In this document: piece by piece, positions 1-64,000 of the stretch | Layout: every line of letters starts with the position of its first letter | Numbering within the stretch: position 1 is the first letter of the stretch | NCBI GenBank assembly: GCA_020850615.1 | Contig: JADZEI010000004.1 | Coordinates: forward strand, 124,001 to 188,000 | Source of the DNA: Dehalococcoidia bacterium | GTDB lineage: Bacteria > Chloroflexota > Dehalococcoidia > Tepidiformales > Tepidiformaceae | DNA: 64,000 nucleotides | Reading direction: 5' to 3' | Made by a program: the position numbers and the translations under genes | The notes under the pieces: generated by a model | What the model was told of the DNA's origin: nothing | Seen by the model: only the letters and a program-made list of their open reading frames with translations | Database searches by the model: none

Positions 1-1
1 G

Positions 2-211
2 CAGACCCTCACGCACCTGCGCGCGAAGTGCCGCGAATACCGGGAGCGCGGAACGGCGGTCGCCTGGCTCGTTCGACCGTCGTCGCGGACCGTCGAGGTC
101 TGGGACGAGGCACACGAGGGCGCAGAGCTGCGGGAAGGCGACGAGTTGACCTCCGCGCACCTCCCGGGGCTCGTGCTCCCGGTCCGCCAGGTCTTCGCCG
201 CGCTCGACTGA
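2..211 (+). CDS. Uma2-family endonuclease-like protein, C-terminal part
   Basis: The window opens inside a gene; only the last 69 residues and a TGA stop are present. The visible part reads KCREYRERGTAVAWLVRP, then TVEVWD and a closing LPGLVLPVRQVFA. This matches the C-terminal half of Uma2/DUF820 proteins (PD-(D/E)XK-like fold): a K-x-x-E-Y-x-x-x-G-V-x-x-x-W-x-V-D/R-P segment followed by the typical LPGL.L.v..lF ending. The catalytic acidic residues would lie upstream and are outside the window. The family is abundant in Chloroflexota and cyanobacteria and its biological role is poorly known. The assignment rests on the motif pattern alone. Confidence 0.7.
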   Translation, partial: QTLTHLRAKCREYRERGTAVAWLVRPSSRTVEVWDEAHEGAELREGDELTSAHLPGLVLPVRQVFAALD

Positions 212-278
212 GGGCGACACGGCCACACGAGAAGTCATGTGCTTCCCGTGCGGCCGGCACGTTGCTCGCTCCCCTAGC

Positions 279-2675
279 TCACCCGCATTTGTTGTAGCCG
301 CAGTTGCGGCAGATGAGGCAGCCTTCGCCGTAGAAGAGGACGGCGCCGCAGTCGGGGCAGCCGACGCCGCTGACGACCGCGTCGTCGTGCTTCGAGGCGT
401 AGGTGTCGACGCCGGTGCTGGCGACCATCTCCTCGGGCGCGATGAGAGTCGGCTGGACGTAGGCCCGGGCACCGTCGAACTTCAGCTCGAGCCAGCGGAA
501 GACGTAGTCCACGATGCTGGTGGTGATCGGGATCTGCTTGTTGCTGGTCGGGCCGCTGGGCTCGAAGCGGGTGTTCTTCAGCTTGCTCGCCAGCTCGGAG
601 AGCGGCACTCCGTACTGCAGGGCATAGCTCGTGAGCATCGCGACCGTGTCCATAAGACCCGAGACCGTGGAGCCCTGCTTGTTGACGTTGATGAACACTT
701 CGCCGGGCGTGCCGTCATCGAACAGGCCGACGGTCATGTAGCCTTCCTGCTCGCCGACGCGGAACTTGTGCGTGATGGCGCTGCGCTCGTCGGGGAGCTT
801 GCGGCGGATGGGGCCGGACACCTGCTGGATGAGCGCCTGGGCGGCTTCGACCGCCTTTTCCTCTTCGGTCTTCGTGGCGTGCTTCAGGACCTGGAGGTCG
901 CGAGAACCGTCGCGGTAGATCGTGATGCCCTTGCAGCCGGTCCGGTAGGCCAACTCGTACGCGAGCCGGACGTCGTCCACGGTCGCCAGGTTGGGGAAGT
1001 TGATCGTCTTCGAGACGGCGTTGTCCGTGCCCTCCTGGAAGGCGGCCTGCATGCGGACGTGCCACTCGGGTGCGATTTCGTGCGCGGTGACGAACACGTC
1101 CTTCACCCACTGCGGCACTTCCGGCCGCTCGGAAAGATGGCCGCCCTCGGCGAGGAAGCGCATGAGCTCCTCGCTGTAGAAGCCCTCCTCCTTCGCCACA
1201 CGCTCGAACTGCTCGTTCGCCTCGGCGAGCTCGGTGCGCTTGGTCGGGTCATTCTTGTCGAGGTAATGCGAGCGGATGAAGGCCAGCGCGAAGACGGGCT
1301 CGATGCCGCCCGAGCAGTCCGCGATGATGCTGAGGGTGCCGGTGGGCGCGATCGTGGTGCGCGTCGAATTGCGCATCGGGCGGGGGCCTTCGGCGCCGCG
1401 CGGGCCGTACATCGAATCGGACCAGTCCGGGAAGTTGCCGCGGACGAGCGCGAGCTGCTGCGAGGCGGCGTCGGCTTCGCGCTGGATGAACGTCATCACG
1501 TCGCGGGCGGCCTGGAGCGCCTGCTCGGAGCTGTAGGGGATGCGCAGCTCGATGAGCATATCCGCCCAGCCCATGACCCCGAGGCCGATGCGCCGGATCG
1601 CGTTCGAGGTCTCCTCGATCTCCTTGATCGGGTAGTTGTTCATCTCGATGACGTTGTCGAGGAGATGGACCGCACGGCGGACGACCTTACCGAGCCGCTC
1701 GTAGTCCACCTGCTTCGCACCCGCGGCACCGGTCGTGAAGTGCCCGAGGTTGATCGAGCCGAGGTTGCAGGAGTCGAACGGATAGAGCGGCTGCTCGCCG
1801 CACGGGTTCGTCGATTCCACCGGTCCACGCTTCGGGACGGGGTTCGCCCGGCCAGCATTGATCCGGTCGATGAAGATGACGCCCGGATCGCCGTTCTTCC
1901 AAGCGTTGTTGAGCATCGTCTCCCAGACTTCGCGGGCGTTGCGCTGCGCGATGACCTCGCCGGTCGAGGGATGGACGAGGTCGTAGTCGGTGCCGGATTC
2001 GACGGCCTGCATGAACGCGTCGGTGACGGCGACGCTGATGTTGAAGTTCTGCAGCGTCGTCATGTCGGCCTTGGTCTCGATAAACGCGTCGATGTCGGGA
2101 TGGTCGACGCGGAGGATGCCCATGTTGGCACCGCGGCGGGTACCGCCCTGCTTGATCGCTTCGGTTGCCGAATCGAACACCTTCATGAACGAGACGGGAC
2201 CGCTGGCGACACCCATCGTGGTGCGGACGCGGTCGTTCGAGGGGCGCAGCCGGGAGAAGGCGAAGCCGGTGCCGCCGCCGGACTTGTGGATGATCGCGGT
2301 GTGCTTAATCGCTTCGAAGATGCCTTCGATGGAGTCTTCGACGGGCAGGACGAAGCAGGCGGAGAGCTGCTGGAGGTCGCGGCCGGCGTTCACCAGGGTG
2401 GGCGAGTTGGGGAGGAAGTCCAGCGATGCGAAGAGCCGGTAGAACGACTCTTCGGCAGCCGCACGATCGCCCTCGGTGCCACCGAACTTGAGCTCGGCCT
2501 GGGCGAGGTTCTGGGCCACACGCCGGAAGCACTGGTCCGGCGTCTCGACCGCGTCGCCCTTATCGTTGCGCTGCATGATGCGGCGCTCCATGACGACGAC
2601 GGCGTTTTCGGAGAGCTCCTCCGGCCTGAACCCGTCCGATTCCATGTCGAGACCCTGCGAAATCGTGCTGACCAT
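279..2675 (-). CDS. nrdJ: Adenosylcobalamin-dependent (class II) ribonucleoside-diphosphate reductase
   Basis: Reduces ribonucleotides to deoxyribonucleotides using a thiyl radical generated from adenosylcobalamin, so it needs no oxygen or NrdB partner. The 798-residue protein has the expected SPTLVNAG near residues 91-98, a SACF segment near 105, SGGGTGF near 132 and the active-site NPCGE near residue 290 followed by PLYPFDSCNLGSINL. The C-terminus is Cys-rich (CPDCG, then CLICRNCG and a final KCG), which fits the redox tail that re-reduces the active site. No ATP-cone is visible at the N-terminus. ATG 2675 is supported by GGGAGG just upstream. It is the last gene of an nrdR / 111-residue protein / nrdJ operon, 53 bp after the middle gene, and is probably repressed by NrdR. 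It is the only RNR in the window. Confidence 0.95.
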   Translation of the reverse strand: MVSTISQGLDMESDGFRPEELSENAVVVMERRIMQRNDKGDAVETPDQCFRRVAQNLAQAELKFGGTEGDRAAAEESFYRLFASLDFLPNSPTLVNAGRDLQQLSACFVLPVEDSIEGIFEAIKHTAIIHKSGGGTGFAFSRLRPSNDRVRTTMGVASGPVSFMKVFDSATEAIKQGGTRRGANMGILRVDHPDIDAFIETKADMTTLQNFNISVAVTDAFMQAVESGTDYDLVHPSTGEVIAQRNAREVWETMLNNAWKNGDPGVIFIDRINAGRANPVPKRGPVESTNPCGEQPLYPFDSCNLGSINLGHFTTGAAGAKQVDYERLGKVVRRAVHLLDNVIEMNNYPIKEIEETSNAIRRIGLGVMGWADMLIELRIPYSSEQALQAARDVMTFIQREADAASQQLALVRGNFPDWSDSMYGPRGAEGPRPMRNSTRTTIAPTGTLSIIADCSGGIEPVFALAFIRSHYLDKNDPTKRTELAEANEQFERVAKEEGFYSEELMRFLAEGGHLSERPEVPQWVKDVFVTAHEIAPEWHVRMQAAFQEGTDNAVSKTINFPNLATVDDVRLAYELAYRTGCKGITIYRDGSRDLQVLKHATKTEEEKAVEAAQALIQQVSGPIRRKLPDERSAITHKFRVGEQEGYMTVGLFDDGTPGEVFINVNKQGSTVSGLMDTVAMLTSYALQYGVPLSELASKLKNTRFEPSGPTSNKQIPITTSIVDYVFRWLELKFDGARAYVQPTLIAPEEMVASTGVDTYASKHDDAVVSGVGCPDCGAVLFYGEGCLICRNCGYNKCG

Positions 2676-2728
2676 GGCGTCCTCCCGTGGTGGTGGGGTC
2701 GATAACTCTAGAACAGATGTGCTGAGGT

Positions 2729-3064
2729 TTACAAGCGGCCGGGGAATGCCGCCGCCTCTTCAACCTCGTCGTTGCGGCGGATGGAGGGGCCCGGCGACAG
2801 TCCCCGCACGGTGACCAGCGACCGGCCACCGCTCGCGGCGAGGGCCTCGGCGCTGGCGTAGTGCGCGACCAGGCGCTGGGCGACCGCCTCGGGCCCGTTG
2901 GTACGCACCTGGCGGACCAGCTCGTGCGGCCGGAAGTCCCGGACGGCCAGCAGGTACGCCTTCTCAGAGAGCACGAGGCCGGCCACGTCGGCTTCGCCGT
3001 CCGGCGTGGTGCGGATCGCGCCGTCGAGACGTTGCGCGTGCAACTCCCAGATCCGGGCGGTCAC
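2729..3064 (-). CDS. Small protein of unknown function, translationally coupled between nrdR and nrdJ
   Basis: A 111-residue soluble protein with a GTG start at 3064 that overlaps the nrdR stop (GTGA), so translation is probably coupled. It begins VTARIWELHAQRLDGAIR and contains FRPHELVRQVRTNGPEAV and a Ser/Arg-rich C-terminus. I see no Cys pair, membrane segment or signal peptide. I do not recognise a family. Its place inside an nrdR-nrdJ operon suggests a role linked to ribonucleotide reduction or its regulation, but that is guilt by association. The frame stays open upstream inside nrdR, so the exact start rests on the overlap and not on a strong ribosome binding site. Confidence 0.65.
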   Translation of the reverse strand: MTARIWELHAQRLDGAIRTTPDGEADVAGLVLSEKAYLLAVRDFRPHELVRQVRTNGPEAVAQRLVAHYASAEALAASGGRSLVTVRGLSPGPSIRRNDEVEEAAAFPGRL

Positions 3065-3639
3065 GAGAGCGCCTCGGCGTGGTCGGGGAGGTCCCGGTTG
3101 GCGCTGCCGCCGTGGACCAGCCGCGGCCGCGAAGGCGCGGATTCGGATGGCGGCAGCGGGAGCTGGAGGTTGCGCTCCTGGAGGGTCGCGATCCGGCCCT
3201 CCTCGAGGGCGAAGACGGCTTCCTTGAGGGAGGCGAGGTCCGTGAACGGGCGGTACACCGAGGCGAAGCGGATGTAGGCGATGTGGTCGGCCTTGCGGAG
3301 GACATCCATCGCCACCTCTCCCACGAATGACGATGGCAGTTCCGGGCGGCCGTCCGCCATGACCTTCGCTTCGATCTCGGCGACGATGCCTTCGAGCTGG
3401 GCGACCGAGATATTGCGCTTGCTGCACGCCTTGCGGATGCCGGCGAGCACCTTCTCGCGGTTCCAGTCCTCGCGGCGTCCATCCTTCTTGACGACCTGGA
3501 GCGCGGAAAGCTGGATCGCCTCGAACGTGGTAAAGCGCTCGCCGCAGGCCGTGCACTGCCGGCGCCGGCGAATGCCGTCATCGGCGGCGCGGCTATCGGT
3601 CACACGGGAGTCGCGGAAGTGGCAATAGGGGCAGCGCAA
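3061..3639 (-). CDS. nrdR: Transcriptional repressor NrdR
   Basis: NrdR is a nucleotide-sensing repressor of ribonucleotide reductase genes. The zinc ribbon is visible as LRCPYC ... SRVTDSR ... RRRRQCTACGERFTTFE, followed by the ATP-cone (LQVVKKDGRREDWNREKVLAGIRKAC) and the family's conserved IRFASVYRPFTD. Most family members start MRCPYC. Here the equivalent codon is TTG at 3637-3639, preceded at about 10 bases by AGGGA, so I chose this TTG start (192 residues). An in-frame ATG at 3711 would add 24 residues that do not look like NrdR. The C-terminal tail after YRPFTD is longer than usual. It heads the nrdR-nrdJ operon, and the paired motif at 3712-3752 is a likely autoregulatory site. Confidence 0.93.
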   Translation of the reverse strand: MRCPYCHFRDSRVTDSRAADDGIRRRRQCTACGERFTTFEAIQLSALQVVKKDGRREDWNREKVLAGIRKACSKRNISVAQLEGIVAEIEAKVMADGRPELPSSFVGEVAMDVLRKADHIAYIRFASVYRPFTDLASLKEAVFALEEGRIATLQERNLQLPLPPSESAPSRPRLVHGGSANRDLPDHAEALS

Positions 3640-3711
3640 GGTGCCATAATCCCTGAAAGAGTGTAATCGCCTCAACAGTTTTCGAAGGGCGACCAGCGGA
3701 TGGTGCCCCAT

Positions 3712-3752
3712 ATGTTGTGGCGAGTCAAGGGGTGCGCTACCAGATGTTGTGG
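3712..3752 (-). promoter_or_regulatory. Candidate paired NrdR boxes upstream of nrdR-nrdJ
   Basis: The nonamer ATGTTGTGG occurs at 3712-3720 and again at 3744-3752, an offset of exactly 32 bp. On the operon strand these read CCACAACAT. NrdR sites are known to come as two imperfect palindromes about three helical turns apart in front of RNR operons. The second copy is partly palindromic (ACCA...TGGT). They lie 70-110 bp upstream of the nrdR start, where a promoter is expected. I see no cobalamin riboswitch here. Confidence 0.55.
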
Positions 3753-4056
3753 TGCGTTACGTCGTGCGAGGAAAGGTACAGGCGTTCGCTATGTCGCGCC
3801 GAGATTCGCACGCCGCAGCTGAAGCCGGCGTGCGCTCGGACTGTTTCCCATTTGGGACGTGGAGGATTTAGAGAGAAACAGAGAATGCTGGATCCGAGGG
3901 GCATTCAAAGTGGTAGAGTCAACTGGCTGCCAGTCGACCAGTAGCGGCTGGCAGCCATCCCCTCCAGGCAGGACCGGGATATCCCTCCCCGGTCCTGCTC
4001 CCTAATACGCGCTAAGTACGACCGACGGATCTCATCCGGGAATCACAACTTCACGT
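3753..4056. other. Intergenic region with two strong hairpins; possible RNA or terminator
   Basis: About 300 bases without a convincing gene lie between nrdR and the 3' end of the LLM gene. Two good inverted repeats stand out: TGGCTGCCA at 3924-3932 with TGGCAGCCA at 3949-3957 (16-base loop), and GCAGGACCGGG at 3968-3978 with CCCGGTCCTGC at 3988-3998 (9-base loop). Neither is followed by a U-run on either strand. They could end transcription of the LLM gene or belong to a small RNA. I could not match the region to a known RNA family. Confidence 0.4.
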
Positions 4057-4956
4057 TTAGCGCAGCTTCGCAACCACGTCCGATACGAAGCGATCCATAA
4101 CGGCGCGCTTCGCCTCCACCGTCCGGCCAAGGTTGAAGTCGGGGACGATGAACTCGTCGACGCCGGCATCGATGTACTCGCCCAGCGTGGCCAGGACCTG
4201 GTCAGGGGTGCCGCCCACCACGGGGCGCCCGCCCGCGCGGGTGCGCTCGACGACGGCGGGGTCGTCGGTCAGCGCCAGGAGCGCGATGGCGGAGCGCTGG
4301 ATGGACTTCGGGTCGCGGCCCAGCTCGCCGCAGTGGCGGTCGAGGATCGCCATCTTCTGGCGCAGCAGCTCGGGCAGGCCCCAGACGTTCCACTCGTTGG
4401 CGTACTTCGCGGCGATGCGGAGCGTCTTCTGTTCGCCGCCGCCGCCAATGAGCAGCGGGATGGGCTGCTGGACCGGCTTCGGCGCGAGGGGCGCGTCCGT
4501 GATGCTGTAGTACTTGCCTTCGAAGGTCGTGTTCTCGTTCGCGAAGAGGCTGGTGATGACCTGGCAGGCTTCCTCGAGCCGGTCGAGGCGGCCGCCGACC
4601 GTGTAGAAAGGGATGTCGTAGGCGGCGTGCTCGTTTTCCTGCCAGCCCGCGCCGAGACCGAAGACAAGGCGGCCACCGCTGATGATGTCGACGTTCGCAG
4701 CCATCTTCGCGAGCACGGCGGGATTGCGATACGTGTTGCCGGTCACAAGCGGCCCCAGCCGGACGCGCGGGACCAGCGCGGCGAGCGCCGCCAGCGTGGT
4801 CCAGCACTCACTCGTCGGGCCCGAGGTGTCGGCGGAGTTGGGCATGAAGTGGTCGGCGTACCAGATGCCGTCCCAGCCGGTCTGCTCGGCGTGGCGGCAG
4901 AGGGTGAGGGTGTCTTCCCAGCTGTTGTTGGGGCCGGGCCAGAAGGCGAAGCGCAT
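4057..4956 (-). CDS. LLM-class (luciferase-like) F420/flavin-dependent oxidoreductase
   Basis: A 299-residue TIM-barrel oxidoreductase of the luciferase-like monooxygenase superfamily. It starts MRFAFWPGPNNSWEDTL and shows the family pattern: GWDGIWYADHF near residue 28, LAALAALVPRVRLGPLVTGNTYRNPAVLAKMAANVD, then SGGRLVFGLGAGW near 93-105 and PLLIGGGGEQKTL near residue 165. In this superfamily the TGN and GGRL..G.GAGW segments line the flavin or F420 site. The substrate is unknown. A stand-alone gene, 79 bases from the divergent LuxR-type gene upstream of the intervening promoter region. It resembles the TIGR03560-type F420-dependent group more than alkanesulfonate monooxygenases, but that is a judgement by eye. 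Confidence 0.88.
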   Translation of the reverse strand: MRFAFWPGPNNSWEDTLTLCRHAEQTGWDGIWYADHFMPNSADTSGPTSECWTTLAALAALVPRVRLGPLVTGNTYRNPAVLAKMAANVDIISGGRLVFGLGAGWQENEHAAYDIPFYTVGGRLDRLEEACQVITSLFANENTTFEGKYYSITDAPLAPKPVQQPIPLLIGGGGEQKTLRIAAKYANEWNVWGLPELLRQKMAILDRHCGELGRDPKSIQRSAIALLALTDDPAVVERTRAGGRPVVGGTPDQVLATLGEYIDAGVDEFIVPDFNLGRTVEAKRAVMDRFVSDVVAKLR

Positions 4957-5103
4957 GAGGTGACTCCGTGGAGGGGATGGGCGGAGTTTACGCCGGCCGG
5001 TGCGGCGCCGCGTGCCGGGAAAGGTCGCCGGCGAGTCGGGATGATTCGCTTATGTCGGGTTAAGGCTAGGGCGCGCCGTGGGCTGGTGCGGTAGCGTGGC
5101 AGC

Positions 5104-6291
5104 GTGACCCGGAGAGACCCAGCGCACGACCTCACCCCGCGGCAGCGCGAGGTGCTCGACCTCATCGCCCGCGGGCTGACGAACACGGAGATCGCGGAGG
5201 AACTCGGCATCTCGCTTTCGGGCGTGAAGTGGCAGGTGAGCGAGATCATCGGCCGCCTGGGAGTGGCAGGCCGGGGCGAGGCGGCCGAGTACTGGCTCGA
5301 CCGGCAGAGCCCGGCGGGCCGCGTGCGTCGGTTATTCGGCGGACTCACGCTGCCGGTCGGCGCGAAGGCGCTCGGGCTGGGCACCGCGGCCGTTGGCGCC
5401 ATCGCCGTAGTGGCCATCGCCGTGCCGCTGGTCGCGGCGACGCGGGACAGCGGCCGCGACGACGCGACGCCGGCCGCGCTAGCGTCGCCCTCGCCGGTCG
5501 CGCCGGTGTTCACTGCCCAGGAAGCGGAGCAGCGGGCGCAGGAGCTGGCGCGCGAGCGGGTGATCGACCCGTCGGGCTTCCCCGAAGGCCCGTACGAACT
5601 CGCCGTGCTGAGTTCCGGCTTCGCAGCGGGGGCTACCGACGTGGAATCGCACGTGATCGGCACAACCACCCGGCTTGGCGCGCCCACCGACGTGTGGAAC
5701 GTGCGGCTCCGCATCGACATGCCGGGCGGCTCGGACGGCGAGGTCCTGATCGCGCTCGAAGATGGCACCGGGGCGATGCTCGCCGGTGGCCGCGTGGGCG
5801 AAGCCGCAGAGTGGGCGAAAGGCACGCCGGCCGGGCCAGTGCTCCCGATGGCGAGCGCGACGGCCGACGGGGTGACGTTCACGCTCGCAGCCCGGTGGAG
5901 CGGTCCGGAAGCATTGCCGCTCCTCGGGCGCCCGGGCTGGTGCAACCGGGTCGAGGACTCGCGCTACCCGGGGCCCGGCGGCGGCGGGTGCGGCCTGCGG
6001 CACGACCCGCTCCCGGCCGGGCAGCACATCGCGCTCGGCAGCTACGGCGACCTTGAGGGCGTGGCGGTGACGACCGGGTTCATCAGCGCGGACGTGGCGC
6101 ATGTCCGGCTGGTGCGCGTCGACGGGAGCCCGGCATTCGCCTCGATCGGCGACCCGCCGGCGGGGTCCGGGTTCCCCGCGCGGATGTACATCGCCGCCAC
6201 GCGGTCGGACCAGTGGTTCGTGCGGGCGGAGGCGCTGGATAGCCACGGTGTGGTTCTCGGCGCGGCGGACATCCCACCGCTGACGCCCTGA
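5104..6291 (+). CDS. Membrane-anchored LuxR-type helix-turn-helix protein with extracytoplasmic domain
   Basis: A 395-residue protein with a GTG start. Residues 9-60 form a GerE/LuxR DNA-binding domain (LTPRQREVLDLIARGLTNTEIAEELG, then VKWQVSEIIGRLGV). A single hydrophobic segment near residues 85-110 (GAIAVVAIAVPLVAA) follows, then an Ala/Pro/Ser linker and a domain of about 270 residues with no family I recognise. That domain has a WCNRVEDSRYPGPGGGGCG segment with two Cys. The order HTH, membrane segment, outside domain is that of one-component membrane regulators that pass an outside signal directly to DNA. No sensor kinase or receiver domain is present. Target genes cannot be inferred from the sequence. 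Confidence 0.8.
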   Translation: MTRRDPAHDLTPRQREVLDLIARGLTNTEIAEELGISLSGVKWQVSEIIGRLGVAGRGEAAEYWLDRQSPAGRVRRLFGGLTLPVGAKALGLGTAAVGAIAVVAIAVPLVAATRDSGRDDATPAALASPSPVAPVFTAQEAEQRAQELARERVIDPSGFPEGPYELAVLSSGFAAGATDVESHVIGTTTRLGAPTDVWNVRLRIDMPGGSDGEVLIALEDGTGAMLAGGRVGEAAEWAKGTPAGPVLPMASATADGVTFTLAARWSGPEALPLLGRPGWCNRVEDSRYPGPGGGGCGLRHDPLPAGQHIALGSYGDLEGVAVTTGFISADVAHVRLVRVDGSPAFASIGDPPAGSGFPARMYIAATRSDQWFVRAEALDSHGVVLGAADIPPLTP

Positions 6292-6435
6292 GCCGCTCGC
6301 TCGGGACGGCGCGGCGCGCGATCAATGCGATGCTCCGGTTACAGATCGTGTCGTAGAGACTCATAGCATGTCCCATTCCGCGGTGACAATCTCGTTCCGA
6401 CAGGTGCAACACATGGTCGGTATCGGGGCGATGCA

Positions 6436-6966
6436 ATGACGGGTACCAGGGCTGATCGGGTGACATGGCCGGCCTCCGCCGCCAGCCTGTGGGCGTTCGG
6501 GTTCGCGGCAATGAGCTTCTACTGGGCTGCCGGGGGGACGTTCGGCCTGGAGACGCTGGGCGAGGGGATGCGCGAAGACGCACTAGCGCGCGACCCGGAG
6601 CTGATTGCCATGACCTGGCTCACGGGTGTCCTGAAAGCCATCGCAGGGCTGCTCGCGTTGGCGCTCGTGCAGGGATGGGGACGGCGCTTTCCGCACCAGC
6701 TCCTGCTCTGGAGCACCCTTGGCGCGGGGCTTCTGTTTGCTCTGTACGCTATCGGCAACGGAGTCCAACACACGATGATGCTGACCGGCGCGAGTCCGAT
6801 CCCGGACGTGCTGGGGACGGAAGCCGCCGTGCGCTGGCATCTATTCTTCTGGGACCCATTCTGGCTGGTGGGCGGACTGCTGTTCCTTGCCGCAGCCGCG
6901 ACGTACCGGTGGGGAGGCGCGAAGGCGGTACTGAAGGTTCGACAGCGGCTGGGCATCGAGACGTAA
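6436..6966 (+). CDS. DUF3995-like small integral membrane protein
   Basis: A 176-residue protein with about four hydrophobic segments: near residues 14-34 (SLWAFGFAAMSFYWAAGG), 60-80 (WLTGVLKAIAGLLALALV), 92-112 (LLWSTLGAGLLFALYAIG) and 138-160 (WDPFWLVGGLLFLAAAATYRW). The spacing and the SFYWAAGG start fit the DUF3995 family of uncharacterised membrane proteins. ATG 6436 follows the upstream gene by 144 bases with no strong ribosome binding site. No catalytic residues are apparent. Confidence 0.7.
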   Translation: MTGTRADRVTWPASAASLWAFGFAAMSFYWAAGGTFGLETLGEGMREDALARDPELIAMTWLTGVLKAIAGLLALALVQGWGRRFPHQLLLWSTLGAGLLFALYAIGNGVQHTMMLTGASPIPDVLGTEAAVRWHLFFWDPFWLVGGLLFLAAAATYRWGGAKAVLKVRQRLGIET

Positions 6967-7027
6967 AGGGGGCTGACCGGGCCTGGAGGCGGCCCGAGTT
7001 GGACGGCAACAGCATGGGAGGTGGGTC

Positions 7028-7582
7028 ATGACGACGCACGGCAAAACCCCGGCCGGGGTGGCACGCAAGGTGCTCCTCGTGGGGGTGCTCGGTAGCGCGC
7101 TGGTTCTGCCGGCGTCGCTTGCTGCGGCGCAGGAGGGCGAGGGCGGCTCCAATGTGATCGAGCTGCGCCACGGGACGGTGACGCTCCCGCCGGGCGTGTC
7201 CTGGGGCGTCGGCGACACCGAGTGCGGGTACGGCATGGTCGTATCGTTGCCGGGCGGGAGTTCACTCTGCTTCAGCGAGGACCGGGCGACGGTGTGGGTC
7301 CAGTACGAGAGCCAGTCCGACGAGCCGTACGTCCACGCGATCCTCGCCTCGGCGCCGGCATACCAGCTGGTACCGGCCTTCTCGTTCACGCAGACGCCGC
7401 CACCTACGGGGCCGTCCGAAACACCAGCGCCGGGCACGCCGTCGCCTGCCATCACGCCGCGGCCGCCGAGTACGGGCAGCGGAACGCGAGGTGGCGGGAC
7501 TGGCGCGTGGGGCGCTGTCGCCAGCTCGCTCGCTGCAATCGGGGTGGCGGCGGGACTGACGGCCCGGCTGAGGCGGAGGTAG
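7028..7582 (+). CDS. Secreted cell-surface protein with C-terminal membrane anchor
   Basis: A 184-residue protein with an N-terminal signal peptide (RKVLLVGVLGSALVLPASLAAAQ, cleavage likely after AAA) and a globular part of about 90 residues with two Cys (TECGYG, SLCFSED). A Pro/Thr/Ser-rich linker follows (TQTPPPTGPSETPAPGTPSP). The C-terminus is a PPSTG sequence, a hydrophobic stretch (WGAVASSLAAIGVAAGL) and a final RLRRR. This is the layout of a sorting-signal-like anchor, although PPSTG is not a classic LPxTG and I see no sortase gene in the window. The gene at 57879-58655 has the same architecture. Function unknown. GGGAGGTGGGTC just upstream supports the ATG at 7028. Confidence 0.75.
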   Translation: MTTHGKTPAGVARKVLLVGVLGSALVLPASLAAAQEGEGGSNVIELRHGTVTLPPGVSWGVGDTECGYGMVVSLPGGSSLCFSEDRATVWVQYESQSDEPYVHAILASAPAYQLVPAFSFTQTPPPTGPSETPAPGTPSPAITPRPPSTGSGTRGGGTGAWGAVASSLAAIGVAAGLTARLRRR

Positions 7583-7636
7583 GCACCGGAGCGGCGCCGG
7601 CCACGTCGCGGCGGCACCGCTCCCCGGTCTGGTTGG

Positions 7637-8827
7637 CTACGTGCGGCCGCGGTTCATCTGCTCGATGACTTCGGGCGGGAACTCGATCTTCGCGTCGACG
7701 AAGGCCTTGCCGATGGCGGCCTGGGCGGGCGCGAAGATGGTGTTCCGGTTTTCGGCCACCCAGTCGCGGTTGCCCTGCTTCGGCGCGAACTGGCCCTGGA
7801 AGCGCGGCATGACGTAGCGCGCCATGAGCTCGTAGCTGCGCTGCAGCTTCTCGGTCGGTGCCCATTCGTGGGCGAGACCGAGAAACGTGCCGAAACCACC
7901 GGAGAGCTCGAAGAGGTTCTCGATGGCTTCGATCGCGTCGTCGGGCGTGCCGACGATGACCTCACCGCGGGCGGCCGCGTCTTCGACAGTGTTGCCCATC
8001 GGGTTCGCGGGCGTGCCGAGCGTGCCCTGGAAGTAGCCCTCGTAGTGCCAGTCGCGGAGCTTCCGGATCTCGTCCATCGCCTCCTTCTTCGAGTCGGCGA
8101 GGTAGAACGGCAGGAGCAGGCGCCAGTTCGAGCGGTCGACGGTCTGCCCATGCTCGGCGGCGGCCTGTTCGGCCCAGTCCCAGGTGCGGTGGAGGTTCAC
8201 CAGACCGCCCGGCTGGGAGGAACTGACCGAGAGGATGCCCGCGCCGTACTTGCCGGCCGTGACCGGGCCGGCGGGCGAGAAGCTGCTCGCGACGGCGACG
8301 TCCATGTAGGGCGCCGTGTACGGGGCGAGCTGGAGGCGCGCGTCCTTGAGCGTGAACCAGTCGGTCTGCATGTCGACGACTTCGCCGCGGAAGAGCCGGA
8401 TGATCGCGCCGAGCGATTCGTCCATGCGCTGGCGCTGGGTGAGCGGGTCGATGCCGAGCTGGTAGGCGTCAGAGCTGAGGGCGCCGGGGCCGACGCCGAA
8501 CATCGCGCGGCCGCGGGTCATGTGGTCGAGCTGGACCATGCGGTCCGCGAGGATGAGCGGGTGGTGGTAGGGGAGGCTCGACACGCCGGTGCCGAGCTTG
8601 ATGGTGCGGGTGCGCTGGCCCGCGGCGGCGATCATCAGTTCGGGGCTGGCGATGATCTCCCAGCCGGCGCTGTGGTGTTCGCCGAACCAGAACTCGTCGT
8701 AGCCGAGGCGGTCGAGGAGCTCGGCGAGCTCGAGGTCGCGTTCGAGCGCGAGCGTTGGGTTCTCTTCGGTGCGGTGGAACGGCGCCATGAAGACACCGAA
8801 CTTGAGCCGTTGCGGACGGAATGCCAT
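7637..8827 (-). CDS. LLM-class flavin-dependent monooxygenase (limonene monooxygenase-like)
   Basis: A 396-residue luciferase-like monooxygenase. It starts MAFRPQRLKFGVFMAPFH and carries GYDEFWFGEHHSAGWEII near residue 43, TRTIKLGTGVSSLPYHHPLILADRM near 75 and GRAMFGVGPGALSSD near 107. Length and the WFGEHHSAGW motif fit the LimB/alkanal monooxygenase-like branch, in which a flavin is the cosubstrate. It lacks a linked flavin reductase; the nearest in the window is at 61413. It converges on the secreted-protein gene with a 54-base gap and is followed on the same strand by nothing obviously linked. The substrate cannot be read from sequence; terpenoids or other ketones and alkenes are plausible given the BVMO at 20225. 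Confidence 0.87.
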   Translation of the reverse strand: MAFRPQRLKFGVFMAPFHRTEENPTLALERDLELAELLDRLGYDEFWFGEHHSAGWEIIASPELMIAAAGQRTRTIKLGTGVSSLPYHHPLILADRMVQLDHMTRGRAMFGVGPGALSSDAYQLGIDPLTQRQRMDESLGAIIRLFRGEVVDMQTDWFTLKDARLQLAPYTAPYMDVAVASSFSPAGPVTAGKYGAGILSVSSSQPGGLVNLHRTWDWAEQAAAEHGQTVDRSNWRLLLPFYLADSKKEAMDEIRKLRDWHYEGYFQGTLGTPANPMGNTVEDAAARGEVIVGTPDDAIEAIENLFELSGGFGTFLGLAHEWAPTEKLQRSYELMARYVMPRFQGQFAPKQGNRDWVAENRNTIFAPAQAAIGKAFVDAKIEFPPEVIEQMNRGRT

Positions 8828-8906
8828 GCCTGCTTTCCCCCTGGCGTTTCGCGGGAGGCTAAGCGATAGGCGTCATAGATGCCACCTGTCGACGCGGGGC
8901 ATAGGA

Positions 8907-8934
8907 ACGGGCCTCGCCGATCGGCGAGGCCCGT
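8907..8934 (-). terminator. Intrinsic terminator-like hairpin after the GT2 gene
   Basis: Perfect 14-bp palindrome (ACGGGCCTCGCCGA / TCGGCGAGGCCCGT). On the minus strand it is followed by TTCCTAT. It lies 21 bases after the glycosyltransferase stop codon. Confidence 0.7.
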
Positions 8935-8955
8935 GAGGAGTGGTGGCAGATTGGC

Positions 8956-10683
8956 TCAGTTGCCGCCGCCCACCGCACCAATGGGCTCGACCACCTCGGC
9001 GACGCGCACCGGCGCCGGCTGGCGGCCGCCCTTTTCGGCGACGCGGTAGATGAGGCCCTGGCCGCTGGCGAGCTTGATCTGCGCGTGGAGCGCGGGCATG
9101 GATGCGAGGAAGAACGTGATTGGCGCCATGAGCGGCCAGATGGCGAACCCGGCGATGGCGTTGCGAAGCGGCACGTAGGACGGGCGCGGCCCGCGCATCT
9201 TGTATTCGATGGCGATGAGCGCGAGCAGCGGGAAGAGGCAGAAGTACACCAGTGCTGTGACCAGGGTGACGTAGATGCCCCAGCCGAAGGTGCCGATGAA
9301 GTCGCCGTTGAAGAGGGCGCCGAGGTCCCAGGCGGGGCCGGGGAGCACCATGCGGCGTTCGGTCCACCAGTGCGGCATGTCGGCACCGAGGTGCGCGGTG
9401 AACTGGAGCGGCACCTGCGTGCCGAGCGTGACGATGTACCACTGCGCCATCCAGAGCGAGTGGACCTTCGTGACCGCGCCGGAGAGCAGGAGGCGACGGT
9501 GCCAGCTGGCGCGCGAGCGCGGGTTCAGGCTGGAACGCCAGGCGTAGGGGATGTCACTCGCGCCCCAAGCGTGGCGCACGCTCTGCGCGTAATGCGCGCG
9601 GATGGTCTTCCAGTAGCCGTCCGTGAGCACGCAGTCGTTGCCGAGCGGGAGGTAGATGGCTTCGACGTTCACGCGGTCGCCGAGGATGAACGAACACTTG
9701 AGGTAGAGGTGCCAGTCTTCGGGGATGACCTCTTCGTCCCAGTAGTCGACGGTGTTGAGCATCTCCCAGCTCAGGGAATAGCAGGAGGTGGGGAAGCGGA
9801 CGGAGCCGGGCATCGTGAGGTTCGAAAGGCGGTTGATGCCCGAAAGGCCGTCGGGGATGCGGAGCGGGGCGGGGATGTCCCAGATGTTGTTGGAATTGAA
9901 GATGGTGGGCTGCCAGAAGGTGCGGTAGCGGTCCTTCGCGGTGAGGAAGAGGTAGTTCAGGGCCTCGAAGTGGCGCTCGTGGAAGACGGCGTCGGCGTCG
10001 CAGCTGGTGACGGTGTAGCGGCCGATGTCGTCGCCGCCGTTCTCGATGAGGCGGATGTAGGCTTCGCGGGCGGCCCAGGCTTCGTTGGAACCCTTGCCGG
10101 GCGTCTCGTTGGGGAGGCCCGCGGGGTGGAAGGTGGGGAACATCTCGCCGAAGCGGACGCGGTAGCGCATGAGCAGGCGGGCGGCCTTAGCGCGGGCGCC
10201 GGGCTCGCGGGCCTCCATTGCGAGCACCACGACGAGCTGGTCCGCGTTGGGTTGGGCGGCGAGGGAATCGAGCGTGCGGGCGAGGCCCTGCTCGCTCTCC
10301 TTGTAATTCGGGATGATGACCATGTGGCGGGGCCACTCCCAGGGCCGGGCATCGGGGTGGCCGGGCAGGGCTTCGCAGTACTTCGCCTGCCAGTTCGTGG
10401 CTTTCCAGCGGCGGATGCGGACAATGCCGACCAGGCAGGAAACGACAACGGCGTACGACCGAATGATCCAGTAAATGAAGAATCCGGTGACGCCAATTGC
10501 GAGTGCAAGCGGTGCGTAGTACGGCGCCCAGAAGAGCGTTGAAACGAGGAAAAGCGAAATGCTGAGGGGAAGGATGTTCCAGAGCCGCTCACGAAGGCGG
10601 CCGGGGGAGGCGACCGAGAGGTCGACGGATGGGGTTACCGAATGGAGGTAGGTTGGCTTCTGGCGGGGTGCCCGAACGGCCAT
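8956..10683 (-). CDS. Membrane-bound family 2 glycosyltransferase
   Basis: About 575 residues. The N-terminus has two hydrophobic segments (LPLSISLFLVSTLFWAPYY and LALAIGVTGFFIYWIIRSY), followed by a cytoplasmic GT-A domain (WPRHMVIIPNYKESEQGL) with the metal-binding CDADAVFH motif. An EDWH acidic motif and a RHAWGASD segment take the place of QxxRW. Three or four further membrane segments complete the C-terminus. This is the topology of processive or polyprenyl-linked GT2 enzymes. I chose ATG 10683 (MAVRAPRQK), because the 38 extra residues from ATG 10797 are low in hydrophobics and lie over the putative promoter region; the choice is not certain. The donor and acceptor are unknown. It is far from the glycan cluster at 52-61 kb. 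Confidence 0.85.
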   Translation of the reverse strand: MAVRAPRQKPTYLHSVTPSVDLSVASPGRLRERLWNILPLSISLFLVSTLFWAPYYAPLALAIGVTGFFIYWIIRSYAVVVSCLVGIVRIRRWKATNWQAKYCEALPGHPDARPWEWPRHMVIIPNYKESEQGLARTLDSLAAQPNADQLVVVLAMEAREPGARAKAARLLMRYRVRFGEMFPTFHPAGLPNETPGKGSNEAWAAREAYIRLIENGGDDIGRYTVTSCDADAVFHERHFEALNYLFLTAKDRYRTFWQPTIFNSNNIWDIPAPLRIPDGLSGINRLSNLTMPGSVRFPTSCYSLSWEMLNTVDYWDEEVIPEDWHLYLKCSFILGDRVNVEAIYLPLGNDCVLTDGYWKTIRAHYAQSVRHAWGASDIPYAWRSSLNPRSRASWHRRLLLSGAVTKVHSLWMAQWYIVTLGTQVPLQFTAHLGADMPHWWTERRMVLPGPAWDLGALFNGDFIGTFGWGIYVTLVTALVYFCLFPLLALIAIEYKMRGPRPSYVPLRNAIAGFAIWPLMAPITFFLASMPALHAQIKLASGQGLIYRVAEKGGRQPAPVRVAEVVEPIGAVGGGN

Positions 10684-10883
10684 AGAGAAGACGCCTCTAA
10701 CCGAGGTTCTTCCAACGCCGCCGAGGTTAGCTGTCGGGCTACGACCGGAGATAGCCGCTCCGCTTTCATCCGTGGCGTTGCCAGCGCCTGGACCCAAGCG
10801 GATTCGCCCCGAGTACTGGTTCCCCCGTCCCGCACAAGCGGACTAGGCGTGCGATCATCGTCGCTACGGGCAGAATTCGCTGT

Positions 10884-10898
10884 GACACCCTTGGTGTC
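10884..10898. promoter_or_regulatory. Perfect palindrome GACACC-N3-GGTGTC in a divergent promoter region
   Basis: The 15-bp inverted repeat lies between the divergent glycosyltransferase (minus) and alpha/beta hydrolase (plus) genes. Its right edge forms TTGACA on the minus strand, which could be a -35 element, so a bound regulator would compete with RNA polymerase. The region 10684-11014 contains no gene I can support. Confidence 0.4.
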
Positions 10899-10934
10899 AA
10901 GCAGACAGGTATTCCATAACATTACAAAACCATT

Positions 10935-10952
10935 CTTCAGGGTAACCTGAAG
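10935..10952. promoter_or_regulatory. Perfect palindrome CTTCAGG-N4-CCTGAAG upstream of the hydrolase
   Basis: An 18-bp inverted repeat with a GTAA centre, in an AT-richer patch 62 bases before the hydrolase start. Its size and symmetry fit an operator for a dimeric repressor. It could equally be a small RNA hairpin, but no U-run follows it. Confidence 0.4.
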
Positions 10953-11014
10953 GCAATTCATGCGTTCCCGGAATCCCGAGACGCGGGACGCCATGCCCGT
11001 TACGCTAATGGCCA

Positions 11015-11725
11015 ATGACTGGATTCAAGACAAGCGAACACCTCATCGGCGATCTCCGGGAGATCCGCTTCTGGATCGAGACGGGCACGGACACCATCCC
11101 GGGCCTGCTGATCATGGAGACGGACCCGGCTGGGCCGCTGCCCCTGCTGTTCATGCAGCACCCGGCGACGTCATCGAAGGACGACTACTTCGTCCGGGAC
11201 GTTGCCCTGCGGTGGGCGCAACGGGGGTGGGCATGCGTGGGGATCGACGCACCGCTTCACGGCGACCGTCCGCAGCACGACCCGCTCGCGCTCTTCCGCG
11301 ACCAATCACGCTACCCGGCGATCACGGCACAGTTCGCGGACGAGGTGACGGCGACGATCGACGCGCTGGCAGCGGCCTACCCGATCGACACCGGCCGGCT
11401 GGGCTACGTCGGGTATTCGATGGGGAGCATGCTGGGCATCCCGGCGGTCGCCCGCGATGGGCGGTTCAAAGTTGCGGCGTTCTGCCTCGTGGGCGAAGGC
11501 GGCATGGTCGGCCCGGCGGATGGCCCGGACGTGCAGGCCCTGGGCGGCGTCGCCGTGCGCATCGTTGGCAAGACGAGCGACCAGCTCATCCCCCGGGCGG
11601 CGACGGAGGCGCTCTACGACGGACTGCCGGGGGTGAAGGACGTCGTTTGGCTCCCCGGGGGCCACTTCGAAATCGGGCCGGACGTGATCCGTGCCGCCGA
11701 GGAGTGGATCAAGGACCGGCTGTAG
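11015..11725 (+). CDS. Alpha/beta hydrolase family protein
   Basis: A 236-residue serine hydrolase of the dienelactone hydrolase/acyl-peptidase-like type. The nucleophile elbow GYSMG places Ser at about residue 135. The oxyanion region is QHPATSSKDD near residue 50 and the catalytic His is in LPGGHFEIGPD near residue 213; VGKTSDQLIPR near residue 187 probably contributes the acid. There is no signal peptide, so it is cytoplasmic. The ATG at 11015 has no strong ribosome binding site. It is separated by 80 bases from the RibD/DHFR-like gene on the same strand. The substrate is unknown. Confidence 0.85.
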   Translation: MTGFKTSEHLIGDLREIRFWIETGTDTIPGLLIMETDPAGPLPLLFMQHPATSSKDDYFVRDVALRWAQRGWACVGIDAPLHGDRPQHDPLALFRDQSRYPAITAQFADEVTATIDALAAAYPIDTGRLGYVGYSMGSMLGIPAVARDGRFKVAAFCLVGEGGMVGPADGPDVQALGGVAVRIVGKTSDQLIPRAATEALYDGLPGVKDVVWLPGGHFEIGPDVIRAAEEWIKDRL

Positions 11726-11805
11726 CGGCGATCGAGGCATTCGTCGGGATCCCACGAGGCAGCGAGCCCGCTACCCTGTGGCATCCCAGCGCAGAGGAGC
11801 TCCCC

Positions 11806-12387
11806 ATGGGCAAGGTCGTCATGTACGCCTCGGTGTCCGTCGACGGCTTCATCGCGGACAAGAATGACGATCCCGGACCGCTGTTCGACTGGTTGACCAG
11901 CGGTGACGTGCCGTTGGACGACAGCGGGGTCCTGAAGGTGTCGCAGGCGTCCTACGACCACACGCGGCCTTACTGGGACCAGATCGGGGTCACCATCGCC
12001 GGCCGGCACGTCTTCGACATGACGGACGGCTGGGACGGCCAGCCTCCGAGCGGGGTCGGCCACGTGGTCGTCGTGACGCACCGGCCGGCGCCCGAGGGCT
12101 GGGACCCCGGGGCGCCGTTCCACTTCGTGGATGGCGTCGAGGCAGCCGTGGCCAGGGCGCAGGAGCTGGCGGGTGAGCGCATCGTGGAAATCGCCGCTGG
12201 CGACGTGGGTGGTCAGGTGCTTGCCGCGGGCCTGGTCGACGAGGTGCGGATGGACGTCGTGCCGGTCGTGTTCGGGTCCGGCAAGCGCTACTTCGGGTCG
12301 GTCGAGGCGCAGCACCTGCTTGAGGACCCGGACGTGGTGATCCAGGGCAACCGGGTGCTCCACCTGCGTTTTCGGGTGCGCCGTTGA
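11806..12387 (+). CDS. Dihydrofolate reductase / RibD C-terminal family protein
   Basis: A 193-residue protein of the DHFR-like fold. It begins MGKVVMYASVSVDGFIADKN, the signature of the RibD C-terminal/YwjB group, and contains IAGRHVFDMTDGW near residue 65. VEIAAGDVGGQVLAAGLVDEVRMDVVPVVFGSGKRYFG near residues 127-165 is the usual nucleotide-binding and C-terminal part. Family members are NADPH-dependent reductases with mostly unknown substrates; this is not a true folate-pathway DHFR. GAGGAG eight bases before ATG 11806 supports the start. It is a single-gene unit or is read with the upstream hydrolase. Confidence 0.88.
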   Translation: MGKVVMYASVSVDGFIADKNDDPGPLFDWLTSGDVPLDDSGVLKVSQASYDHTRPYWDQIGVTIAGRHVFDMTDGWDGQPPSGVGHVVVVTHRPAPEGWDPGAPFHFVDGVEAAVARAQELAGERIVEIAAGDVGGQVLAAGLVDEVRMDVVPVVFGSGKRYFGSVEAQHLLEDPDVVIQGNRVLHLRFRVRR

Positions 12388-12495
12388 CCGGTGTGAACGG
12401 TACGCGAAGGAGTCGATGGCGGCGGGCGACGCGAGACCGGGCTCAGGCTGCGTCAGCGTCGGCCAAACGGTGTTGCCTGGCAGGAGTGAGTCCTG

Positions 12496-12720
12496 TTAGC
12501 GGACTCCGGTGCCATAGGAACGCACCGGGACGCGGAGGCGGCCGGGCACGGGGACCGGCCGGCGCGGGAGCTCGACGACGGGTTCGGGGCGGGCGCTGAC
12601 GGCGAGCACGCCGGCGAGGACCTGCCGGAACGCATCGGGCGAGGTGGCTGCCTGGCGCAGGTCCAGCACGGGCACCGGCGGTGCTGCGGGCTTCCATTGC
12701 ACTCCGCTGACCCATTCCAT
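12496..12720 (-). CDS. Small hypothetical protein
   Basis: A 74-residue frame starting MEWVSGVQWKPAAPPVPVLD and ending YGTGVR. The central part (RQAATSPDAFRQVLAGVLAV) could form an amphipathic helix; the rest is Pro/Val/Arg-rich. No family is recognised and the ribosome binding site is weak. It is listed because it is the only plausible frame in a 581-base gap; it may be a chance frame in GC-rich DNA. Confidence 0.3.
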   Translation of the reverse strand: MEWVSGVQWKPAAPPVPVLDLRQAATSPDAFRQVLAGVLAVSARPEPVVELPRRPVPVPGRLRVPVRSYGTGVR

Positions 12721-12816
12721 GGCTCTCAGAATAGGGAGGGTTCGCCGGGGCGGTAATTGGGGAAAAACCCGCGCCCGTGTCAGGGTCTGGCCGGCGTCCC
12801 TAAGGGGCGCCTTCGC

Positions 12817-12847
12817 GGCTGTTGGCTATTGGCTGTTAGCTGTTGGC
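12817..12847 (+). repeat. Tandem heptamer repeat (GGCTGTT-type)
   Basis: Units GGCTGTT, GGCTATT, GGCTGTT, AGCTGTT and a partial GGC follow one another without gaps in non-coding DNA, 65 bases beyond the ppdK terminator. A second heptamer array with another unit sequence is at 50703-50760. Confidence 0.75.
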
Positions 12848-12911
12848 CTCTCGGGGTGGCGTGGCGCACCTGCGTCCGGACGGCCGGACGAGCTGCCGCG
12901 CGCGCAGCGAA

Positions 12912-12941
12912 GCGGCCGCTGGCGAGTTCGCCAGCGGCCGC
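12912..12941 (-). terminator. Hairpin terminator after ppdK
   Basis: A 14-bp perfect stem (GCGGCCGCTGGCGA / TCGCCAGCGGCCGC) with a 2-base centre, 27 bases beyond the ppdK stop on the minus strand. Only TT follows, so it may work as a weak or factor-assisted terminator. Confidence 0.6.
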
Positions 12942-12968
12942 ATGGGGATATGGGACCAGCGCCGGGGT

Positions 12969-15578
<2,610 letters not shown>

Positions 15579-15797
15579 TCGCACCTCGCTTCATCGTTTC
15601 GCGCCGGGCTTCCCGGGGGATGGGCGTGTCACGCTGCGGCCGACCCATGAACGCGGCGTTCCACGGCCTGCGCGGAGTATGGCGAAAAACTAAGGGAATG
15701 CCCATGGGGAAGATCCCGCAACAGGCGGCGCAGCTGTTACGAGATCGCGTCGAATCGCGGGTCCGATATCGCGACCCGCTCGCATGGAGGTGGTGCG

Positions 15798-16415
15798 GTG
15801 CTGTTTCCCAAAGCGGCCTGGCAGGGCATCGCTGATGGCTCCATCACGCTGGCGTTCCGGCGGTGGGCGGCGCCGCGGGCGAAAGCCGGGAGCCGCCACC
15901 GCACGCCCTACACGCTGATCGCAATCGATGCGGTCGACCTGGTCGACCCCGGGGAGATCACCGGCGCGGAGGCGGTGGCTGCGGGATACGCAAGCGCGGA
16001 GGAGCTGCTCGCCGGCCTGCGCGGGGAGCCGGGCACGCCGGTGTACCGGGTTGCCTTTCACGCGGTGGCCGGGGACGCCCGGGCGGAGCTTGCTTCGACG
16101 GTCGGGCTGTCACCGGCGGACGTACGCGCGCTCCGTGCGCGGCTGGCACGGATGGATGCACAGAGCGAGCCCTGGACGGCGGCAACGCTCGACGCGATCC
16201 AGCGGCGGCCGGGCGTGCGGGCGGCGGACCTGGCCGCTGAGCTCGGCAGGGAGACGCTGGCGTTCAAGCGCGACGTCCGGAAGCTCAAGGAGCTCGGGCT
16301 GACGCTGAGCCTGGAGGTCGGGTACCGGCTTTCGCCCCGGGGCGAGGCCTACCTCGTGGCCCTGCCCGGTAAACCGGGGCTTACCGAGCTTCCGACCAAG
16401 GGCCAGCGGGAATAG
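15798..16415 (+). CDS. ASCH-like domain protein with C-terminal winged-helix region
   Basis: A 205-residue protein with a GTG start preceded by GGAGG at 7 bases. The N-terminal ~100 residues (MLFPKAAWQGIADGSITLAFRRW ... YTLIAIDAVDLVD ... VYRVAFHAVAGD) resemble an ASCH/PUA-like RNA- or nucleotide-binding fold. The second half (LDAIQRRPGVRAADLAAELGRETLAFKRDVRKLKELGLTLSLEVGYRLSPRGEAYL) reads as a winged-helix domain. The combination points to a nucleic-acid-binding protein. Function unknown. It is divergent from ppdK. Confidence 0.7.
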   Translation: MLFPKAAWQGIADGSITLAFRRWAAPRAKAGSRHRTPYTLIAIDAVDLVDPGEITGAEAVAAGYASAEELLAGLRGEPGTPVYRVAFHAVAGDARAELASTVGLSPADVRALRARLARMDAQSEPWTAATLDAIQRRPGVRAADLAAELGRETLAFKRDVRKLKELGLTLSLEVGYRLSPRGEAYLVALPGKPGLTELPTKGQRE

Positions 16416-16465
16416 CACCGGTCGGGGCGGCCGCCCGGGCGCGGGGTTCCGCTACAATCGAGGGG

Positions 16466-16807
16466 ATGCGAATCTTCCCCCTTCTTGGCGTGGCCCTCTT
16501 CGTGGCCTCCGTGGGCACTGCGTGCGCCACGGGTTCGGCCGCCTCCCCCGACCCGGTCCCCGCTACCCCGGACGCGCCGGCGATGACCCAGATGCAGGTG
16601 TGGTCCGCGCTGCGGATCCACGTGGTGTCGCTGCAGCACAAGGCCGACCACACGGCCCTCGTCGGCTGCGCGGCGACCGAGGCGACCTACCACGGCGCCG
16701 GGATCTGGCACTGCGGCAACTGGGTGCTCAACGAGCGGACGCTCGAGATCATGCGAGACGACGGCTCGGCTGCGAACACCGGGCACGTGGGCGGTTCGCA
16801 CCAGTAA
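16466..16807 (+). CDS. Small secreted protein, possible lipoprotein
   Basis: A 113-residue protein with a hydrophobic signal sequence (FPLLGVALFVASVGTACATG). The Cys after GTA could be lipidated, but the residues before it are not a good lipobox. The mature part has two more Cys (VGCAATE and IWHCGNW), which could form a disulfide, and a His-containing LRIHVVSLQHKADH segment. No family recognised. It converges on the VOC gene with only 8 bases between stops. Confidence 0.6.
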   Translation: MRIFPLLGVALFVASVGTACATGSAASPDPVPATPDAPAMTQMQVWSALRIHVVSLQHKADHTALVGCAATEATYHGAGIWHCGNWVLNERTLEIMRDDGSAANTGHVGGSHQ

Positions 16808-16815
16808 TCCGCCGA

Positions 16816-17226
16816 TCAGTCGTGGCCTTCGACGAGCTCCAGCATGAGACCGTGCGCGGCCTTGGGGTGCGTGAAGACGATGCGCCGGCCCTCTTCCTTG
16901 CCGGCGGGGCCGCTGACATCCACGAAGGACACATTGGCCTGCGCCAGGCGCGCGAGGTCGGCGTCCAGGTCGTCGGCGCCGAATGCGAGGCGGTAGATCC
17001 CCTCGCCGCGGGTATCGAGGAACCGGCGGAGCGTGGTTTCGCCCGGGAGGGGCGAGAGCAGCTCGATGGTGAGGCCGTTGGCGTCGAGCATGGCGAACGA
17101 GATGCCGAGGGCGGGCTGGGGCGTGACTTCGCCCCTGAGCTTCCAGCCGAAGGTCTCTTCGAAGCGGCGAGCGGCCTCGTGGATGTCGTTCACGGCGAGG
17201 CCGACGTTGATGAAGCTCCCGGTCAT
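16816..17226 (-). CDS. VOC-superfamily protein related to methylmalonyl-CoA epimerase, metal ligands altered
   Basis: A 136-residue protein. ATG 17226 is favoured over a frame 28 codons longer because GGAGG lies right before it. The C-terminal half follows the methylmalonyl-CoA epimerase pattern closely (IELLSPL, RRFLDTRGEGIY, HPKAAHGLMLELVEG). Canonical epimerases bind metal through a His in the first strand (HIgIAV), a His in GIHHIAF and a final Glu. Here the first strand reads FINVGLAVND and the second GIYRLAF, so both His are missing while the Glu in LELVE remains. It may bind another ligand or catalyse something else; calling it a functional epimerase would be unsafe. Confidence 0.75.
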   Translation of the reverse strand: MTGSFINVGLAVNDIHEAARRFEETFGWKLRGEVTPQPALGISFAMLDANGLTIELLSPLPGETTLRRFLDTRGEGIYRLAFGADDLDADLARLAQANVSFVDVSGPAGKEEGRRIVFTHPKAAHGLMLELVEGHD

Positions 17227-17352
17227 TGAGTCCTCCGCGGGTGGTGTTGGGGGCGGATTGTACGCGTGCGGCGGTTGGGTGCTCCGAAAGGAAAAGCCGT
17301 TCACGGTCAAATATCTAGCGTGCCGCTAACCAATCGATGCTAGACTCGGGAG

Positions 17353-18675
17353 ATGCGACCACCAGGCCCGGGAGGCAGGGAGCGCGGGGCCAGTCCGCTC
17401 GCTGCGCTGCGCCACCGCGAGTTTCGCTGGATCTTCGCCAGCAACACCTTCTTTTTCTTCGCGATGAACGGGCAGTTCGTCGTGCGTTCGATCCTCGCGT
17501 ATGAGCTGACCAAGAGTGAGCTGGCGCTGGGCGCGATCAACCTCGTCGTGGCCATCCCGATGCTGCTGCTGTCGCCGTTCGGTGGCGTCATTGCCGACCG
17601 GTTCGAGCGGCGCCGGCTCATCCTCATCGGGCAATCGGCGCTGCTCCTGAACGAGCTGGTGATCCTGGCATTGCTGGTCACCGGGGTGCTCGCGTTCTGG
17701 CACCTGCTGGTTGTTGTGTTCGTCATGGGGAGCTGCTTCCCGCTGATCATGCCCGCGCGGCAGTCGATCGTCGCGAACATCGTGGGGCGGCAGGGGCTCG
17801 GCAACGCGATGGCGCTGACGATGAGCAGCATGAACGCGGCGCGCGTGGTCGCGCCGGTGCTGGCCGGGCTCGTCGTTGCCGCCGCGGGCGTGAAGCCGAT
17901 GTACGTGCTGGCGATCGCCATCTACGGGCTCGCACTGTTCTCGATATCGCGCATCCGGAAGGCCGAGCCGGAGAGGCAGCTGGTCCGCCGGTCGGTGTAC
18001 GCGGACATCGGCGACGGGTTCGTGTTCGTCTGGAAGTCGCCGCCCCTGCGGGCGCTGATGGCGCTGGCGCTGGTGCCGATCATGCTGGCGATGCCGTTCC
18101 AGGCGCTACTCGTGGTGTTCGCAGAGGACATCTGGCACACGGGCGACGCCGGGCTCGGGTTCCTGCAGGCGGCGGCCGGGCTGGGCGGGGTGGCCGGGTC
18201 GGTCTACGTGGCGATGCGGAACGATTCGCGCCGGCACGGGCGGATGATGCTCGCGAGCCTGCTGGCTTTCGCGGGTTCGCTGTTCCTGTTCGCGCTAAGC
18301 CCGTGGTTCCTGCTCGCGCTGCCGCTGGTCTTCATCGCGGATGTGTTCGCGAGCACATTTACGACGATCAACAGCACGGTGGTGCAGCTCCTGGTGCCGG
18401 ACCACTACCGGGGCCGGGTGATGAGCCTGATGATGATGACGTTCGGGCTGACGCCGCTGGGGACCGTGCCAGTGAGCGCGGCGGCGCAGGCGTGGGGCGC
18501 GCCGGTGGCGGTGGCCGGGGCGGCTGCGATCTCGTTCCTGGCGGCGATCGTGTTCTTCGTGCTGAATCACTCGCTGCGGAACATCGACCGGACGGTTGAG
18601 GGCGCGATGGAGCTCGACGAGGCGCCGGCGGAGCCGGTGGGCGCGCGGCGCGGGGCGGAGCTGGCGGCGCGGTAG
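17353..18675 (+). CDS. MFS transporter (EntS/MFS_3-like exporter)
   Basis: A 440-residue protein with about 12 membrane segments. The N-terminus LAALRHREFRWIFASNTFFFFAMNGQF is typical of the DHA3/MFS_3 branch, and the loop after the second helix carries the A-like motif GGVIADRFERRRLI. The central loop is short and the C-terminal tail is charged and Ala/Glu-rich (about 30 residues). This branch exports siderophores, macrolides and similar compounds; the substrate here is unknown. The gene stands alone and is followed by the repeat block at 18705. Confidence 0.88.
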   Translation: MRPPGPGGRERGASPLAALRHREFRWIFASNTFFFFAMNGQFVVRSILAYELTKSELALGAINLVVAIPMLLLSPFGGVIADRFERRRLILIGQSALLLNELVILALLVTGVLAFWHLLVVVFVMGSCFPLIMPARQSIVANIVGRQGLGNAMALTMSSMNAARVVAPVLAGLVVAAAGVKPMYVLAIAIYGLALFSISRIRKAEPERQLVRRSVYADIGDGFVFVWKSPPLRALMALALVPIMLAMPFQALLVVFAEDIWHTGDAGLGFLQAAAGLGGVAGSVYVAMRNDSRRHGRMMLASLLAFAGSLFLFALSPWFLLALPLVFIADVFASTFTTINSTVVQLLVPDHYRGRVMSLMMMTFGLTPLGTVPVSAAAQAWGAPVAVAGAAAISFLAAIVFFVLNHSLRNIDRTVEGAMELDEAPAEPVGARRGAELAAR

Positions 18676-18704
18676 GGCGCGGCCCTCGGACGTGGTCCGG
18701 CGGA

Positions 18705-18945
18705 CACACCCTCACCCCCGGCCCCTCTCCCAGAGGGAGAGGGGAACACCCTGTGTGACGTTGATCCTGGGCGAGCCGGGCGGGCACACCCTCACCCCCT
18801 GGCCCCTCTCCCGGAGGGAGAGGGGAACACCCTGTGTGACGATGATCCTGGGCGAGCCGGGCGGGCACACCCTCACCCCTGGCCCCTCTCCCAGAGGGAG
18901 AGGGGAACACCCTGTGTGACGTTGATCCTGGGCGAGCCGGGCGGG
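18705..18945. repeat. Three tandem ~80-bp repeats with an internal palindrome
   Basis: Three nearly identical copies, of 80, 81 and 80 bp, begin CACACCCTCACCCC and end GGGCGAGCCGGGCGGG. Each carries an inverted repeat of the CCCCTCTCCC / GGGAGAGGGG kind with a 3-base centre, plus CACCCTGTGTGACG. Differences are a few substitutions and one inserted T in the second copy. The inner hairpin resembles widely spread extragenic palindromic sequences. Direct adjacency without variable spacers rules out a CRISPR array. Confidence 0.92.
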
Positions 18946-19229
18946 CGCTGCGCTGCCGCCCTCGGGTGGGGGGCTGCCGCGCGGCATGGGTTGGGCTGAC
19001 GCGCCGCCGAGGCTGGGCTCGGCAGACTACCCCGCTTCGCGGGGGATGGCCCGCTTCGCGGGACCGTCCCGCGGGCGCGGGAATACGCTGCGGGTGTCGG
19101 TGAGGCCACTGGGGCGGGCGGGCCCTCACCCCCCCCGGCCCCCTCGCCCGCTGCGGCGCGCGAGGGGGAGGGCGCGCGTGTCCGCTGTGGGTGGGTGCGC
19201 GCGAGGGGGATGGTGTTGCTGGTGGGGGG
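18946..19229. other. Non-coding GC-rich region with further palindromes
   Basis: No gene is supported. It contains CCCGCTTCGCGGG twice (19031-19043 and 19050-19062) and a degenerate relative of the preceding repeat (CCCTCACCCCCCCCGGCCCC) with its matching GAGGGGGAGGG arm near 19117-19175. It looks like a decayed extension of the repeat block. Confidence 0.6.
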
Positions 19230-20006
19230 CTAGGAGGAGACCTGGGTGCGGCCGCGGCCCTGGATGGCGGCGCGGCGTTCGCGGACGCCTTCCTTCGAGA
19301 CGACGTGGGCGCGGGAGCGTTCCTTCTCGAGCTTCATGGCGTCGCCGAAGTTGATGGCGTAGCCGTCGTCGATGAGAGCCTTGTACTTCCAGACCATCTC
19401 GGGGACGCAGGAGAGCATGTCTTCGGCGAGCTTGCGGCAGAAGGGGAGGAGCTCTTCGGGCTCGACGACGTGGTTCAGGAGGCCCCAGCGCTCGGCCTGG
19501 TCGGCACTGAGGTAGTTGCCGGTGAGCGAGAGCTCCTTGGCGCGGCCGATGCCGATCATGCGGGAGAGCTTCTGGCTCAGGCCCCAGCCGGGGATGACGC
19601 CGACGCGGGAGTGGGTATCCGAGAAGCGGGCGTTGGTGGAGCCGATGAGGATGTCGCAGCCGAGGGCGAGCTCGAAGCCGCCGGTGATGGCGACGCCGTT
19701 GATGGCACCGATGATCGGCTGGGTGCAGAGGTTCATGGACTCGACCGGGTCGCCTTCGAGGGAGACGGGGCCTTCGGCGCTGCCTTCGGTCTCGCCGCCG
19801 AGCTCCTTGAGGTCGAGGCCGGCGCAGAAGGCGCGGCCGGCGCCGGTGAGGATGATGACGCGCGTCTCTTCGTCCTTGCTGAGCTCGGTGAAGGCGGCGG
19901 TGATGCCGTTGCGCAGGCGGGTGGAGAGGGCGTTCATCGCCTCGGGGCGGTTCAGGGTGACCGTGGCGATGGCGTTCGACTTTTCGACCAGGACGAGTTC
20001 AGACAC
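19230..20006 (-). CDS. Enoyl-CoA hydratase/isomerase family protein
   Basis: A 258-residue crotonase-fold protein with a GTG start. TVTLNRPEAMNALS near residue 16, GAGRAFCAGLDLKELGG near 55-71 and INGVAITGGFELALGCDILIG near 103-123 form the CoA site and oxyanion hole. Where many hydratases have Glu (E144 equivalent), the segment reads SRVGVIPGWGLSQKLSRMIG, without the usual hydratase Glu at both positions, so the exact reaction (hydratase, isomerase or other) is open. It lies downstream of the BVMO gene on the same strand, with the terminator at 20174 between them, so it is probably transcribed on its own. Confidence 0.87.
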   Translation of the reverse strand: MSELVLVEKSNAIATVTLNRPEAMNALSTRLRNGITAAFTELSKDEETRVIILTGAGRAFCAGLDLKELGGETEGSAEGPVSLEGDPVESMNLCTQPIIGAINGVAITGGFELALGCDILIGSTNARFSDTHSRVGVIPGWGLSQKLSRMIGIGRAKELSLTGNYLSADQAERWGLLNHVVEPEELLPFCRKLAEDMLSCVPEMVWKYKALIDDGYAINFGDAMKLEKERSRAHVVSKEGVRERRAAIQGRGRTQVSS

Positions 20007-20173
20007 TCAGGCGGACCTCTTCGGAGATGTACTCGGTGTGCCGGGAAACGCCCGACCCGCGGGAGGGTCAGCCAGCGCGCGGTGCGCTCCCTACACGGGG
20101 ACGTTGCTCCCGGCGGCGTTGTGGACGCTACCGGCCTGACCGCGAACCGTCCAGCGGCGGGGGGCACAGGAAA

Positions 20174-20200
20174 GGGCGGGGCTCGCGTGGAGCCCCGCCC
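20174..20200 (-). terminator. Intrinsic terminator after the BVMO gene
   Basis: Perfect 11-bp stem GGGCGGGGCTC / GAGCCCCGCCC with a 5-base loop, followed on the minus strand by TTTCCTG. It lies 24 bases past the BVMO stop. Confidence 0.75.
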
Positions 20201-20224
20201 TCGATGTCCCCAGTGGGACGGGCG

Positions 20225-21883
20225 TCAGACGGTGGCGAGCTCGCGCTCGGCGGCGCCGAGGGTGAACCCTTCGTAGCCCTTCGCAGCGACCTCGTCGCAT
20301 TTGATGCGGTAGGCGCCGACGCCGCCGACGTAGGGCATGAACACGCGCGGCTTGCCGGGGACGTTCGCGCCGAGGTACCAGGAGTTGGCCTGCGGGTAGA
20401 GCGTCATGTTGGCGAGCTCGTTGACGTGGTCGACCCAGGCGTCTTCGGCGGGCTTCGTGGCCTCGATGGTGGCGAGGTTGTTGGTGCGCATGTAGTCCAT
20501 GCAGCCGGTGATCCAGTCCACGTGCTGCTCGATCGAGACGATCATGTTGCTGAGCACGGAGGGGCTGCCGGGGCCGGTGATGAGGAACATGTTCGGGTAG
20601 TCCGCGACGGAGAGGCCGAGGTAGGTGCGCGGCCCGGCGGCCCACTTCTCGCGGAGGGAAGCGCCGCCGCGGCCCTTGATGTCGACGCCGAGGATGGCGC
20701 CGGTCATGGCGTCGAAGCCGGTCGCGAAGACGATGGCATCGAACTCCCAGGAGCCGTCCTTGTTGCGGACGCCGGTCGGGGTGATCTCCTCGATCGGTGC
20801 GTCCTTGATGTTGACGAGCGTGACGTTGTCGCGGTTGAAGGTCTCGAAGTAGTTGGTGTCGATGCAGATGCGCTTGGTGCCGAGGGGATAGTCCTTCGGG
20901 CAGAGGAGCTCGGCCGTCTGCGGGTCTTTCACCACTTCGCGGATCTTCTGGCGGACGAACTCGGCGACCGTCTCGTTGGCGGCGTTGGTGGCGACGAGGT
21001 CGTTGAACTTCTCGAGGAGGTGGAAGCCGCCCTCGTGCCAGCCTTCCTCGAAGAGGGTGCGCCGCTCGTCCGGGCCGGCCTGGAGCACCGAGATGTCGCG
21101 CGGGTTGGTGATGATGCCGGATGCCGTCTCGCGCGCCGTCTGCTTGATCTCGGCGAAGTTCTGCTTGTAGACGCTGATCTTCTCGCTGGTGAGCGATTCG
21201 TTGTTGGCCGGGAGGCTGTAGTTGGGTGTGCGTTGGAAGACGGTGAGGTGCGCGGCCTGCTGGGCGATGATCGGGATCGACTGGATGGCGGACGAGCCGG
21301 TGCCGATGATGCCGACGCGCTTGCCCGTGAAGTCGACGCCCTCGTGGGGCCACTGGCCGGTGTGGTAGGTGTCGCCCTTGAAGGTCTCCACGCCCTTGAA
21401 GTCGGGGACACGGGCGGCGGAGAGGCAGCCGGTGGCCATGATGAAGAAGCGGGCGCTGTAGCGGTCGCCGCGGCTGGTGGTGATGTCCCAGCGGTTCGCT
21501 TGCTCGTCGAAGGTGGCGGTGTTCACGCGCGTCTCGAACTGGATGTCGCGGCGCAGATCGAAGCGGTCCGCGACGTGGTTGGCGTACTTGAGGATCTCGG
21601 GCTGGGTGGCGTAGCGCTCGGTCCAGTCCCATTCGCGCTGGAGGTCGTCGGAGAAGGAGTACTGGTAGTCCAGGCTTTCGACGTCGCAGCGGGCGCCGGG
21701 GTAGCGGTTCCAGTACCAGGTGCCGCCGACGCCATCGCCGGCTTCGATGACGCGGGCGCTGAATCCGGCGCCACGGAGCCGGTGGAGCTGGTACATCCCG
21801 GCGAACCCGGCGCCGACGATGACGGCATCGAACGATGCGGATGAGGCGCCCCCGGCGCCGTTGCCCTGTGCAGTGGCGGACAT
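20225..21883 (-). CDS. Baeyer-Villiger-type flavin monooxygenase
   Basis: A 552-residue FAD/NADPH monooxygenase that inserts oxygen next to a ketone, giving an ester or lactone. The N-terminal FAD fingerprint is VGAGFAGMYQLHRLRGAG near residue 24. The Baeyer-Villiger signature F-x-G-x-x-x-H-x-x-x-W-P is exact (FKGDTYHTGQWP, about residues 167-178), and an NADPH Rossmann motif GIIGTGSSAIQ follows at once. ATG 21883 is preceded by GAGGAGGG; the frame is open 52 codons further upstream but that part is Arg/Pro-rich and unlike the family. Cyclic or steroid-like ketones are possible substrates. It sits next to the acyl-CoA operon at 22.3-27.6 kb, which could take ring-opened products further. Confidence 0.93.
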   Translation of the reverse strand: MSATAQGNGAGGASSASFDAVIVGAGFAGMYQLHRLRGAGFSARVIEAGDGVGGTWYWNRYPGARCDVESLDYQYSFSDDLQREWDWTERYATQPEILKYANHVADRFDLRRDIQFETRVNTATFDEQANRWDITTSRGDRYSARFFIMATGCLSAARVPDFKGVETFKGDTYHTGQWPHEGVDFTGKRVGIIGTGSSAIQSIPIIAQQAAHLTVFQRTPNYSLPANNESLTSEKISVYKQNFAEIKQTARETASGIITNPRDISVLQAGPDERRTLFEEGWHEGGFHLLEKFNDLVATNAANETVAEFVRQKIREVVKDPQTAELLCPKDYPLGTKRICIDTNYFETFNRDNVTLVNIKDAPIEEITPTGVRNKDGSWEFDAIVFATGFDAMTGAILGVDIKGRGGASLREKWAAGPRTYLGLSVADYPNMFLITGPGSPSVLSNMIVSIEQHVDWITGCMDYMRTNNLATIEATKPAEDAWVDHVNELANMTLYPQANSWYLGANVPGKPRVFMPYVGGVGAYRIKCDEVAAKGYEGFTLGAAERELATV

Positions 21884-22307
21884 GTTCCCTCCTCGCGGTG
21901 ATCCCTGCTTTTCGTCCGTTGGCCGGGCACCGGGGGCAAGAGCGAAGCCCAAGTGCCATAGGCCGCTCTGATGGCGGCTATCAGCGGTGGCCGGCCGACG
22001 ATTCGGGGCTAACCTACGGAAGGCGCGATGGGGTGTCAACGGATGTGACCGAACGGCCGTGCGCGTGAAGTGAATCGCACTTCGTTAGCGGGAAAAGGAG
22101 CGGCCGTGCCAGGAGGGTGGTCCTGGCACGGCCACAAGGAGGCGGCGAGGGGGGCGCCTCGCCAGCCCGTCCCGATGGCACGGCGCGACGGGCCGTGTGG
22201 AGAGGTACGTCCAGGGAAACCCTCGGCGGGCTGGTGCCAGGAACAACGCGGGGGCGGCGCGACGGGTTAACGCTCGCGGCGGGATTTATGGAACGAACGC
22301 CGAGAGT
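21884..22307. other. 424-base intergenic region before the BVMO gene
   Basis: No gene is supported. The part near 21960-22060 is AT-richer and is the likely BVMO promoter region. The part at 22102-22133 holds the terminator of the upstream operon and a weaker GGCGAGG / CCTCGCC inverted repeat follows at about 22143-22162. Confidence 0.5.
22102..22133 (-). terminator. Intrinsic terminator of the acyl-CoA/LLM operon
   Basis: Perfect 13-bp stem GGCCGTGCCAGGA / TCCTGGCACGGCC with a 6-base loop. On the minus strand it is followed by GCTCCTTTTCC. It lies about 175 bases after the LLM stop at 22308. Confidence 0.7.
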
Positions 22308-23306
22308 TTACGCGAATGCGGGGATCACTTCGCGGCCGAAGAGCTCGATTGCGGCCTTCGTCTCGGCCCAGGAGCCGGCGCCGCCCCGCGGGCTGATGCT
22401 GAAGATCATGTAGTCGCTGCCGGTGGCGTCGAACCAGGAGCGGATCTGCTCGATACAGTCGGCCGGGTCGCCGAGGATGACGCGCTCGGGGCCCAGGTTC
22501 TCCCAGGTGAGCTGCGACTCGCCGGTAATCTCGCGGAGCCAGGGCTCGAGATCCGCGTTGAGCGCGCCGTTGCGCCAGTAGTACCGGTAGGTGGCGACGT
22601 TGGACTCGGCGTAGAGCTCCATGGCGCGCTCACGGGAGGCGGCGATGCCGAGCGGCCGCATGAGGACGACCTCGGGGCGGGTGCCGTGGCGCGCCGCTTC
22701 GTCGAGGTAGGCGTCGCGGAGGAGCTTCGTCGCGGATAGGGAGACGATGGGGTCGGTGAGCCAGGCATCGCCGATGCGGGCGGCGCGGCGGACGCCGGGC
22801 TCCGTCCAGCCGGCGAGCCAGATGGGCGGCCGGGGCGCTTGCGCGGGCGTGGGCACGACGGTGACGTCCTGGAGGTGGTAGCGCTTGCCTTCGAACGAGA
22901 AGGGCTCGCCGGCCCAGGCGAGCCGGGTGATCGCAATCGCTTCTTCGAGGAGGGAGACGCGCTGGCGGATCGGGATGCCGAAGGCGTCGAAGTCGACGCC
23001 CTGGTAGCCGAGACCGGCGCCGAGGATGAGGCGGCCGCCGGAGAGCTGGTCCAGGACCGCAGCGTCCGTGGCGAGGCGGACGGGGTGGTAGAGGGGCGGC
23101 AGGAGGACGGCAGTGCCGAGCTTGAGCCGCTGGGTGCGGCCGGCGAGCGCGGCCAGGGTGACCAGCGGCGAGGGGTTGATCCCGCGCTGCTGGTGGTGCT
23201 CGGTGCAGAACCAGCCGTCGAAGCCGTGGCGCTCGGCGTGCTGAGCGAGCTCGCTGAGCTGCTCGAGCGGCATTTGCGCGCCCACGTAGAGTCCGAATCG
23301 CGCCAT
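22308..23306 (-). CDS. LLM-class flavin/F420-dependent oxidoreductase
   Basis: A 332-residue luciferase-like oxidoreductase, third of its kind in the window. It reads MARFGLYVGAQMPLEQL, then GFDGWFCTEHHQQRGINPSPLV near residue 28, TQRLKLGTAVLLPPLYHPVRLATD near 56 and SGGRLILGAGLGYQGVDFDAFG near 88. ATG 23306 has GGAGGAG at a good distance. It is the last gene of a five-gene minus-strand operon (27650 to 22308), 67 bases after the Ldh-type gene, so it probably acts on an intermediate of the same catabolic route. The cofactor (FMN or F420) cannot be decided by eye. Confidence 0.88.
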   Translation of the reverse strand: MARFGLYVGAQMPLEQLSELAQHAERHGFDGWFCTEHHQQRGINPSPLVTLAALAGRTQRLKLGTAVLLPPLYHPVRLATDAAVLDQLSGGRLILGAGLGYQGVDFDAFGIPIRQRVSLLEEAIAITRLAWAGEPFSFEGKRYHLQDVTVVPTPAQAPRPPIWLAGWTEPGVRRAARIGDAWLTDPIVSLSATKLLRDAYLDEAARHGTRPEVVLMRPLGIAASRERAMELYAESNVATYRYYWRNGALNADLEPWLREITGESQLTWENLGPERVILGDPADCIEQIRSWFDATGSDYMIFSISPRGGAGSWAETKAAIELFGREVIPAFA

Positions 23307-23373
23307 CGTCGTCTCCTCCGCCAGCCAGGATGTTGTCCAAGGGTCCCGGGGTGGGAGTCTACGCGACGGTGGG

Positions 23374-24426
23374 TTACCGGCTGGGTGCGACGGCGTCGGC
23401 GAGCAGTGCTGCGGCGGCGGGCGATGCCGCTTCGACGGCGGCGCGCATCGTCTCGAAGATCGGTTGCGGGACTTCGACCGTGCGGCGGACGAGGTTGCCG
23501 TCGCGGGTCTCGCGGGAGCGGTCGCCGGGCCAGCGGGCGCCGGAGGCGTTGACGGCGGACCGGGCGGCGGACAACGCCGGGCCGAGGCCGGCTCGCTCGC
23601 CGAAGAGATTCGGGTCCAGCGCGAGGACGAAGGCACCGACGTTGCTGTTGTCGCGGGGGACGGCGGGGCCGCTGGCGGCGCCGGTGAGCGCACCGGCGAG
23701 GAGGTCCGCGAGGATGGCGATGCCGAAGCCCTTGGCGCCGCCGGCCGGGGGCATGACGCCCTGCTGGGCGGCGGCGGGGTCCGTGGTGGGGTTGCCGGCG
23801 CTGTCGGTGTAGCCCCATTCGGGGTCGAGCGGGAGTCCCAGGAGACGGCGGCGGGCGAGCTCGCCGCCAGAACGCGGGGTCCAGGACGCGTCGAACAGCG
23901 GCGCGGATTCACCGGGGGCGGAGAAGGCGAGGGGGTTGTTGCCGTGGGTGGCGACGGTGGCGCCAGGGCCGCCGAGCAGCGGGAGCGTGTTCGCGCAGAC
24001 GACGGCGACGAAGCCGCGCTTCGCGGCCGCCTCGACGTAGAAGGCGGCGCGGCCGAACTCGTTCGAGTTGCGGACGCCGGCCACGCCAACGCCGAACCAG
24101 GACGCGATCGTGGTGGCTTCTTCCATCGCCATCCAGGCCGGGCGGTAGCCGAGCGCGTTGTCCGCGTCGATGAGCACGGAGGCTTCGCCGCGGTGGATGA
24201 CGCGGACGTCGGGCTGGGCGTTGTACCGGCCGGAGCGGAGGCCGTTGAGGTAGCCGGCGACGCGGAGCATGCCGTGGGTCGGGACGCCGCAGAGCTCGGC
24301 GTCGAGGAGGGCGGAGGCGATGAGCGCGGCCTCGTCGCTGCCCTGGCCGGCCGCCACGAAGGCGTCATGGAGGGCGGCTTCGAGCGCGACCACACCGAGG
24401 GCGACGGTCTCGTGCGGTTGTGCCAC
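23374..24426 (-). CDS. Malate/L-lactate dehydrogenase family (Ldh_2) oxidoreductase
   Basis: A 350-residue NAD(P)-dependent 2-hydroxyacid/2-ketoacid dehydrogenase of the Ldh_2 fold, unrelated to classical LDH. Family hallmarks are CGVPTHGMLRVAGYL near residue 46, where His and Arg are the usual active-site residues, and VRNSNEFGRAAFYVEAAAKRG near 118. GGPGATVATHGNNPLAFSAP near 152 and PAGGAKGFGIAILADLLAG near 226 follow. The equivalent of the common S-x-H-F-G in the second motif is SNEFG, so one His is changed. GTG 24426 starts one base after the stop of the CoA-transferase upstream, which indicates coupling. Confidence 0.87.
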   Translation of the reverse strand: MAQPHETVALGVVALEAALHDAFVAAGQGSDEAALIASALLDAELCGVPTHGMLRVAGYLNGLRSGRYNAQPDVRVIHRGEASVLIDADNALGYRPAWMAMEEATTIASWFGVGVAGVRNSNEFGRAAFYVEAAAKRGFVAVVCANTLPLLGGPGATVATHGNNPLAFSAPGESAPLFDASWTPRSGGELARRRLLGLPLDPEWGYTDSAGNPTTDPAAAQQGVMPPAGGAKGFGIAILADLLAGALTGAASGPAVPRDNSNVGAFVLALDPNLFGERAGLGPALSAARSAVNASGARWPGDRSRETRDGNLVRRTVEVPQPIFETMRAAVEAASPAAAALLADAVAPSR

Positions 24427-24427
24427 G

Positions 24428-25669
24428 TCAGTCGGGCCGGGCGGCCACCGGGACGGTGCCGGTGACGTCGGCGTCCTCGAGGGCGCGGATCTCGTCGTCC
24501 GGGAGGCCGAGGATGCCTCCGAGGACTTCGTAGTTATGTTCGCCGAGCAGCGGCGCGGGGCGCGGCGGGCGGGCCGGGACGCGCGAGAGCCGGAAGGGCT
24601 GGCCGGGGTTGTGCTTCAGGCCGACGACCGCGCGTTCCTCCGTGGTGAAGAACGAGCGGGCCTGGAGGTGTTCGTCGGCGAGGAGCTGGGGGCCGTTGAG
24701 GACGGCGCCGGCGGGTATCCCGAGCGCCTGGAGCTCCTGCATGGCCGCGCGGGCGTCGCGCTTCTCCGTCCAGGCGCGGACGGCTTCGTCGACCGTGGCG
24801 AGGGCCTGCTGGCGGCCGGCGAGCGCGGCGAGCGGGGAGCCGGCGGCGGCGAGCTCGGGGCGGCCGATGGCGGCGGCGAGCCTGGCCCAGTCGGCGTCGT
24901 CGCGGCATGCGATGGCGAGCCAGCCGTCTTCGGCGCAGGGGTAGATGTTGTGCGGGGCCATGCGGGGATGCCAGTTGCCGCAGCGGATGGGGCTGCGGCC
25001 ATTGAAGGCGGCCTCCATGAGGGCGTCGCCGGTGAAGGCGATCGCGGTCTCGAGCTGGCTGAGGTCGATGTGCTGGCCCTCGCCGGTGCGGCGGCGGTGT
25101 TCGAGCGCGGAGAGCATGGCGACGGCGCCCATGAGCCCGGCGAGCGGGTCGCCGCCGGTGGTGCCCGTGAAGAGCGGGGGGCCGCCTTCGTAGCCGGTGA
25201 GGTGGCTCAGGCCGGACATCTCCTCGGTGGTCCAGGCGAACGAGGTGTAATCGCGCCAGGGGCCGGTGAGCCCGTAGCCGGGCATGGAGAGGACGATGAT
25301 GTCCGGCTTCACGGCCTTCAGCGCCTCGTAGTCGAGCCCGAAGTTCGGGAGCACGCGCGGCGTGTAGTTCTCCACGATCACGTCGGCGATAGCGATCAGG
25401 CGCTTGAGGAGCTCGGCGCCGCGGGGGTCGGCGAGGTTCAGGGTGATGTCGCGCTTGTTGCGGTTGATCCAGTTGAACGATGGGGCCTGTTCCCAGGTGG
25501 GGCCGGCTTCGGTGGCACCGACGCCCGCACCGCGCCAGCCATCGAGGCGCTGGAGCGATTCGACCTTGATGACGTCGGCGCCCATGTCGGCGGCGATGAG
25601 CGTGGCGAGCGGGCCCGACATGAACATCGAGAGGTCGACGATGCGGATCCCTTCGAGCGGCAGTCCCAT
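24428..25669 (-). CDS. CaiB/BaiF family CoA-transferase
   Basis: A 413-residue family III CoA-transferase that moves CoA between carboxylic acids. It begins LEGIRIVDLSMFMSGPLATLIAADMGADVIKVES, shows NRNKRDITLNLADPRGAELLKRL near residue 70, and has the catalytic Asp in TGTTGGDPLAGLMG near residues 168-181. The C-terminal LLGEHNYEVL motif is present. GGAGGACTCGCC precedes the ATG. It is paired with a second, divergent CaiB paralogue at 25681; such tandem pairs can act as a heteromeric enzyme or on different acids. Confidence 0.92.
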   Translation of the reverse strand: MGLPLEGIRIVDLSMFMSGPLATLIAADMGADVIKVESLQRLDGWRGAGVGATEAGPTWEQAPSFNWINRNKRDITLNLADPRGAELLKRLIAIADVIVENYTPRVLPNFGLDYEALKAVKPDIIVLSMPGYGLTGPWRDYTSFAWTTEEMSGLSHLTGYEGGPPLFTGTTGGDPLAGLMGAVAMLSALEHRRRTGEGQHIDLSQLETAIAFTGDALMEAAFNGRSPIRCGNWHPRMAPHNIYPCAEDGWLAIACRDDADWARLAAAIGRPELAAAGSPLAALAGRQQALATVDEAVRAWTEKRDARAAMQELQALGIPAGAVLNGPQLLADEHLQARSFFTTEERAVVGLKHNPGQPFRLSRVPARPPRPAPLLGEHNYEVLGGILGLPDDEIRALEDADVTGTVPVAARPD

Positions 25670-25680
25670 GGCGAGTCCTC

Positions 25681-26898
25681 CTAGCAGACCCCGGCGGCGC
25701 GGAGCTCATCGACCTCGGCGGCGGAGAGCCCGAGCAGGCCTGTGAGCACCTCGCCGGTATGTTCGCCGAGGCGCGGCGCGGGGCCGGGCCGCGATGGCGC
25801 GGCCGGGAGCTTGAACGGCACGCCGACGGTCGGGATCGTGCCGGCGCCGGCGGGGTTGAGGATCTGGGCGAAGAAATCGCGGTCGATGAGCTGCTCCATC
25901 TCGAGGACCTCGGTCATCGAGGGGATGAGGCCGAAGGGGATGCGCCAGAGGCCGGCTTCGTGGAAGACCTCGGAGGCGCTGCGCTCCTTGAACCAGGGCG
26001 CCATCTTTGCGTGGAGCTCGTCGGCGAGGAGCATGCGCGCGGCTGGGAGCTGGTATTGCGGGTCGTCGAGGATCTCGGGCATGCCGATGAAGTGGCACAT
26101 CGCTTCCCACTGCGGTCCGGTGAGGACGTTCGCGCCGACGTAGCCATCGGCGCACTCCATGATCCAGGAGGGGCCGGTGGTGCGCTGCGATTTCCGCTCG
26201 GGGATCGTGGCGGCGTACTCCCAGAGCATCGTAGGGAGGAGGGCGGCGGTGAGGACCGACTCCATGGCGGAGACGTCGACGAGCTGGCCGAGCCCCTCGC
26301 GCTCGCGGTGTTCGTGGGCGAGGAGCGTGGCGACCGCGGCGTAGGCGCCGGCGATGAAGTCGGTGACGTTGCCGCCGGCCTGGATGGGGTCCTTGCCGGG
26401 GAGGCCGCAGGTGTTCGCCCAGCCGCCGACAGCGCAGTTCACCAGGTGGGTGGTGGCCCAGCCCGCGTAGGGGCCGGTCGAGCCGAAGCCCGTGACCGTG
26501 ACGAGGACCAGGCGCGGGTTGAGCTGGCTCAGGGTGTCCCAGCCGAGGCCGCGGGCGGCGAGCTCTGGCTCCGTTTCGGAGGCGACGACGATGTCGTAGC
26601 TGCGGGCGAGGCCGAGGAACACGTCGCGGCCGCGGGCGGTGGTGGTGTCGAGCGTGACGCCGCGCTTGCTCGTGTTGGCGTAGATGTAGGTGCCGCTGGC
26701 GTCCGGGCCGGGGGCGGTGTCGGGGAAGGGGCCGAAGGTGCGGGCAATGTCGCCGGAGCCCGGGCGCTCGACCTTCAGCACATCGGCGCCGAGGTCGGCG
26801 AGGAGCTTGGCGGCGAAGGGCCCGGCGATGCCCTCGGAGATATCGAGGACGCGGAGGGCCGTGAGCGGGCCGGAGGCGGTGGATGCGGGGCTCGGCAT
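25681..26898 (-). CDS. CaiB/BaiF family CoA-transferase, second paralogue
   Basis: A 405-residue family III CoA-transferase. It has LRVLDISEGIAGPFAAKLLADLGADVLKVERPGSGD near the N-terminus, NTSKRGVTLDTTTARGRDVFL near residue 87 and a catalytic-region GGNVTDFIAGAYAA near residue 180, where Asp precedes FIAG. The C-terminal RLGEHTGEVL is conserved. ATG 26898 starts 2 bases after the stop of the enoyl-CoA hydratase. The gene ends 11 bases before the ATG of the next CoA-transferase. Substrates cannot be predicted; by context it activates an acid for beta-oxidation-like steps. Confidence 0.92.
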   Translation of the reverse strand: MPSPASTASGPLTALRVLDISEGIAGPFAAKLLADLGADVLKVERPGSGDIARTFGPFPDTAPGPDASGTYIYANTSKRGVTLDTTTARGRDVFLGLARSYDIVVASETEPELAARGLGWDTLSQLNPRLVLVTVTGFGSTGPYAGWATTHLVNCAVGGWANTCGLPGKDPIQAGGNVTDFIAGAYAAVATLLAHEHREREGLGQLVDVSAMESVLTAALLPTMLWEYAATIPERKSQRTTGPSWIMECADGYVGANVLTGPQWEAMCHFIGMPEILDDPQYQLPAARMLLADELHAKMAPWFKERSASEVFHEAGLWRIPFGLIPSMTEVLEMEQLIDRDFFAQILNPAGAGTIPTVGVPFKLPAAPSRPGPAPRLGEHTGEVLTGLLGLSAAEVDELRAAGVC

Positions 26899-26900
26899 GT

Positions 26901-27650
26901 TTAGAACCCCTTGAAGACGGGCTTCCGCTTTTCGCGGAAGGCGCGGCGGGACTCCATGATGTCCTCGACGGCGCCGCGATTGCGGAGGCGGGCGCCGAGC
27001 TCGTCGATCTCGGCGGGGATGCGCGGGCGGAGGCGGCGGCAGATCTCGAGCGTGTTCACGAGCGAGGCGGGCGGCAGGCTGAGCAGGTGGTCGGCGATGC
27101 GGAAGGCCTCGGGGAGGAGCTCTTCGGGCTCGACGAGGCGGTTGATGAAGCCGACTTCGTGCGCGCGTTTCGCAGTGAGCGGGAAGCCCATCGCGAGCTC
27201 CGTGGCGATGGCGTAGGGCAGCGACTCGGTGAAGCCGAACTTGTAGGCGCCGAGGAGCCAGTGGCGCGCTTCCGAGATTTCGAAGACGGCTTCGGGCACG
27301 GCGATACGGAAGTCGGCGAGGTAGGTGAGGATGTAGCCGCCGCCCATGGCCCAGCCGTTCACCGCGGCGATGACGGGCTTGTCCAGCTCCATGTTCCAGA
27401 AGGGGTCGCGGACGGGGATGTCGGGGAGGCCGGGGGTGCCGCGTTCGGCCGCCTCCTTGAGGTCTTCGCCCGCGCAAAACGCCTTGCCGACGCCGGTGAG
27501 GATGGCGACCTTGAGCTCGGGCGTGTCCCGGTATTCGCACCAGGCTTCGACCATCTGGGTGAGCAATTCGCTGCCGAGCGCGTTGAGGCGCTCGGGCCGG
27601 TTCATGCGGATGAGCATGACTGCGTCATGCTTCTCGGTTTCGACGAGCAC
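26901..27650 (-). CDS. Enoyl-CoA hydratase/isomerase family protein
   Basis: A 249-residue crotonase-fold protein and first gene of the five-gene operon. It has LIRMNRPERLNALG near residue 13, GVGKAFCAGEDLKEAAE near 53 and VNGWAMGGGYILTYLADFRIA near 97, which forms the oxyanion hole. The usual active-site Glu region reads EISEARHWLLGAYKFG, which departs from a standard hydratase. The start is GTG 27650 (GTGCTCGTCGAAACC). The divergent promoter region to the carboxyltransferase gene is 232 bases. Confidence 0.88.
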   Translation of the reverse strand: MLVETEKHDAVMLIRMNRPERLNALGSELLTQMVEAWCEYRDTPELKVAILTGVGKAFCAGEDLKEAAERGTPGLPDIPVRDPFWNMELDKPVIAAVNGWAMGGGYILTYLADFRIAVPEAVFEISEARHWLLGAYKFGFTESLPYAIATELAMGFPLTAKRAHEVGFINRLVEPEELLPEAFRIADHLLSLPPASLVNTLEICRRLRPRIPAEIDELGARLRNRGAVEDIMESRRAFREKRKPVFKGF

Positions 27651-27882
27651 GCCTGTTCCCCTCCCTCATCCCGTCCGGGGGCCGCGCGGGGTGTTACCAA
27701 CGGCGCGAACCCGGTAGCATTCCGCGCGGCCTAACGGTCGTTCGCACGGTGCCCATCCCGCCCGGTACTGGCCGGGAGCATGGGGCGGAAGGCACCGAGT
27801 GTCAACCGTGCCCGGGGCATTGCACGCACGGGCGCCGGGCGGTGAGATCGCGCCGCAACGGCGGGCCGATGGGAGGGACGTT

Positions 27883-29445
27883 ATGAGCTGGCTACCGGAA
27901 GTGGAGGAGATCGAGCGGCGGAAGGCGCTGGCGAAGCTGCACGGCGGCGAAGAGCGCGTGGCGCGGCAGCACGGCGAAGGGAAGTACACCATCCGCGAGC
28001 GGATCGACCGGCTGCTGGATGCAGGCACGTTCACCGAATACGGGTCCATCGCCGGGAGTGCGCAGTATGCGGAGGGCCAGCTGGAGAGCTTCCTGCCCGC
28101 GGCCTACGTGATGGGCACGGGACGGATCAGCGGCCGGCCGGTCGCGGTCGGGGGCGAGGACTTCACCATTCGCGGCGGCTCGGGCGGGACGCAGATGCGG
28201 CGGAGCAAGGGCGGGCTCGGCGGGTTCATCGAGGACCTGGCGGCGGAGTACAAGCTGCCGCTTGTGCTGCTGCTCGACGGCAGCGGCGCGAACGTCGGCA
28301 CCGTCAAGGAGATGGGGCACACCTACCTGCCGAGCTCGGTCGACTGGGGGCGGTCGGTGGACCTGCTCTCGGAGGTGCCGGTGATCGGGGCGGTGCTGGG
28401 GTCGGCGGCGGGCGGGCCGGCGGCGCGGGCGATGCTGACGCACTGGACGTGCATGGTCCGCGGGCAGTCACACATCTTCACGGCGGGGCCGCCGGTGGCG
28501 AAGCGCGCGCTGGGCGAGGACCTGACCAAGGAGCAGCTGGGCGGCGCGGCGATCCAGGTGAACCAGTCGGGCGTGATCGACAACGCGGTCGACACGGAGG
28601 ACGAGGCGTTCGAGATGCTGCGCCGGTTCCTTTCGTTCATGCCGCAGAACGTGTACGAGATGCCGCCGGTGCGGCTGACGGCGGACCGGCCGAACCGGCG
28701 CGAGAACGAACTGCTCGAAATCGTGCCGCGGAACCGGTCGCGTTCGTACAACATGCGGAAGATCGTGCAGCTGGTGATGGACAGCGATTGCCCGCTGTTC
28801 GAAGTGCGGCCGGATTTCGGGCGGTGCGTCATGACGTTCTTCGCGCGGCTAAACGGCGTGCCGGTGGCGGTGACGGCGCACAACCCGATGTTCAACGGCG
28901 GCGCCCTGGACGCGAACGGCGCGGAGAAGCTGACGCACTTCCTGGAGCTGGCGGACTACTTCCACTTCCCGGTGATCAGCTTCGTGGACGTGCCGGGCTT
29001 CATGATCGGGAGCAAGGCGGAGCAACAGGCGACGATCCGGAAGGGCATGCGGGCGTTCTACATGGGGTACCAGATGCGGGTGCCGCAGGCACAGGTGATC
29101 GTGCGGAAGTGCTATGGGATGGCCGGGAGCTTCAGGGCTTCGAAGCTGAACCTGCGCTTCGCGTGGCCGTCGGCCGAGTGGGGGTCGATCCCGATCGAGG
29201 GCGGGGTGGACGCGGCATTCAAGCGCGAGATCGCGAACGCGGACGACCCGGCGAAGCGGCGCGCGGAGATCGAGGCGGACCTGCGGATGCTGCGCAGCCC
29301 GTGGGGCACGGCCGAGCGGTTCGGCGTGGAGGAGATGATCGATCCGAGCAAGACGCGGGAAGTCCTGGTGAACTGGCTGGGGCTGGCGCACCAGTCGTTG
29401 CGCTACCAGCTGGGGCCGGCGGCCCGTGGCGGCGTGCGACCGTAA
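27883..29445 (+). CDS. Acyl-CoA carboxylase carboxyltransferase (beta) subunit
   Basis: A 520-residue protein related to the propionyl-/methylcrotonyl-CoA carboxylase beta subunit and methylmalonyl-CoA decarboxylase alpha subunit. It starts MSWLPEVEEIERRKALAKLHGGEERVARQHGEGKYTIRERIDRLLD, as the family does. The carboxybiotin and CoA sites are suggested by GGSGGTQMRRSKGG near residue 104, DGSGANVG near 132 and FVDVPGFMIGSKAEQQ near 367. GGGAGGG just before ATG 27883 fixes the start; the frame is open 28 codons further upstream. No biotin carboxylase or biotin carrier gene lies in the window, so a partner must be elsewhere, and the substrate is undetermined. Confidence 0.9.
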   Translation: MSWLPEVEEIERRKALAKLHGGEERVARQHGEGKYTIRERIDRLLDAGTFTEYGSIAGSAQYAEGQLESFLPAAYVMGTGRISGRPVAVGGEDFTIRGGSGGTQMRRSKGGLGGFIEDLAAEYKLPLVLLLDGSGANVGTVKEMGHTYLPSSVDWGRSVDLLSEVPVIGAVLGSAAGGPAARAMLTHWTCMVRGQSHIFTAGPPVAKRALGEDLTKEQLGGAAIQVNQSGVIDNAVDTEDEAFEMLRRFLSFMPQNVYEMPPVRLTADRPNRRENELLEIVPRNRSRSYNMRKIVQLVMDSDCPLFEVRPDFGRCVMTFFARLNGVPVAVTAHNPMFNGGALDANGAEKLTHFLELADYFHFPVISFVDVPGFMIGSKAEQQATIRKGMRAFYMGYQMRVPQAQVIVRKCYGMAGSFRASKLNLRFAWPSAEWGSIPIEGGVDAAFKREIANADDPAKRRAEIEADLRMLRSPWGTAERFGVEEMIDPSKTREVLVNWLGLAHQSLRYQLGPAARGGVRP

Positions 29446-29570
29446 CGAAGCCGGGGCGGGATCTAACAGCGCCGTTACAAAGCGGTCTGGATGGTCGAAT
29501 GGGCCTCTGCGGCGTACCCGATCGGCCCTCGCTCGTGCGGGGGCGGCTCGGAGATCCTCGCTCGCACCCC

Positions 29571-29816
29571 ATGATCACGCTGTTCGAATCCAACGGATGC
29601 CTGTTTCTCCATGTCCCGGGCCCCGCCGGGACGGGCGCTGTGTTGCCGTTCACGCGGGAGCACCCGGACGACCTCGCCTGCGACCTGATTGCCCGGATCG
29701 AGCGCATGCACCCGGGTCAGATGGTGGTGGCAGGCAACGGTGACTGGGGCGACTGCAACACGGACCGCAGCTGCGACACGTGCATGCTCCTCTGTCGCGC
29801 ACGCCGCTACCGCTGA
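29571..29816 (+). CDS. Small Cys-rich protein upstream of the CHAT operon
   Basis: An 81-residue frame beginning MITLFESNGCLFLHVPG and ending CDTCMLLCRARRYR. The C-terminus has four Cys spaced C-x5-C-x2-C-x3-C, suggestive of metal or Fe-S binding. There is no clear ribosome binding site at ATG 29571, so the start is uncertain. It lies 90 bases before the hydrolase gene with an AT-rich, promoter-like patch (CCAATTGGCAATTGACGG) between them, so it is probably not part of that operon. No family recognised. Confidence 0.5.
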   Translation: MITLFESNGCLFLHVPGPAGTGAVLPFTREHPDDLACDLIARIERMHPGQMVVAGNGDWGDCNTDRSCDTCMLLCRARRYR

Positions 29817-29906
29817 CCCTGCGCCATACCCGTATTCCCAATTGGCAATTGACGGAGGTTGTATACCTTTCGCATCATCCCGCGCCTCGCGCGGAAAGGA
29901 GCCCGT

Positions 29907-31244
29907 ATGCCGACCTGGCTTCCCCCCGGGCCGTACAAGACGCTGCAGCCATCGCCGAACGTCTCGATCCCGTATTACATCATCCGCTTCGACGAAGACG
30001 GGCGGTGCGAAAGCCCACAGACAAAGCTCGACCTGGTGAACCGCGTGCGCGCGGAGGGCTACTCCGACGTGTTCCTGTTTTCGCACGGGTGGAACAACGA
30101 CTGGACGGCGGCGACGAAGCGGTACGAGTCGTTCATCACCGGCTACATGCAGATGGTGGCGCGGGACGGCCTGAAGCACCGCGAGGGGTTCAAGCCGATC
30201 CTCGTGGGAGTGTTCTGGCCGAGCACCTCGTTCGTGTTCGGTGAGGACGAAGAAGGCCCGAAGATGGCGGCTGGCGGGGACCGCGACAGCGAGGTGGCCG
30301 CCGAGGGCGAGTTGCTCCGCGACCTCGCGCGGTCGCTGCCGGGCGAGTCGCGAGAGCGGTTCTACGAGCTCATGGGCAAGGAGTGGACGACGCCGGAGGA
30401 AGCGCGGGAGCTGGTCGCGCTGTGCGCGCCGCTGTACGCGTCCGGCGACGACGAGACGGCGCCCCCGGCGAGCAGCGTGGACGAGCTGCTGCGCAACTGG
30501 GCGGACTGGCAGCCGGAGGCCGCGGGCGAGGAGCCGGCGTTCGACCTCGGGCACATCGCACCGTCGACGCAGGCGGGCGCGGGCGGGCCGCAGGTGGCGG
30601 CGTTCAAGCTGCCCTCGAAGTTCAGCCCGCGGAGCTGGGCGCGGGCAGCGACGGTCTGGAAGATGAAGGACCGGGCGGGCCGCGTTGGGGCGAACGGCGT
30701 TGGTTCGCTGCTGCGCGAGTTGGCGGCGGCGCCAAACCAGCCGCGGGTCCACCTGGTCGGGCACTCATACGGGGCGAAGGTCGTGATGTCGGCGCTGTGC
30801 GCAGGGCCGGCGGTGACGGTGGAGTCGGCGTTGCTCTTGCAGCCGGCGATCTCGCACCTCTGCTTCGCAGAGAAGGTGGAGGGCCGCCCGGGCGGCTACC
30901 GGGCCGCGCTCGACCGGGTGCGCAAGCCGATCTTCGCGACGTTCAGCCGGAACGACGACCCGCTGCGGAACTGGTTCCACAAGGCGCTGCGGCGCGACAA
31001 GGACCTCGGCGAGGTGCAGATTGCGGGCGGCGACAACCCGCCGAACCCGTTCGCGGCGCTGGGCGGGTACGGGCCGCGGGGGAGCGGCGAGCGGATCGAG
31101 GAGATCCACGACCCGGGCGACCCTTACGACCTTTCGCTGCCGAACCGGGTCTACGGCATCCACGGGACGCGGACGATCGACGGGCACGGGGACATCAGCA
31201 ACGAATCGACGTGGTGGGCGCTGTACTGCCTCGCCAGCACGTGA
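29907..31244 (+). CDS. Alpha/beta hydrolase, first gene of a CHAT/caspase-like operon
   Basis: A 445-residue cytoplasmic serine hydrolase. VFLFSHGWNNDW (His-Gly near residues 60-61) matches the oxyanion motif of DUF900/lipase-like hydrolases. The nucleophile elbow GHSYG puts Ser at residue 287, FSRNDDPLRNWF near 350 offers the acid, and IDGHGDISNES near the C-terminus the His. A long insert of about 130 residues, rich in acidic and Ala residues, separates the first strands from the elbow. AAGGAG 8 bases before ATG 29907 is convincing. The next gene starts 13 bases later. No signal peptide or membrane segment is visible. A lipase, esterase or amidase effector are all possible. Confidence 0.85.
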   Translation: MPTWLPPGPYKTLQPSPNVSIPYYIIRFDEDGRCESPQTKLDLVNRVRAEGYSDVFLFSHGWNNDWTAATKRYESFITGYMQMVARDGLKHREGFKPILVGVFWPSTSFVFGEDEEGPKMAAGGDRDSEVAAEGELLRDLARSLPGESRERFYELMGKEWTTPEEARELVALCAPLYASGDDETAPPASSVDELLRNWADWQPEAAGEEPAFDLGHIAPSTQAGAGGPQVAAFKLPSKFSPRSWARAATVWKMKDRAGRVGANGVGSLLRELAAAPNQPRVHLVGHSYGAKVVMSALCAGPAVTVESALLLQPAISHLCFAEKVEGRPGGYRAALDRVRKPIFATFSRNDDPLRNWFHKALRRDKDLGEVQIAGGDNPPNPFAALGGYGPRGSGERIEEIHDPGDPYDLSLPNRVYGIHGTRTIDGHGDISNESTWWALYCLAST

Positions 31245-31257
31245 AAGGAGGCGCGCG

Positions 31258-32715
31258 ATGGCTGTGCTGCTGATGCGCGAGTTCCAGCTGATCACGCTGC
31301 GGGTCTCGCTCGAAGGGAGCGGCCAGACCCGCGGCGGGACGGTCCGCGTGCAGCTCGAGGGGTTCGAGCACGGGTCCCACAGCGTCGAGTGGGGGCCGGT
31401 CGACTTCGCTCTCGGCGAGTTTGGCCTGCCGTCGCGGCTGGACGTTTCGGAGGCGTACTTCGGCAAGTACGAGCTGCACGTGCCGGGGCCGCTGCTGCAG
31501 ACGCTGGAACAGTGGATGGGCGACCACAACGAGGCGCGGACGCCGCTCTGGGTGTACCTGGTGAAGCCGTACGGCTACCTGGGGCTGGTGCCGTGGGAGC
31601 GCGAGCTGGTGGCGGCCGCGGGGGTGCCGGTGCTGCGGCTGCCGGACTTCCTGGAGCCGCCGCTGGACACGCGCTCGCCGCTCGACATTGGGCTGGTGTG
31701 CACGGTGCCGCCGAAGGTGGGCAAGGCCGCGGTGCGACTTCCGCAACTCGAGGAGGGCGTTCGCATCCTGGCGGGCGAGCTGCCCCGGCCGAGTCACCTG
31801 CACCTGTTCTGCGGGGTGGACACGCGAGAGATGGCGCGGGATGCGTTCGCCACCATGGGCAACGTCACGGTGTACGACCCAGGGCGGGAGGACGACCAGG
31901 CGGAGGACGCGTGGTTCCGATGGATCCTCGAGGCGATGCGAGGGACGGCGCTGGATACGGTGCACTTTCTCACCCACGGGGTCATCAGCGCGGACGGCGG
32001 GATGCTCGCGCTCTCGGCATCGCCGGGGAGCGACCGGCCGGGCGGGTTCTACCCGGCGGCGGCGCAGGTCGACCAGTTCCTGGCGGCGGTGGGCGCCTGG
32101 GGCGCGGCGTTCCACGTCCCGGCCGACCGGTCGACGGACCTGGGGGTGCGGTACGTGGCGGACTCGCTGGGGATGATCCGGCCCGGGACCGTGCTCTACC
32201 ACGACCCACAGCTGGACGACGGGACCGGGCTGCGGGCGGCGTGCGAGCTCATGTACGCGACGGACCCGGCCCCGGCACCGCAGTCGCGGGCGACGTTCAT
32301 GTACATCCAGCCGGAGCGGGTGCTGAACCCGGGCGGGGCGTCCGACCTGCGGGCGAACATGCGCAACTCGTCGCGGCGGGAGCGGTGGGACGCGCAGCTC
32401 CCTTCGGGCTACCAGGAGTCGCTCTCGGGGAAGACGCTGCCGGGTTATGTGCAGTCGGTCGAGCGGATGTCCGAGAAGTGGGCGGCGGTGCTGGACAGCA
32501 ACGACCTCTCGCTGCCGCCGGCGCCCCTGGGCACGGCGAACGCGCTCGACGTGCCGTACCTCTCGGCGGAGGAGCAGTCGGCGGTGGATGACGCGATCGG
32601 CAAGCTGCGGAGCGTGGTGGCGGAGTTCGCGCTGGACGAGCTGGAAGGCACGGCCCGGTTCGACGAGGACACGCCCGCGGCGTTCGAGGCGGAGATGGGA
32701 GCGGAAGAGGCATGA
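31258..32715 (+). CDS. CHAT-like protein, probably inactive (no catalytic Cys)
   Basis: A 485-residue protein with AAGGAGG before ATG 31258. The N-terminal ~140 residues are of unknown fold, with LWVYLVKPYGYLGLVPWERELV near residue 98, as seen at the start of CHAT domains. A CHAT-like core follows, and VHFLTHGV places the would-be catalytic His at residue 240. At the position where active CHAT proteases have a Cys after a beta-strand (VVLNCC in the next gene) this protein reads GAAFHVPADRST, with no Cys. I therefore infer a pseudoprotease, perhaps a scaffold or sensor subunit. Its stop overlaps the next ATG (ATGA), so the products are likely made in fixed ratio. Confidence 0.7.
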   Translation: MAVLLMREFQLITLRVSLEGSGQTRGGTVRVQLEGFEHGSHSVEWGPVDFALGEFGLPSRLDVSEAYFGKYELHVPGPLLQTLEQWMGDHNEARTPLWVYLVKPYGYLGLVPWERELVAAAGVPVLRLPDFLEPPLDTRSPLDIGLVCTVPPKVGKAAVRLPQLEEGVRILAGELPRPSHLHLFCGVDTREMARDAFATMGNVTVYDPGREDDQAEDAWFRWILEAMRGTALDTVHFLTHGVISADGGMLALSASPGSDRPGGFYPAAAQVDQFLAAVGAWGAAFHVPADRSTDLGVRYVADSLGMIRPGTVLYHDPQLDDGTGLRAACELMYATDPAPAPQSRATFMYIQPERVLNPGGASDLRANMRNSSRRERWDAQLPSGYQESLSGKTLPGYVQSVERMSEKWAAVLDSNDLSLPPAPLGTANALDVPYLSAEEQSAVDDAIGKLRSVVAEFALDELEGTARFDEDTPAAFEAEMGAEEA

Positions 32716-34043
32716 GGACGATTCTCGCCCTGACCCAGGAGTCGAACTCGCCGGACGCATTCCTGCAGCTGGAGGACACGAGCCTCAACGTCGCGGGGGA
32801 CTGGAAGGCGCTGCGGATCGGCGCCGAGCTGTGCCAGCCGCCGGACTGGGACACGCCGGGCGCGGTCCGCGAGCGGGGGCGCGCGTTGCGCGAATTCTGC
32901 GCGAGCGAGCCTTCGCTGAGCCTGCTGTTCACGGCGATCCAGGCGCTGGACCCGGGGTCGCACCAGATCTACTTCCGGCACAAGGGGTCGGCCGCGGAGT
33001 CGGTCGACTGGGAAACGCTGTACGAGCCGAACGGCGACAACGGGCGGTTCCTGGCGCTCGCCGGGTGCCCGATCGGGCGGATCACGCGGCTGCCGCTGCG
33101 CAACGCCGGGCCGCACACCATCCCGAAGCCGCTGCGGCTGCTCGCCATCGTCTCGGCGCTGGGCGAGAGCGGCGTGGACGAGTACCGGGCGCTGCGCGAC
33201 GCCGTGGCAACGGCAGTGGCGGCCGGGCACGAAGTGACGCTCCGCGTGCTCACGGGCGAACCGGCGATCCTCGACGACCCCGGGACGGATCCGGCGGTGG
33301 TGCAGCCGCTGCCCGGCGTGCCCGGCGACCTGCGCGCGCTCCAGTCGGCCGTCGGCGACTTCGACCCGCACGTCCTGCACGTGTTCGCGCACGGCGTGGC
33401 GGAAGAGGGCAGCGGCAAGAAGTGGCTCGAGTTCGGGCTGCGGTCGGACTGGGAGAGCGACGCGACGACGGGGTCGCTGCAGCTGCACGAGGAGCAGCTG
33501 GCGAACCTGCTCCAGGCGCGCAGCACCTGGCTGGTGGTATTGAACTGCTGCAACGGCGGGCGGGCGGTGGAGACGGGGCCGCTCGCGCGGCGGCTGGTCG
33601 AAGTGGCGCAGGTGGCGGCGGTCATCGGGATGGTGGCGCCGATCGAGCCTTCGGACGCGACGATCTTCACGCGCGGGTTCTACCCGGGGCTGTTCGAAGC
33701 AGTCCAGGCGCTGCTGGACGAGTCGGCGGCGTCGATCGACTGGGCGGAGTTGCTCGTGAAGCCGCGCTGCGACCTGCGGGACGCGAACGGCGGGCTGGCG
33801 GACAACGTGCGGTCGTGGGCGCTGCCGGTGGTGTACGCGCTGGCGGCACCGTACACGCCGATCTGGTACGCGCTGTCGCCGCCGCAGCTGCGCCGGCTCG
33901 AAATCGCTCGCGAAGCGCTGGCCAAGGCGGCGAACCTGGGGCCCAAGCACAAGCGGCTGCTCCGCCAGTCGCTGCTGGAGGGCCACGTGCCCGAGGAGTA
34001 CTGGCCCGAGCTGAACGGCGACCTCCAGGAGGGCGTGCTGTGA
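32712..34043 (+). CDS. CHAT-domain (caspase-like) protease
   Basis: A 443-residue protein. The C-terminal two thirds form a CHAT domain, a caspase-fold Cys protease module. VLHVFAHGV gives the catalytic His at residue 227 and WLVVLNCCNGG gives the catalytic Cys at residue 279 or 280 (280 fits the motif better). GMVAPIEPSDATIFTRGFYPGLFEAVQALL follows, as is usual in CHAT proteins. The N-terminal ~100 residues carry ESVDWETLYEP, the WE.L element of the fold. No TPR repeats are visible in the protein, unlike many CHAT proteins. ATGA overlap with the gene before and GTGA overlap with the gene after show tight coupling. Confidence 0.82.
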   Translation: MRTILALTQESNSPDAFLQLEDTSLNVAGDWKALRIGAELCQPPDWDTPGAVRERGRALREFCASEPSLSLLFTAIQALDPGSHQIYFRHKGSAAESVDWETLYEPNGDNGRFLALAGCPIGRITRLPLRNAGPHTIPKPLRLLAIVSALGESGVDEYRALRDAVATAVAAGHEVTLRVLTGEPAILDDPGTDPAVVQPLPGVPGDLRALQSAVGDFDPHVLHVFAHGVAEEGSGKKWLEFGLRSDWESDATTGSLQLHEEQLANLLQARSTWLVVLNCCNGGRAVETGPLARRLVEVAQVAAVIGMVAPIEPSDATIFTRGFYPGLFEAVQALLDESAASIDWAELLVKPRCDLRDANGGLADNVRSWALPVVYALAAPYTPIWYALSPPQLRRLEIAREALAKAANLGPKHKRLLRQSLLEGHVPEEYWPELNGDLQEGVL

Positions 34044-35446
34044 GCCTGCCCGAAAAGCTCCAGGTGAGCGCCTGGACCGGGCACACGCCGAGCTCGCCCG
34101 CCGGGAACCTGGCGGGCTGGGCCACCGGGCAGCGCAAGCCCGCAAAGGTGAAGGCACTCCGGCCGCCGCCGGACCGGCCCTGGGACTGGACGCAGGAGGC
34201 CGTGGGCTGGGGTGTGGTGCTGTTCGATGACCCGGCCGTGCCCGCGGAGGAGCGCCACACGGCCGCGGGCGCGCCCGAGTGCATCCGCGAGCTGGTCAGC
34301 GCGCGCGGGGATGCACCGGTGTTCCGCTGGGGGCCGGGGCTCAAGCCGGGCAAGCTGCGGCGGTACGCGCCCGGGGGCGGCGTCGTGGAACCGCTGGTCG
34401 ACCGCGGCGGCGAGCGCGGCATCGGGCCGGGGAAGGTGCCGTGGTTCCTGCTGATCGTGGCCGACCCGAAGGACGTGCCGTGGGACGTGCAGTACTACCT
34501 CAACCTCGTCGCGTACACGGGGCGGTTGTGGCTCGAACCGGATGGCATGGAGCGGTATGTCGCGGCGCTGCTTTCGGGCTGGAAGGAGAGCGCGGTCAGC
34601 CGGGCCGACCCGGTGTTGTGGTCCACGGACCACGGGAGCGACGACATCACGTGGCTGATGCGCAAGGCGATCGGCGAGCCGCTGGCGGCGCAGTTCGCGA
34701 AGGACACGGAAGTCACGGCGGCGAGCGCGGAGCTCATCACCGGGCCGGCGGCGACGACGAGCGCGCTGGCGGAGGCGCTGGCGGCGCGGAAGCCGGCGCT
34801 GATCGCGACCACGTCGCACGGGCTCACCGAGCCGGTGGACCGGCCGGACGAGCTGGCAGCGCAGCTCGGGCTGCTGGTGGACAGCTCCGGCGACGCGCTC
34901 ACGCCGGGGGAGGCGCTGGCCGCGTGGCAGCCGGACGGCGCGATCTGGTACGCACACGCGTGCTGCTCGGCGGGCTCGGCGGCCAAGTCGCGGTTTTCGA
35001 AGCTGGTGAAGGACGGCTCCGAGGTGCAGGCGGTGCTGGATGGCGTGGCGGCGGCGGGGGAGCGGATCGCACCGTTCCCGGCGGCGCTGCTGGGGGCCGC
35101 GAAGCCGCTGCGCGCGTTCATCGGGCACGTCGAGCCGACGTTCGACTGGACGCTGCGGAGCCCGGAGAACCAGCAGGTGTTCACCGGCGGGATCCGCTCG
35201 ATGGTGTACAACGCGCTCTTCGGCGAGGAGCCCTCCGGATACGCGGGGCGGCACGTGTACGGGGCGGTCGCGGGGCAGCGGAAGATAGCGTGGGACCAGC
35301 TCGCGGCCTACAACGCGGCGACGGCCCCGGACGCGCGGGAGGCGGCGCTTTCGAGCATGTTGCTGGCGCAGCTTGTGGCGCACGACCGGGAGAACATGGT
35401 CATCCTCGGCGACCCGACGGCGGCGATACCGGCGCCTCAGGCGTGA
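34040..35446 (+). CDS. Caspase-like (C25/CHAT-type) cysteine protease-like protein
   Basis: A 468-residue protein with a GTG start overlapping the preceding stop (GTGA). The catalytic dyad is visible as IATTSHGLTEP (His at about residue 260) and WYAHACCSAGSA (Cys at 308 or 309). The spacing of about 49 residues is close to that of the neighbouring CHAT protease (53). It then has LRAFIGHVEPTFDW, a segment common in C25/CHAT-like proteins. The N-terminal ~130 residues (WVGVVLFDDPAVP-like strands, RWGPGLKPGKLRRYAPGG, FLLIVADPKDVPWDVQYYL) are of unknown fold; the last piece may be a processing or substrate-recognition part. Its stop overlaps by 10 bp the stop of the convergent gene at 35437. Confidence 0.75.
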   Translation: MSLPEKLQVSAWTGHTPSSPAGNLAGWATGQRKPAKVKALRPPPDRPWDWTQEAVGWGVVLFDDPAVPAEERHTAAGAPECIRELVSARGDAPVFRWGPGLKPGKLRRYAPGGGVVEPLVDRGGERGIGPGKVPWFLLIVADPKDVPWDVQYYLNLVAYTGRLWLEPDGMERYVAALLSGWKESAVSRADPVLWSTDHGSDDITWLMRKAIGEPLAAQFAKDTEVTAASAELITGPAATTSALAEALAARKPALIATTSHGLTEPVDRPDELAAQLGLLVDSSGDALTPGEALAAWQPDGAIWYAHACCSAGSAAKSRFSKLVKDGSEVQAVLDGVAAAGERIAPFPAALLGAAKPLRAFIGHVEPTFDWTLRSPENQQVFTGGIRSMVYNALFGEEPSGYAGRHVYGAVAGQRKIAWDQLAAYNAATAPDAREAALSSMLLAQLVAHDRENMVILGDPTAAIPAPQA

Positions 35447-36534
35447 ACGGCGCCGCCCACGGGGCCGACGGGTAGCTCGCAGGCCTGGCCGATCTCGATC
35501 TCCGTGGTCACGGGCACAACGGCGTGTTCGCCGCCGCCCCAGCAGTTGAACACTGCCGAGTAGATCCCCTCGCCGCCGGCGACGGCGACGACGACCTTTT
35601 CCGGTGAGGCGATGGCGCGGACGAGCTCGTCGCCGTTTTCGGCGGGGTGCATGCGCATCGGGGCCCAGGTGTTGAGCACGCGCTTGGGGGTGACGGCGTA
35701 TTCGTGGAGCTTCTGCTGGACGCTCTCCCGCGTGTGGCCGCCCTTTTCGAGGATGCGGGCGTGGGCGGGGTTGAGGACGACGAGGGTCGTGCCCTGGCCG
35801 CCGTAGGTGCTGTTCGCGCCGGCGTTGGCGATGGAGGCCGCGAGCGTGCGGAGCATGCGGTCGGCGGCGTCCGGGTCGTCGCCGTCGGGCGTCGCGATGA
35901 CCGAATGCGGGGCTTCGACGCCGACGACGGTGACGGCGCTCTGGTCGGGGCCGAAGCCGCGCGCGACGTGGAGGGGCGGGAAGGGGCTCGTCTCCTCGGC
36001 CTCGGCGAAGCACGCGGTGAACTTGCCGGGCTGGCCGAGGACTGCCATGTCAGAGATGCCGGGCTGGGCGCCGCCGATGTTGCCGAGGACGAGGCGCAGG
36101 GCGCGCCCGATGCTCGCGTTGGCGCGGTGACCGGGCCCGAGCGCGCCCCAGCCGGAGGCGATATTGCCGCAGATCTCGCGGGCGGGTCCGTTGACGATGA
36201 CGACCGGGCCGAGGGCGTGGGTGGTGCTCTGCAGCACGCCGAGGTCGAAGCCGTCGTCGCAGACGGCGCGGACGGCGGCGATGACGACGGGGAAGTGCTC
36301 GGGCAGGCAGCCGGCCATCACGGCGTTCACGGCCACCTTCTCGACCGTCGCTTCGCCGTACCCGGGGCCGACGTGGCCGAGGATGATGTCGGGGTCGAGC
36401 CCGCCACCGAGCAGCATCTGCTCGACGCGCTCGACGGTGGGGATGACGACGGGGAGGCCATCGGTCCAGCCGCGCTGGTGGAGCTCTTCGAGGGCGGTCG
36501 CCTCATCGTAGGAGGTGTGGAGGCGCGACTTCAC
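35437..36534 (-). CDS. Conserved protein of unknown function coupled to the UGSC selenoprotein
   Basis: A 365-residue cytoplasmic protein with a GTG start whose GTGA overlaps the selenoprotein stop. It begins VKSRLHTSYDEATALEELHQRGWTDGLPVVIPTVERVEQML and contains GHVGPGYGEATVEKVAVNAVMAGC near residue 54, GPVVIVNGPAREICGNIASGWGALGPGHRANASIGRALRL near 110 and NCWGGGEHAVVP near the C-terminus. I recognise the pattern as one found beside UGSC proteins but no function is known. Many Gly-rich loops suggest nucleotide or small-ligand binding. The coupling implies a two-subunit or two-step system with the selenoprotein. Confidence 0.75.
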   Translation of the reverse strand: MKSRLHTSYDEATALEELHQRGWTDGLPVVIPTVERVEQMLLGGGLDPDIILGHVGPGYGEATVEKVAVNAVMAGCLPEHFPVVIAAVRAVCDDGFDLGVLQSTTHALGPVVIVNGPAREICGNIASGWGALGPGHRANASIGRALRLVLGNIGGAQPGISDMAVLGQPGKFTACFAEAEETSPFPPLHVARGFGPDQSAVTVVGVEAPHSVIATPDGDDPDAADRMLRTLAASIANAGANSTYGGQGTTLVVLNPAHARILEKGGHTRESVQQKLHEYAVTPKRVLNTWAPMRMHPAENGDELVRAIASPEKVVVAVAGGEGIYSAVFNCWGGGEHAVVPVTTEIEIGQACELPVGPVGGAVHA

Positions 36535-37064
36535 GCGCGGCCCTCCGCGAAGGCAGCGATGATCTTTGGCGCGACCAGCCGGGCCACGCGCTCGAGGTTC
36601 TCCTTGCCGGTGCCGGAGACCGGGTGCTCGATGACCACCCGGGGGACCGCAGGCATCCCAACTGCCCGGGCCACGAAGTCGCCCTGGGTGACGAACTCCT
36701 CGGTGAGGATCGCCACCGCCGGGATGCCCAACCGGGCTGCAAACACGCCGTCACGCACGGTGCCGGAAGTGCAGCTTCCTCAGTGACCCCACCCGGAGAC
36801 GAGGCCGTCGCACTGCTCGGCGATCTGGTCCAGGAGCTCGGGCGCGATCGGTTCGACGTTGGGCTTCTGGTAGCGCTTGAGGGTGGCGCCGGGGAGCAGG
36901 TCCGCGAGGGCGCGCTCGACCGCGTCCATGAAGTTCGTCGCGTCCGGGAAGGCGTTGGCGACGAGGCCGAGCGTGAGCTGCGGCTTGTTCATGTCGAGGA
37001 AGAGCTCGTACGGCTCGGCCGGGGTGGTTTCCTCGGCGGCCGGGTCCACGTAGGTCACTGCCAT
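36531..37064 (-). CDS. UGSC-family selenoprotein (in-frame TGA read as selenocysteine)
   Basis: A 177-residue protein read through an in-frame TGA at 36780-36782, giving Sec at residue 95. Before it the frame reads AEQCDGLVSGWGH and after it GSCTSGTVRDGVFAARLG, so the motif is exactly U-G-S-C, the signature from which the UGSC (seleno)protein family takes its name. The start ATG 37064 has GGAGG at 7 bases. Stopping at TGA would leave a 94-residue fragment, yet coding continues in the same frame to a proper stop that overlaps the next gene. Downstream of TGA the mRNA can fold small hairpins (GGAAG...CTTCC and GCAC...GTGC) that may contain the SECIS element. selA, selD, tRNA-Sec and selB lie within about 8 kb. 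The N-terminus shows LTLGLVANAFPDATNFMDAVERAL. A redox role is likely; the substrate is unknown. Standard gene callers would split or truncate it. Confidence 0.9.
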
Positions 37065-37117
37065 GGCGATCCTCCGCGCGTCGTGGCGGCCAAGTATACG
37101 CGGTGCAGGGCGGGGTG

Positions 37118-37357
37118 CTACTCGTGCGTGGCGGTGGGGGCAGCTGCGGGCGGGTCGAACATGAACTCGGATTCGACCGTCTTGTCGGGGCGCTGGACCT
37201 TGACCTTGCAGGGGGTCATGGTCGCGGCGAGGTTCTTGGCGTAGTAGAGGGCGCCCGCCTTGGTTGAGCGCGAGACGAGCGCGCCGGGCTGGCTTGCCCT
37301 GCGGACCGCCCATTGCCCCGCATGGGGAAACACGATGAGTACGCTGCGCATTACCAT
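37118..37357 (-). CDS. Small hypothetical protein upstream of the UGSC gene
   Basis: A 79-residue frame beginning MVMRSVLIVFPHAGQWAVRRASQ and ending PPAAAPTATHE. GAGGAGAGGGG before ATG 37357 is a good ribosome binding site. It contains one Cys (MTPCKVKVQRPDK) and no membrane segment. It is 53 bases ahead of the selenoprotein gene on the same strand, so it may be the first gene of that operon. No family recognised. Confidence 0.5.
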   Translation of the reverse strand: MVMRSVLIVFPHAGQWAVRRASQPGALVSRSTKAGALYYAKNLAATMTPCKVKVQRPDKTVESEFMFDPPAAAPTATHE

Positions 37358-37517
37358 GGCCCCTCTCCTCCCCGCGGACGAACTCGACTCGCCACAGGGT
37401 TACATCCGATGTTACGCCACTGGCGCGTTGCCGTCTGGTGCGAGCGCAGGTTGTTGACGCCGAGGCGGGCGGGTGGCCTTATCGGTGAATGCGGCGGCGC
37501 GTCAGGGCTGGGGTTCG

Positions 37518-38684
37518 ATGACGTATGACGTGGTGGTGCTCGGCGCGGGCGCGGCCGGGCTGATGTGCGCGGCGGAAGCGTCGCGACGGGGCCGTCGGGT
37601 GGTGGTGCTCGAACGGAACGAGGCGCCCGGGAAGAAGATCCTCATCTCGGGCGGGGGGCGGTGCAACTTCACGAACCTGGGGGCCGGGCCGGGCAACTAC
37701 TACTCGCAGAACCCGGACTTCTGCCGCTCGGCACTGGCGGCGTACCCGCCGGAGCGGTTCATCGCGCTGGTGGAGTCGTACGGCATCGCCTATCACGAGA
37801 AGAAGCTGGGGCAGCTGTTCTGCGACGGCAGCGCCCAGCAAATCGTGGACATGCTGCTGCGCGAGTGCGCGGCCGGCGGCGTCGATGTCCGGCTGGGGTG
37901 CCAGGTCGGGGCGGTGTCGCGGCGGGATGGGTTCGCGGTCGAGACGAGCCAGGGCGTGTTCGAAAGCGACTCGCTTGTGGTCGCGACTGGTGGACTTTCG
38001 ATCCCGAAGCTGGGGGCGACCGGGCTGGGGTACAGCATCGCGAAGCGGTTCGGGTTGCGGCGGGTCGAGACACGGCCGGGGCTCGTGCCGCTGACCGTCG
38101 ACGCGGAATCGCAGCCGTTTTTCGCGGCGCTGAGCGGCGTGGCGGTCGAGGCGAAGGTGGCGTGCGGGCGGTGCGCATTCGTCGAGAACGTGCTGGTGAC
38201 GCACCGCGGGCTGAGCGGGCCGGCCATACTCCAGGTCTCGAATTGCTGGCGCGAAGGGGACGCGCTCGCGATCGACCTGGCGCCGCATGCGGACATGGGG
38301 GCGGTACTGGCGGCGGCGGCCGGGCAGTCGCGCGAGCTGGTGACGGTGCTGGCGGAGCACCTGCCGCGGCGGTTCGCGCAGGCGTGGTGCGCGGCGTTCG
38401 CGCCATCGCGGCCGATGCAGCGGTACCAGGCGCACGAGCTGGAGCGCATCGCCGAGCGGCTGCACCGCTGGGAGCTGCGCCCGGCGGGGACGGCGGGGTA
38501 CGGCAAGGCCGAGGTCACGCTCGGGGGCGTGGACACGCGGGACCTGCAATCGAAGACGATGGAGGCCCGCGAGATGCCGGGTCTCTACTTCATCGGCGAG
38601 GTGGTGGACGTGACGGGGTGGCTCGGCGGGTACAACTTCCAGTGGGCGTGGGCGTCAGGCGCCGCCGCGGGGCGGCACGCCTGA
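37518..38684 (+). CDS. BaiN/HI0933-family NAD(P)/FAD-dependent oxidoreductase
   Basis: A 388-residue flavoprotein. It starts MTYDVVVLGAGAAGLMCAAEASRRGRRVVVLERN (FAD Rossmann fingerprint) and continues with KKILISGGGRCNFTN near residue 45, the family hallmark, where other members also have GGGRCN. The C-terminus has LGGVDTRDLQSKTME and FIGEVVDVTGWLGGYNFQWAWASG, the second FAD motif. ATG 37518 is preferred over the GTG 15 codons earlier because the family starts here. The family includes bile-acid and other enoate reductases as well as many unknowns. Its last 30 bases overlap the 3' end of selA in convergent orientation. Confidence 0.92.
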   Translation: MTYDVVVLGAGAAGLMCAAEASRRGRRVVVLERNEAPGKKILISGGGRCNFTNLGAGPGNYYSQNPDFCRSALAAYPPERFIALVESYGIAYHEKKLGQLFCDGSAQQIVDMLLRECAAGGVDVRLGCQVGAVSRRDGFAVETSQGVFESDSLVVATGGLSIPKLGATGLGYSIAKRFGLRRVETRPGLVPLTVDAESQPFFAALSGVAVEAKVACGRCAFVENVLVTHRGLSGPAILQVSNCWREGDALAIDLAPHADMGAVLAAAAGQSRELVTVLAEHLPRRFAQAWCAAFAPSRPMQRYQAHELERIAERLHRWELRPAGTAGYGKAEVTLGGVDTRDLQSKTMEAREMPGLYFIGEVVDVTGWLGGYNFQWAWASGAAAGRHA

Positions 38685-40031
38685 GAGCTCGCGCAAGCGG
38701 GCGGCGACGAGCTGGTCGTCGCGCTGGTCGACGGTGCGCGGGTCGAGCAGGACGGTGCCGCGTTCGACGCGGGCGATGATCGGCGGGTCGGCGGCGCGGA
38801 GAGCAGCGGCGAGGGCGGTTTCGCGCCCGGCGCCGCGGATGGCGGTGACCCAGCTCGGGACGCCCTGGTCCGGGAGAGAACCACCGCCGACGAGCGACAG
38901 GGCTTCGACCACGCGTGCGCCGTCCCCGGCGGCGGTGGCCCAGCGCTGCGCGCGGCGGCGCAGGCCGGGCAGGGGGAGCGAGAGCATGCGCCAGATGGGG
39001 ATCTCTTCACATTCGCGGCCCTCGGCGTAGGACGCGAGCGTGGCGAGGAGCGCGGCGATGGTGAGCTTGTCGACGCGGAGGGCGCGGGCGAGCGGGTGGG
39101 CGCGCAGGCGGGCGACGAGCTCGGCGCGGCCCGCGATGATGCCCGCCTGGGGGCCGCCGAGGAGCTTGTCGCCGCTGGCGAAGACGAGGCTGGCGCCGCC
39201 GGCGACGCTCTCCTGGATGGTGGGCTCGTGCGGGAGGCCGAAGCGGGCCGTATCGACCAGGCAGCCGCTACCGAGGTCATCGAGCAGGGGCACACCGTGC
39301 TCCTGCTCGAGGGCGGCGAGCTCGGCGAGGGATGGCTCGGCCGTGAAGCCGACGACGCGGAAATTCGAGGGATGGACACGGAGGATGGCCATGGTTTCGT
39401 CGCCGATGGCGGCTTCGTAGTCGCGCGCGTAGGTGCGGTTCGTGGTGCCAACTTCGACGAGGCGCGCACCGCTCTGCGCGACGATGTCGGGGATGCGGAA
39501 GCCGCCGCCGATTTCCACCGCCTGGCCGCGGGAGACGATGACTTCGCCGCCACGGGCGAGGACCTGGAGCGCCATCATCACGGCGGCGGCGTTGTTGTTC
39601 ACGACGAGCGCGTCCTCGGCGCCGGTGAGCTGGCGGAGGATGGCGCGGACGTGCTCGTGGCGGCTGCCGCGTTCGCCGCGGTCGACGTCGAGCTCGAGGT
39701 TTGTGTAGCCGACGCCAAGTTCGGCGACGGCTGCGAGGGTGCGGTCGCTGAGCGGCGCGCGGCCCATGTTCGTCTGGAGCAGGACGCCCGAGGCGTTGAT
39801 GACGCGCCGGAGCGGCGAGCGGGTGGCCTGCGATGCGGTCGCGGCGGCTGCGGCGACGAGCTCCTCCAGCAGCGGTGCAGGTTCGCCGGCGCGGATGCGC
39901 GCGCGGGCGGCGGCGATGGCGTCGCGGGCGGCCGGGGCGGCGACGGCGTGCGGGACCCCGGGCGCGGCCGCCCGCAGCGCCACCAGCAGCGTTTCGACGG
40001 AGGGGAGAGCGCGCAGGCGGGGGTCGGCCAT
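38655..40031 (-). CDS. selA: L-seryl-tRNA(Sec) selenium transferase
   Basis: A 458-residue PLP enzyme that converts Ser-tRNA(Sec) to Sec-tRNA(Sec) with selenophosphate. Family motifs are RRVINASGVLLQTNMGRAPLS near residue 75, NNNAAAVMMALQVLARGGEVIVSRGQAVEIGGGFRIPDI near 142 and the PLP site SGDKLLGGPQAG, with the Schiff-base Lys at residue 289. ATG 40031 has a poor ribosome binding site. It is divergent from selD with a 63-base gap that must hold both promoters, and its 3' end overlaps that of the BaiN gene. Together with selB, selC and selD it forms a complete bacterial Sec pathway. Confidence 0.97.
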   Translation of the reverse strand: MADPRLRALPSVETLLVALRAAAPGVPHAVAAPAARDAIAAARARIRAGEPAPLLEELVAAAAATASQATRSPLRRVINASGVLLQTNMGRAPLSDRTLAAVAELGVGYTNLELDVDRGERGSRHEHVRAILRQLTGAEDALVVNNNAAAVMMALQVLARGGEVIVSRGQAVEIGGGFRIPDIVAQSGARLVEVGTTNRTYARDYEAAIGDETMAILRVHPSNFRVVGFTAEPSLAELAALEQEHGVPLLDDLGSGCLVDTARFGLPHEPTIQESVAGGASLVFASGDKLLGGPQAGIIAGRAELVARLRAHPLARALRVDKLTIAALLATLASYAEGRECEEIPIWRMLSLPLPGLRRRAQRWATAAGDGARVVEALSLVGGGSLPDQGVPSWVTAIRGAGRETALAAALRAADPPIIARVERGTVLLDPRTVDQRDDQLVAARLRELSGVPPRGGA

Positions 40032-40094
40032 GGAGGGGAAGTATAGGGCGCGGGCTTCGAACGACGGCGCGCCCGCCGGGTATGATGCGCGGCG

Positions 40095-41150
40095 ATGGGC
40101 GACCGCGACTGGTACCGGCTGACGACGCTGACGAGCTGCGGGGGCTGCGCTTCGAAGGCGTCGCCGTCGTTCCTGGCCGGGCTGGTGACCGGGCCGGGCG
40201 CGGGGCTTCCACTCGGGGCGGACGCGAACCTGCTCGTGGGGCTGGAGACGCCAGACGACGCAGCCGTGTACCGGGTCGGCGACGGCGAGGCGGTGGTCGC
40301 GACGGTCGACTTCTTCGCGCCGCTGGTGGACGACCCGTACACGTATGGCGCAATCGCAGCGGCGAACGCGATGTCGGACGTGTTCGCGATGGGCGGGGAA
40401 GTGACGCTGGCGCTGAACGTGACGGCGTTCCCGGAGGAGCTCCCGCGGGAGGTGGCGGCGGCGATCCTGCGGGGCGGGGCAGAGAAGGTGGCGGAAGCGG
40501 GCGGCGTGGTCGCGGGCGGGCACACGGTGTGGGACGACGAGCCGAAGTACGGGCTGAGCGTGCTGGGCCAGGTGGACCCGGCGCGGCTGTTCAGCAAGGC
40601 CGGCCTTCGCGCGGGCGATGCGCTCTACCTGACGAAACCGGTGGGCGTGGGGGTGCTGATCTCGGCGGCGAAAGGCGAGCCGGACCACGACGCGGCGGCC
40701 GAGGCGGCGATCGCGTCGATGCTGCGGCTGAACCTGGTCGCCTCGCGGGCGATGCGGGAAGCCGGGGTCACGGCGGCGACGGACGTGACGGGCTTCGGGC
40801 TGCTGGGGCACCTCTGGGAGATGGCGTCGCGCTCGGGGGTGGCGGTGGAGGTGGCGGCGGGGGCGGTGCCGCTGCTCGACGGCGCAGCGGAGGTCGCGCG
40901 GCGCGGGGTGTGCACGGGCGGCGGGCGGCGCAACGAGGCGTGGGTGGGCGGCAACGCGACATTCGAGGCGGCGGTGGCGCCGCACCTGCGGACGCTGCTG
41001 TTCGACCCCCAGACATCGGGCGGGCTGCTCTGCGGGTGCCCGGAGGCGCGCTCCGGGGAGCTCGAGCAGGCGTTCGCGCGGGCGGAGCAGCCGCTCTGGC
41101 CGATCGGGTCCGTGGGCGCGGGCGAGCCGCGGATCCGGGTGCGCGCGTGA
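40095..41150 (+). CDS. selD: Selenide, water dikinase (selenophosphate synthetase)
   Basis: A 351-residue enzyme that makes selenophosphate from selenide and ATP. The catalytic loop reads LTSCGGCASK, with Cys at 15 and 18 and Lys at 21; many organisms have Sec or Cys in this loop, and here it is Cys, so the enzyme does not depend on its own pathway. DVFAMGGEVTLALNVTAFP near residue 95 and GHTVWDDEPKYGLSV near 138 are family motifs, and the C-terminal PQTSGGLLCG is typical. tRNA-Sec starts 21 bases after its stop, so the two are probably transcribed together. Confidence 0.97.
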   Translation: MGDRDWYRLTTLTSCGGCASKASPSFLAGLVTGPGAGLPLGADANLLVGLETPDDAAVYRVGDGEAVVATVDFFAPLVDDPYTYGAIAAANAMSDVFAMGGEVTLALNVTAFPEELPREVAAAILRGGAEKVAEAGGVVAGGHTVWDDEPKYGLSVLGQVDPARLFSKAGLRAGDALYLTKPVGVGVLISAAKGEPDHDAAAEAAIASMLRLNLVASRAMREAGVTAATDVTGFGLLGHLWEMASRSGVAVEVAAGAVPLLDGAAEVARRGVCTGGGRRNEAWVGGNATFEAAVAPHLRTLLFDPQTSGGLLCGCPEARSGELEQAFARAEQPLWPIGSVGAGEPRIRVRA

Positions 41151-41171
41151 GGTGAGGGCGGCGCAGCAGAG

Positions 41172-41266
41172 GGGAGTGGATGGGGCCCGGTGGTCTCCTC
41201 CGTCTTCAAAACGGATGCCCCGTCTCGCAGGCGGGGGGTGGGTTCGACTCCCATGCACTCCCGCCA
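41172..41266 (+). tRNA. selC: tRNA-Sec (anticodon UCA)
   Basis: A 95-nt tRNA with encoded CCA end. The anticodon stem TCCGT / ACGGA encloses the loop CTTCAAA, so the anticodon is UCA, which decodes UGA. The long variable arm (CCCCGTCTCGCAGGCGGGG) and the T-arm GTGGG-TTCGACT-CCCAT fit bacterial tRNA-Sec. The acceptor 5' GGGAGTGG pairs with GCACTCCC, with one G-G mismatch at the eighth pair. The discriminator is G. It lies 21 bases after selD. Confidence 0.95.
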
Positions 41267-41395
41267 ATGTGAGCTTGGGCCGTGCCGGGGGGCCCAGCGC
41301 CGAGCGAATCCTATCCAGTCATCTGTAACATCGAGCGTCGGCGCCGTTCTGTCGGGCGGCAACGGAACGACTCCCTCGCGTCATTTGGCGCCGAC

Positions 41396-41557
41396 CTACT
41401 TCATACGCACGTGGCGAACTAACACGTGTGCCAGTTGCCCCAGTAGGCTTGCGATGGCAAGGCTTACCCAAACGTTCATATTGGTCTGAGTAAGTCCCCC
41501 GAACGTGACGAGCGTCACGCCTGCCTGTGACACATAACCAAGAATATCGGACCGCAT
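41396..41557 (-). CDS. Tiny membrane protein in the island after tRNA-Sec
   Basis: A 53-residue frame, MRSDILGYVSQAGVTLVTFG and onward, with one hydrophobic segment (VWVSLAIASLLGQLAHVLV) and a basic end VRHVRMK. Codon choice and base composition are less GC-rich than in the neighbours. No family can be given; the size and shape would suit a small phage-like or toxin-like membrane peptide. The ribosome binding site is unclear. Confidence 0.35.
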   Translation of the reverse strand: MRSDILGYVSQAGVTLVTFGGLTQTNMNVWVSLAIASLLGQLAHVLVRHVRMK

Positions 41558-41840
41558 ACGAATCACCGAACCATACTAACCATTCAGGATACGATGTACA
41601 GCTTCATGATTCACTGGAATTTACATCCACGAAGTGATGGTCTACTTTTTGACCAAGCGTCGTTCATCTTGGGCTGCAGGAGGCTCGGGCGTCGCTGCCG
41701 CGGCGAGCTGCGGGCGACCCTCTGGTCCCAAGTCCTCCCGAGGAGCCAAAGAACGGTCCACCGGTCCACTGCGGTTGCACTGCGCTCTCCGGCTGCGTCC
41801 GATGGCGTAGCTTCGCGGGCGGGGACGAGTGCTAGCCGTA
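41558..41840. other. Non-coding part of the island after tRNA-Sec
   Basis: I see no gene here. The first 100 bases (to about 41660) are markedly AT-richer than the chromosome around; the remainder is intermediate. No inverted repeats that would mark an insertion sequence were found. The stretch 41267-41395 is likewise empty. Confidence 0.45.
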
Positions 41841-42269
41841 TCATGATTCTTGGAAGGCTCGGACTTCATCAACCGTTGTCTCCCAGGTCGAGATGAGCCG
41901 GCCTTCATCGTTGGTGAATCTTATGTCCGGGATTCCATCGTAGAGCCGGTTCCAATCTATTGCCCGGCCCACTTCGCCAAGCATGCTCAGATTCTGCTGG
42001 ATGTATACGCGTCCATCTACGCGGTACATGGTCCACATCAGTATTGGCTGACCGCCCTCGTATGGTAGAGCGGATGTCACGAGACAGCTTGAAGCATGTC
42101 CGCCGCCCAGGATTCGGGATATTCCCTCATTCCACTGTGTTTCATACTCATCCGTAGACCAGTGTGACAGCGGCATTCGGAAACGCTCGTCTAGATCCCC
42201 GGCGATGATGTGCCCCGTCGCGTACTCGGTAGACTCGTCGCCATCATTCAGGACCTCCAAATGGAACAT
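41841..42269 (-). CDS. CdiI_4-like contact-dependent inhibition immunity protein (orphan)
   Basis: A 142-residue soluble protein with the pattern of a CdiI-type immunity family. It reads GDLDERFRMPLSHWSTDEYETQWNEGISRILGGGHASSCLVTSAL near residues 24-68, then PILMWTMYRVDGRVYIQQNL near 75, and ends ISTWETTVDEVRAFQES. This order (W..dY..qW..al..il.g...s.lit, then .yr.g..v.iqn) is what I know for CdiI_4 proteins. They normally sit next to CdiA/CT toxin genes; no toxin, CdiA or TpsB gene is in the window. The composition is lower in GC than the flanks, which suggests transfer. It could protect against toxins of neighbouring cells. Confidence 0.65.
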   Translation of the reverse strand: MFHLEVLNDGDESTEYATGHIIAGDLDERFRMPLSHWSTDEYETQWNEGISRILGGGHASSCLVTSALPYEGGQPILMWTMYRVDGRVYIQQNLSMLGEVGRAIDWNRLYDGIPDIRFTNDEGRLISTWETTVDEVRAFQES

Positions 42270-42422
42270 CTACTGCGGATCTCCAACCTTGACAGCAGTC
42301 GACAGCGACCTTCGATGCGATCCCTGTACTGCTCAACATCCCTCCCTGGCGGGTGACGTTCATGTGAGGGGTGCGGCCCTGCCCTCCCTCAGGGTCGGGC
42401 TACTGATTGCGGCGCGTCCTAG

Positions 42423-43232
42423 CTAGTGGAAGTTGGGTTCGCGCTTTTCCATGAAGGCGGAGACGGCTTCGCGGTGGGCGGGTTTGTCTTTGAGCTGGGG
42501 GAAGATCTGGGTCTCGCCGGCGACGACGCGGTGCATGTCCTGTTCGGCGGCGTTGCGGCGGACGAGTCGCTTGGCGAGCCAGACGGGGTCGGTCGGGCCG
42601 GAGGCGATTTCGCGGGCAAGGGCATAGGCGGTGGGCAGGAGCTCGTCGTGCGGGACGATGCGGCTGACGAGCTTCTGGGCGAGCGGGTCGGTGGCATTGA
42701 TGATGCGGCCGGTGAGGATGAGCTCGAGGGCGGATTCGATGCCGGCGACGGCGGCGATATTGTGCGTCCCGCCGCATTCGGGGACGAGGCCGACGCGGAC
42801 GAAGCGGGCGGAGAAGCGGGCGCGGTCGGAGGCGATGCGGATGTCGCAGGCCATGGCCATGGTGAGGCCGATACCGACGGCGGGGCCGTTGATCGCGGCG
42901 ATGACGGGCTTGGCTTCGAAGAGCGTGAGGGGGACGTTGGGGCTGGCCTCGCGGGCGTCGGACATGACGAGCGCGGGGGCGCGGTCGGGGCGGCGGACTT
43001 CGCCGCTCTGGATCTTCGCCCAGCCGCCAACATCGGCGCCGGAGCAGAAGCCGCGGCCGGCGCCGGTGATGACGATGCAGCCCACGCTGTCGTCGTCGGA
43101 GGCGTGGCGAAGGGCGCGGATGAGCTCGGTCTCCATGATCCCGGTCCAGGCGTTGAGGCGCTCGGGGCGGTTGAGGGTGAGCGTGACGACGCGACCGTCC
43201 TGGGTGTAGAGGAGCTGTTCGAAGTCCGGCAT
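42423..43232 (-). CDS. Enoyl-CoA hydratase/isomerase family protein
   Basis: A 269-residue crotonase-fold protein. I chose ATG 43232 (MPDFEQLLYTQ) because ten extra residues upstream do not match the family. It has VTLTLNRPERLNAWT near residue 16, GAGRGFCSGADVGGWAK near 58 and INGPAVGIGLTMAMACDIRIA near 109-129. The region VRVGLVPECGGTHNIAAVAG near 140 carries Glu at one of the two catalytic positions seen in hydratases. This is the third crotonase in the window and it is unlinked to other fatty-acid genes. The divergent selB starts 110 bases away. Confidence 0.88.
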   Translation of the reverse strand: MPDFEQLLYTQDGRVVTLTLNRPERLNAWTGIMETELIRALRHASDDDSVGCIVITGAGRGFCSGADVGGWAKIQSGEVRRPDRAPALVMSDAREASPNVPLTLFEAKPVIAAINGPAVGIGLTMAMACDIRIASDRARFSARFVRVGLVPECGGTHNIAAVAGIESALELILTGRIINATDPLAQKLVSRIVPHDELLPTAYALAREIASGPTDPVWLAKRLVRRNAAEQDMHRVVAGETQIFPQLKDKPAHREAVSAFMEKREPNFH

Positions 43233-43342
43233 GTGGTGTACCCCCGGTGAGTGCGGACGCACTCTAGCGCAGATGCGCGGGCAGCGGCACGCGACAGGCG
43301 GGGGCGTGTCGCGGAATTCGCGCGTGGCGTAGCCTCGCCGGC

Positions 43343-45211
43343 ATGACGGTGATCGGCACGGCGGGGCATGTCGACCATGGCAAGAGCGCGCTGGTCCGGG
43401 CGCTGAGCGGGATCGACCCGGACCGGCTGCCCGAGGAGCGCGCGCGGGGCATGACCATCGACCTCGGGTTCGCGTGGATGACGCTGCCGTCGGGGCGGGA
43501 GGTGAGCATCGTCGACGTGCCGGGGCACGAGCGGTTCATCAAGAACATGATGGCGGGGGCCGGCGGGATCGACCTCGCGCTGCTGGTGGTGGCGGCGGAC
43601 GAGGGGCTGCGCGCGCAGACGGAGGAGCACCTGGCGGTGATCGCGCTGCTCGACGTTCGGCACATGGTGGTGGCGGTCACGCGGGCGGACCTGGCGGAGG
43701 CGGGGCGCGTGGCGGAGGTGCGCGCGGCGGTCGGCGACCGGCTCGCGGCGACGCGGTTCGCGGGGTGCCCGGTCATCGCCACGTCCGCGGTGTCCGGTGC
43801 CGGGCTCGACGAGCTGCGGGAGGCGCTGGACCGGGCGCTCGACGCAGTGCCGCAGCGGCCCGATTTCGGGCGGGCGCGGTTGCCGGTGGACCGCGTCTTC
43901 CACGTTAAGGGCTTCGGGACGGTGGTCACGGGGACGCTGGTCGACGGCGAGCTGCGCGTGGGCGATGCGGTCGAGCTGCAGCCGGGGGGCACGCGGGCGC
44001 GGGTGCGGGGCCTGCAGCAGCACGCGCGGCAAGTGGACACCGTGCGGCCGGGCGAACGCGCGGCCGTGAACCTCGGGGGCGTCGAGCTGGAGGGCGTGCG
44101 GCGCGGGAGCGTGGTGGCGCGCCCGGGCGCTGTACGGGTCGCGCAGTCGCTCGTGACGCGGCTCACGGCGGCGAGCACGATGACGGCACCGCTGAAGCAC
44201 GACGCCGGGGTGACCATCCTGGTGGGAACGGCCGAGCGGCAGGCGCGGCTGCTCCTGCTGGAGGCGAAGCAGTTCGAGCCGGGTACCGTAGCGTGGGCGG
44301 AGCTACTGCTGGCGGAGCCCGTCGCGGTGGCCGAGGGCGACCGCTGCCTCGTGCGGACGACGAACGACACGGTCGCGGGCGGGCCGGTGGTGGCGGTGGA
44401 CCTGCCGCGGGGCCGCCGCACGGCCGGGCGGTCGATCGAGCGGCTCGCGGCGCTGGTGGACGGCACGGGAGAGGAGCGGGTCGCGGCGCTGGTGGCAGCG
44501 GAGCCGGCGCCGATGGGTGACATCGCGGGGCGGCTGCGGCTGGAGGGCGCGGGAGAGGACGCGGTGGCGCGGGCGGAAGCGGCGGGGACAGCGCGGCGGT
44601 ACGGAGAGGTGGTGTACGGGACGGCGTGGCTCGCCGGACAGGCGGCGCAGCTCGCGGCGGCCGCGCGGGACCTGCTCGCCCGCGACCGCGCCTACGCCGT
44701 GCCACGCGAGCAGATGATGGCGGCGGCACAGGTGTCGCCGGAGTGGGCGGATGCGGTCGTGGCGTTCGCGATCGAGACGGGCGCGCTGGAGGGGCGGGGC
44801 GGGCAGGGGTTCGTGCCCGCAGGCCACCAGTCGGGCCTTTCGGAGCGCGAGCAACGGGAGGTGGAGCGCTTCCTGGCGCAGCTCAGCACAACGGGTTTCA
44901 GCCCTGAGGTGGAGGCCAACCCGCTCCCGCCCCGGCTGGTGCGGTACCTGGTCGATGCGGGGCTGGTGGAGGACCTGAGGGGCGGGGTCATGCTGAGCCC
45001 GGCGGCGTGCGGGGTGCTCACCGCGGCCGTGGTCGCGCGCATCGAACGCGAGGGCACGGTGACGCTGGCGCAGGTGCGCGACCAGTTCGGCACGACGCGG
45101 AAGTACGCGCAGGCGCTGCTGGACCACCTGGACAGCCACGGCGTGACACGGCGGGTGGGCGATGCTCGGCAGCTCGGGCCGCGCCCGCGGGCGCACCGGC
45201 CGAAGGGATAG
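43343..45211 (+). CDS. selB: Selenocysteine-specific elongation factor
   Basis: A 622-residue GTPase that carries Sec-tRNA(Sec) to the ribosome at UGA codons. The G1 motif is GHVDHGKS at residues 7-14, the G3 motif is DVPGHE near residue 58, and the G4 position reads TRAD in place of NKxD. The EF-Tu-like domains II and III follow, then a C-terminal part of about 230 residues with repeated winged-helix patterns ([39 protein letters not shown]) that read the SECIS hairpin. ATG 43343 has no strong ribosome binding site. It is separated from selC by the CdiI island and an enoyl-CoA hydratase gene, so the sel genes are clustered but not one operon. Confidence 0.97.
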
Positions 45212-45422
45212 CGCCCGCCGGTTGGCGCGTTGTACCGGACGCCGGGCGAACGGTCTGTGCCCGGCGCCACACGGCGCGCGAATTCGGACCTAAGGACCAC
45301 GGGCGCGTCCGGCGAAGGCGGAGCAAACAACACGCCGCCGGGCCGATGGGTCGAGCGGCTGGGTTCCGGACACTGTCTTCCATGCGGCGGCCAGCCCCCA
45401 CGGCCGACCCCTGGAGGACCCC

Positions 45423-47666
45423 ATGTCACGCTTCCTTTCGCCCGCAGCGCTTGCGCGAGCCAGCGCGAACCACCCGTGGCTCACGCTTGGCGCGTGGGTG
45501 CTGATCATCGCGGCGGCCATCGTTTCGAGCGGCCAACTGAAGGTGAACGAAACGCAGGAGATCCGCGGCGCCGAGTCGACGCGGGCGACGGACCTGCTCG
45601 AAGACCGCATCCGCGGCGAGGCCCCGGCTTCGGAGACCATCGTCGTGCAGTCCTATGGCCGGACGGTCGACGACCCGGCGTTCCGGTTGTTCGTCGAAGG
45701 GCTGACGGCAGACGTGCGAGAGCTCGGCGGGACGGTCACATTCGTAACGTCGTACTACGAGTCGCAGGACGCGAGCCTCGTTTCGGCGGACGGGACGAAG
45801 ACGATCCTGCCGGTGACGCTGGCGGGGAGCCGCGAAGACGCGCCCGACACGGTCGAGCCGCTGCTGGCGGTGCTCGAAGCGCACCGCAGCGCCGAGTTCT
45901 CGGTGCTGACGGCGGGCGACGGCTCGATCAACAAGGAGATCACCGAGCAGTTCGAGAAGGACCTGGCGATGGGCGAGATGATCGGCATCCCGGCGGCGAT
46001 CGTGGTGCTCGTCATCGTCTTCGGGGCAGCTGCGGCGGCCGGCGTGCCGATCGTGCTGAGCCTGCTCGGCATCCTCGTCTCGGTCGGGATCACGGCGGCG
46101 GCGAGCCAGTTCATGGGCATCAACAGCGTCGCCATCAACATCATCACGATGATTGGGCTGGCGGTCGGGATCGACTACACGCTGTTCATCGTCGAGCGGT
46201 TCCGGGAGGAGCGCGACCACGGCCTGGCGAAGGTGGACGCGATCGTGAAGGCGGGCGACACGGCGAGCCGGGCGGTGCTCTTTTCGGGCATCACGGTCAT
46301 CATCGCGCTCGCGGGCATGCTCATCGTGCCGGCGACGGTGTTCCAGTCGCTGGCGTTTGGCGCGATCATGGTGGTCGTCGCGGCAGTGGCGCTCGCGCTG
46401 ACGCTGCTGCCCGCGGGGCTGAGCCTCGCCGGCGACCGGATCAACTGGCTGACGATCCCGGGACGGCGGCGGAAGGCGCAGGTGACGGAGGCCGACCCGA
46501 ACGGCGGGTTCTTCGGCAAGACGACGCAGCTCGTGATGCGCCACCCGGTGGTCTCGGCGGCGGGCGCTTCGGCGCTGCTGGTGGCACTCGCGCTGCCCTA
46601 CGCGGCGATCGAAATCGGCTCGCCGGGGCTCACGGAGTACCCGGCCTCGATGGAGTCGGTCCAGGCGTTCACGGTGCTGGACACGGAGTTCTCCGCGGGC
46701 CGGCTGGACCCGACGGAGGTCGTCATCGAAGGCGATATGGACTCGCCGGAGGTGCGGGCGGCGGTCGACCGGCTCGGCGCGGCGATCGCCCAGGACGCTG
46801 GCTTCGCGGGCATCTCGGCGCTGCAGCCGGCGGCGAGCGGCGACATCGGCTACGTGTCGATCATCATCAACGGCGACAGCACCGGGCCGGAGGCGATGGA
46901 CGCGGTCCGGCGGCTGCGCAGCGACTACATCCCGGCGGCGTTCGCGGGAGCCGAGGCTGAGGTTTCGGTGGGCGGCGGCACGGCGCTGACGCTGGACTAC
47001 ATCGAGACGATGAAGACGTACCTGCCGATCGTGATCGGGTTCGTGCTGACGCTCAGCTTCCTGCTGCTGATGCTGGTGTTCCGGTCGATCGTCATCCCCG
47101 TGAAGGCGATCGTGATGAACCTGCTGAGCGTGGGCGCGGCCTACGGACTCATCGTGCTCGTGTTCCAGGAGGGCGTGGGCGCGGAGCTGCTCGGGTTCCA
47201 GCAGACAGACAGCATCACGGCGTTCCTGCCGGTGTTCCTGTTCGCCATCCTGTTCGGACTTTCGATGGACTACCACGTGTTCCTGCTGAGCCGGATCCAG
47301 GAGCGGTTCGTGCACACCGGCGACAACACGCACGCGGTCGCCTACGGGCTGCGGTCGACGGCGCACATCATCACCGGCGCGGCGGCAATCATGATGGTCG
47401 TGTTCGCCGGGTTCGCGGCGGGCGACATGGTGGACCTGCAGCAGATGGGCTTCGGGCTCGCGGTCGCGGTATTCCTCGATGCGACGATCGTGCGGTCGGT
47501 GCTGGTGCCGGCGAGCATGGAGCTGCTCGGGGCGCGGAACTGGTACTTCCCGTCGTGGCTGGAGTGGCTGCCGAAGATCTCGGTCGAAGGCCCGGCGGCG
47601 CAGGAGCCGCAGGTGCACGGACCGGTGCTCGCGCCGTTCGAATATGCGCAGGGTGCGGCGGACTAA
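45423..47666 (+). CDS. MMPL-family RND transporter
   Basis: A 747-residue membrane protein with the MMPL layout: a first helix (LTLGAWVLIIAAAIVSSGQL), an outside domain of about 150 residues, five or six helices (including GLAVGIDYTLFIVERFREE, with the proton-relay Asp-Tyr), a second outside domain and a second helix bundle (LFGLSMDYHVFLLSRI). The two GxxxDY motifs are the repeated hallmark. MMPL proteins export lipids or small hydrophobic compounds across the membrane. GGAGG 5 bases before ATG 45423 supports the start, and a clear terminator follows at 47690. No linked lipid-biosynthesis gene hints at the substrate. Confidence 0.93.
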   Translation: MSRFLSPAALARASANHPWLTLGAWVLIIAAAIVSSGQLKVNETQEIRGAESTRATDLLEDRIRGEAPASETIVVQSYGRTVDDPAFRLFVEGLTADVRELGGTVTFVTSYYESQDASLVSADGTKTILPVTLAGSREDAPDTVEPLLAVLEAHRSAEFSVLTAGDGSINKEITEQFEKDLAMGEMIGIPAAIVVLVIVFGAAAAAGVPIVLSLLGILVSVGITAAASQFMGINSVAINIITMIGLAVGIDYTLFIVERFREERDHGLAKVDAIVKAGDTASRAVLFSGITVIIALAGMLIVPATVFQSLAFGAIMVVVAAVALALTLLPAGLSLAGDRINWLTIPGRRRKAQVTEADPNGGFFGKTTQLVMRHPVVSAAGASALLVALALPYAAIEIGSPGLTEYPASMESVQAFTVLDTEFSAGRLDPTEVVIEGDMDSPEVRAAVDRLGAAIAQDAGFAGISALQPAASGDIGYVSIIINGDSTGPEAMDAVRRLRSDYIPAAFAGAEAEVSVGGGTALTLDYIETMKTYLPIVIGFVLTLSFLLLMLVFRSIVIPVKAIVMNLLSVGAAYGLIVLVFQEGVGAELLGFQQTDSITAFLPVFLFAILFGLSMDYHVFLLSRIQERFVHTGDNTHAVAYGLRSTAHIITGAAAIMMVVFAGFAAGDMVDLQQMGFGLAVAVFLDATIVRSVLVPASMELLGARNWYFPSWLEWLPKISVEGPAAQEPQVHGPVLAPFEYAQGAAD

Positions 47667-47689
47667 TCCACCGCGGTTCCCCAAAGCAG

Positions 47690-47721
47690 ACGCCCCGCTG
47701 GTGGCACCGGCGGGGCGTTTT
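47690..47721 (+). terminator. Intrinsic terminator after the MMPL gene
   Basis: A 12-bp stem (ACGCCCCGCTGG / CCGGCGGGGCGT, one G-U pair) with loop TGGCA, followed by TTTT on the plus strand. It lies between convergent genes and may also act for the minus-strand gene. Confidence 0.85.
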
Positions 47722-47733
47722 CGCGTCCCGCGG

Positions 47734-48285
47734 TCAGTCTGCGAACGGGCGTTCCTGGCCGGGTGGGACGTCGACTTCGAAGACGTTCAGGGTCATCGAG
47801 ACCAGGCCGTAGGTCCCGGTGACGGCGATGAGGTCGACGAGGCCCTGCTCGCCGAGCACGTCGATGGCGCGCGTGTAGGTTGCCGCGGAGACGCGCTTCG
47901 TGGCGAAGTGCTCGCTGACGACGTCGTAGGCGGCCTGGAGGTCGGGGCGGTTGAGCTGGGGCGGTGCACCGGTGCGGATGGCCTCGATGGCGTCATCCGG
48001 GATGCCGGCCTTGCGGGCGAGGCGGGCGTGGCCCCAGAACTCGAACTGGGAGCGCCAGAAGGTGGCGGTGAGGAGGATCGCGAGCTCGACGACATCGGGC
48101 GCGAGGACGGTGCCGTAGCGAGTGTGGGCGACCATGCGCCAGGCGAGGTCGGCGAAGGTGGGGCTGCGGAGCCAGGCTTCCGACGGGCCGCGAATGGCGC
48201 CGATGGGCCCAGCGAGGAGGGCGTCGGCGACGAGTTGCTGTTCGGGGCTGAGGCGGTCGAGGTCGAGCGGTTCGAGGCGGGACAT
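47734..48285 (-). CDS. Carboxymuconolactone decarboxylase family protein
   Basis: A 183-residue helical protein of the AhpD/CMD fold. VVELAILLTATFWRSQFEFWGHARLARKAGI near residues 76-106 is the characteristic helix pair with E-x-x-x-H; the CxxC of AhpD-type peroxidase partners is absent, so it is a decarboxylase-like or other CMD protein. ATG 48285 (MSRLEPLDL) is chosen; the longer frame is Pro/Arg-rich. It stands alone between convergent MMPL and divergent VWA genes. The substrate is unknown. Confidence 0.88.
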   Translation of the reverse strand: MSRLEPLDLDRLSPEQQLVADALLAGPIGAIRGPSEAWLRSPTFADLAWRMVAHTRYGTVLAPDVVELAILLTATFWRSQFEFWGHARLARKAGIPDDAIEAIRTGAPPQLNRPDLQAAYDVVSEHFATKRVSAATYTRAIDVLGEQGLVDLIAVTGTYGLVSMTLNVFEVDVPPGQERPFAD

Positions 48286-48452
48286 GGGCGGCTCCGGGCG
48301 GGGGTGGGGGCAGTGTGGCGGCGGGGAGGCCGGGCGTCCACGGCGTACCGCGCGGGCGGTGGCTTTCCGAATTCGCGCGGCAACTGACAACCCTTTCGGA
48401 TTCCGGTACGGTACGGGCAGGGCCGGCAGGGCGCCGGGATGGGAGAGCCGCG

Positions 48453-50693
48453 ATGACGATGCGTTACCGGTATTCGATGTGGGATGGCACGCAGGAAGTG
48501 CCGTCTGTCGATGCGGACCAGATCCTCGACAACCTGACGGACGACCTGATGAACTTCGGGGACCTGCAGCACGCGTTGCGGAACCTGCTCCAGCGGGGGA
48601 TGCGGGACCCGATGGGGCAGCGGATGCAGGGGCTGCGGGACCTGCTCCAGCAGCTGCGGCAGCAACGGCGCCAGCAGCTCGACAAGTTCGACCTGAGCTC
48701 GATCTTCGATGACCTGAAGCAGAAGCTCGACGAGATCGTGAATATGGAGCGGGGCACGATCGACCGGCGGCTCGACGAGGCGATGGGCAACCCTCCGGGG
48801 CAGCAGGGCGAGCAGGGGCAGCAACAGCCCGGGCAGCAACAGCCCGGGCAGCAGCAGAGCGGGCAACAGCAGCAGCGGGGGCCGCAGGGGCAGCAGCAAC
48901 AGGGTCCTCGCGGCCAGCAACAGCCGGGGCAACGCGGCCAGCAGCAGGGCGGCCAGCAGCAGCCCGGGCAGGAAGGCGGCGAACCGCAGCAGGGCGGCCA
49001 GCAGGGCCAACAGGGTGGCGGCGAGCAGAGCGAATTCGCGGAGATGCTGCGGAACATCGCGAACCGGAAGAAGGACTTCCTCGAGCAGTTGCCGGAGGAC
49101 GTGGCCGGGCAGGTGAAGGAGCTCCAGAACTACGAGTTCATGGACCCGGAGGCCCAGGCGCGCTTCAACGAGCTGCTGGAAAGCCTGAAGAAGGCGATGA
49201 TGGATACCTTCTTCAAGGACATGTACAACCAGATTGCGAACATGTCCCCGGAAGACCTGCAGCGGATGAAGGACATGGTCCGGGACCTGAACCAGATGAT
49301 GCAGGACCGGATGGCGGGCAAGGAGCCGGACTTCGATCAGTTCATGCAGCAGTACGGCGACCTGTTCGGGGATAATCCGCCGCGCTCACTGGACGAACTC
49401 ATCCAGCAGATGCAGCACCAGATGGGCCAGATGCAGAGCCTGCTGGAGAGCCTGCCGGGCGATATGCGTCAGCAGCTCCAGGAGCTGATGATGGACAAGG
49501 TGGGTGACCCGGAGCTACAGCAGGGGCTCATGGACCTGCAGCAGAACCTGGAGTACCTCTACCCGATGCGGGAGCTCCGCAACCAGTACCCCTTCCGCGG
49601 CGACGAGCAACTGGACCTCGATGCGGCGATGCAGCTGATGAACCAGATGCAGTCGATCGACGAGCTGGAGCGGCAGCTCGAGCGGACGCAGTACGGCGGC
49701 GAAATCGACGACATCGACGCGGACAAGCTGGAGGACCTGCTCGGGCCGGAGGCGCGCGAGACGCTGGACCAGCTGAAGCAGTTCCTCGAGATCCTCGAGG
49801 AGGCCGGGTACATCCGGAAGAAGGGGAACGGCTACGAGCTGACTCCGCGCGGGACGCGGAAGATCGGGCAGCGGGCGCTGGGCGAGATCTACGCGCAGCT
49901 GAAGAAGGACAGCTTCGGGAAGCACGAGATCCGGGAGAGCGGCCACGGCGGCGACCGGACGGACCAGACGAAGAAGTACGAGTTCGGCGACCCGTTCTAC
50001 CTGGACATCCAGAAGACGATCATGAACTCGATGTACCGCGAGGGGGCGGGCACCCCGGTCCGGCTGCACCCGGACGACTTCGAGGTGGCGCGGACGGAGC
50101 TGATGTCACAGACGGCGACGGTGATCATGCTCGACCTGAGCTGGTCGATGGCGCTGCGCGGGAGCTTCCAGGCGGCGAAAAAGGTGGCGCTGGCGCTGAA
50201 CAACCTGATCCAGAGCCAGTTCCAGCGGGACAGCCTCTACATCATCGGGTTCAGCGCCTATGCGCGGGAGCTCAAGGCGGACCAGCTGCCCTACGTGCGG
50301 TGGGACGAATCGGTGCTGGGCACGAACATGCACCACGCGCTGATGATCGCGCAGTCGCTGCTGGCGAAGCACACGCAGGGAACGCGGCAGATCATCATGA
50401 TCTCGGACGGCGAGCCGACGGCGCACCTCGAGCGGGGGCGGAGCTACTTCGCCTATCCGCCGAGCCCGATCACGATCCGCGAGACGCTCAAGGAAGTGAA
50501 GCGGTGCACGCAGAAGAACATCACGATCAACACGTTCATGCTGGACCGCAACTACTACCTGAAGGAGTTCGTGAACCAGGTGGCGCGGATCAACAAGGGA
50601 CGGGTGTTCTACACGACGCCGGATAAGCTCGGGGAGTACATCCTGGTGGACTATGTGGCGAGCAAGAAGAAGAAGCTGACGGGGATCGGGTGA
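48453..50693 (+). CDS. Large von Willebrand factor A domain protein with Q/G-rich linker
   Basis: A 746-residue cytoplasmic protein. Residues 1-110 are helical. About residues 112-190 form a low-complexity Gln/Gly/Pro linker (GQQQPGQQQPGQQQ and similar), encoded by a repetitive CAGCAG/GGGCAG stretch at roughly 48800-49030. A helical middle follows with a wHTH-like piece (ILEEAGYIRKKGNGYELTPRGTRKIGQRAL near residue 450). The C-terminal VWA domain has a MIDAS motif LDLSWSM (Asp561, Ser563, Ser565) and MISDGEPTAHL near residue 650. Similar proteins in other bacteria pair with MoxR-type AAA+ ATPases, but none lies nearby. GGGAGAG before ATG 48453. Confidence 0.88.
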   Translation: MTMRYRYSMWDGTQEVPSVDADQILDNLTDDLMNFGDLQHALRNLLQRGMRDPMGQRMQGLRDLLQQLRQQRRQQLDKFDLSSIFDDLKQKLDEIVNMERGTIDRRLDEAMGNPPGQQGEQGQQQPGQQQPGQQQSGQQQQRGPQGQQQQGPRGQQQPGQRGQQQGGQQQPGQEGGEPQQGGQQGQQGGGEQSEFAEMLRNIANRKKDFLEQLPEDVAGQVKELQNYEFMDPEAQARFNELLESLKKAMMDTFFKDMYNQIANMSPEDLQRMKDMVRDLNQMMQDRMAGKEPDFDQFMQQYGDLFGDNPPRSLDELIQQMQHQMGQMQSLLESLPGDMRQQLQELMMDKVGDPELQQGLMDLQQNLEYLYPMRELRNQYPFRGDEQLDLDAAMQLMNQMQSIDELERQLERTQYGGEIDDIDADKLEDLLGPEARETLDQLKQFLEILEEAGYIRKKGNGYELTPRGTRKIGQRALGEIYAQLKKDSFGKHEIRESGHGGDRTDQTKKYEFGDPFYLDIQKTIMNSMYREGAGTPVRLHPDDFEVARTELMSQTATVIMLDLSWSMALRGSFQAAKKVALALNNLIQSQFQRDSLYIIGFSAYARELKADQLPYVRWDESVLGTNMHHALMIAQSLLAKHTQGTRQIIMISDGEPTAHLERGRSYFAYPPSPITIRETLKEVKRCTQKNITINTFMLDRNYYLKEFVNQVARINKGRVFYTTPDKLGEYILVDYVASKKKKLTGIG

Positions 50694-50702
50694 CGTAGGA
50701 AT

Positions 50703-50760
50703 TGTCGATTGACGATTGTCGATTATCGATTGGTGGGATTTTTGATTTTCGATTTTCGCC
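50703..50760 (+). repeat. Tandem heptamer repeat (TNTCGAT-type)
   Basis: Right after the VWA gene: TGTCGAT, TGACGAT, TGTCGAT, TATCGAT, a 9-base interruption, then TTTTGAT, TTTCGAT and TTTCGCC. The array is far AT-richer than its surroundings. The unit length is the same as in the array at 12817, although the unit sequence differs. Confidence 0.78.
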
Positions 50761-50804
50761 GGAGTGGGCGTGATGCACTGAAGGCGAGGGACGTCGACTG
50801 AATC

Positions 50805-51293
50805 TTACGCCAATTCTACTAGTCCACAGTACTTCGCCCAGTACTTGCGACACGCGTCGCATCTACCACGAATGGCGACACCTCGACGCCATTCGAGGAG
50901 TCGCATGGTCGTGGACGACCCTTTGAACTTCACCATCTTCTTTGCCGCAAGGTAATCCCCGCAGCGCGCACATAGCAGCCAGTCTTGCTGCAGGGGCACT
51001 CGGTTGGCCCCCAGTGCCGCCGGAGGCTGCCCACCTTGTGGCGGTCCAAGAGCAGCTTCGCCGTATCGTGGGCCCGAGATGGTGCCGCTCTCCCTGTCCG
51101 GCCAAACATCGAAAGCCTTCCGGCGAGAACGCTCCTCAGCAGTACCGTACACGTAGCAGTCGGCGCATACGGTGCGATCGTCACCCTGGTACATCTCGGC
51201 ATTCGCGACCTCGTAAAGCGCGACAGACCGTCGACAGCGAATACACGTCGGCACGAGTCCCAAATATACGCGCGCGGCAATGCAACACGCCAC
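50805..51293 (-). CDS. Hypothetical protein with four CxxC motifs (zinc-binding)
   Basis: A 162-residue protein with two pairs of zinc knuckles: CIRC and CADC near residues 17 and 44, then CARC and CDAC near residues 108 and 145. This fits one or two treble-clef or zinc-ribbon folds. No HNH or other catalytic motif is evident. The start (GTG 51293) is uncertain, as other GTG or TTG codons are possible. Composition is less GC-rich than the neighbours, and together with the adjoining inverted-repeat element it suggests a recent insertion. Function unknown. Confidence 0.55.
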   Translation of the reverse strand: MACCIAARVYLGLVPTCIRCRRSVALYEVANAEMYQGDDRTVCADCYVYGTAEERSRRKAFDVWPDRESGTISGPRYGEAALGPPQGGQPPAALGANRVPLQQDWLLCARCGDYLAAKKMVKFKGSSTTMRLLEWRRGVAIRGRCDACRKYWAKYCGLVELA

Positions 51294-51340
51294 ATTGACA
51301 TGCTCCAGGCACTGCGGCCGTCAGTGGAGTTTGGAATCCG

Positions 51341-51462
51341 CTAGTGTAGTGTCGCCAACGTTCGGTTAGAGCACGATCCGTCATGGCGAAGACGAGGTGA
51401 CCCGCAGTTCACTCTGAGGCCTTTCGTGATGGCCTTTCGGAACATACGAGACACCACACTAG
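51341..51462. repeat. 122-bp element bounded by 13-bp inverted repeats
   Basis: CTAGTGTAGTGTC at 51341-51353 and GACACCACACTAG at 51450-51462 are inverted repeats with one mismatch, 96 bases apart. The right arm contains the stop codon of the DUF2269-like gene, so the element may have set the end of that reading frame. I see no transposase. A direct target duplication is not obvious, although CTAG itself is palindromic. Confidence 0.5.
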
Positions 51463-51950
51463 AAGCCGCCTTCGCGGCCCCAGACCATGAGGAAGGCGAT
51501 GGCGATGATGGAGAGGCCGAGGAGGCCGCCGACCATCTGGATGCGCTTGCCGATCGGGATGTAGGCATCGGGCAGAGTGGGGCCGGCCGGGGCGGCCTCG
51601 AGGGCGCCGATGGCGGCCTGGATGTTGCGGCGCTGGTAGAAGATGGCGACCGCAAAGGCGACGATGAACCAGAGCATAGCGATGTTGAGCCACATCGGGA
51701 TCTCCGATGCCTCGCCTGCCCAGCTGTTGTAGTCGTTGAACATGAGCGCGAGCCCGAAGAGGAACGTGAGGGCCGCGCCGGGGTACACCAGCACCGTCTC
51801 GATGCGGAGGATGGCGCGGTGGGCGAAGAGCGTGGCCGCCGTGCCTGAGCGTTCGGCAGTCGCCTGGAGGAAGGGGTAGGCGAAGGTGACGCCAAGCCCG
51901 AGTACGACGGCGAGGATGTGCAGGAAGAGGAAGATGCGATAGGTGTCCAC
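51459..51950 (-). CDS. DUF2269-like integral membrane protein
   Basis: A 163-residue protein with four hydrophobic segments: YRIFLFLHILAVVLGLGVTFAYP, ETVLVYPGAALTFLFGLALMF, LNIAMLWFIVAFAVAIFY and MVGGLLGLSIIAIAFLMVW. HILAVVLGLG in the first helix and the four-helix plan fit the DUF2269 family. The start is GTG 51950 with GGGGAG five bases upstream. Its stop codon lies in the right arm of the inverted repeat at 51450-51462, so the C-terminus (REGGF) may differ from that of relatives. Divergent from the glycan cluster. Confidence 0.75.
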   Translation of the reverse strand: MDTYRIFLFLHILAVVLGLGVTFAYPFLQATAERSGTAATLFAHRAILRIETVLVYPGAALTFLFGLALMFNDYNSWAGEASEIPMWLNIAMLWFIVAFAVAIFYQRRNIQAAIGALEAAPAGPTLPDAYIPIGKRIQMVGGLLGLSIIAIAFLMVWGREGGF

Positions 51951-52108
51951 AGAACTCCCCGGCGGGCCGATGCCCGGGCTCACGATAGCGAAGTCGGGCT
52001 TAGCGGCGAAGTGGGGTGCCGGGGTTGGCGCCGCGGGACGCGGGCTAGCGGCGTCCTGAAGTCGCCGCTCGCGTGTTTCGTAACCGGAGAGCGGCGTACC
52101 GTTGGCGG

Positions 52109-52702
52109 ATGGCGAAACGGATGTTCGACGTCGCGCTGACGCTGCTGGCGGCACCGGTCGCGGTGGTCATCGTGGCGGTCATGGCGGCGGTGCTGGCGTG
52201 GGAGCTGCGCGGGAACCCGTTCTTCGTCCAGGCGCGCGTGGGGCTGCGCGGGAAGCCGTTCCGGATGTATAAGCTGCGGACGATGCGGCACGCGAAGCGG
52301 GGCGAGGAGCCGAAGTACGTCATCGACGACTGGTCGACGTACGTGTTTTCGCCGCCGGACAAGCCGGACCCGCGGATCACGCGGTGGGGCGGGTTCGCGC
52401 GCAAGACGTCGATCGACGAGCTGCCGAACCTGGTGAACGTGCTGAAGGGCGAGATGAGCCTGGTGGGGCCGCGCCCGGAGATCCCGGCGATCGTGGCGCA
52501 GTACCCGCCGGAGTACCACCGGCGGCACGAGGTGCGGCCCGGGATCGCGGGGCTGGCGCAGGTGAACGGCCGCTCGAATTTGCCCTACGCGGAGGTGGTT
52601 GCCTACGATCTGGCCTACGTGGATTGCCACTCGCTGCTGTCGGACCTTCGCATCCTCGCGAAGACGGCCCTGGTAGCCGCCCGGGGGAGTGGCGCGCGAT
52701 GA
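52109..52702 (+). CDS. Undecaprenyl-phosphate sugar-phosphate transferase (initiating glycosyltransferase)
   Basis: A 197-residue PglC-like monotopic phosphoglycosyl transferase that starts a glycan on the lipid carrier. After a re-entrant hydrophobic N-terminus (VALTLLAAPVAVVIVAVMAAVL) it shows RGNPFFVQARVGLRGKPFRMYKLRTM, where RVG..G.pF.mYKlRTM is the family core. RKTSIDELPNLVNVLKGEMSLVGPRP contains the Asp-Glu dyad. It is of the short PglC type without the WbaP-like N-terminal helices. It is the first gene of the glycan operon and overlaps the next start (ATGA). Confidence 0.93.
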   Translation: MAKRMFDVALTLLAAPVAVVIVAVMAAVLAWELRGNPFFVQARVGLRGKPFRMYKLRTMRHAKRGEEPKYVIDDWSTYVFSPPDKPDPRITRWGGFARKTSIDELPNLVNVLKGEMSLVGPRPEIPAIVAQYPPEYHRRHEVRPGIAGLAQVNGRSNLPYAEVVAYDLAYVDCHSLLSDLRILAKTALVAARGSGAR

Positions 52703-54600
52703 CAGAACCAGCTCCTCGACGATTCCTTGCCCGCCTGCTGCCCGGCGACCCGCTGGGGACCGCCGGCGCCATCGCGCTGGACGCGATCGTGGTCCTCGTG
52801 GCCTACATGTGCGCGCTGTTGCTGCGGTTCGATGCGGACGTGCCCGGCGAGAACGCCGCCTTCGTGTTCAAGGTGCTGCCGTTTGTCGCGCTGGCGTACA
52901 TCGCTGCGAACCTGTTCTTCGGTGTGTACCGGACGATGTGGCAGTACGGGAGCGTAGGCGACATCCTCGCGCTCTTCCGGCCGGTGGCGATGGTGACGGC
53001 GGGGATCTTCGTGGGGAACGCGATCCTGCGGGACCGCGACCTGCCGCTTTCGGTCGTGCTGATCGCGGGGGCACTGATCTTCCCGGGCATGGCGATGGTG
53101 AAGATGCGGGCGCGACTGCTGCTTCGGCTGCCGTGGGCGTCGGTGGCGTCGCGGCGCGTCATCATCGTTGGCGCGGGGCGAAACGGGCAGCTGCTGGCGC
53201 GGGAGCTGCAGAACAGCCCGGAGCTCAACCTCCAGCCGGTCGGGTTCGTGGACGATGACCCGCGGAAACAGCACACGCGCATCCACGGGCTGCGGGTCCT
53301 GGGCCCGGTGGCGGAGCTCAACGAGATCCTGCAACGGCACGACGCGGAGGTGGTCGCGATCGCGATCCGGAACGCGCCGGGCGCGTTCGTGCGGGAGATC
53401 GTGGGGACGTGCCAGGCGCTGAACATCCCGGTGCGCATTGTGCCGGGCGTGGACAAGTGGGTGATGGGCGGCAGCCACGACGCGCTGCGCGACGTGACCC
53501 TGGACGACCTCCTCGGGCGGCAGCCGGTGCAGGTGGACTACAACGCGTGCTCGGCTTCGGTGAAGGACCGGGTGGTGCTGGTGACCGGCGCGGCGGGGTC
53601 GATCGGTTCGGAGCTGTGCCGGCAGGTGTTGAGCTTCCAGCCGCGCGAGCTGCACATGCTGGACAACAACGAGAGCGGGCTGCACGACCTCTCGCTCGAG
53701 CTCGCCGGGATCTCGCCGGAGACGACGATCCGGCTGTGGGTGGCGACGATCGTCGACGAGAAGCGGATCGATGCGGTCTTCGAACGCGTGCGGCCGGAGC
53801 TGGTCTACCACGCGGCGGCGCTGAAGCACGTGCCGCTCATGGAGCTGCACCCGGACGAGGCGTTCCGGACGAACGTGCTGGGGACGCTGAACGTCGCCCG
53901 GGCGGCACGGACGTATGGCGCCGGGATGTTCGTCCTGATTTCGACGGACAAGGCGGTGCGGCCGACGAGTATCATGGGCGCGACCAAGCGCATCGCCGAG
54001 CTGCTGGTGCTCGCGCTGGCACGGGAGAGCGACAGCACGAACTACGCGGCGGTGCGCTTCGGGAACGTGATGGGGAGCCGCGGATCGGTGGTGCCAACGT
54101 TCATGCGGCAGATCGAGCGCGGGGGCCCGGTGACGGTGATGCACCCGGAGATGATGCGCTACTTCATCTCGATCCCGGAGGCGGTGAGCCTCGTGATCCA
54201 GGCGGGGACGTTCGGCGGCCATGGGAACATATACATGCTCGACATGGGCGAGGAGATCAACATCCTCGAGCTCGCGGAGCGGATGATCCGGCTGCGCGGG
54301 CTGCGGCCGGGCCAGGACATCGAGGTGGTGTTCACGGGACCGCGGCCGGGCGAGAAGCTGCGCGAGGAGCTCGTGGCCGACTTCGAACAGATGGAACGGA
54401 CCGACCACGCGAAGGTGAACCGGCTGAGCGCATCGCTGGACGTGAGCGAGGCCGAGGTGATGCGGCTCATCCGGGAGATCGAGGAGATCGTCTGGGACGA
54501 CGCGGAGGAGCTGCGGCGGCGGATCCACCTCGTGTCACGGCGGTATTCGCGCGAACCGCACGGGGATGCGCCGGTGAAAGAGGAGACTGCGACTTCATGA
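52699..54600 (+). CDS. Membrane-bound nucleotide-sugar 4,6-dehydratase/epimerase (PglF/WbpM/CapD-like)
   Basis: A 633-residue protein. The N-terminal ~120 residues hold about four hydrophobic segments ([41 protein letters not shown] and two more). A first Rossmann domain follows ([18 protein letters not shown]), then the catalytic SDR domain ([17 protein letters not shown]) with [22 protein letters not shown]. The Tyr of the classical SDR triad is replaced by Met (S-I-M-G-A-T-K), as in UDP-GlcNAc 4,6-dehydratases of the PglF/WbpM/FlaA1 type. It probably makes a UDP-4-keto-6-deoxy sugar. ATGA overlaps link it to both neighbours. Confidence 0.9.
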
Positions 54601-55187
54601 CGTTTCGTGTGCACCCGACGGCCGAGGTGAGCGACCGCGCCACCATCGGCGACGGCGCGAGCATCTGGCACCAGGCACAGGTCCGCGAGCGCGCCGACGT
54701 GGGGCCCGGCTGCATCATCGGGAAGGGCGCGTACATCGGCGCCGACGTGAAGGTGGGCGCCAACTGCAAGGTGCAGAACTACTCGTGCGTGTACGAAGGG
54801 ACGACGCTCGAAGACGGCGTGTTCGTGGGGCCGGAGGTGGTGTTCACGAACGACCGGTACCCGCGGGCGATCAACCCCGACGGGAGCCTGAAGTCGGCGG
54901 ACGACTGGCACTGCGAGGGCGCGCACGTGCGCTTCGGCGCCGCCGTGGGGTCGCGGACGGTGGTGCTGCCGGGCGTGACGATCGGGCGGTGGGCGCTGAT
55001 TGCGGCCGGCTCGGTGGTGACGAAGGACGTGCCCGACCACGGGATCGTCGCCGGGAACCCGGCCCGAACGATGGGGTGGGTATGCGTGTGCGCGCGGCGG
55101 CTCAACGAATCACTGGCGTGCCCGGAGTGCGGGCGCGCGTACGCGCAGGCCGACAGTGGCCTGGCGTTGCTCGAAGCGGGCAGCTGA
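54597..55187 (+). CDS. WbpD-like left-handed beta-helix N-acetyltransferase
   Basis: A 196-residue hexapeptide-repeat acetyltransferase. Repeats are seen throughout ([47 protein letters not shown]), followed by [34 protein letters not shown], the WbpD/WlbB signature. The C-terminus adds [21 protein letters not shown], a four-Cys zinc-ribbon-like tail. WbpD acetylates the 3-amino group of UDP-2-acetamido-3-amino-glucuronate. It is followed at 28 bases by the WbpE-like aminotransferase that would make its substrate. Confidence 0.9.
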
Positions 55188-55215
55188 CGCCCGCCCTGTT
55201 CGAAAGGAACACGTT

Positions 55216-56307
55216 ATGACGACGATCAACCGGCCGTTCATCAACATCGCCAAACCGCTGATCGCGGAGGAGGAGAAGCGTGCCGTCCTCGAGGTGATGG
55301 ACAGCGGGATGCTGGCCCAGGGGCCGCGGACGGAAGCCTTCGAGAAGGCGTTCGCGGAGTACATCGGCGTGAAGCACGCGGTGGCGGTGAACAGCGGCAC
55401 CGCGGCGCTGATCGTGGCCCTGCAGGCGCACGGCGTCGGCCCGGGCGACGAGGTGATCACCTCGCCGTTCAGCTTCATCGCGACGGCGACGAGCATCATC
55501 GCCTGTGGGGCGAAGCCGGTGTTCGTGGACGTGGACCCGTTCGACCTGAACCTGGACCCGAACCGGGTGGAGGACGCGATCACCGACGCGACGAAGGCGA
55601 TCATGCCGGTGCACATCTTCGGGCACCCGGCGCGGATGACGGAGATCGCGGAGATCTGCGAGGACAACGGCCTGGCGCTGGTGGAAGACGCGGCCCAGGC
55701 GCACGGCACGGAGCAGGACGGCCGGCGCGCGGGGAGCTGGGGCTCGGGCTGCTTCAGCTTCTACCCGACGAAGAACATGACGACGGGCGAGGGCGGGATC
55801 GTCACGACGAACGACGACGAGGTCGCGCGGATGTCGCGGATCATCCGGCACCACGGGCAGGAGCGGCGGTACTACCACGAGTACTTCGGGCTGAACTGGC
55901 GGATCACGGACCTGGCGTCGGCGATCGGGCTTGTGCAGCTGGGGCACCTGGAATCGTGGAACGAGGCCCGGATTGCGAACGCGGCGGCGCTTTCGGCGGC
56001 GATCACCGCGGTGGAGACGCCGAAGGTGCGCGAAGGGGCGCGGCACGTGTTCCACCAGTACACCGTGCGCGTCACGGGCGACCGGGACGCGTTCCAGGCG
56101 CGGCTCCAGGAGGCGGGCGTGGGCAGCGCGATCCACTACCCGGTGCCGATCCACCAGCAGCCGATCATCCGGCAGCTCGGCTTCGGCGAGGCGGACGTAC
56201 CGGTCGCCGAGGCGGCGGCGCAGGCGGTGCTCTCGCTGCCGGTGCACCCGAGCCTCTCGCCGGACGAAGTCGCGTACATCGCCGACACCGTGAACCGCGT
56301 GGCCTGA
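55216..56307 (+). CDS. DegT/DnrJ/EryC1/StrS-family sugar aminotransferase (WbpE-like)
   Basis: A 363-residue PLP aminotransferase. PFINIAKPLIAEEEKRAVLEVMDSGMLAQGPRTEAFEKAFAEYIGVKHAVAVNSGTAALIVAL is the family N-terminus. VEDAAQAHGTE near residue 155 supplies the PLP Asp, and the Schiff-base Lys is Lys186 in FSFYPTKNMTTGEGG. In the Wbp route it converts the 3-keto sugar to the 3-amino sugar with glutamate. GAAAGGAAC lies 5 bases before ATG 55216. Substrate assignment rests on neighbours WbpD-, WbpB- and WbpA-like. Confidence 0.93.
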   Translation: MTTINRPFINIAKPLIAEEEKRAVLEVMDSGMLAQGPRTEAFEKAFAEYIGVKHAVAVNSGTAALIVALQAHGVGPGDEVITSPFSFIATATSIIACGAKPVFVDVDPFDLNLDPNRVEDAITDATKAIMPVHIFGHPARMTEIAEICEDNGLALVEDAAQAHGTEQDGRRAGSWGSGCFSFYPTKNMTTGEGGIVTTNDDEVARMSRIIRHHGQERRYYHEYFGLNWRITDLASAIGLVQLGHLESWNEARIANAAALSAAITAVETPKVREGARHVFHQYTVRVTGDRDAFQARLQEAGVGSAIHYPVPIHQQPIIRQLGFGEADVPVAEAAAQAVLSLPVHPSLSPDEVAYIADTVNRVA

Positions 56308-56353
56308 CCGCGGTGCGACACCGCATGACACGCGAGGGCGCGACGATGGCGGT

Positions 56354-57019
56354 GTGGCAGAGCGCGTGAAGGCAAAAGGCGGCGGGCAACCAGAGACGGT
56401 CGACATCGAGGAGTGGCTGCGGGGCGAGGGGTTCGCCGCGCCTGCGGGGGTGCGCCAGGCGCGGGCGGCGCTGGAGGCGAACGGGCTGACCAACCCGCGG
56501 AAGAACGGGATGAGCCGGGACAAGCTGGCGCGTGCGCGCGCCGTGCTGGCCGCGCAGACGGTGCGGGTGTGTAGCCCGGCGTGCGCGGCGATGGCGGAGC
56601 CGGAGCGGCCGGCGCGCGTGCCCGCGGACGCCGAGCCGAACGCATGCGAGGTGTGCCGGGGTTCGAACAACCGGCGCGCAGCCCAGGCGATGATCGCGGC
56701 GTGCGCAGCCAGGGGCGTCCGGCGGCTGCTCGTGCTCGGCGGGAGCGGGAGCACGCTGCGGGAGCTGGCGTCGCTGCTGGCGGACTCGGCCATCGAGCTG
56801 CGGGTCGTGGACGGGCTGGAGCGGACGCCGAACAAGAAGGACGCGATCGCGGACCTGGAGTGGGCGGACCTCATGGTGGTGTGGGCGTCGACGCCGCTGC
56901 CGCACCGGGTCTCGGTTTCGTACACGGATGAGCGGCCGCCGCGGCTGTGGTCGCTGACGGTGGCGCGGCGCGGGGTGGAAGCGCTGTGCACCGAGGTGGT
57001 GCGGCACCTTGAGCGGTGA
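56354..57019 (+). CDS. Hypothetical protein with Zn-knuckle pair and DUF2325-like domain
   Basis: A 221-residue protein. The N-terminus (IEEWLRGEGFAAPAGVRQARAALEANGLTNPRKNGMSRDKLARARAVL) is helical and could bind nucleic acid. Two Cys pairs follow (VCSPACA and ACEVCRG). The C-terminal half, RRLLVLGGSGSTLRELASLL with AIELRVVDGLERTPNKKDAIADLEWADLMVVWASTPLPH, resembles DUF2325-type Rossmannoid domains. The start is uncertain (GTG 56354 or GTG 56366). It interrupts the glycan gene cluster, and no link to sugar chemistry is visible. Confidence 0.7.
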   Translation: MAERVKAKGGGQPETVDIEEWLRGEGFAAPAGVRQARAALEANGLTNPRKNGMSRDKLARARAVLAAQTVRVCSPACAAMAEPERPARVPADAEPNACEVCRGSNNRRAAQAMIAACAARGVRRLLVLGGSGSTLRELASLLADSAIELRVVDGLERTPNKKDAIADLEWADLMVVWASTPLPHRVSVSYTDERPPRLWSLTVARRGVEALCTEVVRHLER

Positions 57020-57220
57020 TGGCCTCTTTCCCGGATCTGAATGCGAGGCACCCGTAAGACCATCGTATGCGTACCAATGGCCCCTTCCCCGGTGACGTTG
57101 GCGCGTCCCACGCTAGGCTAGACGTGACCGGATGGACGCCAGAGGATGCCGGGAGCGCGCGGGACACCGCTCGTGCCGGCGAGGCGCCTGGTCGAGGCCA
57201 GAGAAAAGGTGTAGCCCCCG

Positions 57221-57802
57221 TTGATACCTGAAGAGACCTTCTCCCCCATCATCGCCGTGCTTGCATTGACCGCGGTGGCGCTCTGCGTGCTGGTCATCGT
57301 CCTGGCTGAGCTGCCGGGGCAGGAGAACCTGCGCGCGTTCATCCACGGACATGCCCAGAAGCCGATGCTCGCCGTCGCAGCAGTGGCGATGCTGTCGTCG
57401 CTGTATTACTCGGACTACGCGCACTTCACGCCGTGCGAGCTGTGCTGGTACCAGCGGATCGCGATGTACCCGCTGGTGTTCCTCATCGGGACGGCGCTGG
57501 TGACGCGGACGCGGCTGGACCCGCGATACATCCTCGTGATCGCGGGGATCGGGCTGGGGATTTCGATTTACCACTACCAGATCGAGCTGTTCCCCAACCA
57601 GGCGCAGGTTTGCAGCGGCGGCGTGGTGTCGTGTTCGGTGCGGTTCGTGGAGGAGATGGGCTTCATCTCGATCCCGTTCATGGCGGGGTGCGGGTTCCTC
57701 TCGATCCTGCTGCTGCAGTTCGCGGAGTGGCGCTCCGGGCGGCTGCTGGCGGCGGAGGAGGAGCCGGTGCGGGGGCCGGCGCGCAAGGCGGCGACGTCTT
57801 AA
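57221..57802 (+). CDS. Disulfide bond formation protein DsbB-like
   Basis: A 193-residue four-helix membrane protein. The first periplasmic loop carries CELCWYQRI (Cys72 and Cys75) and the second CSGGVVSC (Cys131 and Cys138), the two cysteine pairs that shuttle electrons from DsbA to quinone. A charged C-terminal tail of about 20 residues follows the last helix. The start is a TTG at 57221 with a weak AAAGG; a GTG further in would remove part of the first helix. No DsbA-like thioredoxin gene is nearby. Confidence 0.88.
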   Translation: MIPEETFSPIIAVLALTAVALCVLVIVLAELPGQENLRAFIHGHAQKPMLAVAAVAMLSSLYYSDYAHFTPCELCWYQRIAMYPLVFLIGTALVTRTRLDPRYILVIAGIGLGISIYHYQIELFPNQAQVCSGGVVSCSVRFVEEMGFISIPFMAGCGFLSILLLQFAEWRSGRLLAAEEEPVRGPARKAATS

Positions 57803-57878
57803 CGCACTCCGAGGCGCACGGCCCGGCCACAACGGGGTAGAGTCGGTCCAACGCACAACGGTGCGGTGGGAGTGGCGT

Positions 57879-58655
57879 ATGCGGTCTCTGGGCATCGTGA
57901 CACTCGTGGCGGCGCTGGCGCTCGGTGGGGCCGCGGCGTTCGCCCAGTCGCCCACCGCGAGTCCTTCGCCGAGGGTGAGCCCTTCGCCCGCCACGGCAAG
58001 TCCGACTCCGACGGTAACGGCGACGCCGACCGCGCCGGGCGGCACGCCGGCGAACTCGCCCGCGCCGCCGACACCCACCGCAACGGCATCACCTGTGCCA
58101 CCGAGCCCGACGCCAACGCCAACCATCGAGTACAACTGGGACACAACCATAGAAGTCGTGTTCCCGCTCATAAGCGATGACGGGCGGCAGCACTACGTGA
58201 CGCTCATGCAGGACACGGCCGGGGTCGTCCGCGTGCGGGTCAGCCTGTTCTCCTTCGCGGCCGGGACGTACAACGTCGTCCTCTTCAACAACGGCAACTG
58301 CAGCGCAGTCGGCGACGACCCCGGCCAGGTCATCGGGACCCTGGGCGGGATGGAGCTGGAGGGCGCGACCACGTGGGTGCTGGTGTTCTTCAACACCGAC
58401 CTCATCTCGCTCCACGCCGGAGCCGCCAACAGCATCGCCGACCGCGACGGGACGTCGCTCGCCATCTATCGTCCCGGCTCGGGCGGGAGCGGCCTGCGCG
58501 CCGCCTGTGGCCGGCTGGGCGAGCCGCCCGGCCCTCCCGCCAGCGGAAGCGGCATGGCGAGCAGCAATGACCCCGGCTGGTGGCTGGCCGGCTTCGCCGT
58601 GAGCGCGGCGGGCGGAGCGCTGCTGACCGCGATGGGCGTTCGCAGGCGCCGCTGA
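57879..58655 (+). CDS. Secreted surface protein with Pro/Ser/Thr linker and C-terminal anchor
   Basis: A 258-residue protein with a signal peptide (LGIVTLVAALALGGAAAFAQS) and a ~60-residue Ser/Thr/Pro-rich region (PTASPSPRVSPSPATASPTP and on). A domain of about 110 residues follows (TTIEVVFPLISDDGRQHYVT ... YNVVLFNNGNCSAVGDDPGQVIGTLGG) with two Cys, and the C-terminus is a hydrophobic helix (WWLAGFAVSAAGGALLTAMGV) plus RRRR. ATG 57879 is preferred to GTG 57861 because the six extra residues are not signal-like. The architecture is the same as at 7028-7582. The linker is a likely O-glycosylation region. The middle domain is unassigned. Confidence 0.75.
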   Translation: MRSLGIVTLVAALALGGAAAFAQSPTASPSPRVSPSPATASPTPTVTATPTAPGGTPANSPAPPTPTATASPVPPSPTPTPTIEYNWDTTIEVVFPLISDDGRQHYVTLMQDTAGVVRVRVSLFSFAAGTYNVVLFNNGNCSAVGDDPGQVIGTLGGMELEGATTWVLVFFNTDLISLHAGAANSIADRDGTSLAIYRPGSGGSGLRAACGRLGEPPGPPASGSGMASSNDPGWWLAGFAVSAAGGALLTAMGVRRRR

Positions 58656-58688
58656 ACGTGCGCCTTCGCGGAGGCCGCGATACGCTCG

Positions 58689-59705
58689 ATGCCAATGACC
58701 ACTGACCTCCGCGCCGCCGTCATCGGCCTCGGCTCGATGGGCGCAAACCATGCACGTGTGCTCGGCGACCTGCCGGGCGTCCAGCTCTGTGGCGTCGCCG
58801 ACGCCGACGCCGAACGGGTCCACCGGGCGATCAACGGGCGCCCGATACCGGGGTTCGCGACCGCCGCCGAGCTCTTCGAAACCACCAAACCGGACCTCGT
58901 TTCCGTGGTCGTGCCGACAGGGTTGCACGAGGCCGTGGCCCTGGAGGCCATCGGGCACGGCGTGAACGTGCTCGTCGAAAAGCCGATCGCCGCGACGATG
59001 GAGGCGGCGAGCCGGATCGCTGCAGCGGCGCACGAGCGCGGCGTGGTGCTCACGGTCGGCCACATCGAGCGGTTCAACCCGGCCGTACGGGAGCTGAAGC
59101 GGCGGCTGGACGAAGGCCAGGGCGGCGCAGTGCTGCAGATCCGGGCGCGGCGCGTGGGGCCGTTCCCGCACCGCATCCGCGACGTGGGCGTGATCCACGA
59201 CCTGGCGCCACACGACATCGACATCATGCGCTACCTGCTCGGCGACGAGATCGAGCGGGTGTATGCGGAGAGCCGCCGGCACATTGCGACCGACAACGAG
59301 GATCTCTTCGCGGGGATGATCCACTTCCGCGGCGGCGCGATGGGGATCCTGGACATCAACTGGCTCACCCCGACGAAGGAGCGCAGCCTTACGGTGCTCT
59401 GCGAACGGGGCATGTTCCACGTCGACTACGCGGCGCAGCACCTGGCGTTCTTCGAGAACTACGCCGCGGCTGCGCGCGAGGGCGTGTTCGGCAGCGTGAC
59501 CGAAGGCCCGATGACGCGGTACCCGATCGCGAACCGGGAGCCGCTGCGCGTCGAGCTCGAGGCGTTCCGGGACGCGGTGGCGAACCGGGGGCCAGCGCCG
59601 GTGAGCGCGCACGACGGCATGACGGCGCTCGCGGTCGCGGAGGCGCTGGTGCGGTCCGCGAACGAGCGGTGCCCGGTGACCGTCGACGAGGTGCCGCAGG
59701 CATGA
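58689..59705 (+). CDS. Gfo/Idh/MocA-family sugar dehydrogenase (WbpB-like)
   Basis: A 338-residue NAD-dependent oxidoreductase. AAVIGLGSMGANHARVLGDLPGVQL is the Rossmann site, VLVEKPIAATMEAASRI supplies the catalytic Lys of the EKP motif, and GHIERFNPAVRELKRRL and DLAPHDIDIMRYLLG are typical of WbpB/WlbA enzymes, which oxidise carbon 3 of UDP-GlcNAcA. ATG 58689 or ATG 58695 may start it; GGAGG lies 15 bases before the first. Its stop overlaps the next start (ATGA). Confidence 0.9.
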   Translation: MPMTTDLRAAVIGLGSMGANHARVLGDLPGVQLCGVADADAERVHRAINGRPIPGFATAAELFETTKPDLVSVVVPTGLHEAVALEAIGHGVNVLVEKPIAATMEAASRIAAAAHERGVVLTVGHIERFNPAVRELKRRLDEGQGGAVLQIRARRVGPFPHRIRDVGVIHDLAPHDIDIMRYLLGDEIERVYAESRRHIATDNEDLFAGMIHFRGGAMGILDINWLTPTKERSLTVLCERGMFHVDYAAQHLAFFENYAAAAREGVFGSVTEGPMTRYPIANREPLRVELEAFRDAVANRGPAPVSAHDGMTALAVAEALVRSANERCPVTVDEVPQA

Positions 59706-60970
59706 ACGTCGCGGTTGTGGGCATCGGGCGCATCGGGCTGCCGCTTTCGGCGAAGATCGCGGCGCAAGGACACACGGTGTTCGGCTGCGACATCAATGCG
59801 GAGCGCGTGGCGCAGGTGAACCGCGGCGAGAACCCGATCCCGGACGAGGCGGGCCTGGGCGAGTTGCTCGCGCAGGTCGTTGCGAGCGGAGCGCTGACGG
59901 CAACGACCAACACGGCGGAGGCAGTCGCGCAGTGCGACGTCGTGCTCTTCGCGGTTGCCGTGGACGTGGACCACCAGATGCGCGCCGACCTCGGTTCGCT
60001 GCTGGCGGCGGCACAGAGCGTGGGCCAGGGCCTGCGCCCGGGGACGCTGTGCATCTTCGATACGACGCTGCCGATCGGGACGACGCGGCAAGTGCTGGCG
60101 CCGGCGCTGGAGTCGGGCGGGCTCGAACTGGGCCGCGATTTCCACGTCGCGTTCAGCCCGGAGCGCCTGCTCATGGGGCGGGTCATCGAGGACCTGACGA
60201 AGTACCCGAAGGTGGTCGGGGGCGTCGATGCGGAAGGCGGGCGGCGGGCGGCGGCGTTCTACCGCGAGGTGTTCGGCGGCGAGGTGTACGAGCTGGCAAA
60301 CGCGGAGACGGCGGAGCTGAGCAAGCTGGCCGAGGGCGCGTACCGCGACCTGAACATCGCGCTGGCGAACGAGCTGGCGCAAGTCGCCGACGTACACGGG
60401 ATCGACTTCACCGAGGTGGCGAAGGCGGCGAACAGCCAGCCCTATTGCCACCTGCACGTGCCGGGCACGGGCGTGGGCGGGCATTGCATCCCGGTGTACC
60501 CGCGGTTCCTGATGCAGGGCGCGGGCCCGAGCGAGCTTTCGGCGCTGGGGCGGCGGATCAACGACAGCATGCCGGCCTACGCGGTGGAACGCGTGGCGGA
60601 GCTGCTGGACGGGGTCGAGGGCAAGCGCGTGCTGGTCCTGGGACTGACGTTCCGCCCGAACGTGGCGGTGACGCCGCACACGAACTCGGTGGACCTGCTG
60701 CGGGAGTTCGAAGCGCGGGGCGCGGTGGTGCGCGGGCACGACGCGCTGCTGAGCGAGGCGGGCGTACGGGAGCTCGGGTTCGAACCGGCGGAGGCGATGG
60801 CAGGCTTCGACGTCGCGGTGGTGCACGCCTACCACCGGCAGTACGCGGAGCTGCCGTGGCGGGAGGTGGCGCCGCTGGTGCTGGACGCGCGAAACGCCCT
60901 GGATCGATCGATGATCGAAGCGCAGGGCGTCCGTTATGTGGGTATGGGGCGGCCCGTCACGGGGGACTGA
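59702..60970 (+). CDS. UDP-sugar 6-dehydrogenase (WbpA/WecC family)
   Basis: A 422-residue UDP-glucose/GlcNAc dehydrogenase-fold enzyme. VAVVGIGRIGLPLSAKIAAQGHTVFGCDIN gives the NAD site, FSPERLLMGRVIEDLTKYPKVVGG the hinge and GTGVGGHCIPVYPRFL the active site with the catalytic Cys262. The C-terminal domain has RVLVLGLTFRPNVAVTPHTNSVDLL. WbpA-type enzymes oxidise UDP-GlcNAc twice to UDP-GlcNAcA. The RPER-to-SPER and GGHC context is generic, so UDP-glucose as substrate is not excluded. ATGA overlap couples it to the WbpB-like gene. Confidence 0.9.
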   Translation: MNVAVVGIGRIGLPLSAKIAAQGHTVFGCDINAERVAQVNRGENPIPDEAGLGELLAQVVASGALTATTNTAEAVAQCDVVLFAVAVDVDHQMRADLGSLLAAAQSVGQGLRPGTLCIFDTTLPIGTTRQVLAPALESGGLELGRDFHVAFSPERLLMGRVIEDLTKYPKVVGGVDAEGGRRAAAFYREVFGGEVYELANAETAELSKLAEGAYRDLNIALANELAQVADVHGIDFTEVAKAANSQPYCHLHVPGTGVGGHCIPVYPRFLMQGAGPSELSALGRRINDSMPAYAVERVAELLDGVEGKRVLVLGLTFRPNVAVTPHTNSVDLLREFEARGAVVRGHDALLSEAGVRELGFEPAEAMAGFDVAVVHAYHRQYAELPWREVAPLVLDARNALDRSMIEAQGVRYVGMGRPVTGD

Positions 60971-60981
60971 CCACCCGGGTG

Positions 60982-61004
60982 CGGCCCCTCAGCGCGAGGG
61001 GCCG
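60982..61004 (+). terminator. Hairpin between the WbpA-like and zinc-finger genes
   Basis: Perfect 9-bp stem CGGCCCCTC / GAGGGGCCG with loop AGCGC, just after the WbpA-like stop at 60970 and close to the convergent zinc-finger stop. No U-run follows on either strand, so its strength is uncertain. Confidence 0.55.
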
Positions 61005-61010
61005 GCAGGG

Positions 61011-61199
61011 TCAGGCGGCGTGGCGCTGGTTGCGCGCGGCCGGCTGGCGCCGGTGGGTCGCGGGGGCGAAGCCCTGGTCCGCGCCGGAAGTGGTGGCGCG
61101 GGTGGACTGGTGGAAGCGCCGGATGTGCATCTCACGCCACAGCGCTTCGGTGGCGGGATCGGCGGCGAAACGGGCCGCGCAGTAGTAACAGGTCGTCAT
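61011..61199 (-). CDS. Tiny C2H2-type zinc-finger protein
   Basis: A 62-residue protein starting MTTCYYCAARFAADPATEAL and continuing WREMHIRRFHQSTRATTSG. The pattern C-x2-C followed by H-x4-H (MHIRRFH) is that of a classical C2H2 zinc finger, rare as a stand-alone protein in bacteria. The C-terminal third is Arg/Gln/His-rich and basic, which could help DNA or RNA binding. ATG 61199 is preceded by GAGAGAATG but no strong Shine-Dalgarno. It is convergent with the glycan genes. The target is unknown. Confidence 0.55.
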   Translation of the reverse strand: MTTCYYCAARFAADPATEALWREMHIRRFHQSTRATTSGADQGFAPATHRRQPAARNQRHAA

Positions 61200-61282
61200 C
61201 TCATTCTCTCGTTGTGTGTCGCCAACAGGTTCGTCCGTGTGGATTAACGGCGTTCGCCGTGCGGAAGGTAGTGGCATAGACC

Positions 61283-61392
61283 CTGAATCCGTGGCGCCCG
61301 GTTGTGGGCTGGTGGATGCAAGCCACCCGGCCCGGTGGGCGGTGCGCGGCGCAGACTGCGCCGTTCCGCCGGGCATGGCACCATGGATTCAG
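61283..61392 (+). ncRNA. Candidate structured RNA (three-way junction) before the flavin reductase
   Basis: The ends CTGAATCCGTGG...CGCCCGG (61283-61301) and CCGGGC...CCATGGATTCAG (61369-61392) can pair over most of their length. Inside lie GGGCTGGTGG with CCACCCGGCCC and CGGCGCA with TGCGCCG (an outer GGCGG / CCGCC encloses the latter). This gives a three-way junction of about 110 bases ending 20 bases before the flavin reductase start. I could not match it to a riboswitch I know; there is no FMN-riboswitch signature. It might be a cis-regulator or an independent RNA. Confidence 0.4.
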
Positions 61393-61412
61393 CATGACTG
61401 GTGGAGGGGTTT

Positions 61413-61973
61413 GTGACCCATCCGGATTTCCCCGTGTTCCAGGGCAGCCCGAAAGAAATCCCGGGCCCGGAACAGGCAATGCTCAAGCTCTCTTACGGCG
61501 TGCACGTGGTCGGTTCGCGGGCGACGAACGGGGACCTGAATGCGATGCTCGCGGACTGGGTGATGCAGGTTTCGTTCAAGCCGCGGCTGGTGGCCGTTTC
61601 AATCGAAAACGACGCGCGCACGCTGCGGTACATCCGCGAAACCGGCGTCTTCAGCGTCAACCTGCTGCACGAAAAGGACGGTGACGTCATTGCCCGCCAG
61701 GTGGTGATGCCAGCGGACGCGAGCAAGGTGAAGGGCCGCTCTGAAGAGGCTTCAGCGCAGATTATACACAAACTGGCGAATGTCGCGTACGGGATCCACG
61801 AAAACGGCTGCGCCATCCTCGACGAAGCGCTCGGGTGGTTCACCTGCGATGTCCGTGAGCTCCACCCGGTGGGGGACCACACCATCGTCGTCGGCGAGGT
61901 GACTGACGGCGCGGTGGTCCGCCCGGGCGAGATGCTCATCGAGCGGGAGCTGGGCTGGGAGTACGCGGGGTAG
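61413..61973 (+). CDS. Flavin reductase family protein
   Basis: A 186-residue FMN-binding split-barrel protein. I chose GTG 61413 because GGAGGGG lies 4 bases before it; GTG 61401 would add four residues. The family pattern is MLKLSYGVHVVGSRATNGDLNAMLADWVMQVSFKPRLVAVSIENDARTLRYIRETGVFSVNLL, with a glycine-free variant of the usual G.n.mt.sw..qvs. It could supply reduced flavin to the LLM monooxygenases elsewhere in the window, but it is not linked to them. Terminated by the hairpin at 61997. Confidence 0.88.
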   Translation: MTHPDFPVFQGSPKEIPGPEQAMLKLSYGVHVVGSRATNGDLNAMLADWVMQVSFKPRLVAVSIENDARTLRYIRETGVFSVNLLHEKDGDVIARQVVMPADASKVKGRSEEASAQIIHKLANVAYGIHENGCAILDEALGWFTCDVRELHPVGDHTIVVGEVTDGAVVRPGEMLIERELGWEYAG

Positions 61974-61996
61974 GGCTCGCGAAGTAGCGGGAATCA

Positions 61997-62024
61997 CGAA
62001 AGCCGCCCGGGTGGGCGGCTTTCG
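61997..62024. terminator. Bidirectional terminator between flavin reductase and serA
   Basis: A 12-bp stem CGAAAGCCGCCC / GGGCGGCTTTCG with a 4-base loop. The A-rich and T-rich ends within the stem serve both convergent genes. Confidence 0.75.
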
Positions 62025-62048
62025 TATGGGTGGCGGGTGACCCGGGCG

Positions 62049-63818
62049 CTAGAAGCGGACGAGGCGGACGTTGTAGATGCCGTCGATGGCTTCGACCTGG
62101 TCGAGCTGCTCCTCGGTGGGGCATTCGTCGACGGCGATGAGCATGAGGGCGCGGCCGCGGCGGGCGCGGCGGCCGACCTGCATCGAGCGGATGTTGATGT
62201 CGGCTTCGCCCATGAGCGTCCCGACCTTGCCGATCATGCCGGGGCGGTCTTCGTTGTCGCAGGCGAGGAGGAAGACGCCGGGCTCGGGCAGGATGTCGAC
62301 TTCGAGGCCGTTCAGGCTGACGATGTGCGGCCCGCCGTGCTGGATGGTGCCGCCGACGGTGACCTCGGCCTCGGTCGTCAGGACCTTGACGTGGACGAGG
62401 TTCTGGAAGACCTCGTGGGTGGTGCCCATGCGCTCGGCGATCTTCCAGCCGCGGGACTGGGCGACGAGGCTGGCGTTGACGAGGTTGACGTTCTCCTCGC
62501 TGATCGGGGCCATGAGGCCGGCGATGACGGAGGCGCGGAGCGGGGTGACGTCGTGCTCGGCGATTTCGCCGTAGTAGTCGATCTCGATGGAGGTGAGCTT
62601 TCCGGTGACGAGCTGCGTCGCCGTGCGGCCGACCATCTCGGCGACTTCGAGGTAGGGGCCGACGACCTTGAGGGTCTCGGGCGGGAGCATCGGCGCGTTC
62701 ACGGCGTAGCGCGCGGGGCGGCCCTGGAAGATGTCGACGATCTGCTCGGCGACGTCGACGGCGACGCGCTCCTGGGCTTCGGCGGTGGAGGCGCCGAGGT
62801 GGGGCGTGATGATGATCTTCGGGTTGTTGAGGAGCGGGTTGTCCGGGTTGATCGGCTCCTGGGTGAAGACGTCGACCGCGGCGCCGGCAACCTTGCCGGA
62901 TTCGACGGCTTCGGCGAGGGCCGCTTCATCGATGATGCCGCCGCGGGCGACGTTGATCAGCCGGACGCCGTCCTTCATCTTCGCGAGCTGGTCGGGGCCA
63001 ATCATGCCGGTGGTGCTGGCGGTGAGCGGCGGATGGACCGTGATGAAGTCGGAGATCATGAGGAGCTGCTCGAAGTCGACGGATTCGACGCCGAGGGCGC
63101 GGGTGCGTTCGGCGGGGACGAAGGGGTCGAAGGCGACGACCTGCATCTCCATGCCGACGGCGCGGCGGGCGACTTCGGAGCCGATCTTGCCGAGGCCGAC
63201 GATGCCGAGGGTCTTGCCGCGGATCTCGGTGCCGACGTACTCCTTGCGGGCCCACTTGCCGGCGCGCATCGAGGCATCGGCCTGGGGGATGTGGCGGGCG
63301 AGCGCCATGAGCAGGCCGATCGTGTGCTCGGCGGCGGCGACGGTGTTGCCCTGTGGGGCGTTGACGACGATGACGCCCTTTTCGGTCGCGGCATCGAGGT
63401 CGATGTTGTCGACGCCGACGCCAGCGCGGCCGACGGCGATGAGCTTGCTCGCGGCTTCGAGGATGGGCCGGGTAACCTTGGTCTCGCTGCGGACCACGAG
63501 GGCGTCGTAGTCGCCGATCATGGCGATGAGGGCGTCGGCGGCCTGGCCGGTCTTGACTTCGACCTCGCCGACGGAGCGGAGGAGCTGGATGCCCTCGGGG
63601 GCAACGGGGTCGGCGATAAGGATGCGCGGGCGGGTCTCGGTCATGGCCGGTTGGTCCTCCTTGAGGGTAGCGAGCGCGAGCTCGATGGCGGCGGGGATGC
63701 GGGTCTTGCCGGATTCCCAGCGGCTAATGGTGCCCTGGTCGACGCCGAGGGCAGCGGCGATGGCGGCCTGGGAGAGTCCGAGCGCGGAGCGTTCCCGGGC
63801 GAAGTCGGCAGCGTCCAT
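62049..63818 (-). CDS. serA: D-3-phosphoglycerate dehydrogenase fused to an N-terminal XRE helix-turn-helix domain
   Basis: A 589-residue protein. Residues 1-58 read MDAADFARERSALGLSQAAI, AAALGVDQGTISRWESGKTR, and onward, a complete Cro/XRE helix-turn-helix. From Met59 the full-length SerA begins (TETRPRILIADPVAPEGIQLL) with VGRAGVGVDNIDLDAA, the NAD site GIVGLGKIGSEVAR, NVARGGIIDEAAL, PHLGASTAEAQERVA, the intervening domain and a C-terminal ACT domain (VFLLACDNEDRPGMIGKVGTLMGEADINI). There is no stop between the parts. Met59 has its own AAGGAGG 11 bases before it, so a shorter SerA could also be made. The start at 63818 leaves the two palindromes at 63823-63867 outside the coding region. I infer that it catalyses the first step of serine synthesis and may bind its own promoter. 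Confidence 0.88.
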   Translation of the reverse strand: MDAADFARERSALGLSQAAIAAALGVDQGTISRWESGKTRIPAAIELALATLKEDQPAMTETRPRILIADPVAPEGIQLLRSVGEVEVKTGQAADALIAMIGDYDALVVRSETKVTRPILEAASKLIAVGRAGVGVDNIDLDAATEKGVIVVNAPQGNTVAAAEHTIGLLMALARHIPQADASMRAGKWARKEYVGTEIRGKTLGIVGLGKIGSEVARRAVGMEMQVVAFDPFVPAERTRALGVESVDFEQLLMISDFITVHPPLTASTTGMIGPDQLAKMKDGVRLINVARGGIIDEAALAEAVESGKVAGAAVDVFTQEPINPDNPLLNNPKIIITPHLGASTAEAQERVAVDVAEQIVDIFQGRPARYAVNAPMLPPETLKVVGPYLEVAEMVGRTATQLVTGKLTSIEIDYYGEIAEHDVTPLRASVIAGLMAPISEENVNLVNASLVAQSRGWKIAERMGTTHEVFQNLVHVKVLTTEAEVTVGGTIQHGGPHIVSLNGLEVDILPEPGVFLLACDNEDRPGMIGKVGTLMGEADINIRSMQVGRRARRGRALMLIAVDECPTEEQLDQVEAIDGIYNVRLVRF

Positions 63819-63822
63819 GGCT

Positions 63823-63867
63823 ATGCATTGTGCATGCCGGTCGTGTTTCATGCAATCTGCATGAAAC
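63823..63867. promoter_or_regulatory. Two palindromic operators ATGCA-N3-TGCAT before the HTH-SerA gene
   Basis: ATGCA-TTG-TGCAT at 63823-63835 and ATGCA-ATC-TGCAT at 63850-63862 share the same half-sites and spacer length and are 27 bp apart. The second extends to a 23-bp perfect palindrome (GTTTCATGCA / TGCATGAAAC, 63845-63867). They lie 5-50 bases before the ATG. XRE proteins usually bind such short dyads, which makes autoregulation likely. Confidence 0.75.
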
Positions 63868-63872
63868 AAACG

Positions 63873-63895
63873 AGCCCCGGCGGTGGGCCGGGGCT
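63873..63895 (-). terminator. Intrinsic terminator of the gene upstream of serA
   Basis: Perfect 9-bp stem AGCCCCGGC / GCCGGGGCT with loop GGTGG, followed on the minus strand by CGTTTGTTTC. It ends the partial gene that enters from the right and separates it from serA. Confidence 0.7.
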
Positions 63896-63921
63896 CTATT
63901 CGAATTGCGGTGTCGGGCGGC

Positions 63922-64000
63922 TCAGGCCGTGGGCTTCGCCTCGCCGAGGAGCTTCTCGACGATGTCGAGGGCGTCGCTGACGTCCTGCTTGTTGACCCAG
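63922..64000 (-). CDS. Partial CDS, C-terminal 25 residues
   Basis: The gene runs off the right edge; only WVNKQDVSDALDIVEKLLGE and AKPTA before a TGA are visible. The fragment is helical and too short for a family call. Its place just before serA, with a terminator between, would suit a neighbour of serine metabolism such as an aminotransferase, but that is only a guess. Confidence 0.5.
   Translation of the reverse strand, partial: WVNKQDVSDALDIVEKLLGEAKPTA

Follow-up and report, generated by a model that had tools for sequence, protein, structure and literature searches.

Gene Organization of the Locus

The window, i.e., the whole stretch of 64,000 nucleotides that was analyzed, contained five consecutive minus-strand genes between positions 22308 and 27650. 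These encoded a crotonase-fold enoyl-CoA hydratase of 249 aa (ECH, 26901-27650, GTG start; assigned by alignments and by Pfam ECH_1, 138 bits), two family III CoA-transferases (CT1, 25681-26898; CT2, 24428-25669), an Ldh_2-type dehydrogenase (23374-24426, GTG start; Pfam Ldh_2, 240 bits), and a luciferase-like (LLM) oxidoreductase (22308-23306; Pfam Bac_luciferase, 226 bits). The LLM gene was taken to start at the ATG at 23306, which follows a GGAGG-like site; the gene caller placed the start later, at 23273, and the 226 bits were scored on this shorter form. The intergenic gaps (ECH-CT1, CT1-CT2, CT2-Ldh_2, and Ldh_2-LLM) were exactly 2, 11, 1, and 67 nt, and genes, positions, and gaps all agreed with an earlier sequence-only reading of this DNA. 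Spacing of 1-11 nt between genes on the same strand usually indicates a shared transcript, and the operon is predicted to be transcribed as a single unit.

The neighbors named in that reading were likewise present, including a Baeyer-Villiger monooxygenase (BVMO)-like flavoprotein (20225-21883) and a second crotonase (19230-20006, scoring above the cut-off of NF004840), both on the minus strand, and a carboxyltransferase subunit similar to propionyl-CoA carboxylase beta (27901-29445), which lies on the plus strand and is divergent from the operon. The BVMO and LLM genes were separated by 424 nt, in which a 15-pair hairpin followed by TCCTTTT on the minus strand (22100-22135) may mark a transcript end. 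Terminator-like sites were not enriched in the region (3, against a mean of 4.3 in shuffles).

CT1 and CT2 as a Probable Two-Part CoA-Transferase

The CoA_transf_3 profile spanned the whole of CT1 and CT2 (294 and 356 bits, respectively; cut-off, 23.3), which places both proteins in family III (CaiB/BaiF). The best PDB matches were the two subunits of one enzyme, benzylsuccinate CoA-transferase (BbsEF, PDB 9fn0) from toluene degradation: CT1 matched chain A (E 2e-47; BbsE-like half) and CT2 matched chain B (E 1.1e-62; BbsF-like half), although the relationship is distant, with scores of 165 and 216 bits across some 400 residues. The pair in the window thus resembles BbsEF in consisting of two different CaiB-family subunits whose nearest chains in 9fn0 differ. 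Two overlapping genome samples (99 and 245 genomes) yielded 22 orthologous CT loci at a threshold of E <= 1e-95, 15 of which came from a single family (f21). The pair formed one fused frame of ~800 aa in 21 of these loci, and the remaining locus was cut by a contig end. Furthermore, the first and second halves of 65 CaiB pairs co-diverged (r 0.75; top of 2000 permutations, 0.21), as they did when the six fused window orthologues were left out (r 0.69 vs. 0.25); four pairs were turned for this test so that the Asp-bearing half stood second. First and second halves also clustered in a tree from which the L128 rows were excluded (11 and 13 label changes vs. about 30 in shuffles), without forming two clean clades. 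These results suggest that CT1 and CT2 most likely constitute one heteromeric enzyme, most likely of the kind known from toluene breakdown, and the "paired CoA-transferases" of the sequence-only reading hold in a stronger sense, since the two proteins look like halves of a single enzyme.

Two other origins of the pair were considered and rejected. CT1 was only about 27-35% identical to CT2-type halves, which argues against a recent duplication. A split by frameshift artefact was not consistent with CT1 extending to the full C-terminus (profile end), or with CT2 having its own ATG and GGAGG site, 11 nt further on and out of frame. Among the best 80 of 583 matches, with near records left out, the top four named loci for CT2 came from Gammaproteobacteria, Dehalococcoidia, Pseudomonadales, and Dehalococcoidia MAGs; a CaiB call was obtained in 78 of the 80 named loci.

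BbsEF uses succinyl-CoA according to the accessible part of one account (PMC10818641), and in the available text of another its structure is given as a2b2, a second heteromeric class III CoA-transferase being (ab)6 (PMC5592240). The orthologues also recall DddD, the DMSP CoA-transferase/lyase, by their domain layout of two CaiB domains per chain, which the portion of the Endozoicomonas DddD paper that could be accessed puts at residues 1-416 and 439-821 (PMC7174347). The pair in the window differs from DddD in being encoded by two genes rather than one chain. The combination of a CaiB-type transferase and a subsequent hydratase is likewise found in succinyl-CoA:mesaconate CoA-transferase and mesaconyl-CoA hydratase. 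The former was the second-best NCBIfam model for CT2 (209.8 bits, against a cut-off of 700), but it is homodimeric as described in the available text (PMC5592240).

Catalytic Residues of CaiB Pairs

In the single MAFFT alignment from which the catalytic column was read, Asp (Asp169, CaiB numbering) was present in both CT2 (Asp174, 25148-25150), which also has the GNWH loop, and CT1 (Asp180, 26359-26361). In BbsEF this position is occupied by Tyr in chain A and by Asp in chain B. All 22 orthologous first halves lacked Asp and carried Glu (21) or Gln (1) where CT1 has Asp180. The window pair therefore does not show the one subunit without catalytic Asp that marks the BbsEF type, and CT1, since it carries Asp180, need not be a silent half. 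The GNxH loop was discarded as a test of activity, as it was absent from 27 of 39 second halves and from 17 of 19 single CaiB rows; its absence from CT1 consequently says little. Single proteins were counted with the exclusion of the cut orthologue L180 and of L175, the same gene as in L112.

More generally, one half was Asp-bearing and the other Asp-lacking in 76 of 82 CaiB pairs, defined as same-strand genes with a gap of < 300 nt, a rule that may mispair in CaiB runs such as L020. CT1 of the window is an exception to this one-Asp pattern. Two Asp-bearing proteins of L111 (5996 and 7674) lie 511 nt apart and were scored as single, although in the tree each half of the L119 pair has one of them next to it. 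Taken as a pair, they would raise the number of pairs with Asp in both halves to four in the host genome, which harbored 25 CaiB pairs or fusions, and the ratio would be 76/83. In the literature outside subscription, no paper was found that describes the 9fn0 structure or CaiB pairs with an Asp-less half, a scope that does not prove their absence.

Linkage to a Biotin-Type Carboxyltransferase

The carboxyltransferase gene of the window (Carboxyl_trans, 297 bits) was assignable to the carboxyltransferase subunits of acyl-CoA carboxylases. A carboxyltransferase lay within 3 kb of the CT pair in 19 of the 22 orthologous loci, representing four families of the class, and 16 of these 19 neighbors were divergent, as in the window. 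In two loci (L013 and L014) it was a single BC-BCCP-CT chain, which points to ATP-driven carboxylation. The host genome contained four biotin carboxylase matches and five carboxyltransferase genes of this kind. The converse of the link fails, as five good carboxyltransferase relatives (L171-L175) had a fused CaiB beside them in one case, a single CaiB nearby in one, and none in three. This conserved neighbor distinguishes the window from BbsEF, and no benzylsuccinate synthase was found among the window genes put through the family search. This conserved association of the CT orthologues with a biotin-type carboxyltransferase limits the possible chemistry and makes the carboxylation of an acyl-CoA a probable step of the pathway.

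ECH, Ldh_2, and LLM Genes and Conservation of the Neighborhood

ECH carried Glu127 and Glu151 at both catalytic crotonase positions, which we take to be those of the two glutamates responsible for catalysis. In the Ldh_2-type protein, His51 aligned with AllD His44, and Glu123 (24058-24060) aligned with AllD His116; both AllD histidines are described as invariant in the Ldh_2 family in the accessible text of PMC3527362. The protein thus lacks one of the two histidines expected of an Ldh_2/L-sulfolactate dehydrogenase-like enzyme, Glu123 replacing His116, and no match to it at E <= 1e-50 was found among 98 relatives. The LLM protein, scored from the shorter start at 23273, reached 164.7 bits with its nearest NCBIfam model, TIGR03619 (cut-off, 166.9). 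CofD, with two matches in the host genome, was rejected as proof of F420 because the family also matches in the E. coli and Lactococcus controls.

The sequence-only reading had named a conserved gene order in relatives as a check, and such conservation was seen for parts of the operon only. The five-gene order was found in no other locus among those fetched; the block as such is therefore not conserved. On the other hand, the CT pair-carboxyltransferase unit recurred as described above, a CaiB gene adjoined the ECH orthologue in 13 of 17 loci, some of them on short contigs (L161, L163, L164, L178, and L193), and Ldh_2 lay within 5 kb of it in 3 of 17. One genome of another family (G248) combined ECH, Ldh_2, LLM, carboxyltransferase, and a fused CT pair within 10 kb, in a cluster that also contained one secreted-looking and one membrane protein. 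Because of these associations, the homologues do not have the scattered distribution, devoid of any neighborhood, that the earlier reading had named as its refutation. Neighboring Ldh_2, LLM, and carboxyltransferase genes were found by BLAST to the window proteins, a search that may miss far relatives; extra proteins in L176 and L015 had no Pfam or NCBIfam match.

The operon may, less probably, be a loose assembly, in which ECH, Ldh_2, and LLM function in other pathways and were recruited to a place beside the conserved unit of CT pair and carboxyltransferase. Such recruitment is suggested by the ECH orthologues of family f1, which adjoin a different, single CaiB, by the absence of a close relative of Ldh_2 among the 98 genomes, by the association of LLM with BVMO in G022, and by the co-occurrence of ECH and CT orthologues at one place in just one of the five other genomes having both. 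In the other four (G003, G009, G062, and G202) they were on different contigs, which were short in G003 and G202. However, the gaps of 2, 11, and 1 nt, the closeness of ECH and Ldh_2 in three loci, and the joint cluster of G248 argue against it. The single CaiB beside ECH was 74-84% alike in eight of nine f1 loci and about 50% in L162. As a candidate in the host genome for this usual partner, the best match was 45% among the CaiB proteins compared, with three small CaiB places (C42 twice, C1) lying outside the set fetched from this genome, which is about 95% complete.

BVMO and a Possible Ketone or Ring Route

The sequence-only reading had further proposed a ketone or cyclic-acid breakdown route. 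The BVMO-like protein contained FxGxxxHxxxWP from residue 168 and matches FxGxxxHxxxW(P/D), the fingerprint of type I Baeyer-Villiger monooxygenases; its nearest NCBIfam model, PtlE, scored far under the cut-off. It is conceivable, albeit unlikely, that a ketone or ring is opened by BVMO and LLM to yield an acid that is then broken down by the CoA operon. Besides the motif, three loci speak for such a route. In G022 the LLM and BVMO orthologues (74% each) adjoin, and a carboxyltransferase-like gene lies 0.5 kb from LLM; in G222 (L179) the fused CT pair has a distant BVMO-like flavoprotein (26% identity) at 2.7 kb; and in G009 (L198) a BVMO orthologue adjoins a single CaiB, with a fused CaiB pair 4.4 kb further on. 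A related idea has been proposed for SAR202 in the accessible part of PMC5395668. On the other hand, BVMO orthologues occurred in 29 of 98 other relatives, and none of the six loci inspected contained a CT1-CT2 orthologue; in the window, the 424-nt gap with its hairpin intervenes between BVMO and LLM. The support for this part is thin, coming from the neighboring BVMO, with the G022 and G222 links as a hint. The fused CaiB pair of L198 was 37% identical to CT2 and is not its orthologue.

Proposed Pathway and Implications

The catabolic acyl-CoA operon of the sequence-only reading was well supported. With a probability of about 0.72, the operon serves the catabolism of a carboxylic acid via CoA thioesters, employing a heteromeric CoA-transferase similar to BbsEF and DddD together with a biotin carboxylase. 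CT1 and CT2 would form one family III enzyme of this type, in which CT2 would provide the working active site (Asp174) and move CoA from a donor such as succinyl-CoA to the acid, and CT1, which belongs to a line otherwise devoid of the catalytic Asp, would be its partner. Together with a biotin carboxylase and carrier encoded elsewhere in the genome, the divergent carboxyltransferase would carboxylate an acyl-CoA of the same pathway, an unsaturated acyl-CoA would be hydrated by the crotonase, and Ldh_2 and LLM may catalyze redox steps. The sequences directly show that CT1 and CT2 are paired, that they are fused in relatives, that a carboxyltransferase is linked to them, and which residues they carry, whereas we infer the CoA donor and the order of steps. 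Counted against this explanation were the five-gene order not found in any other locus fetched, the missing close match and histidine of Ldh_2, the different contigs of ECH and CT orthologues in four genomes, the two additional proteins in the G248 cluster, the position of LLM beside BVMO rather than the CT pair in G022, the failing converse of the carboxyltransferase link, Asp180 of CT1, and the lack of two clean clades in the tree.

It would be a bold and improbable extension that a half-silent pair was split from an ancestral fusion in this genome and that a Glu-to-Asp change restored the silent half, so that the heterodimer would have two active sites that differ from each other. With the carboxylase, it would carry out a hitherto undescribed breakdown of a recalcitrant acid that depends on carboxylation, and the dicarboxylyl-CoA product would return its CoA to the next substrate molecule. 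Two independent homodimeric CoA-transferases acting on different acids side by side, as the separate genes and the Asp in both proteins might indicate, are very improbable given the fusion in 21 of 22 loci, the mirrored divergence, the reciprocal match to the BbsEF chains, and the low identity of CT1 to CT2-type halves.

Large CaiB/BaiF sets are reported for uncultured Chloroflexi, where they were counted as single proteins, and the SAR202 genomes resemble the present one in many CaiB/BaiF and LLM (FMNO) genes, a proposed BVMO activity, and some CaiB proteins with DddD as top hit, as far as the available text of PMC5395668 goes; the accessible part of PMC6306507 describes enrichment of this kind in sponge SAR202. 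In contrast to the present data, pairing, fusion, and loss of Asp in one half are absent from the descriptions in these portions of both papers. The finding that adjacent or fused CaiB genes usually combine an Asp-bearing and an Asp-lacking half suggests that many of them are two-part enzymes, and the one-Asp pattern provides a simple rule for annotating CaiB/BaiF genes.

Operon Organization and Genomic Surroundings

The operon comprised five minus-strand genes that encode an enoyl-CoA hydratase (ECH, 26901-27650), two CaiB/BaiF CoA-transferases (CT1, 25681-26898; CT2, 24428-25669), an Ldh_2-type dehydrogenase (23374-24426), and a luciferase-like oxidoreductase (LLM, 22308-23306). The sequence-only reading was confirmed in gene content, strand, Pfam families, and intergenic distances (2, 11, 1, and 67 nt); the start of LLM was placed at 23306, not at 23273 as in the initial gene call. 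A Baeyer-Villiger monooxygenase-like gene (BVMO, 20225-21883) and a second crotonase gene (19230-20006) lay downstream on the same strand, and a carboxyltransferase gene (27901-29445, plus strand) was located upstream in divergent orientation. Between LLM and BVMO was a hairpin of 15 pairs followed by a T-rich stretch, but such sites were not commoner in the region than in shuffled sequence.

Other parts of the window harbored a UGSC-family selenoprotein gene (36531-37064, minus strand) with an in-frame TGA at codon 95 (motif GWGH-U-GSC), near selA (38655-40031, minus strand), selD (40095-41150, plus strand), and tRNA-Sec (41172-41266, plus strand). The stop of the selenoprotein gene was overlapped by a minus-strand gene (35437-36534) that had no match in Pfam, NCBIfam, or PADLOC. 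A four-gene plus-strand unit (29907-35446) contained genes encoding a DUF900 alpha/beta-hydrolase, a CHAT protease-like protein with a weak SAVED_CHAT match, and two family-less proteins.

CT1 and CT2 as a Matched Pair

The best PDB relatives of the two transferases differed, CT1 being closest to chain A and CT2 to chain B of the benzylsuccinate CoA-transferase 9fn0. CT1 was matched at E <= 1e-85 in 10 of 98 other relatives, in all ten with a CT2-like domain directly after it, and in six of the ten with both domains in one frame. A class sample of 245 genomes contained 20 besides the host with a CT1 match at E <= 1e-95, and pooling of these two overlapping samples gave 22 orthologous loci at E <= 1e-95, 15 of which belonged to family f21. 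The pair formed a single fused reading frame in 21 of the 22 loci, and in the remaining one (L180) the contig stops after the first domain; within this set, the two-gene form was found in the window alone. First halves were 44-52% identical to CT1 and second halves 50-60% identical to CT2. Distances among first halves correlated with those among second halves (r = 0.75, 65 pairs; maximum 0.21 in 2000 permutations). In a tree built by a quick method, the halves were clustered (11 and 13 label changes vs. about 30 in shuffles), and the 9fn0 chains fell among the clustered first and second halves, although two clean clades were not formed. CaiB pairs, whether fused or adjacent, are not confined to this phylum, and a fused orthologue was matched over at least 80% of its length at one place in 1006 plasmid records, all at less than 60% identity. 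Heteromeric class III transferases are known, passages of one report naming the benzylsuccinate and succinyl-CoA:malate CoA-transferases (PMC5592240), and the double-domain CaiB form is already represented by DddD, according to part of another (PMC7174347). A CaiB expansion that includes DddD-like members is noted for SAR202 in a portion of PMC5395668.

Catalytic Aspartate in CaiB Pairs

The catalytic position, taken from one alignment, is occupied by Tyr in chain A and Asp in chain B of 9fn0. PF02515 was found at 73 places in the host genome, and 33 fetched host stretches together with the window contained 18 single CaiB genes and 25 two-domain units, of which 11 were fused and 14 adjacent. 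Asp was present in exactly one half of 22 of these 25 pairs and in both halves of three (the window, L111 15694/14346, and L120). Loci L012-L021 gave one-Asp pairs in 12 of 14 cases (both halves, one; none, one), named loci from the genome collection in 25 of 26 (none, one), and further loci with both halves resolved in 17 of 17. Overall, 76 of 82 pairs carried one Asp, four carried it in both halves, and two in neither, and Asp was present in 99 of 101 single CaiB proteins (host, 16/18; L012-L021, 1/1; named loci, 69/69; others, 13/13). Pairs were defined by a 300-nt rule, and two Asp-bearing genes of host locus L111 (5996 and 7674), which lie 511 nt apart, were thus counted as single; they may be one pair. 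These two genes (5996-8873) resembled the two halves of the pair in L119. A reversed CaiB pair was observed in L107 (1794-4240), the first gene with Asp and the second with Tyr, both in swapped parts of the tree. In the portions of the open literature searched, no description was found of the one-Asp pattern or of a CaiB pair tied to a carboxyltransferase.

CT1 of the window contained Asp180 where its orthologues carry Glu (21/22) or Gln (1/22). CT2 had, and CT1 lacked, the GNxH loop that part of PMC5592240 describes for YfdE and Mct. This absence does not prove that CT1 is inactive because the loop is also missing from most second halves (27/39) and most single CaiB rows (17/19). CT1 would be the silent half by ancestry alone. 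It is most improbable that the pair split from an ancestral fusion and that its silent half was re-armed by a Glu-to-Asp change, to give a two-site heterodimer that acts with a carboxylase in an undescribed route for a recalcitrant acid.

Linkage to the Carboxyltransferase, ECH, and Ldh_2

In 19 of the 22 loci, which span families f1, f2, f21, and f26, the CT pair had a carboxyltransferase gene no more than 3 kb away (16 divergent, 3 co-directional). Two of the other three loci (L012 and L188) were cut by contig ends, and L179 was without a carboxyltransferase. The nearest PDB entries were propionyl-CoA carboxylase beta chains. The carboxyltransferase was a single BC-BCCP-CT chain in L013 and L014, a BC-BCCP gene lay 5.7 kb from the CT pair in L015, and the host genome has biotin carboxylase genes. 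On host contig C18 (L109, 4242-8297), a second CaiB pair immediately preceded a relative (52%) of the carboxyltransferase of the window. However, this tie is weakened because such relatives are widespread, with matches at E <= 1e-100 in 40 of 99 genomes and five such genes in the host, and because, among five loci chosen for good carboxyltransferase relatives (L171-L175), only L172 had an adjoining fused CaiB and L175 a single CaiB nearby. In f21, 13 of 15 loci had, downstream of the fused transferase, a gene related to the FAA-hydrolase gene (11981-12865) of L016, the one locus where this family was assigned.

Eleven of 98 other relatives each had a single ECH orthologue, and six more loci from the class sample brought the total to 17. 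CaiB adjoined ECH in 13 of these, including L164, where ECH is near a contig end and CaiB alone was called; L169, L176, L178, and L193 lacked a directly adjacent CaiB, L178 and L193 being short contigs. Ldh_2 lay within 5 kb of ECH in three of the 17 loci (L170, L176, and L195). L176 (genome G248, f2) showed the order Ldh_2, ECH, a family-less protein, LLM, a family-less membrane protein, the carboxyltransferase, and a divergent fused CT pair. Clustering was thus seen in one of five other genomes holding both ECH and CT, because the orthologues were on separate contigs in the other four (G003, G009, G062, and G202; short contigs make G003 and G202 uninformative). The CT pair of G062 (L015) had Ldh_2, LLM, and crotonase-family genes no more than about 9 kb away, but these were not the closest relatives of those in the window. 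In L170 (8151-12838, G051), an ECH orthologue, CaiB, Ldh_2, and an HpcH/HpaI-type lyase were found together, a set reminiscent of itaconate/mesaconate-type acid pathways. None of 98 relatives had a match at E <= 1e-50 to the Ldh_2 of the window, which is one of two in the host genome. Its residue equivalent to AllD His116 is Glu; His116 is the proposed catalytic base and is called invariant in a passage of PMC3527362, and the three other aligned Ldh_2 proteins had His there.

Predicted Function

LLM was matched at E <= 1e-75 in four of 98 relatives. Its best match (74%), in G022 (L197, 9206-11883), was located 29 nt downstream of a BVMO orthologue (74%), BVMO being first; therefore, LLM may belong with BVMO. 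A carboxyltransferase-like gene (34%) lay 0.5 kb from this G022 pair, and its counterpart in G006 (61% identity) was 1.6 kb from an LLM relative (48%). CofD matches are no proof of F420 because controls without F420 matched as well. The ketone or cyclic-acid breakdown route proposed in the sequence-only reading draws on the LLM-BVMO link in G022, on the fused CT pair of G222 (L179, 3431-10071, a complete CT locus), which has a BVMO-like flavoprotein (26%) at a distance of 2.7 kb, and on a BVMO orthologue in G009 (L198) close to CaiB genes other than the CT orthologues; we consider this route unlikely. The analysis supports a pathway in which the operon processes a carboxylic acid as CoA thioesters: a CT1/CT2 complex would activate the acid, and carboxylation, hydration, and redox steps would follow, with a presumed donor, substrate, and order of steps.
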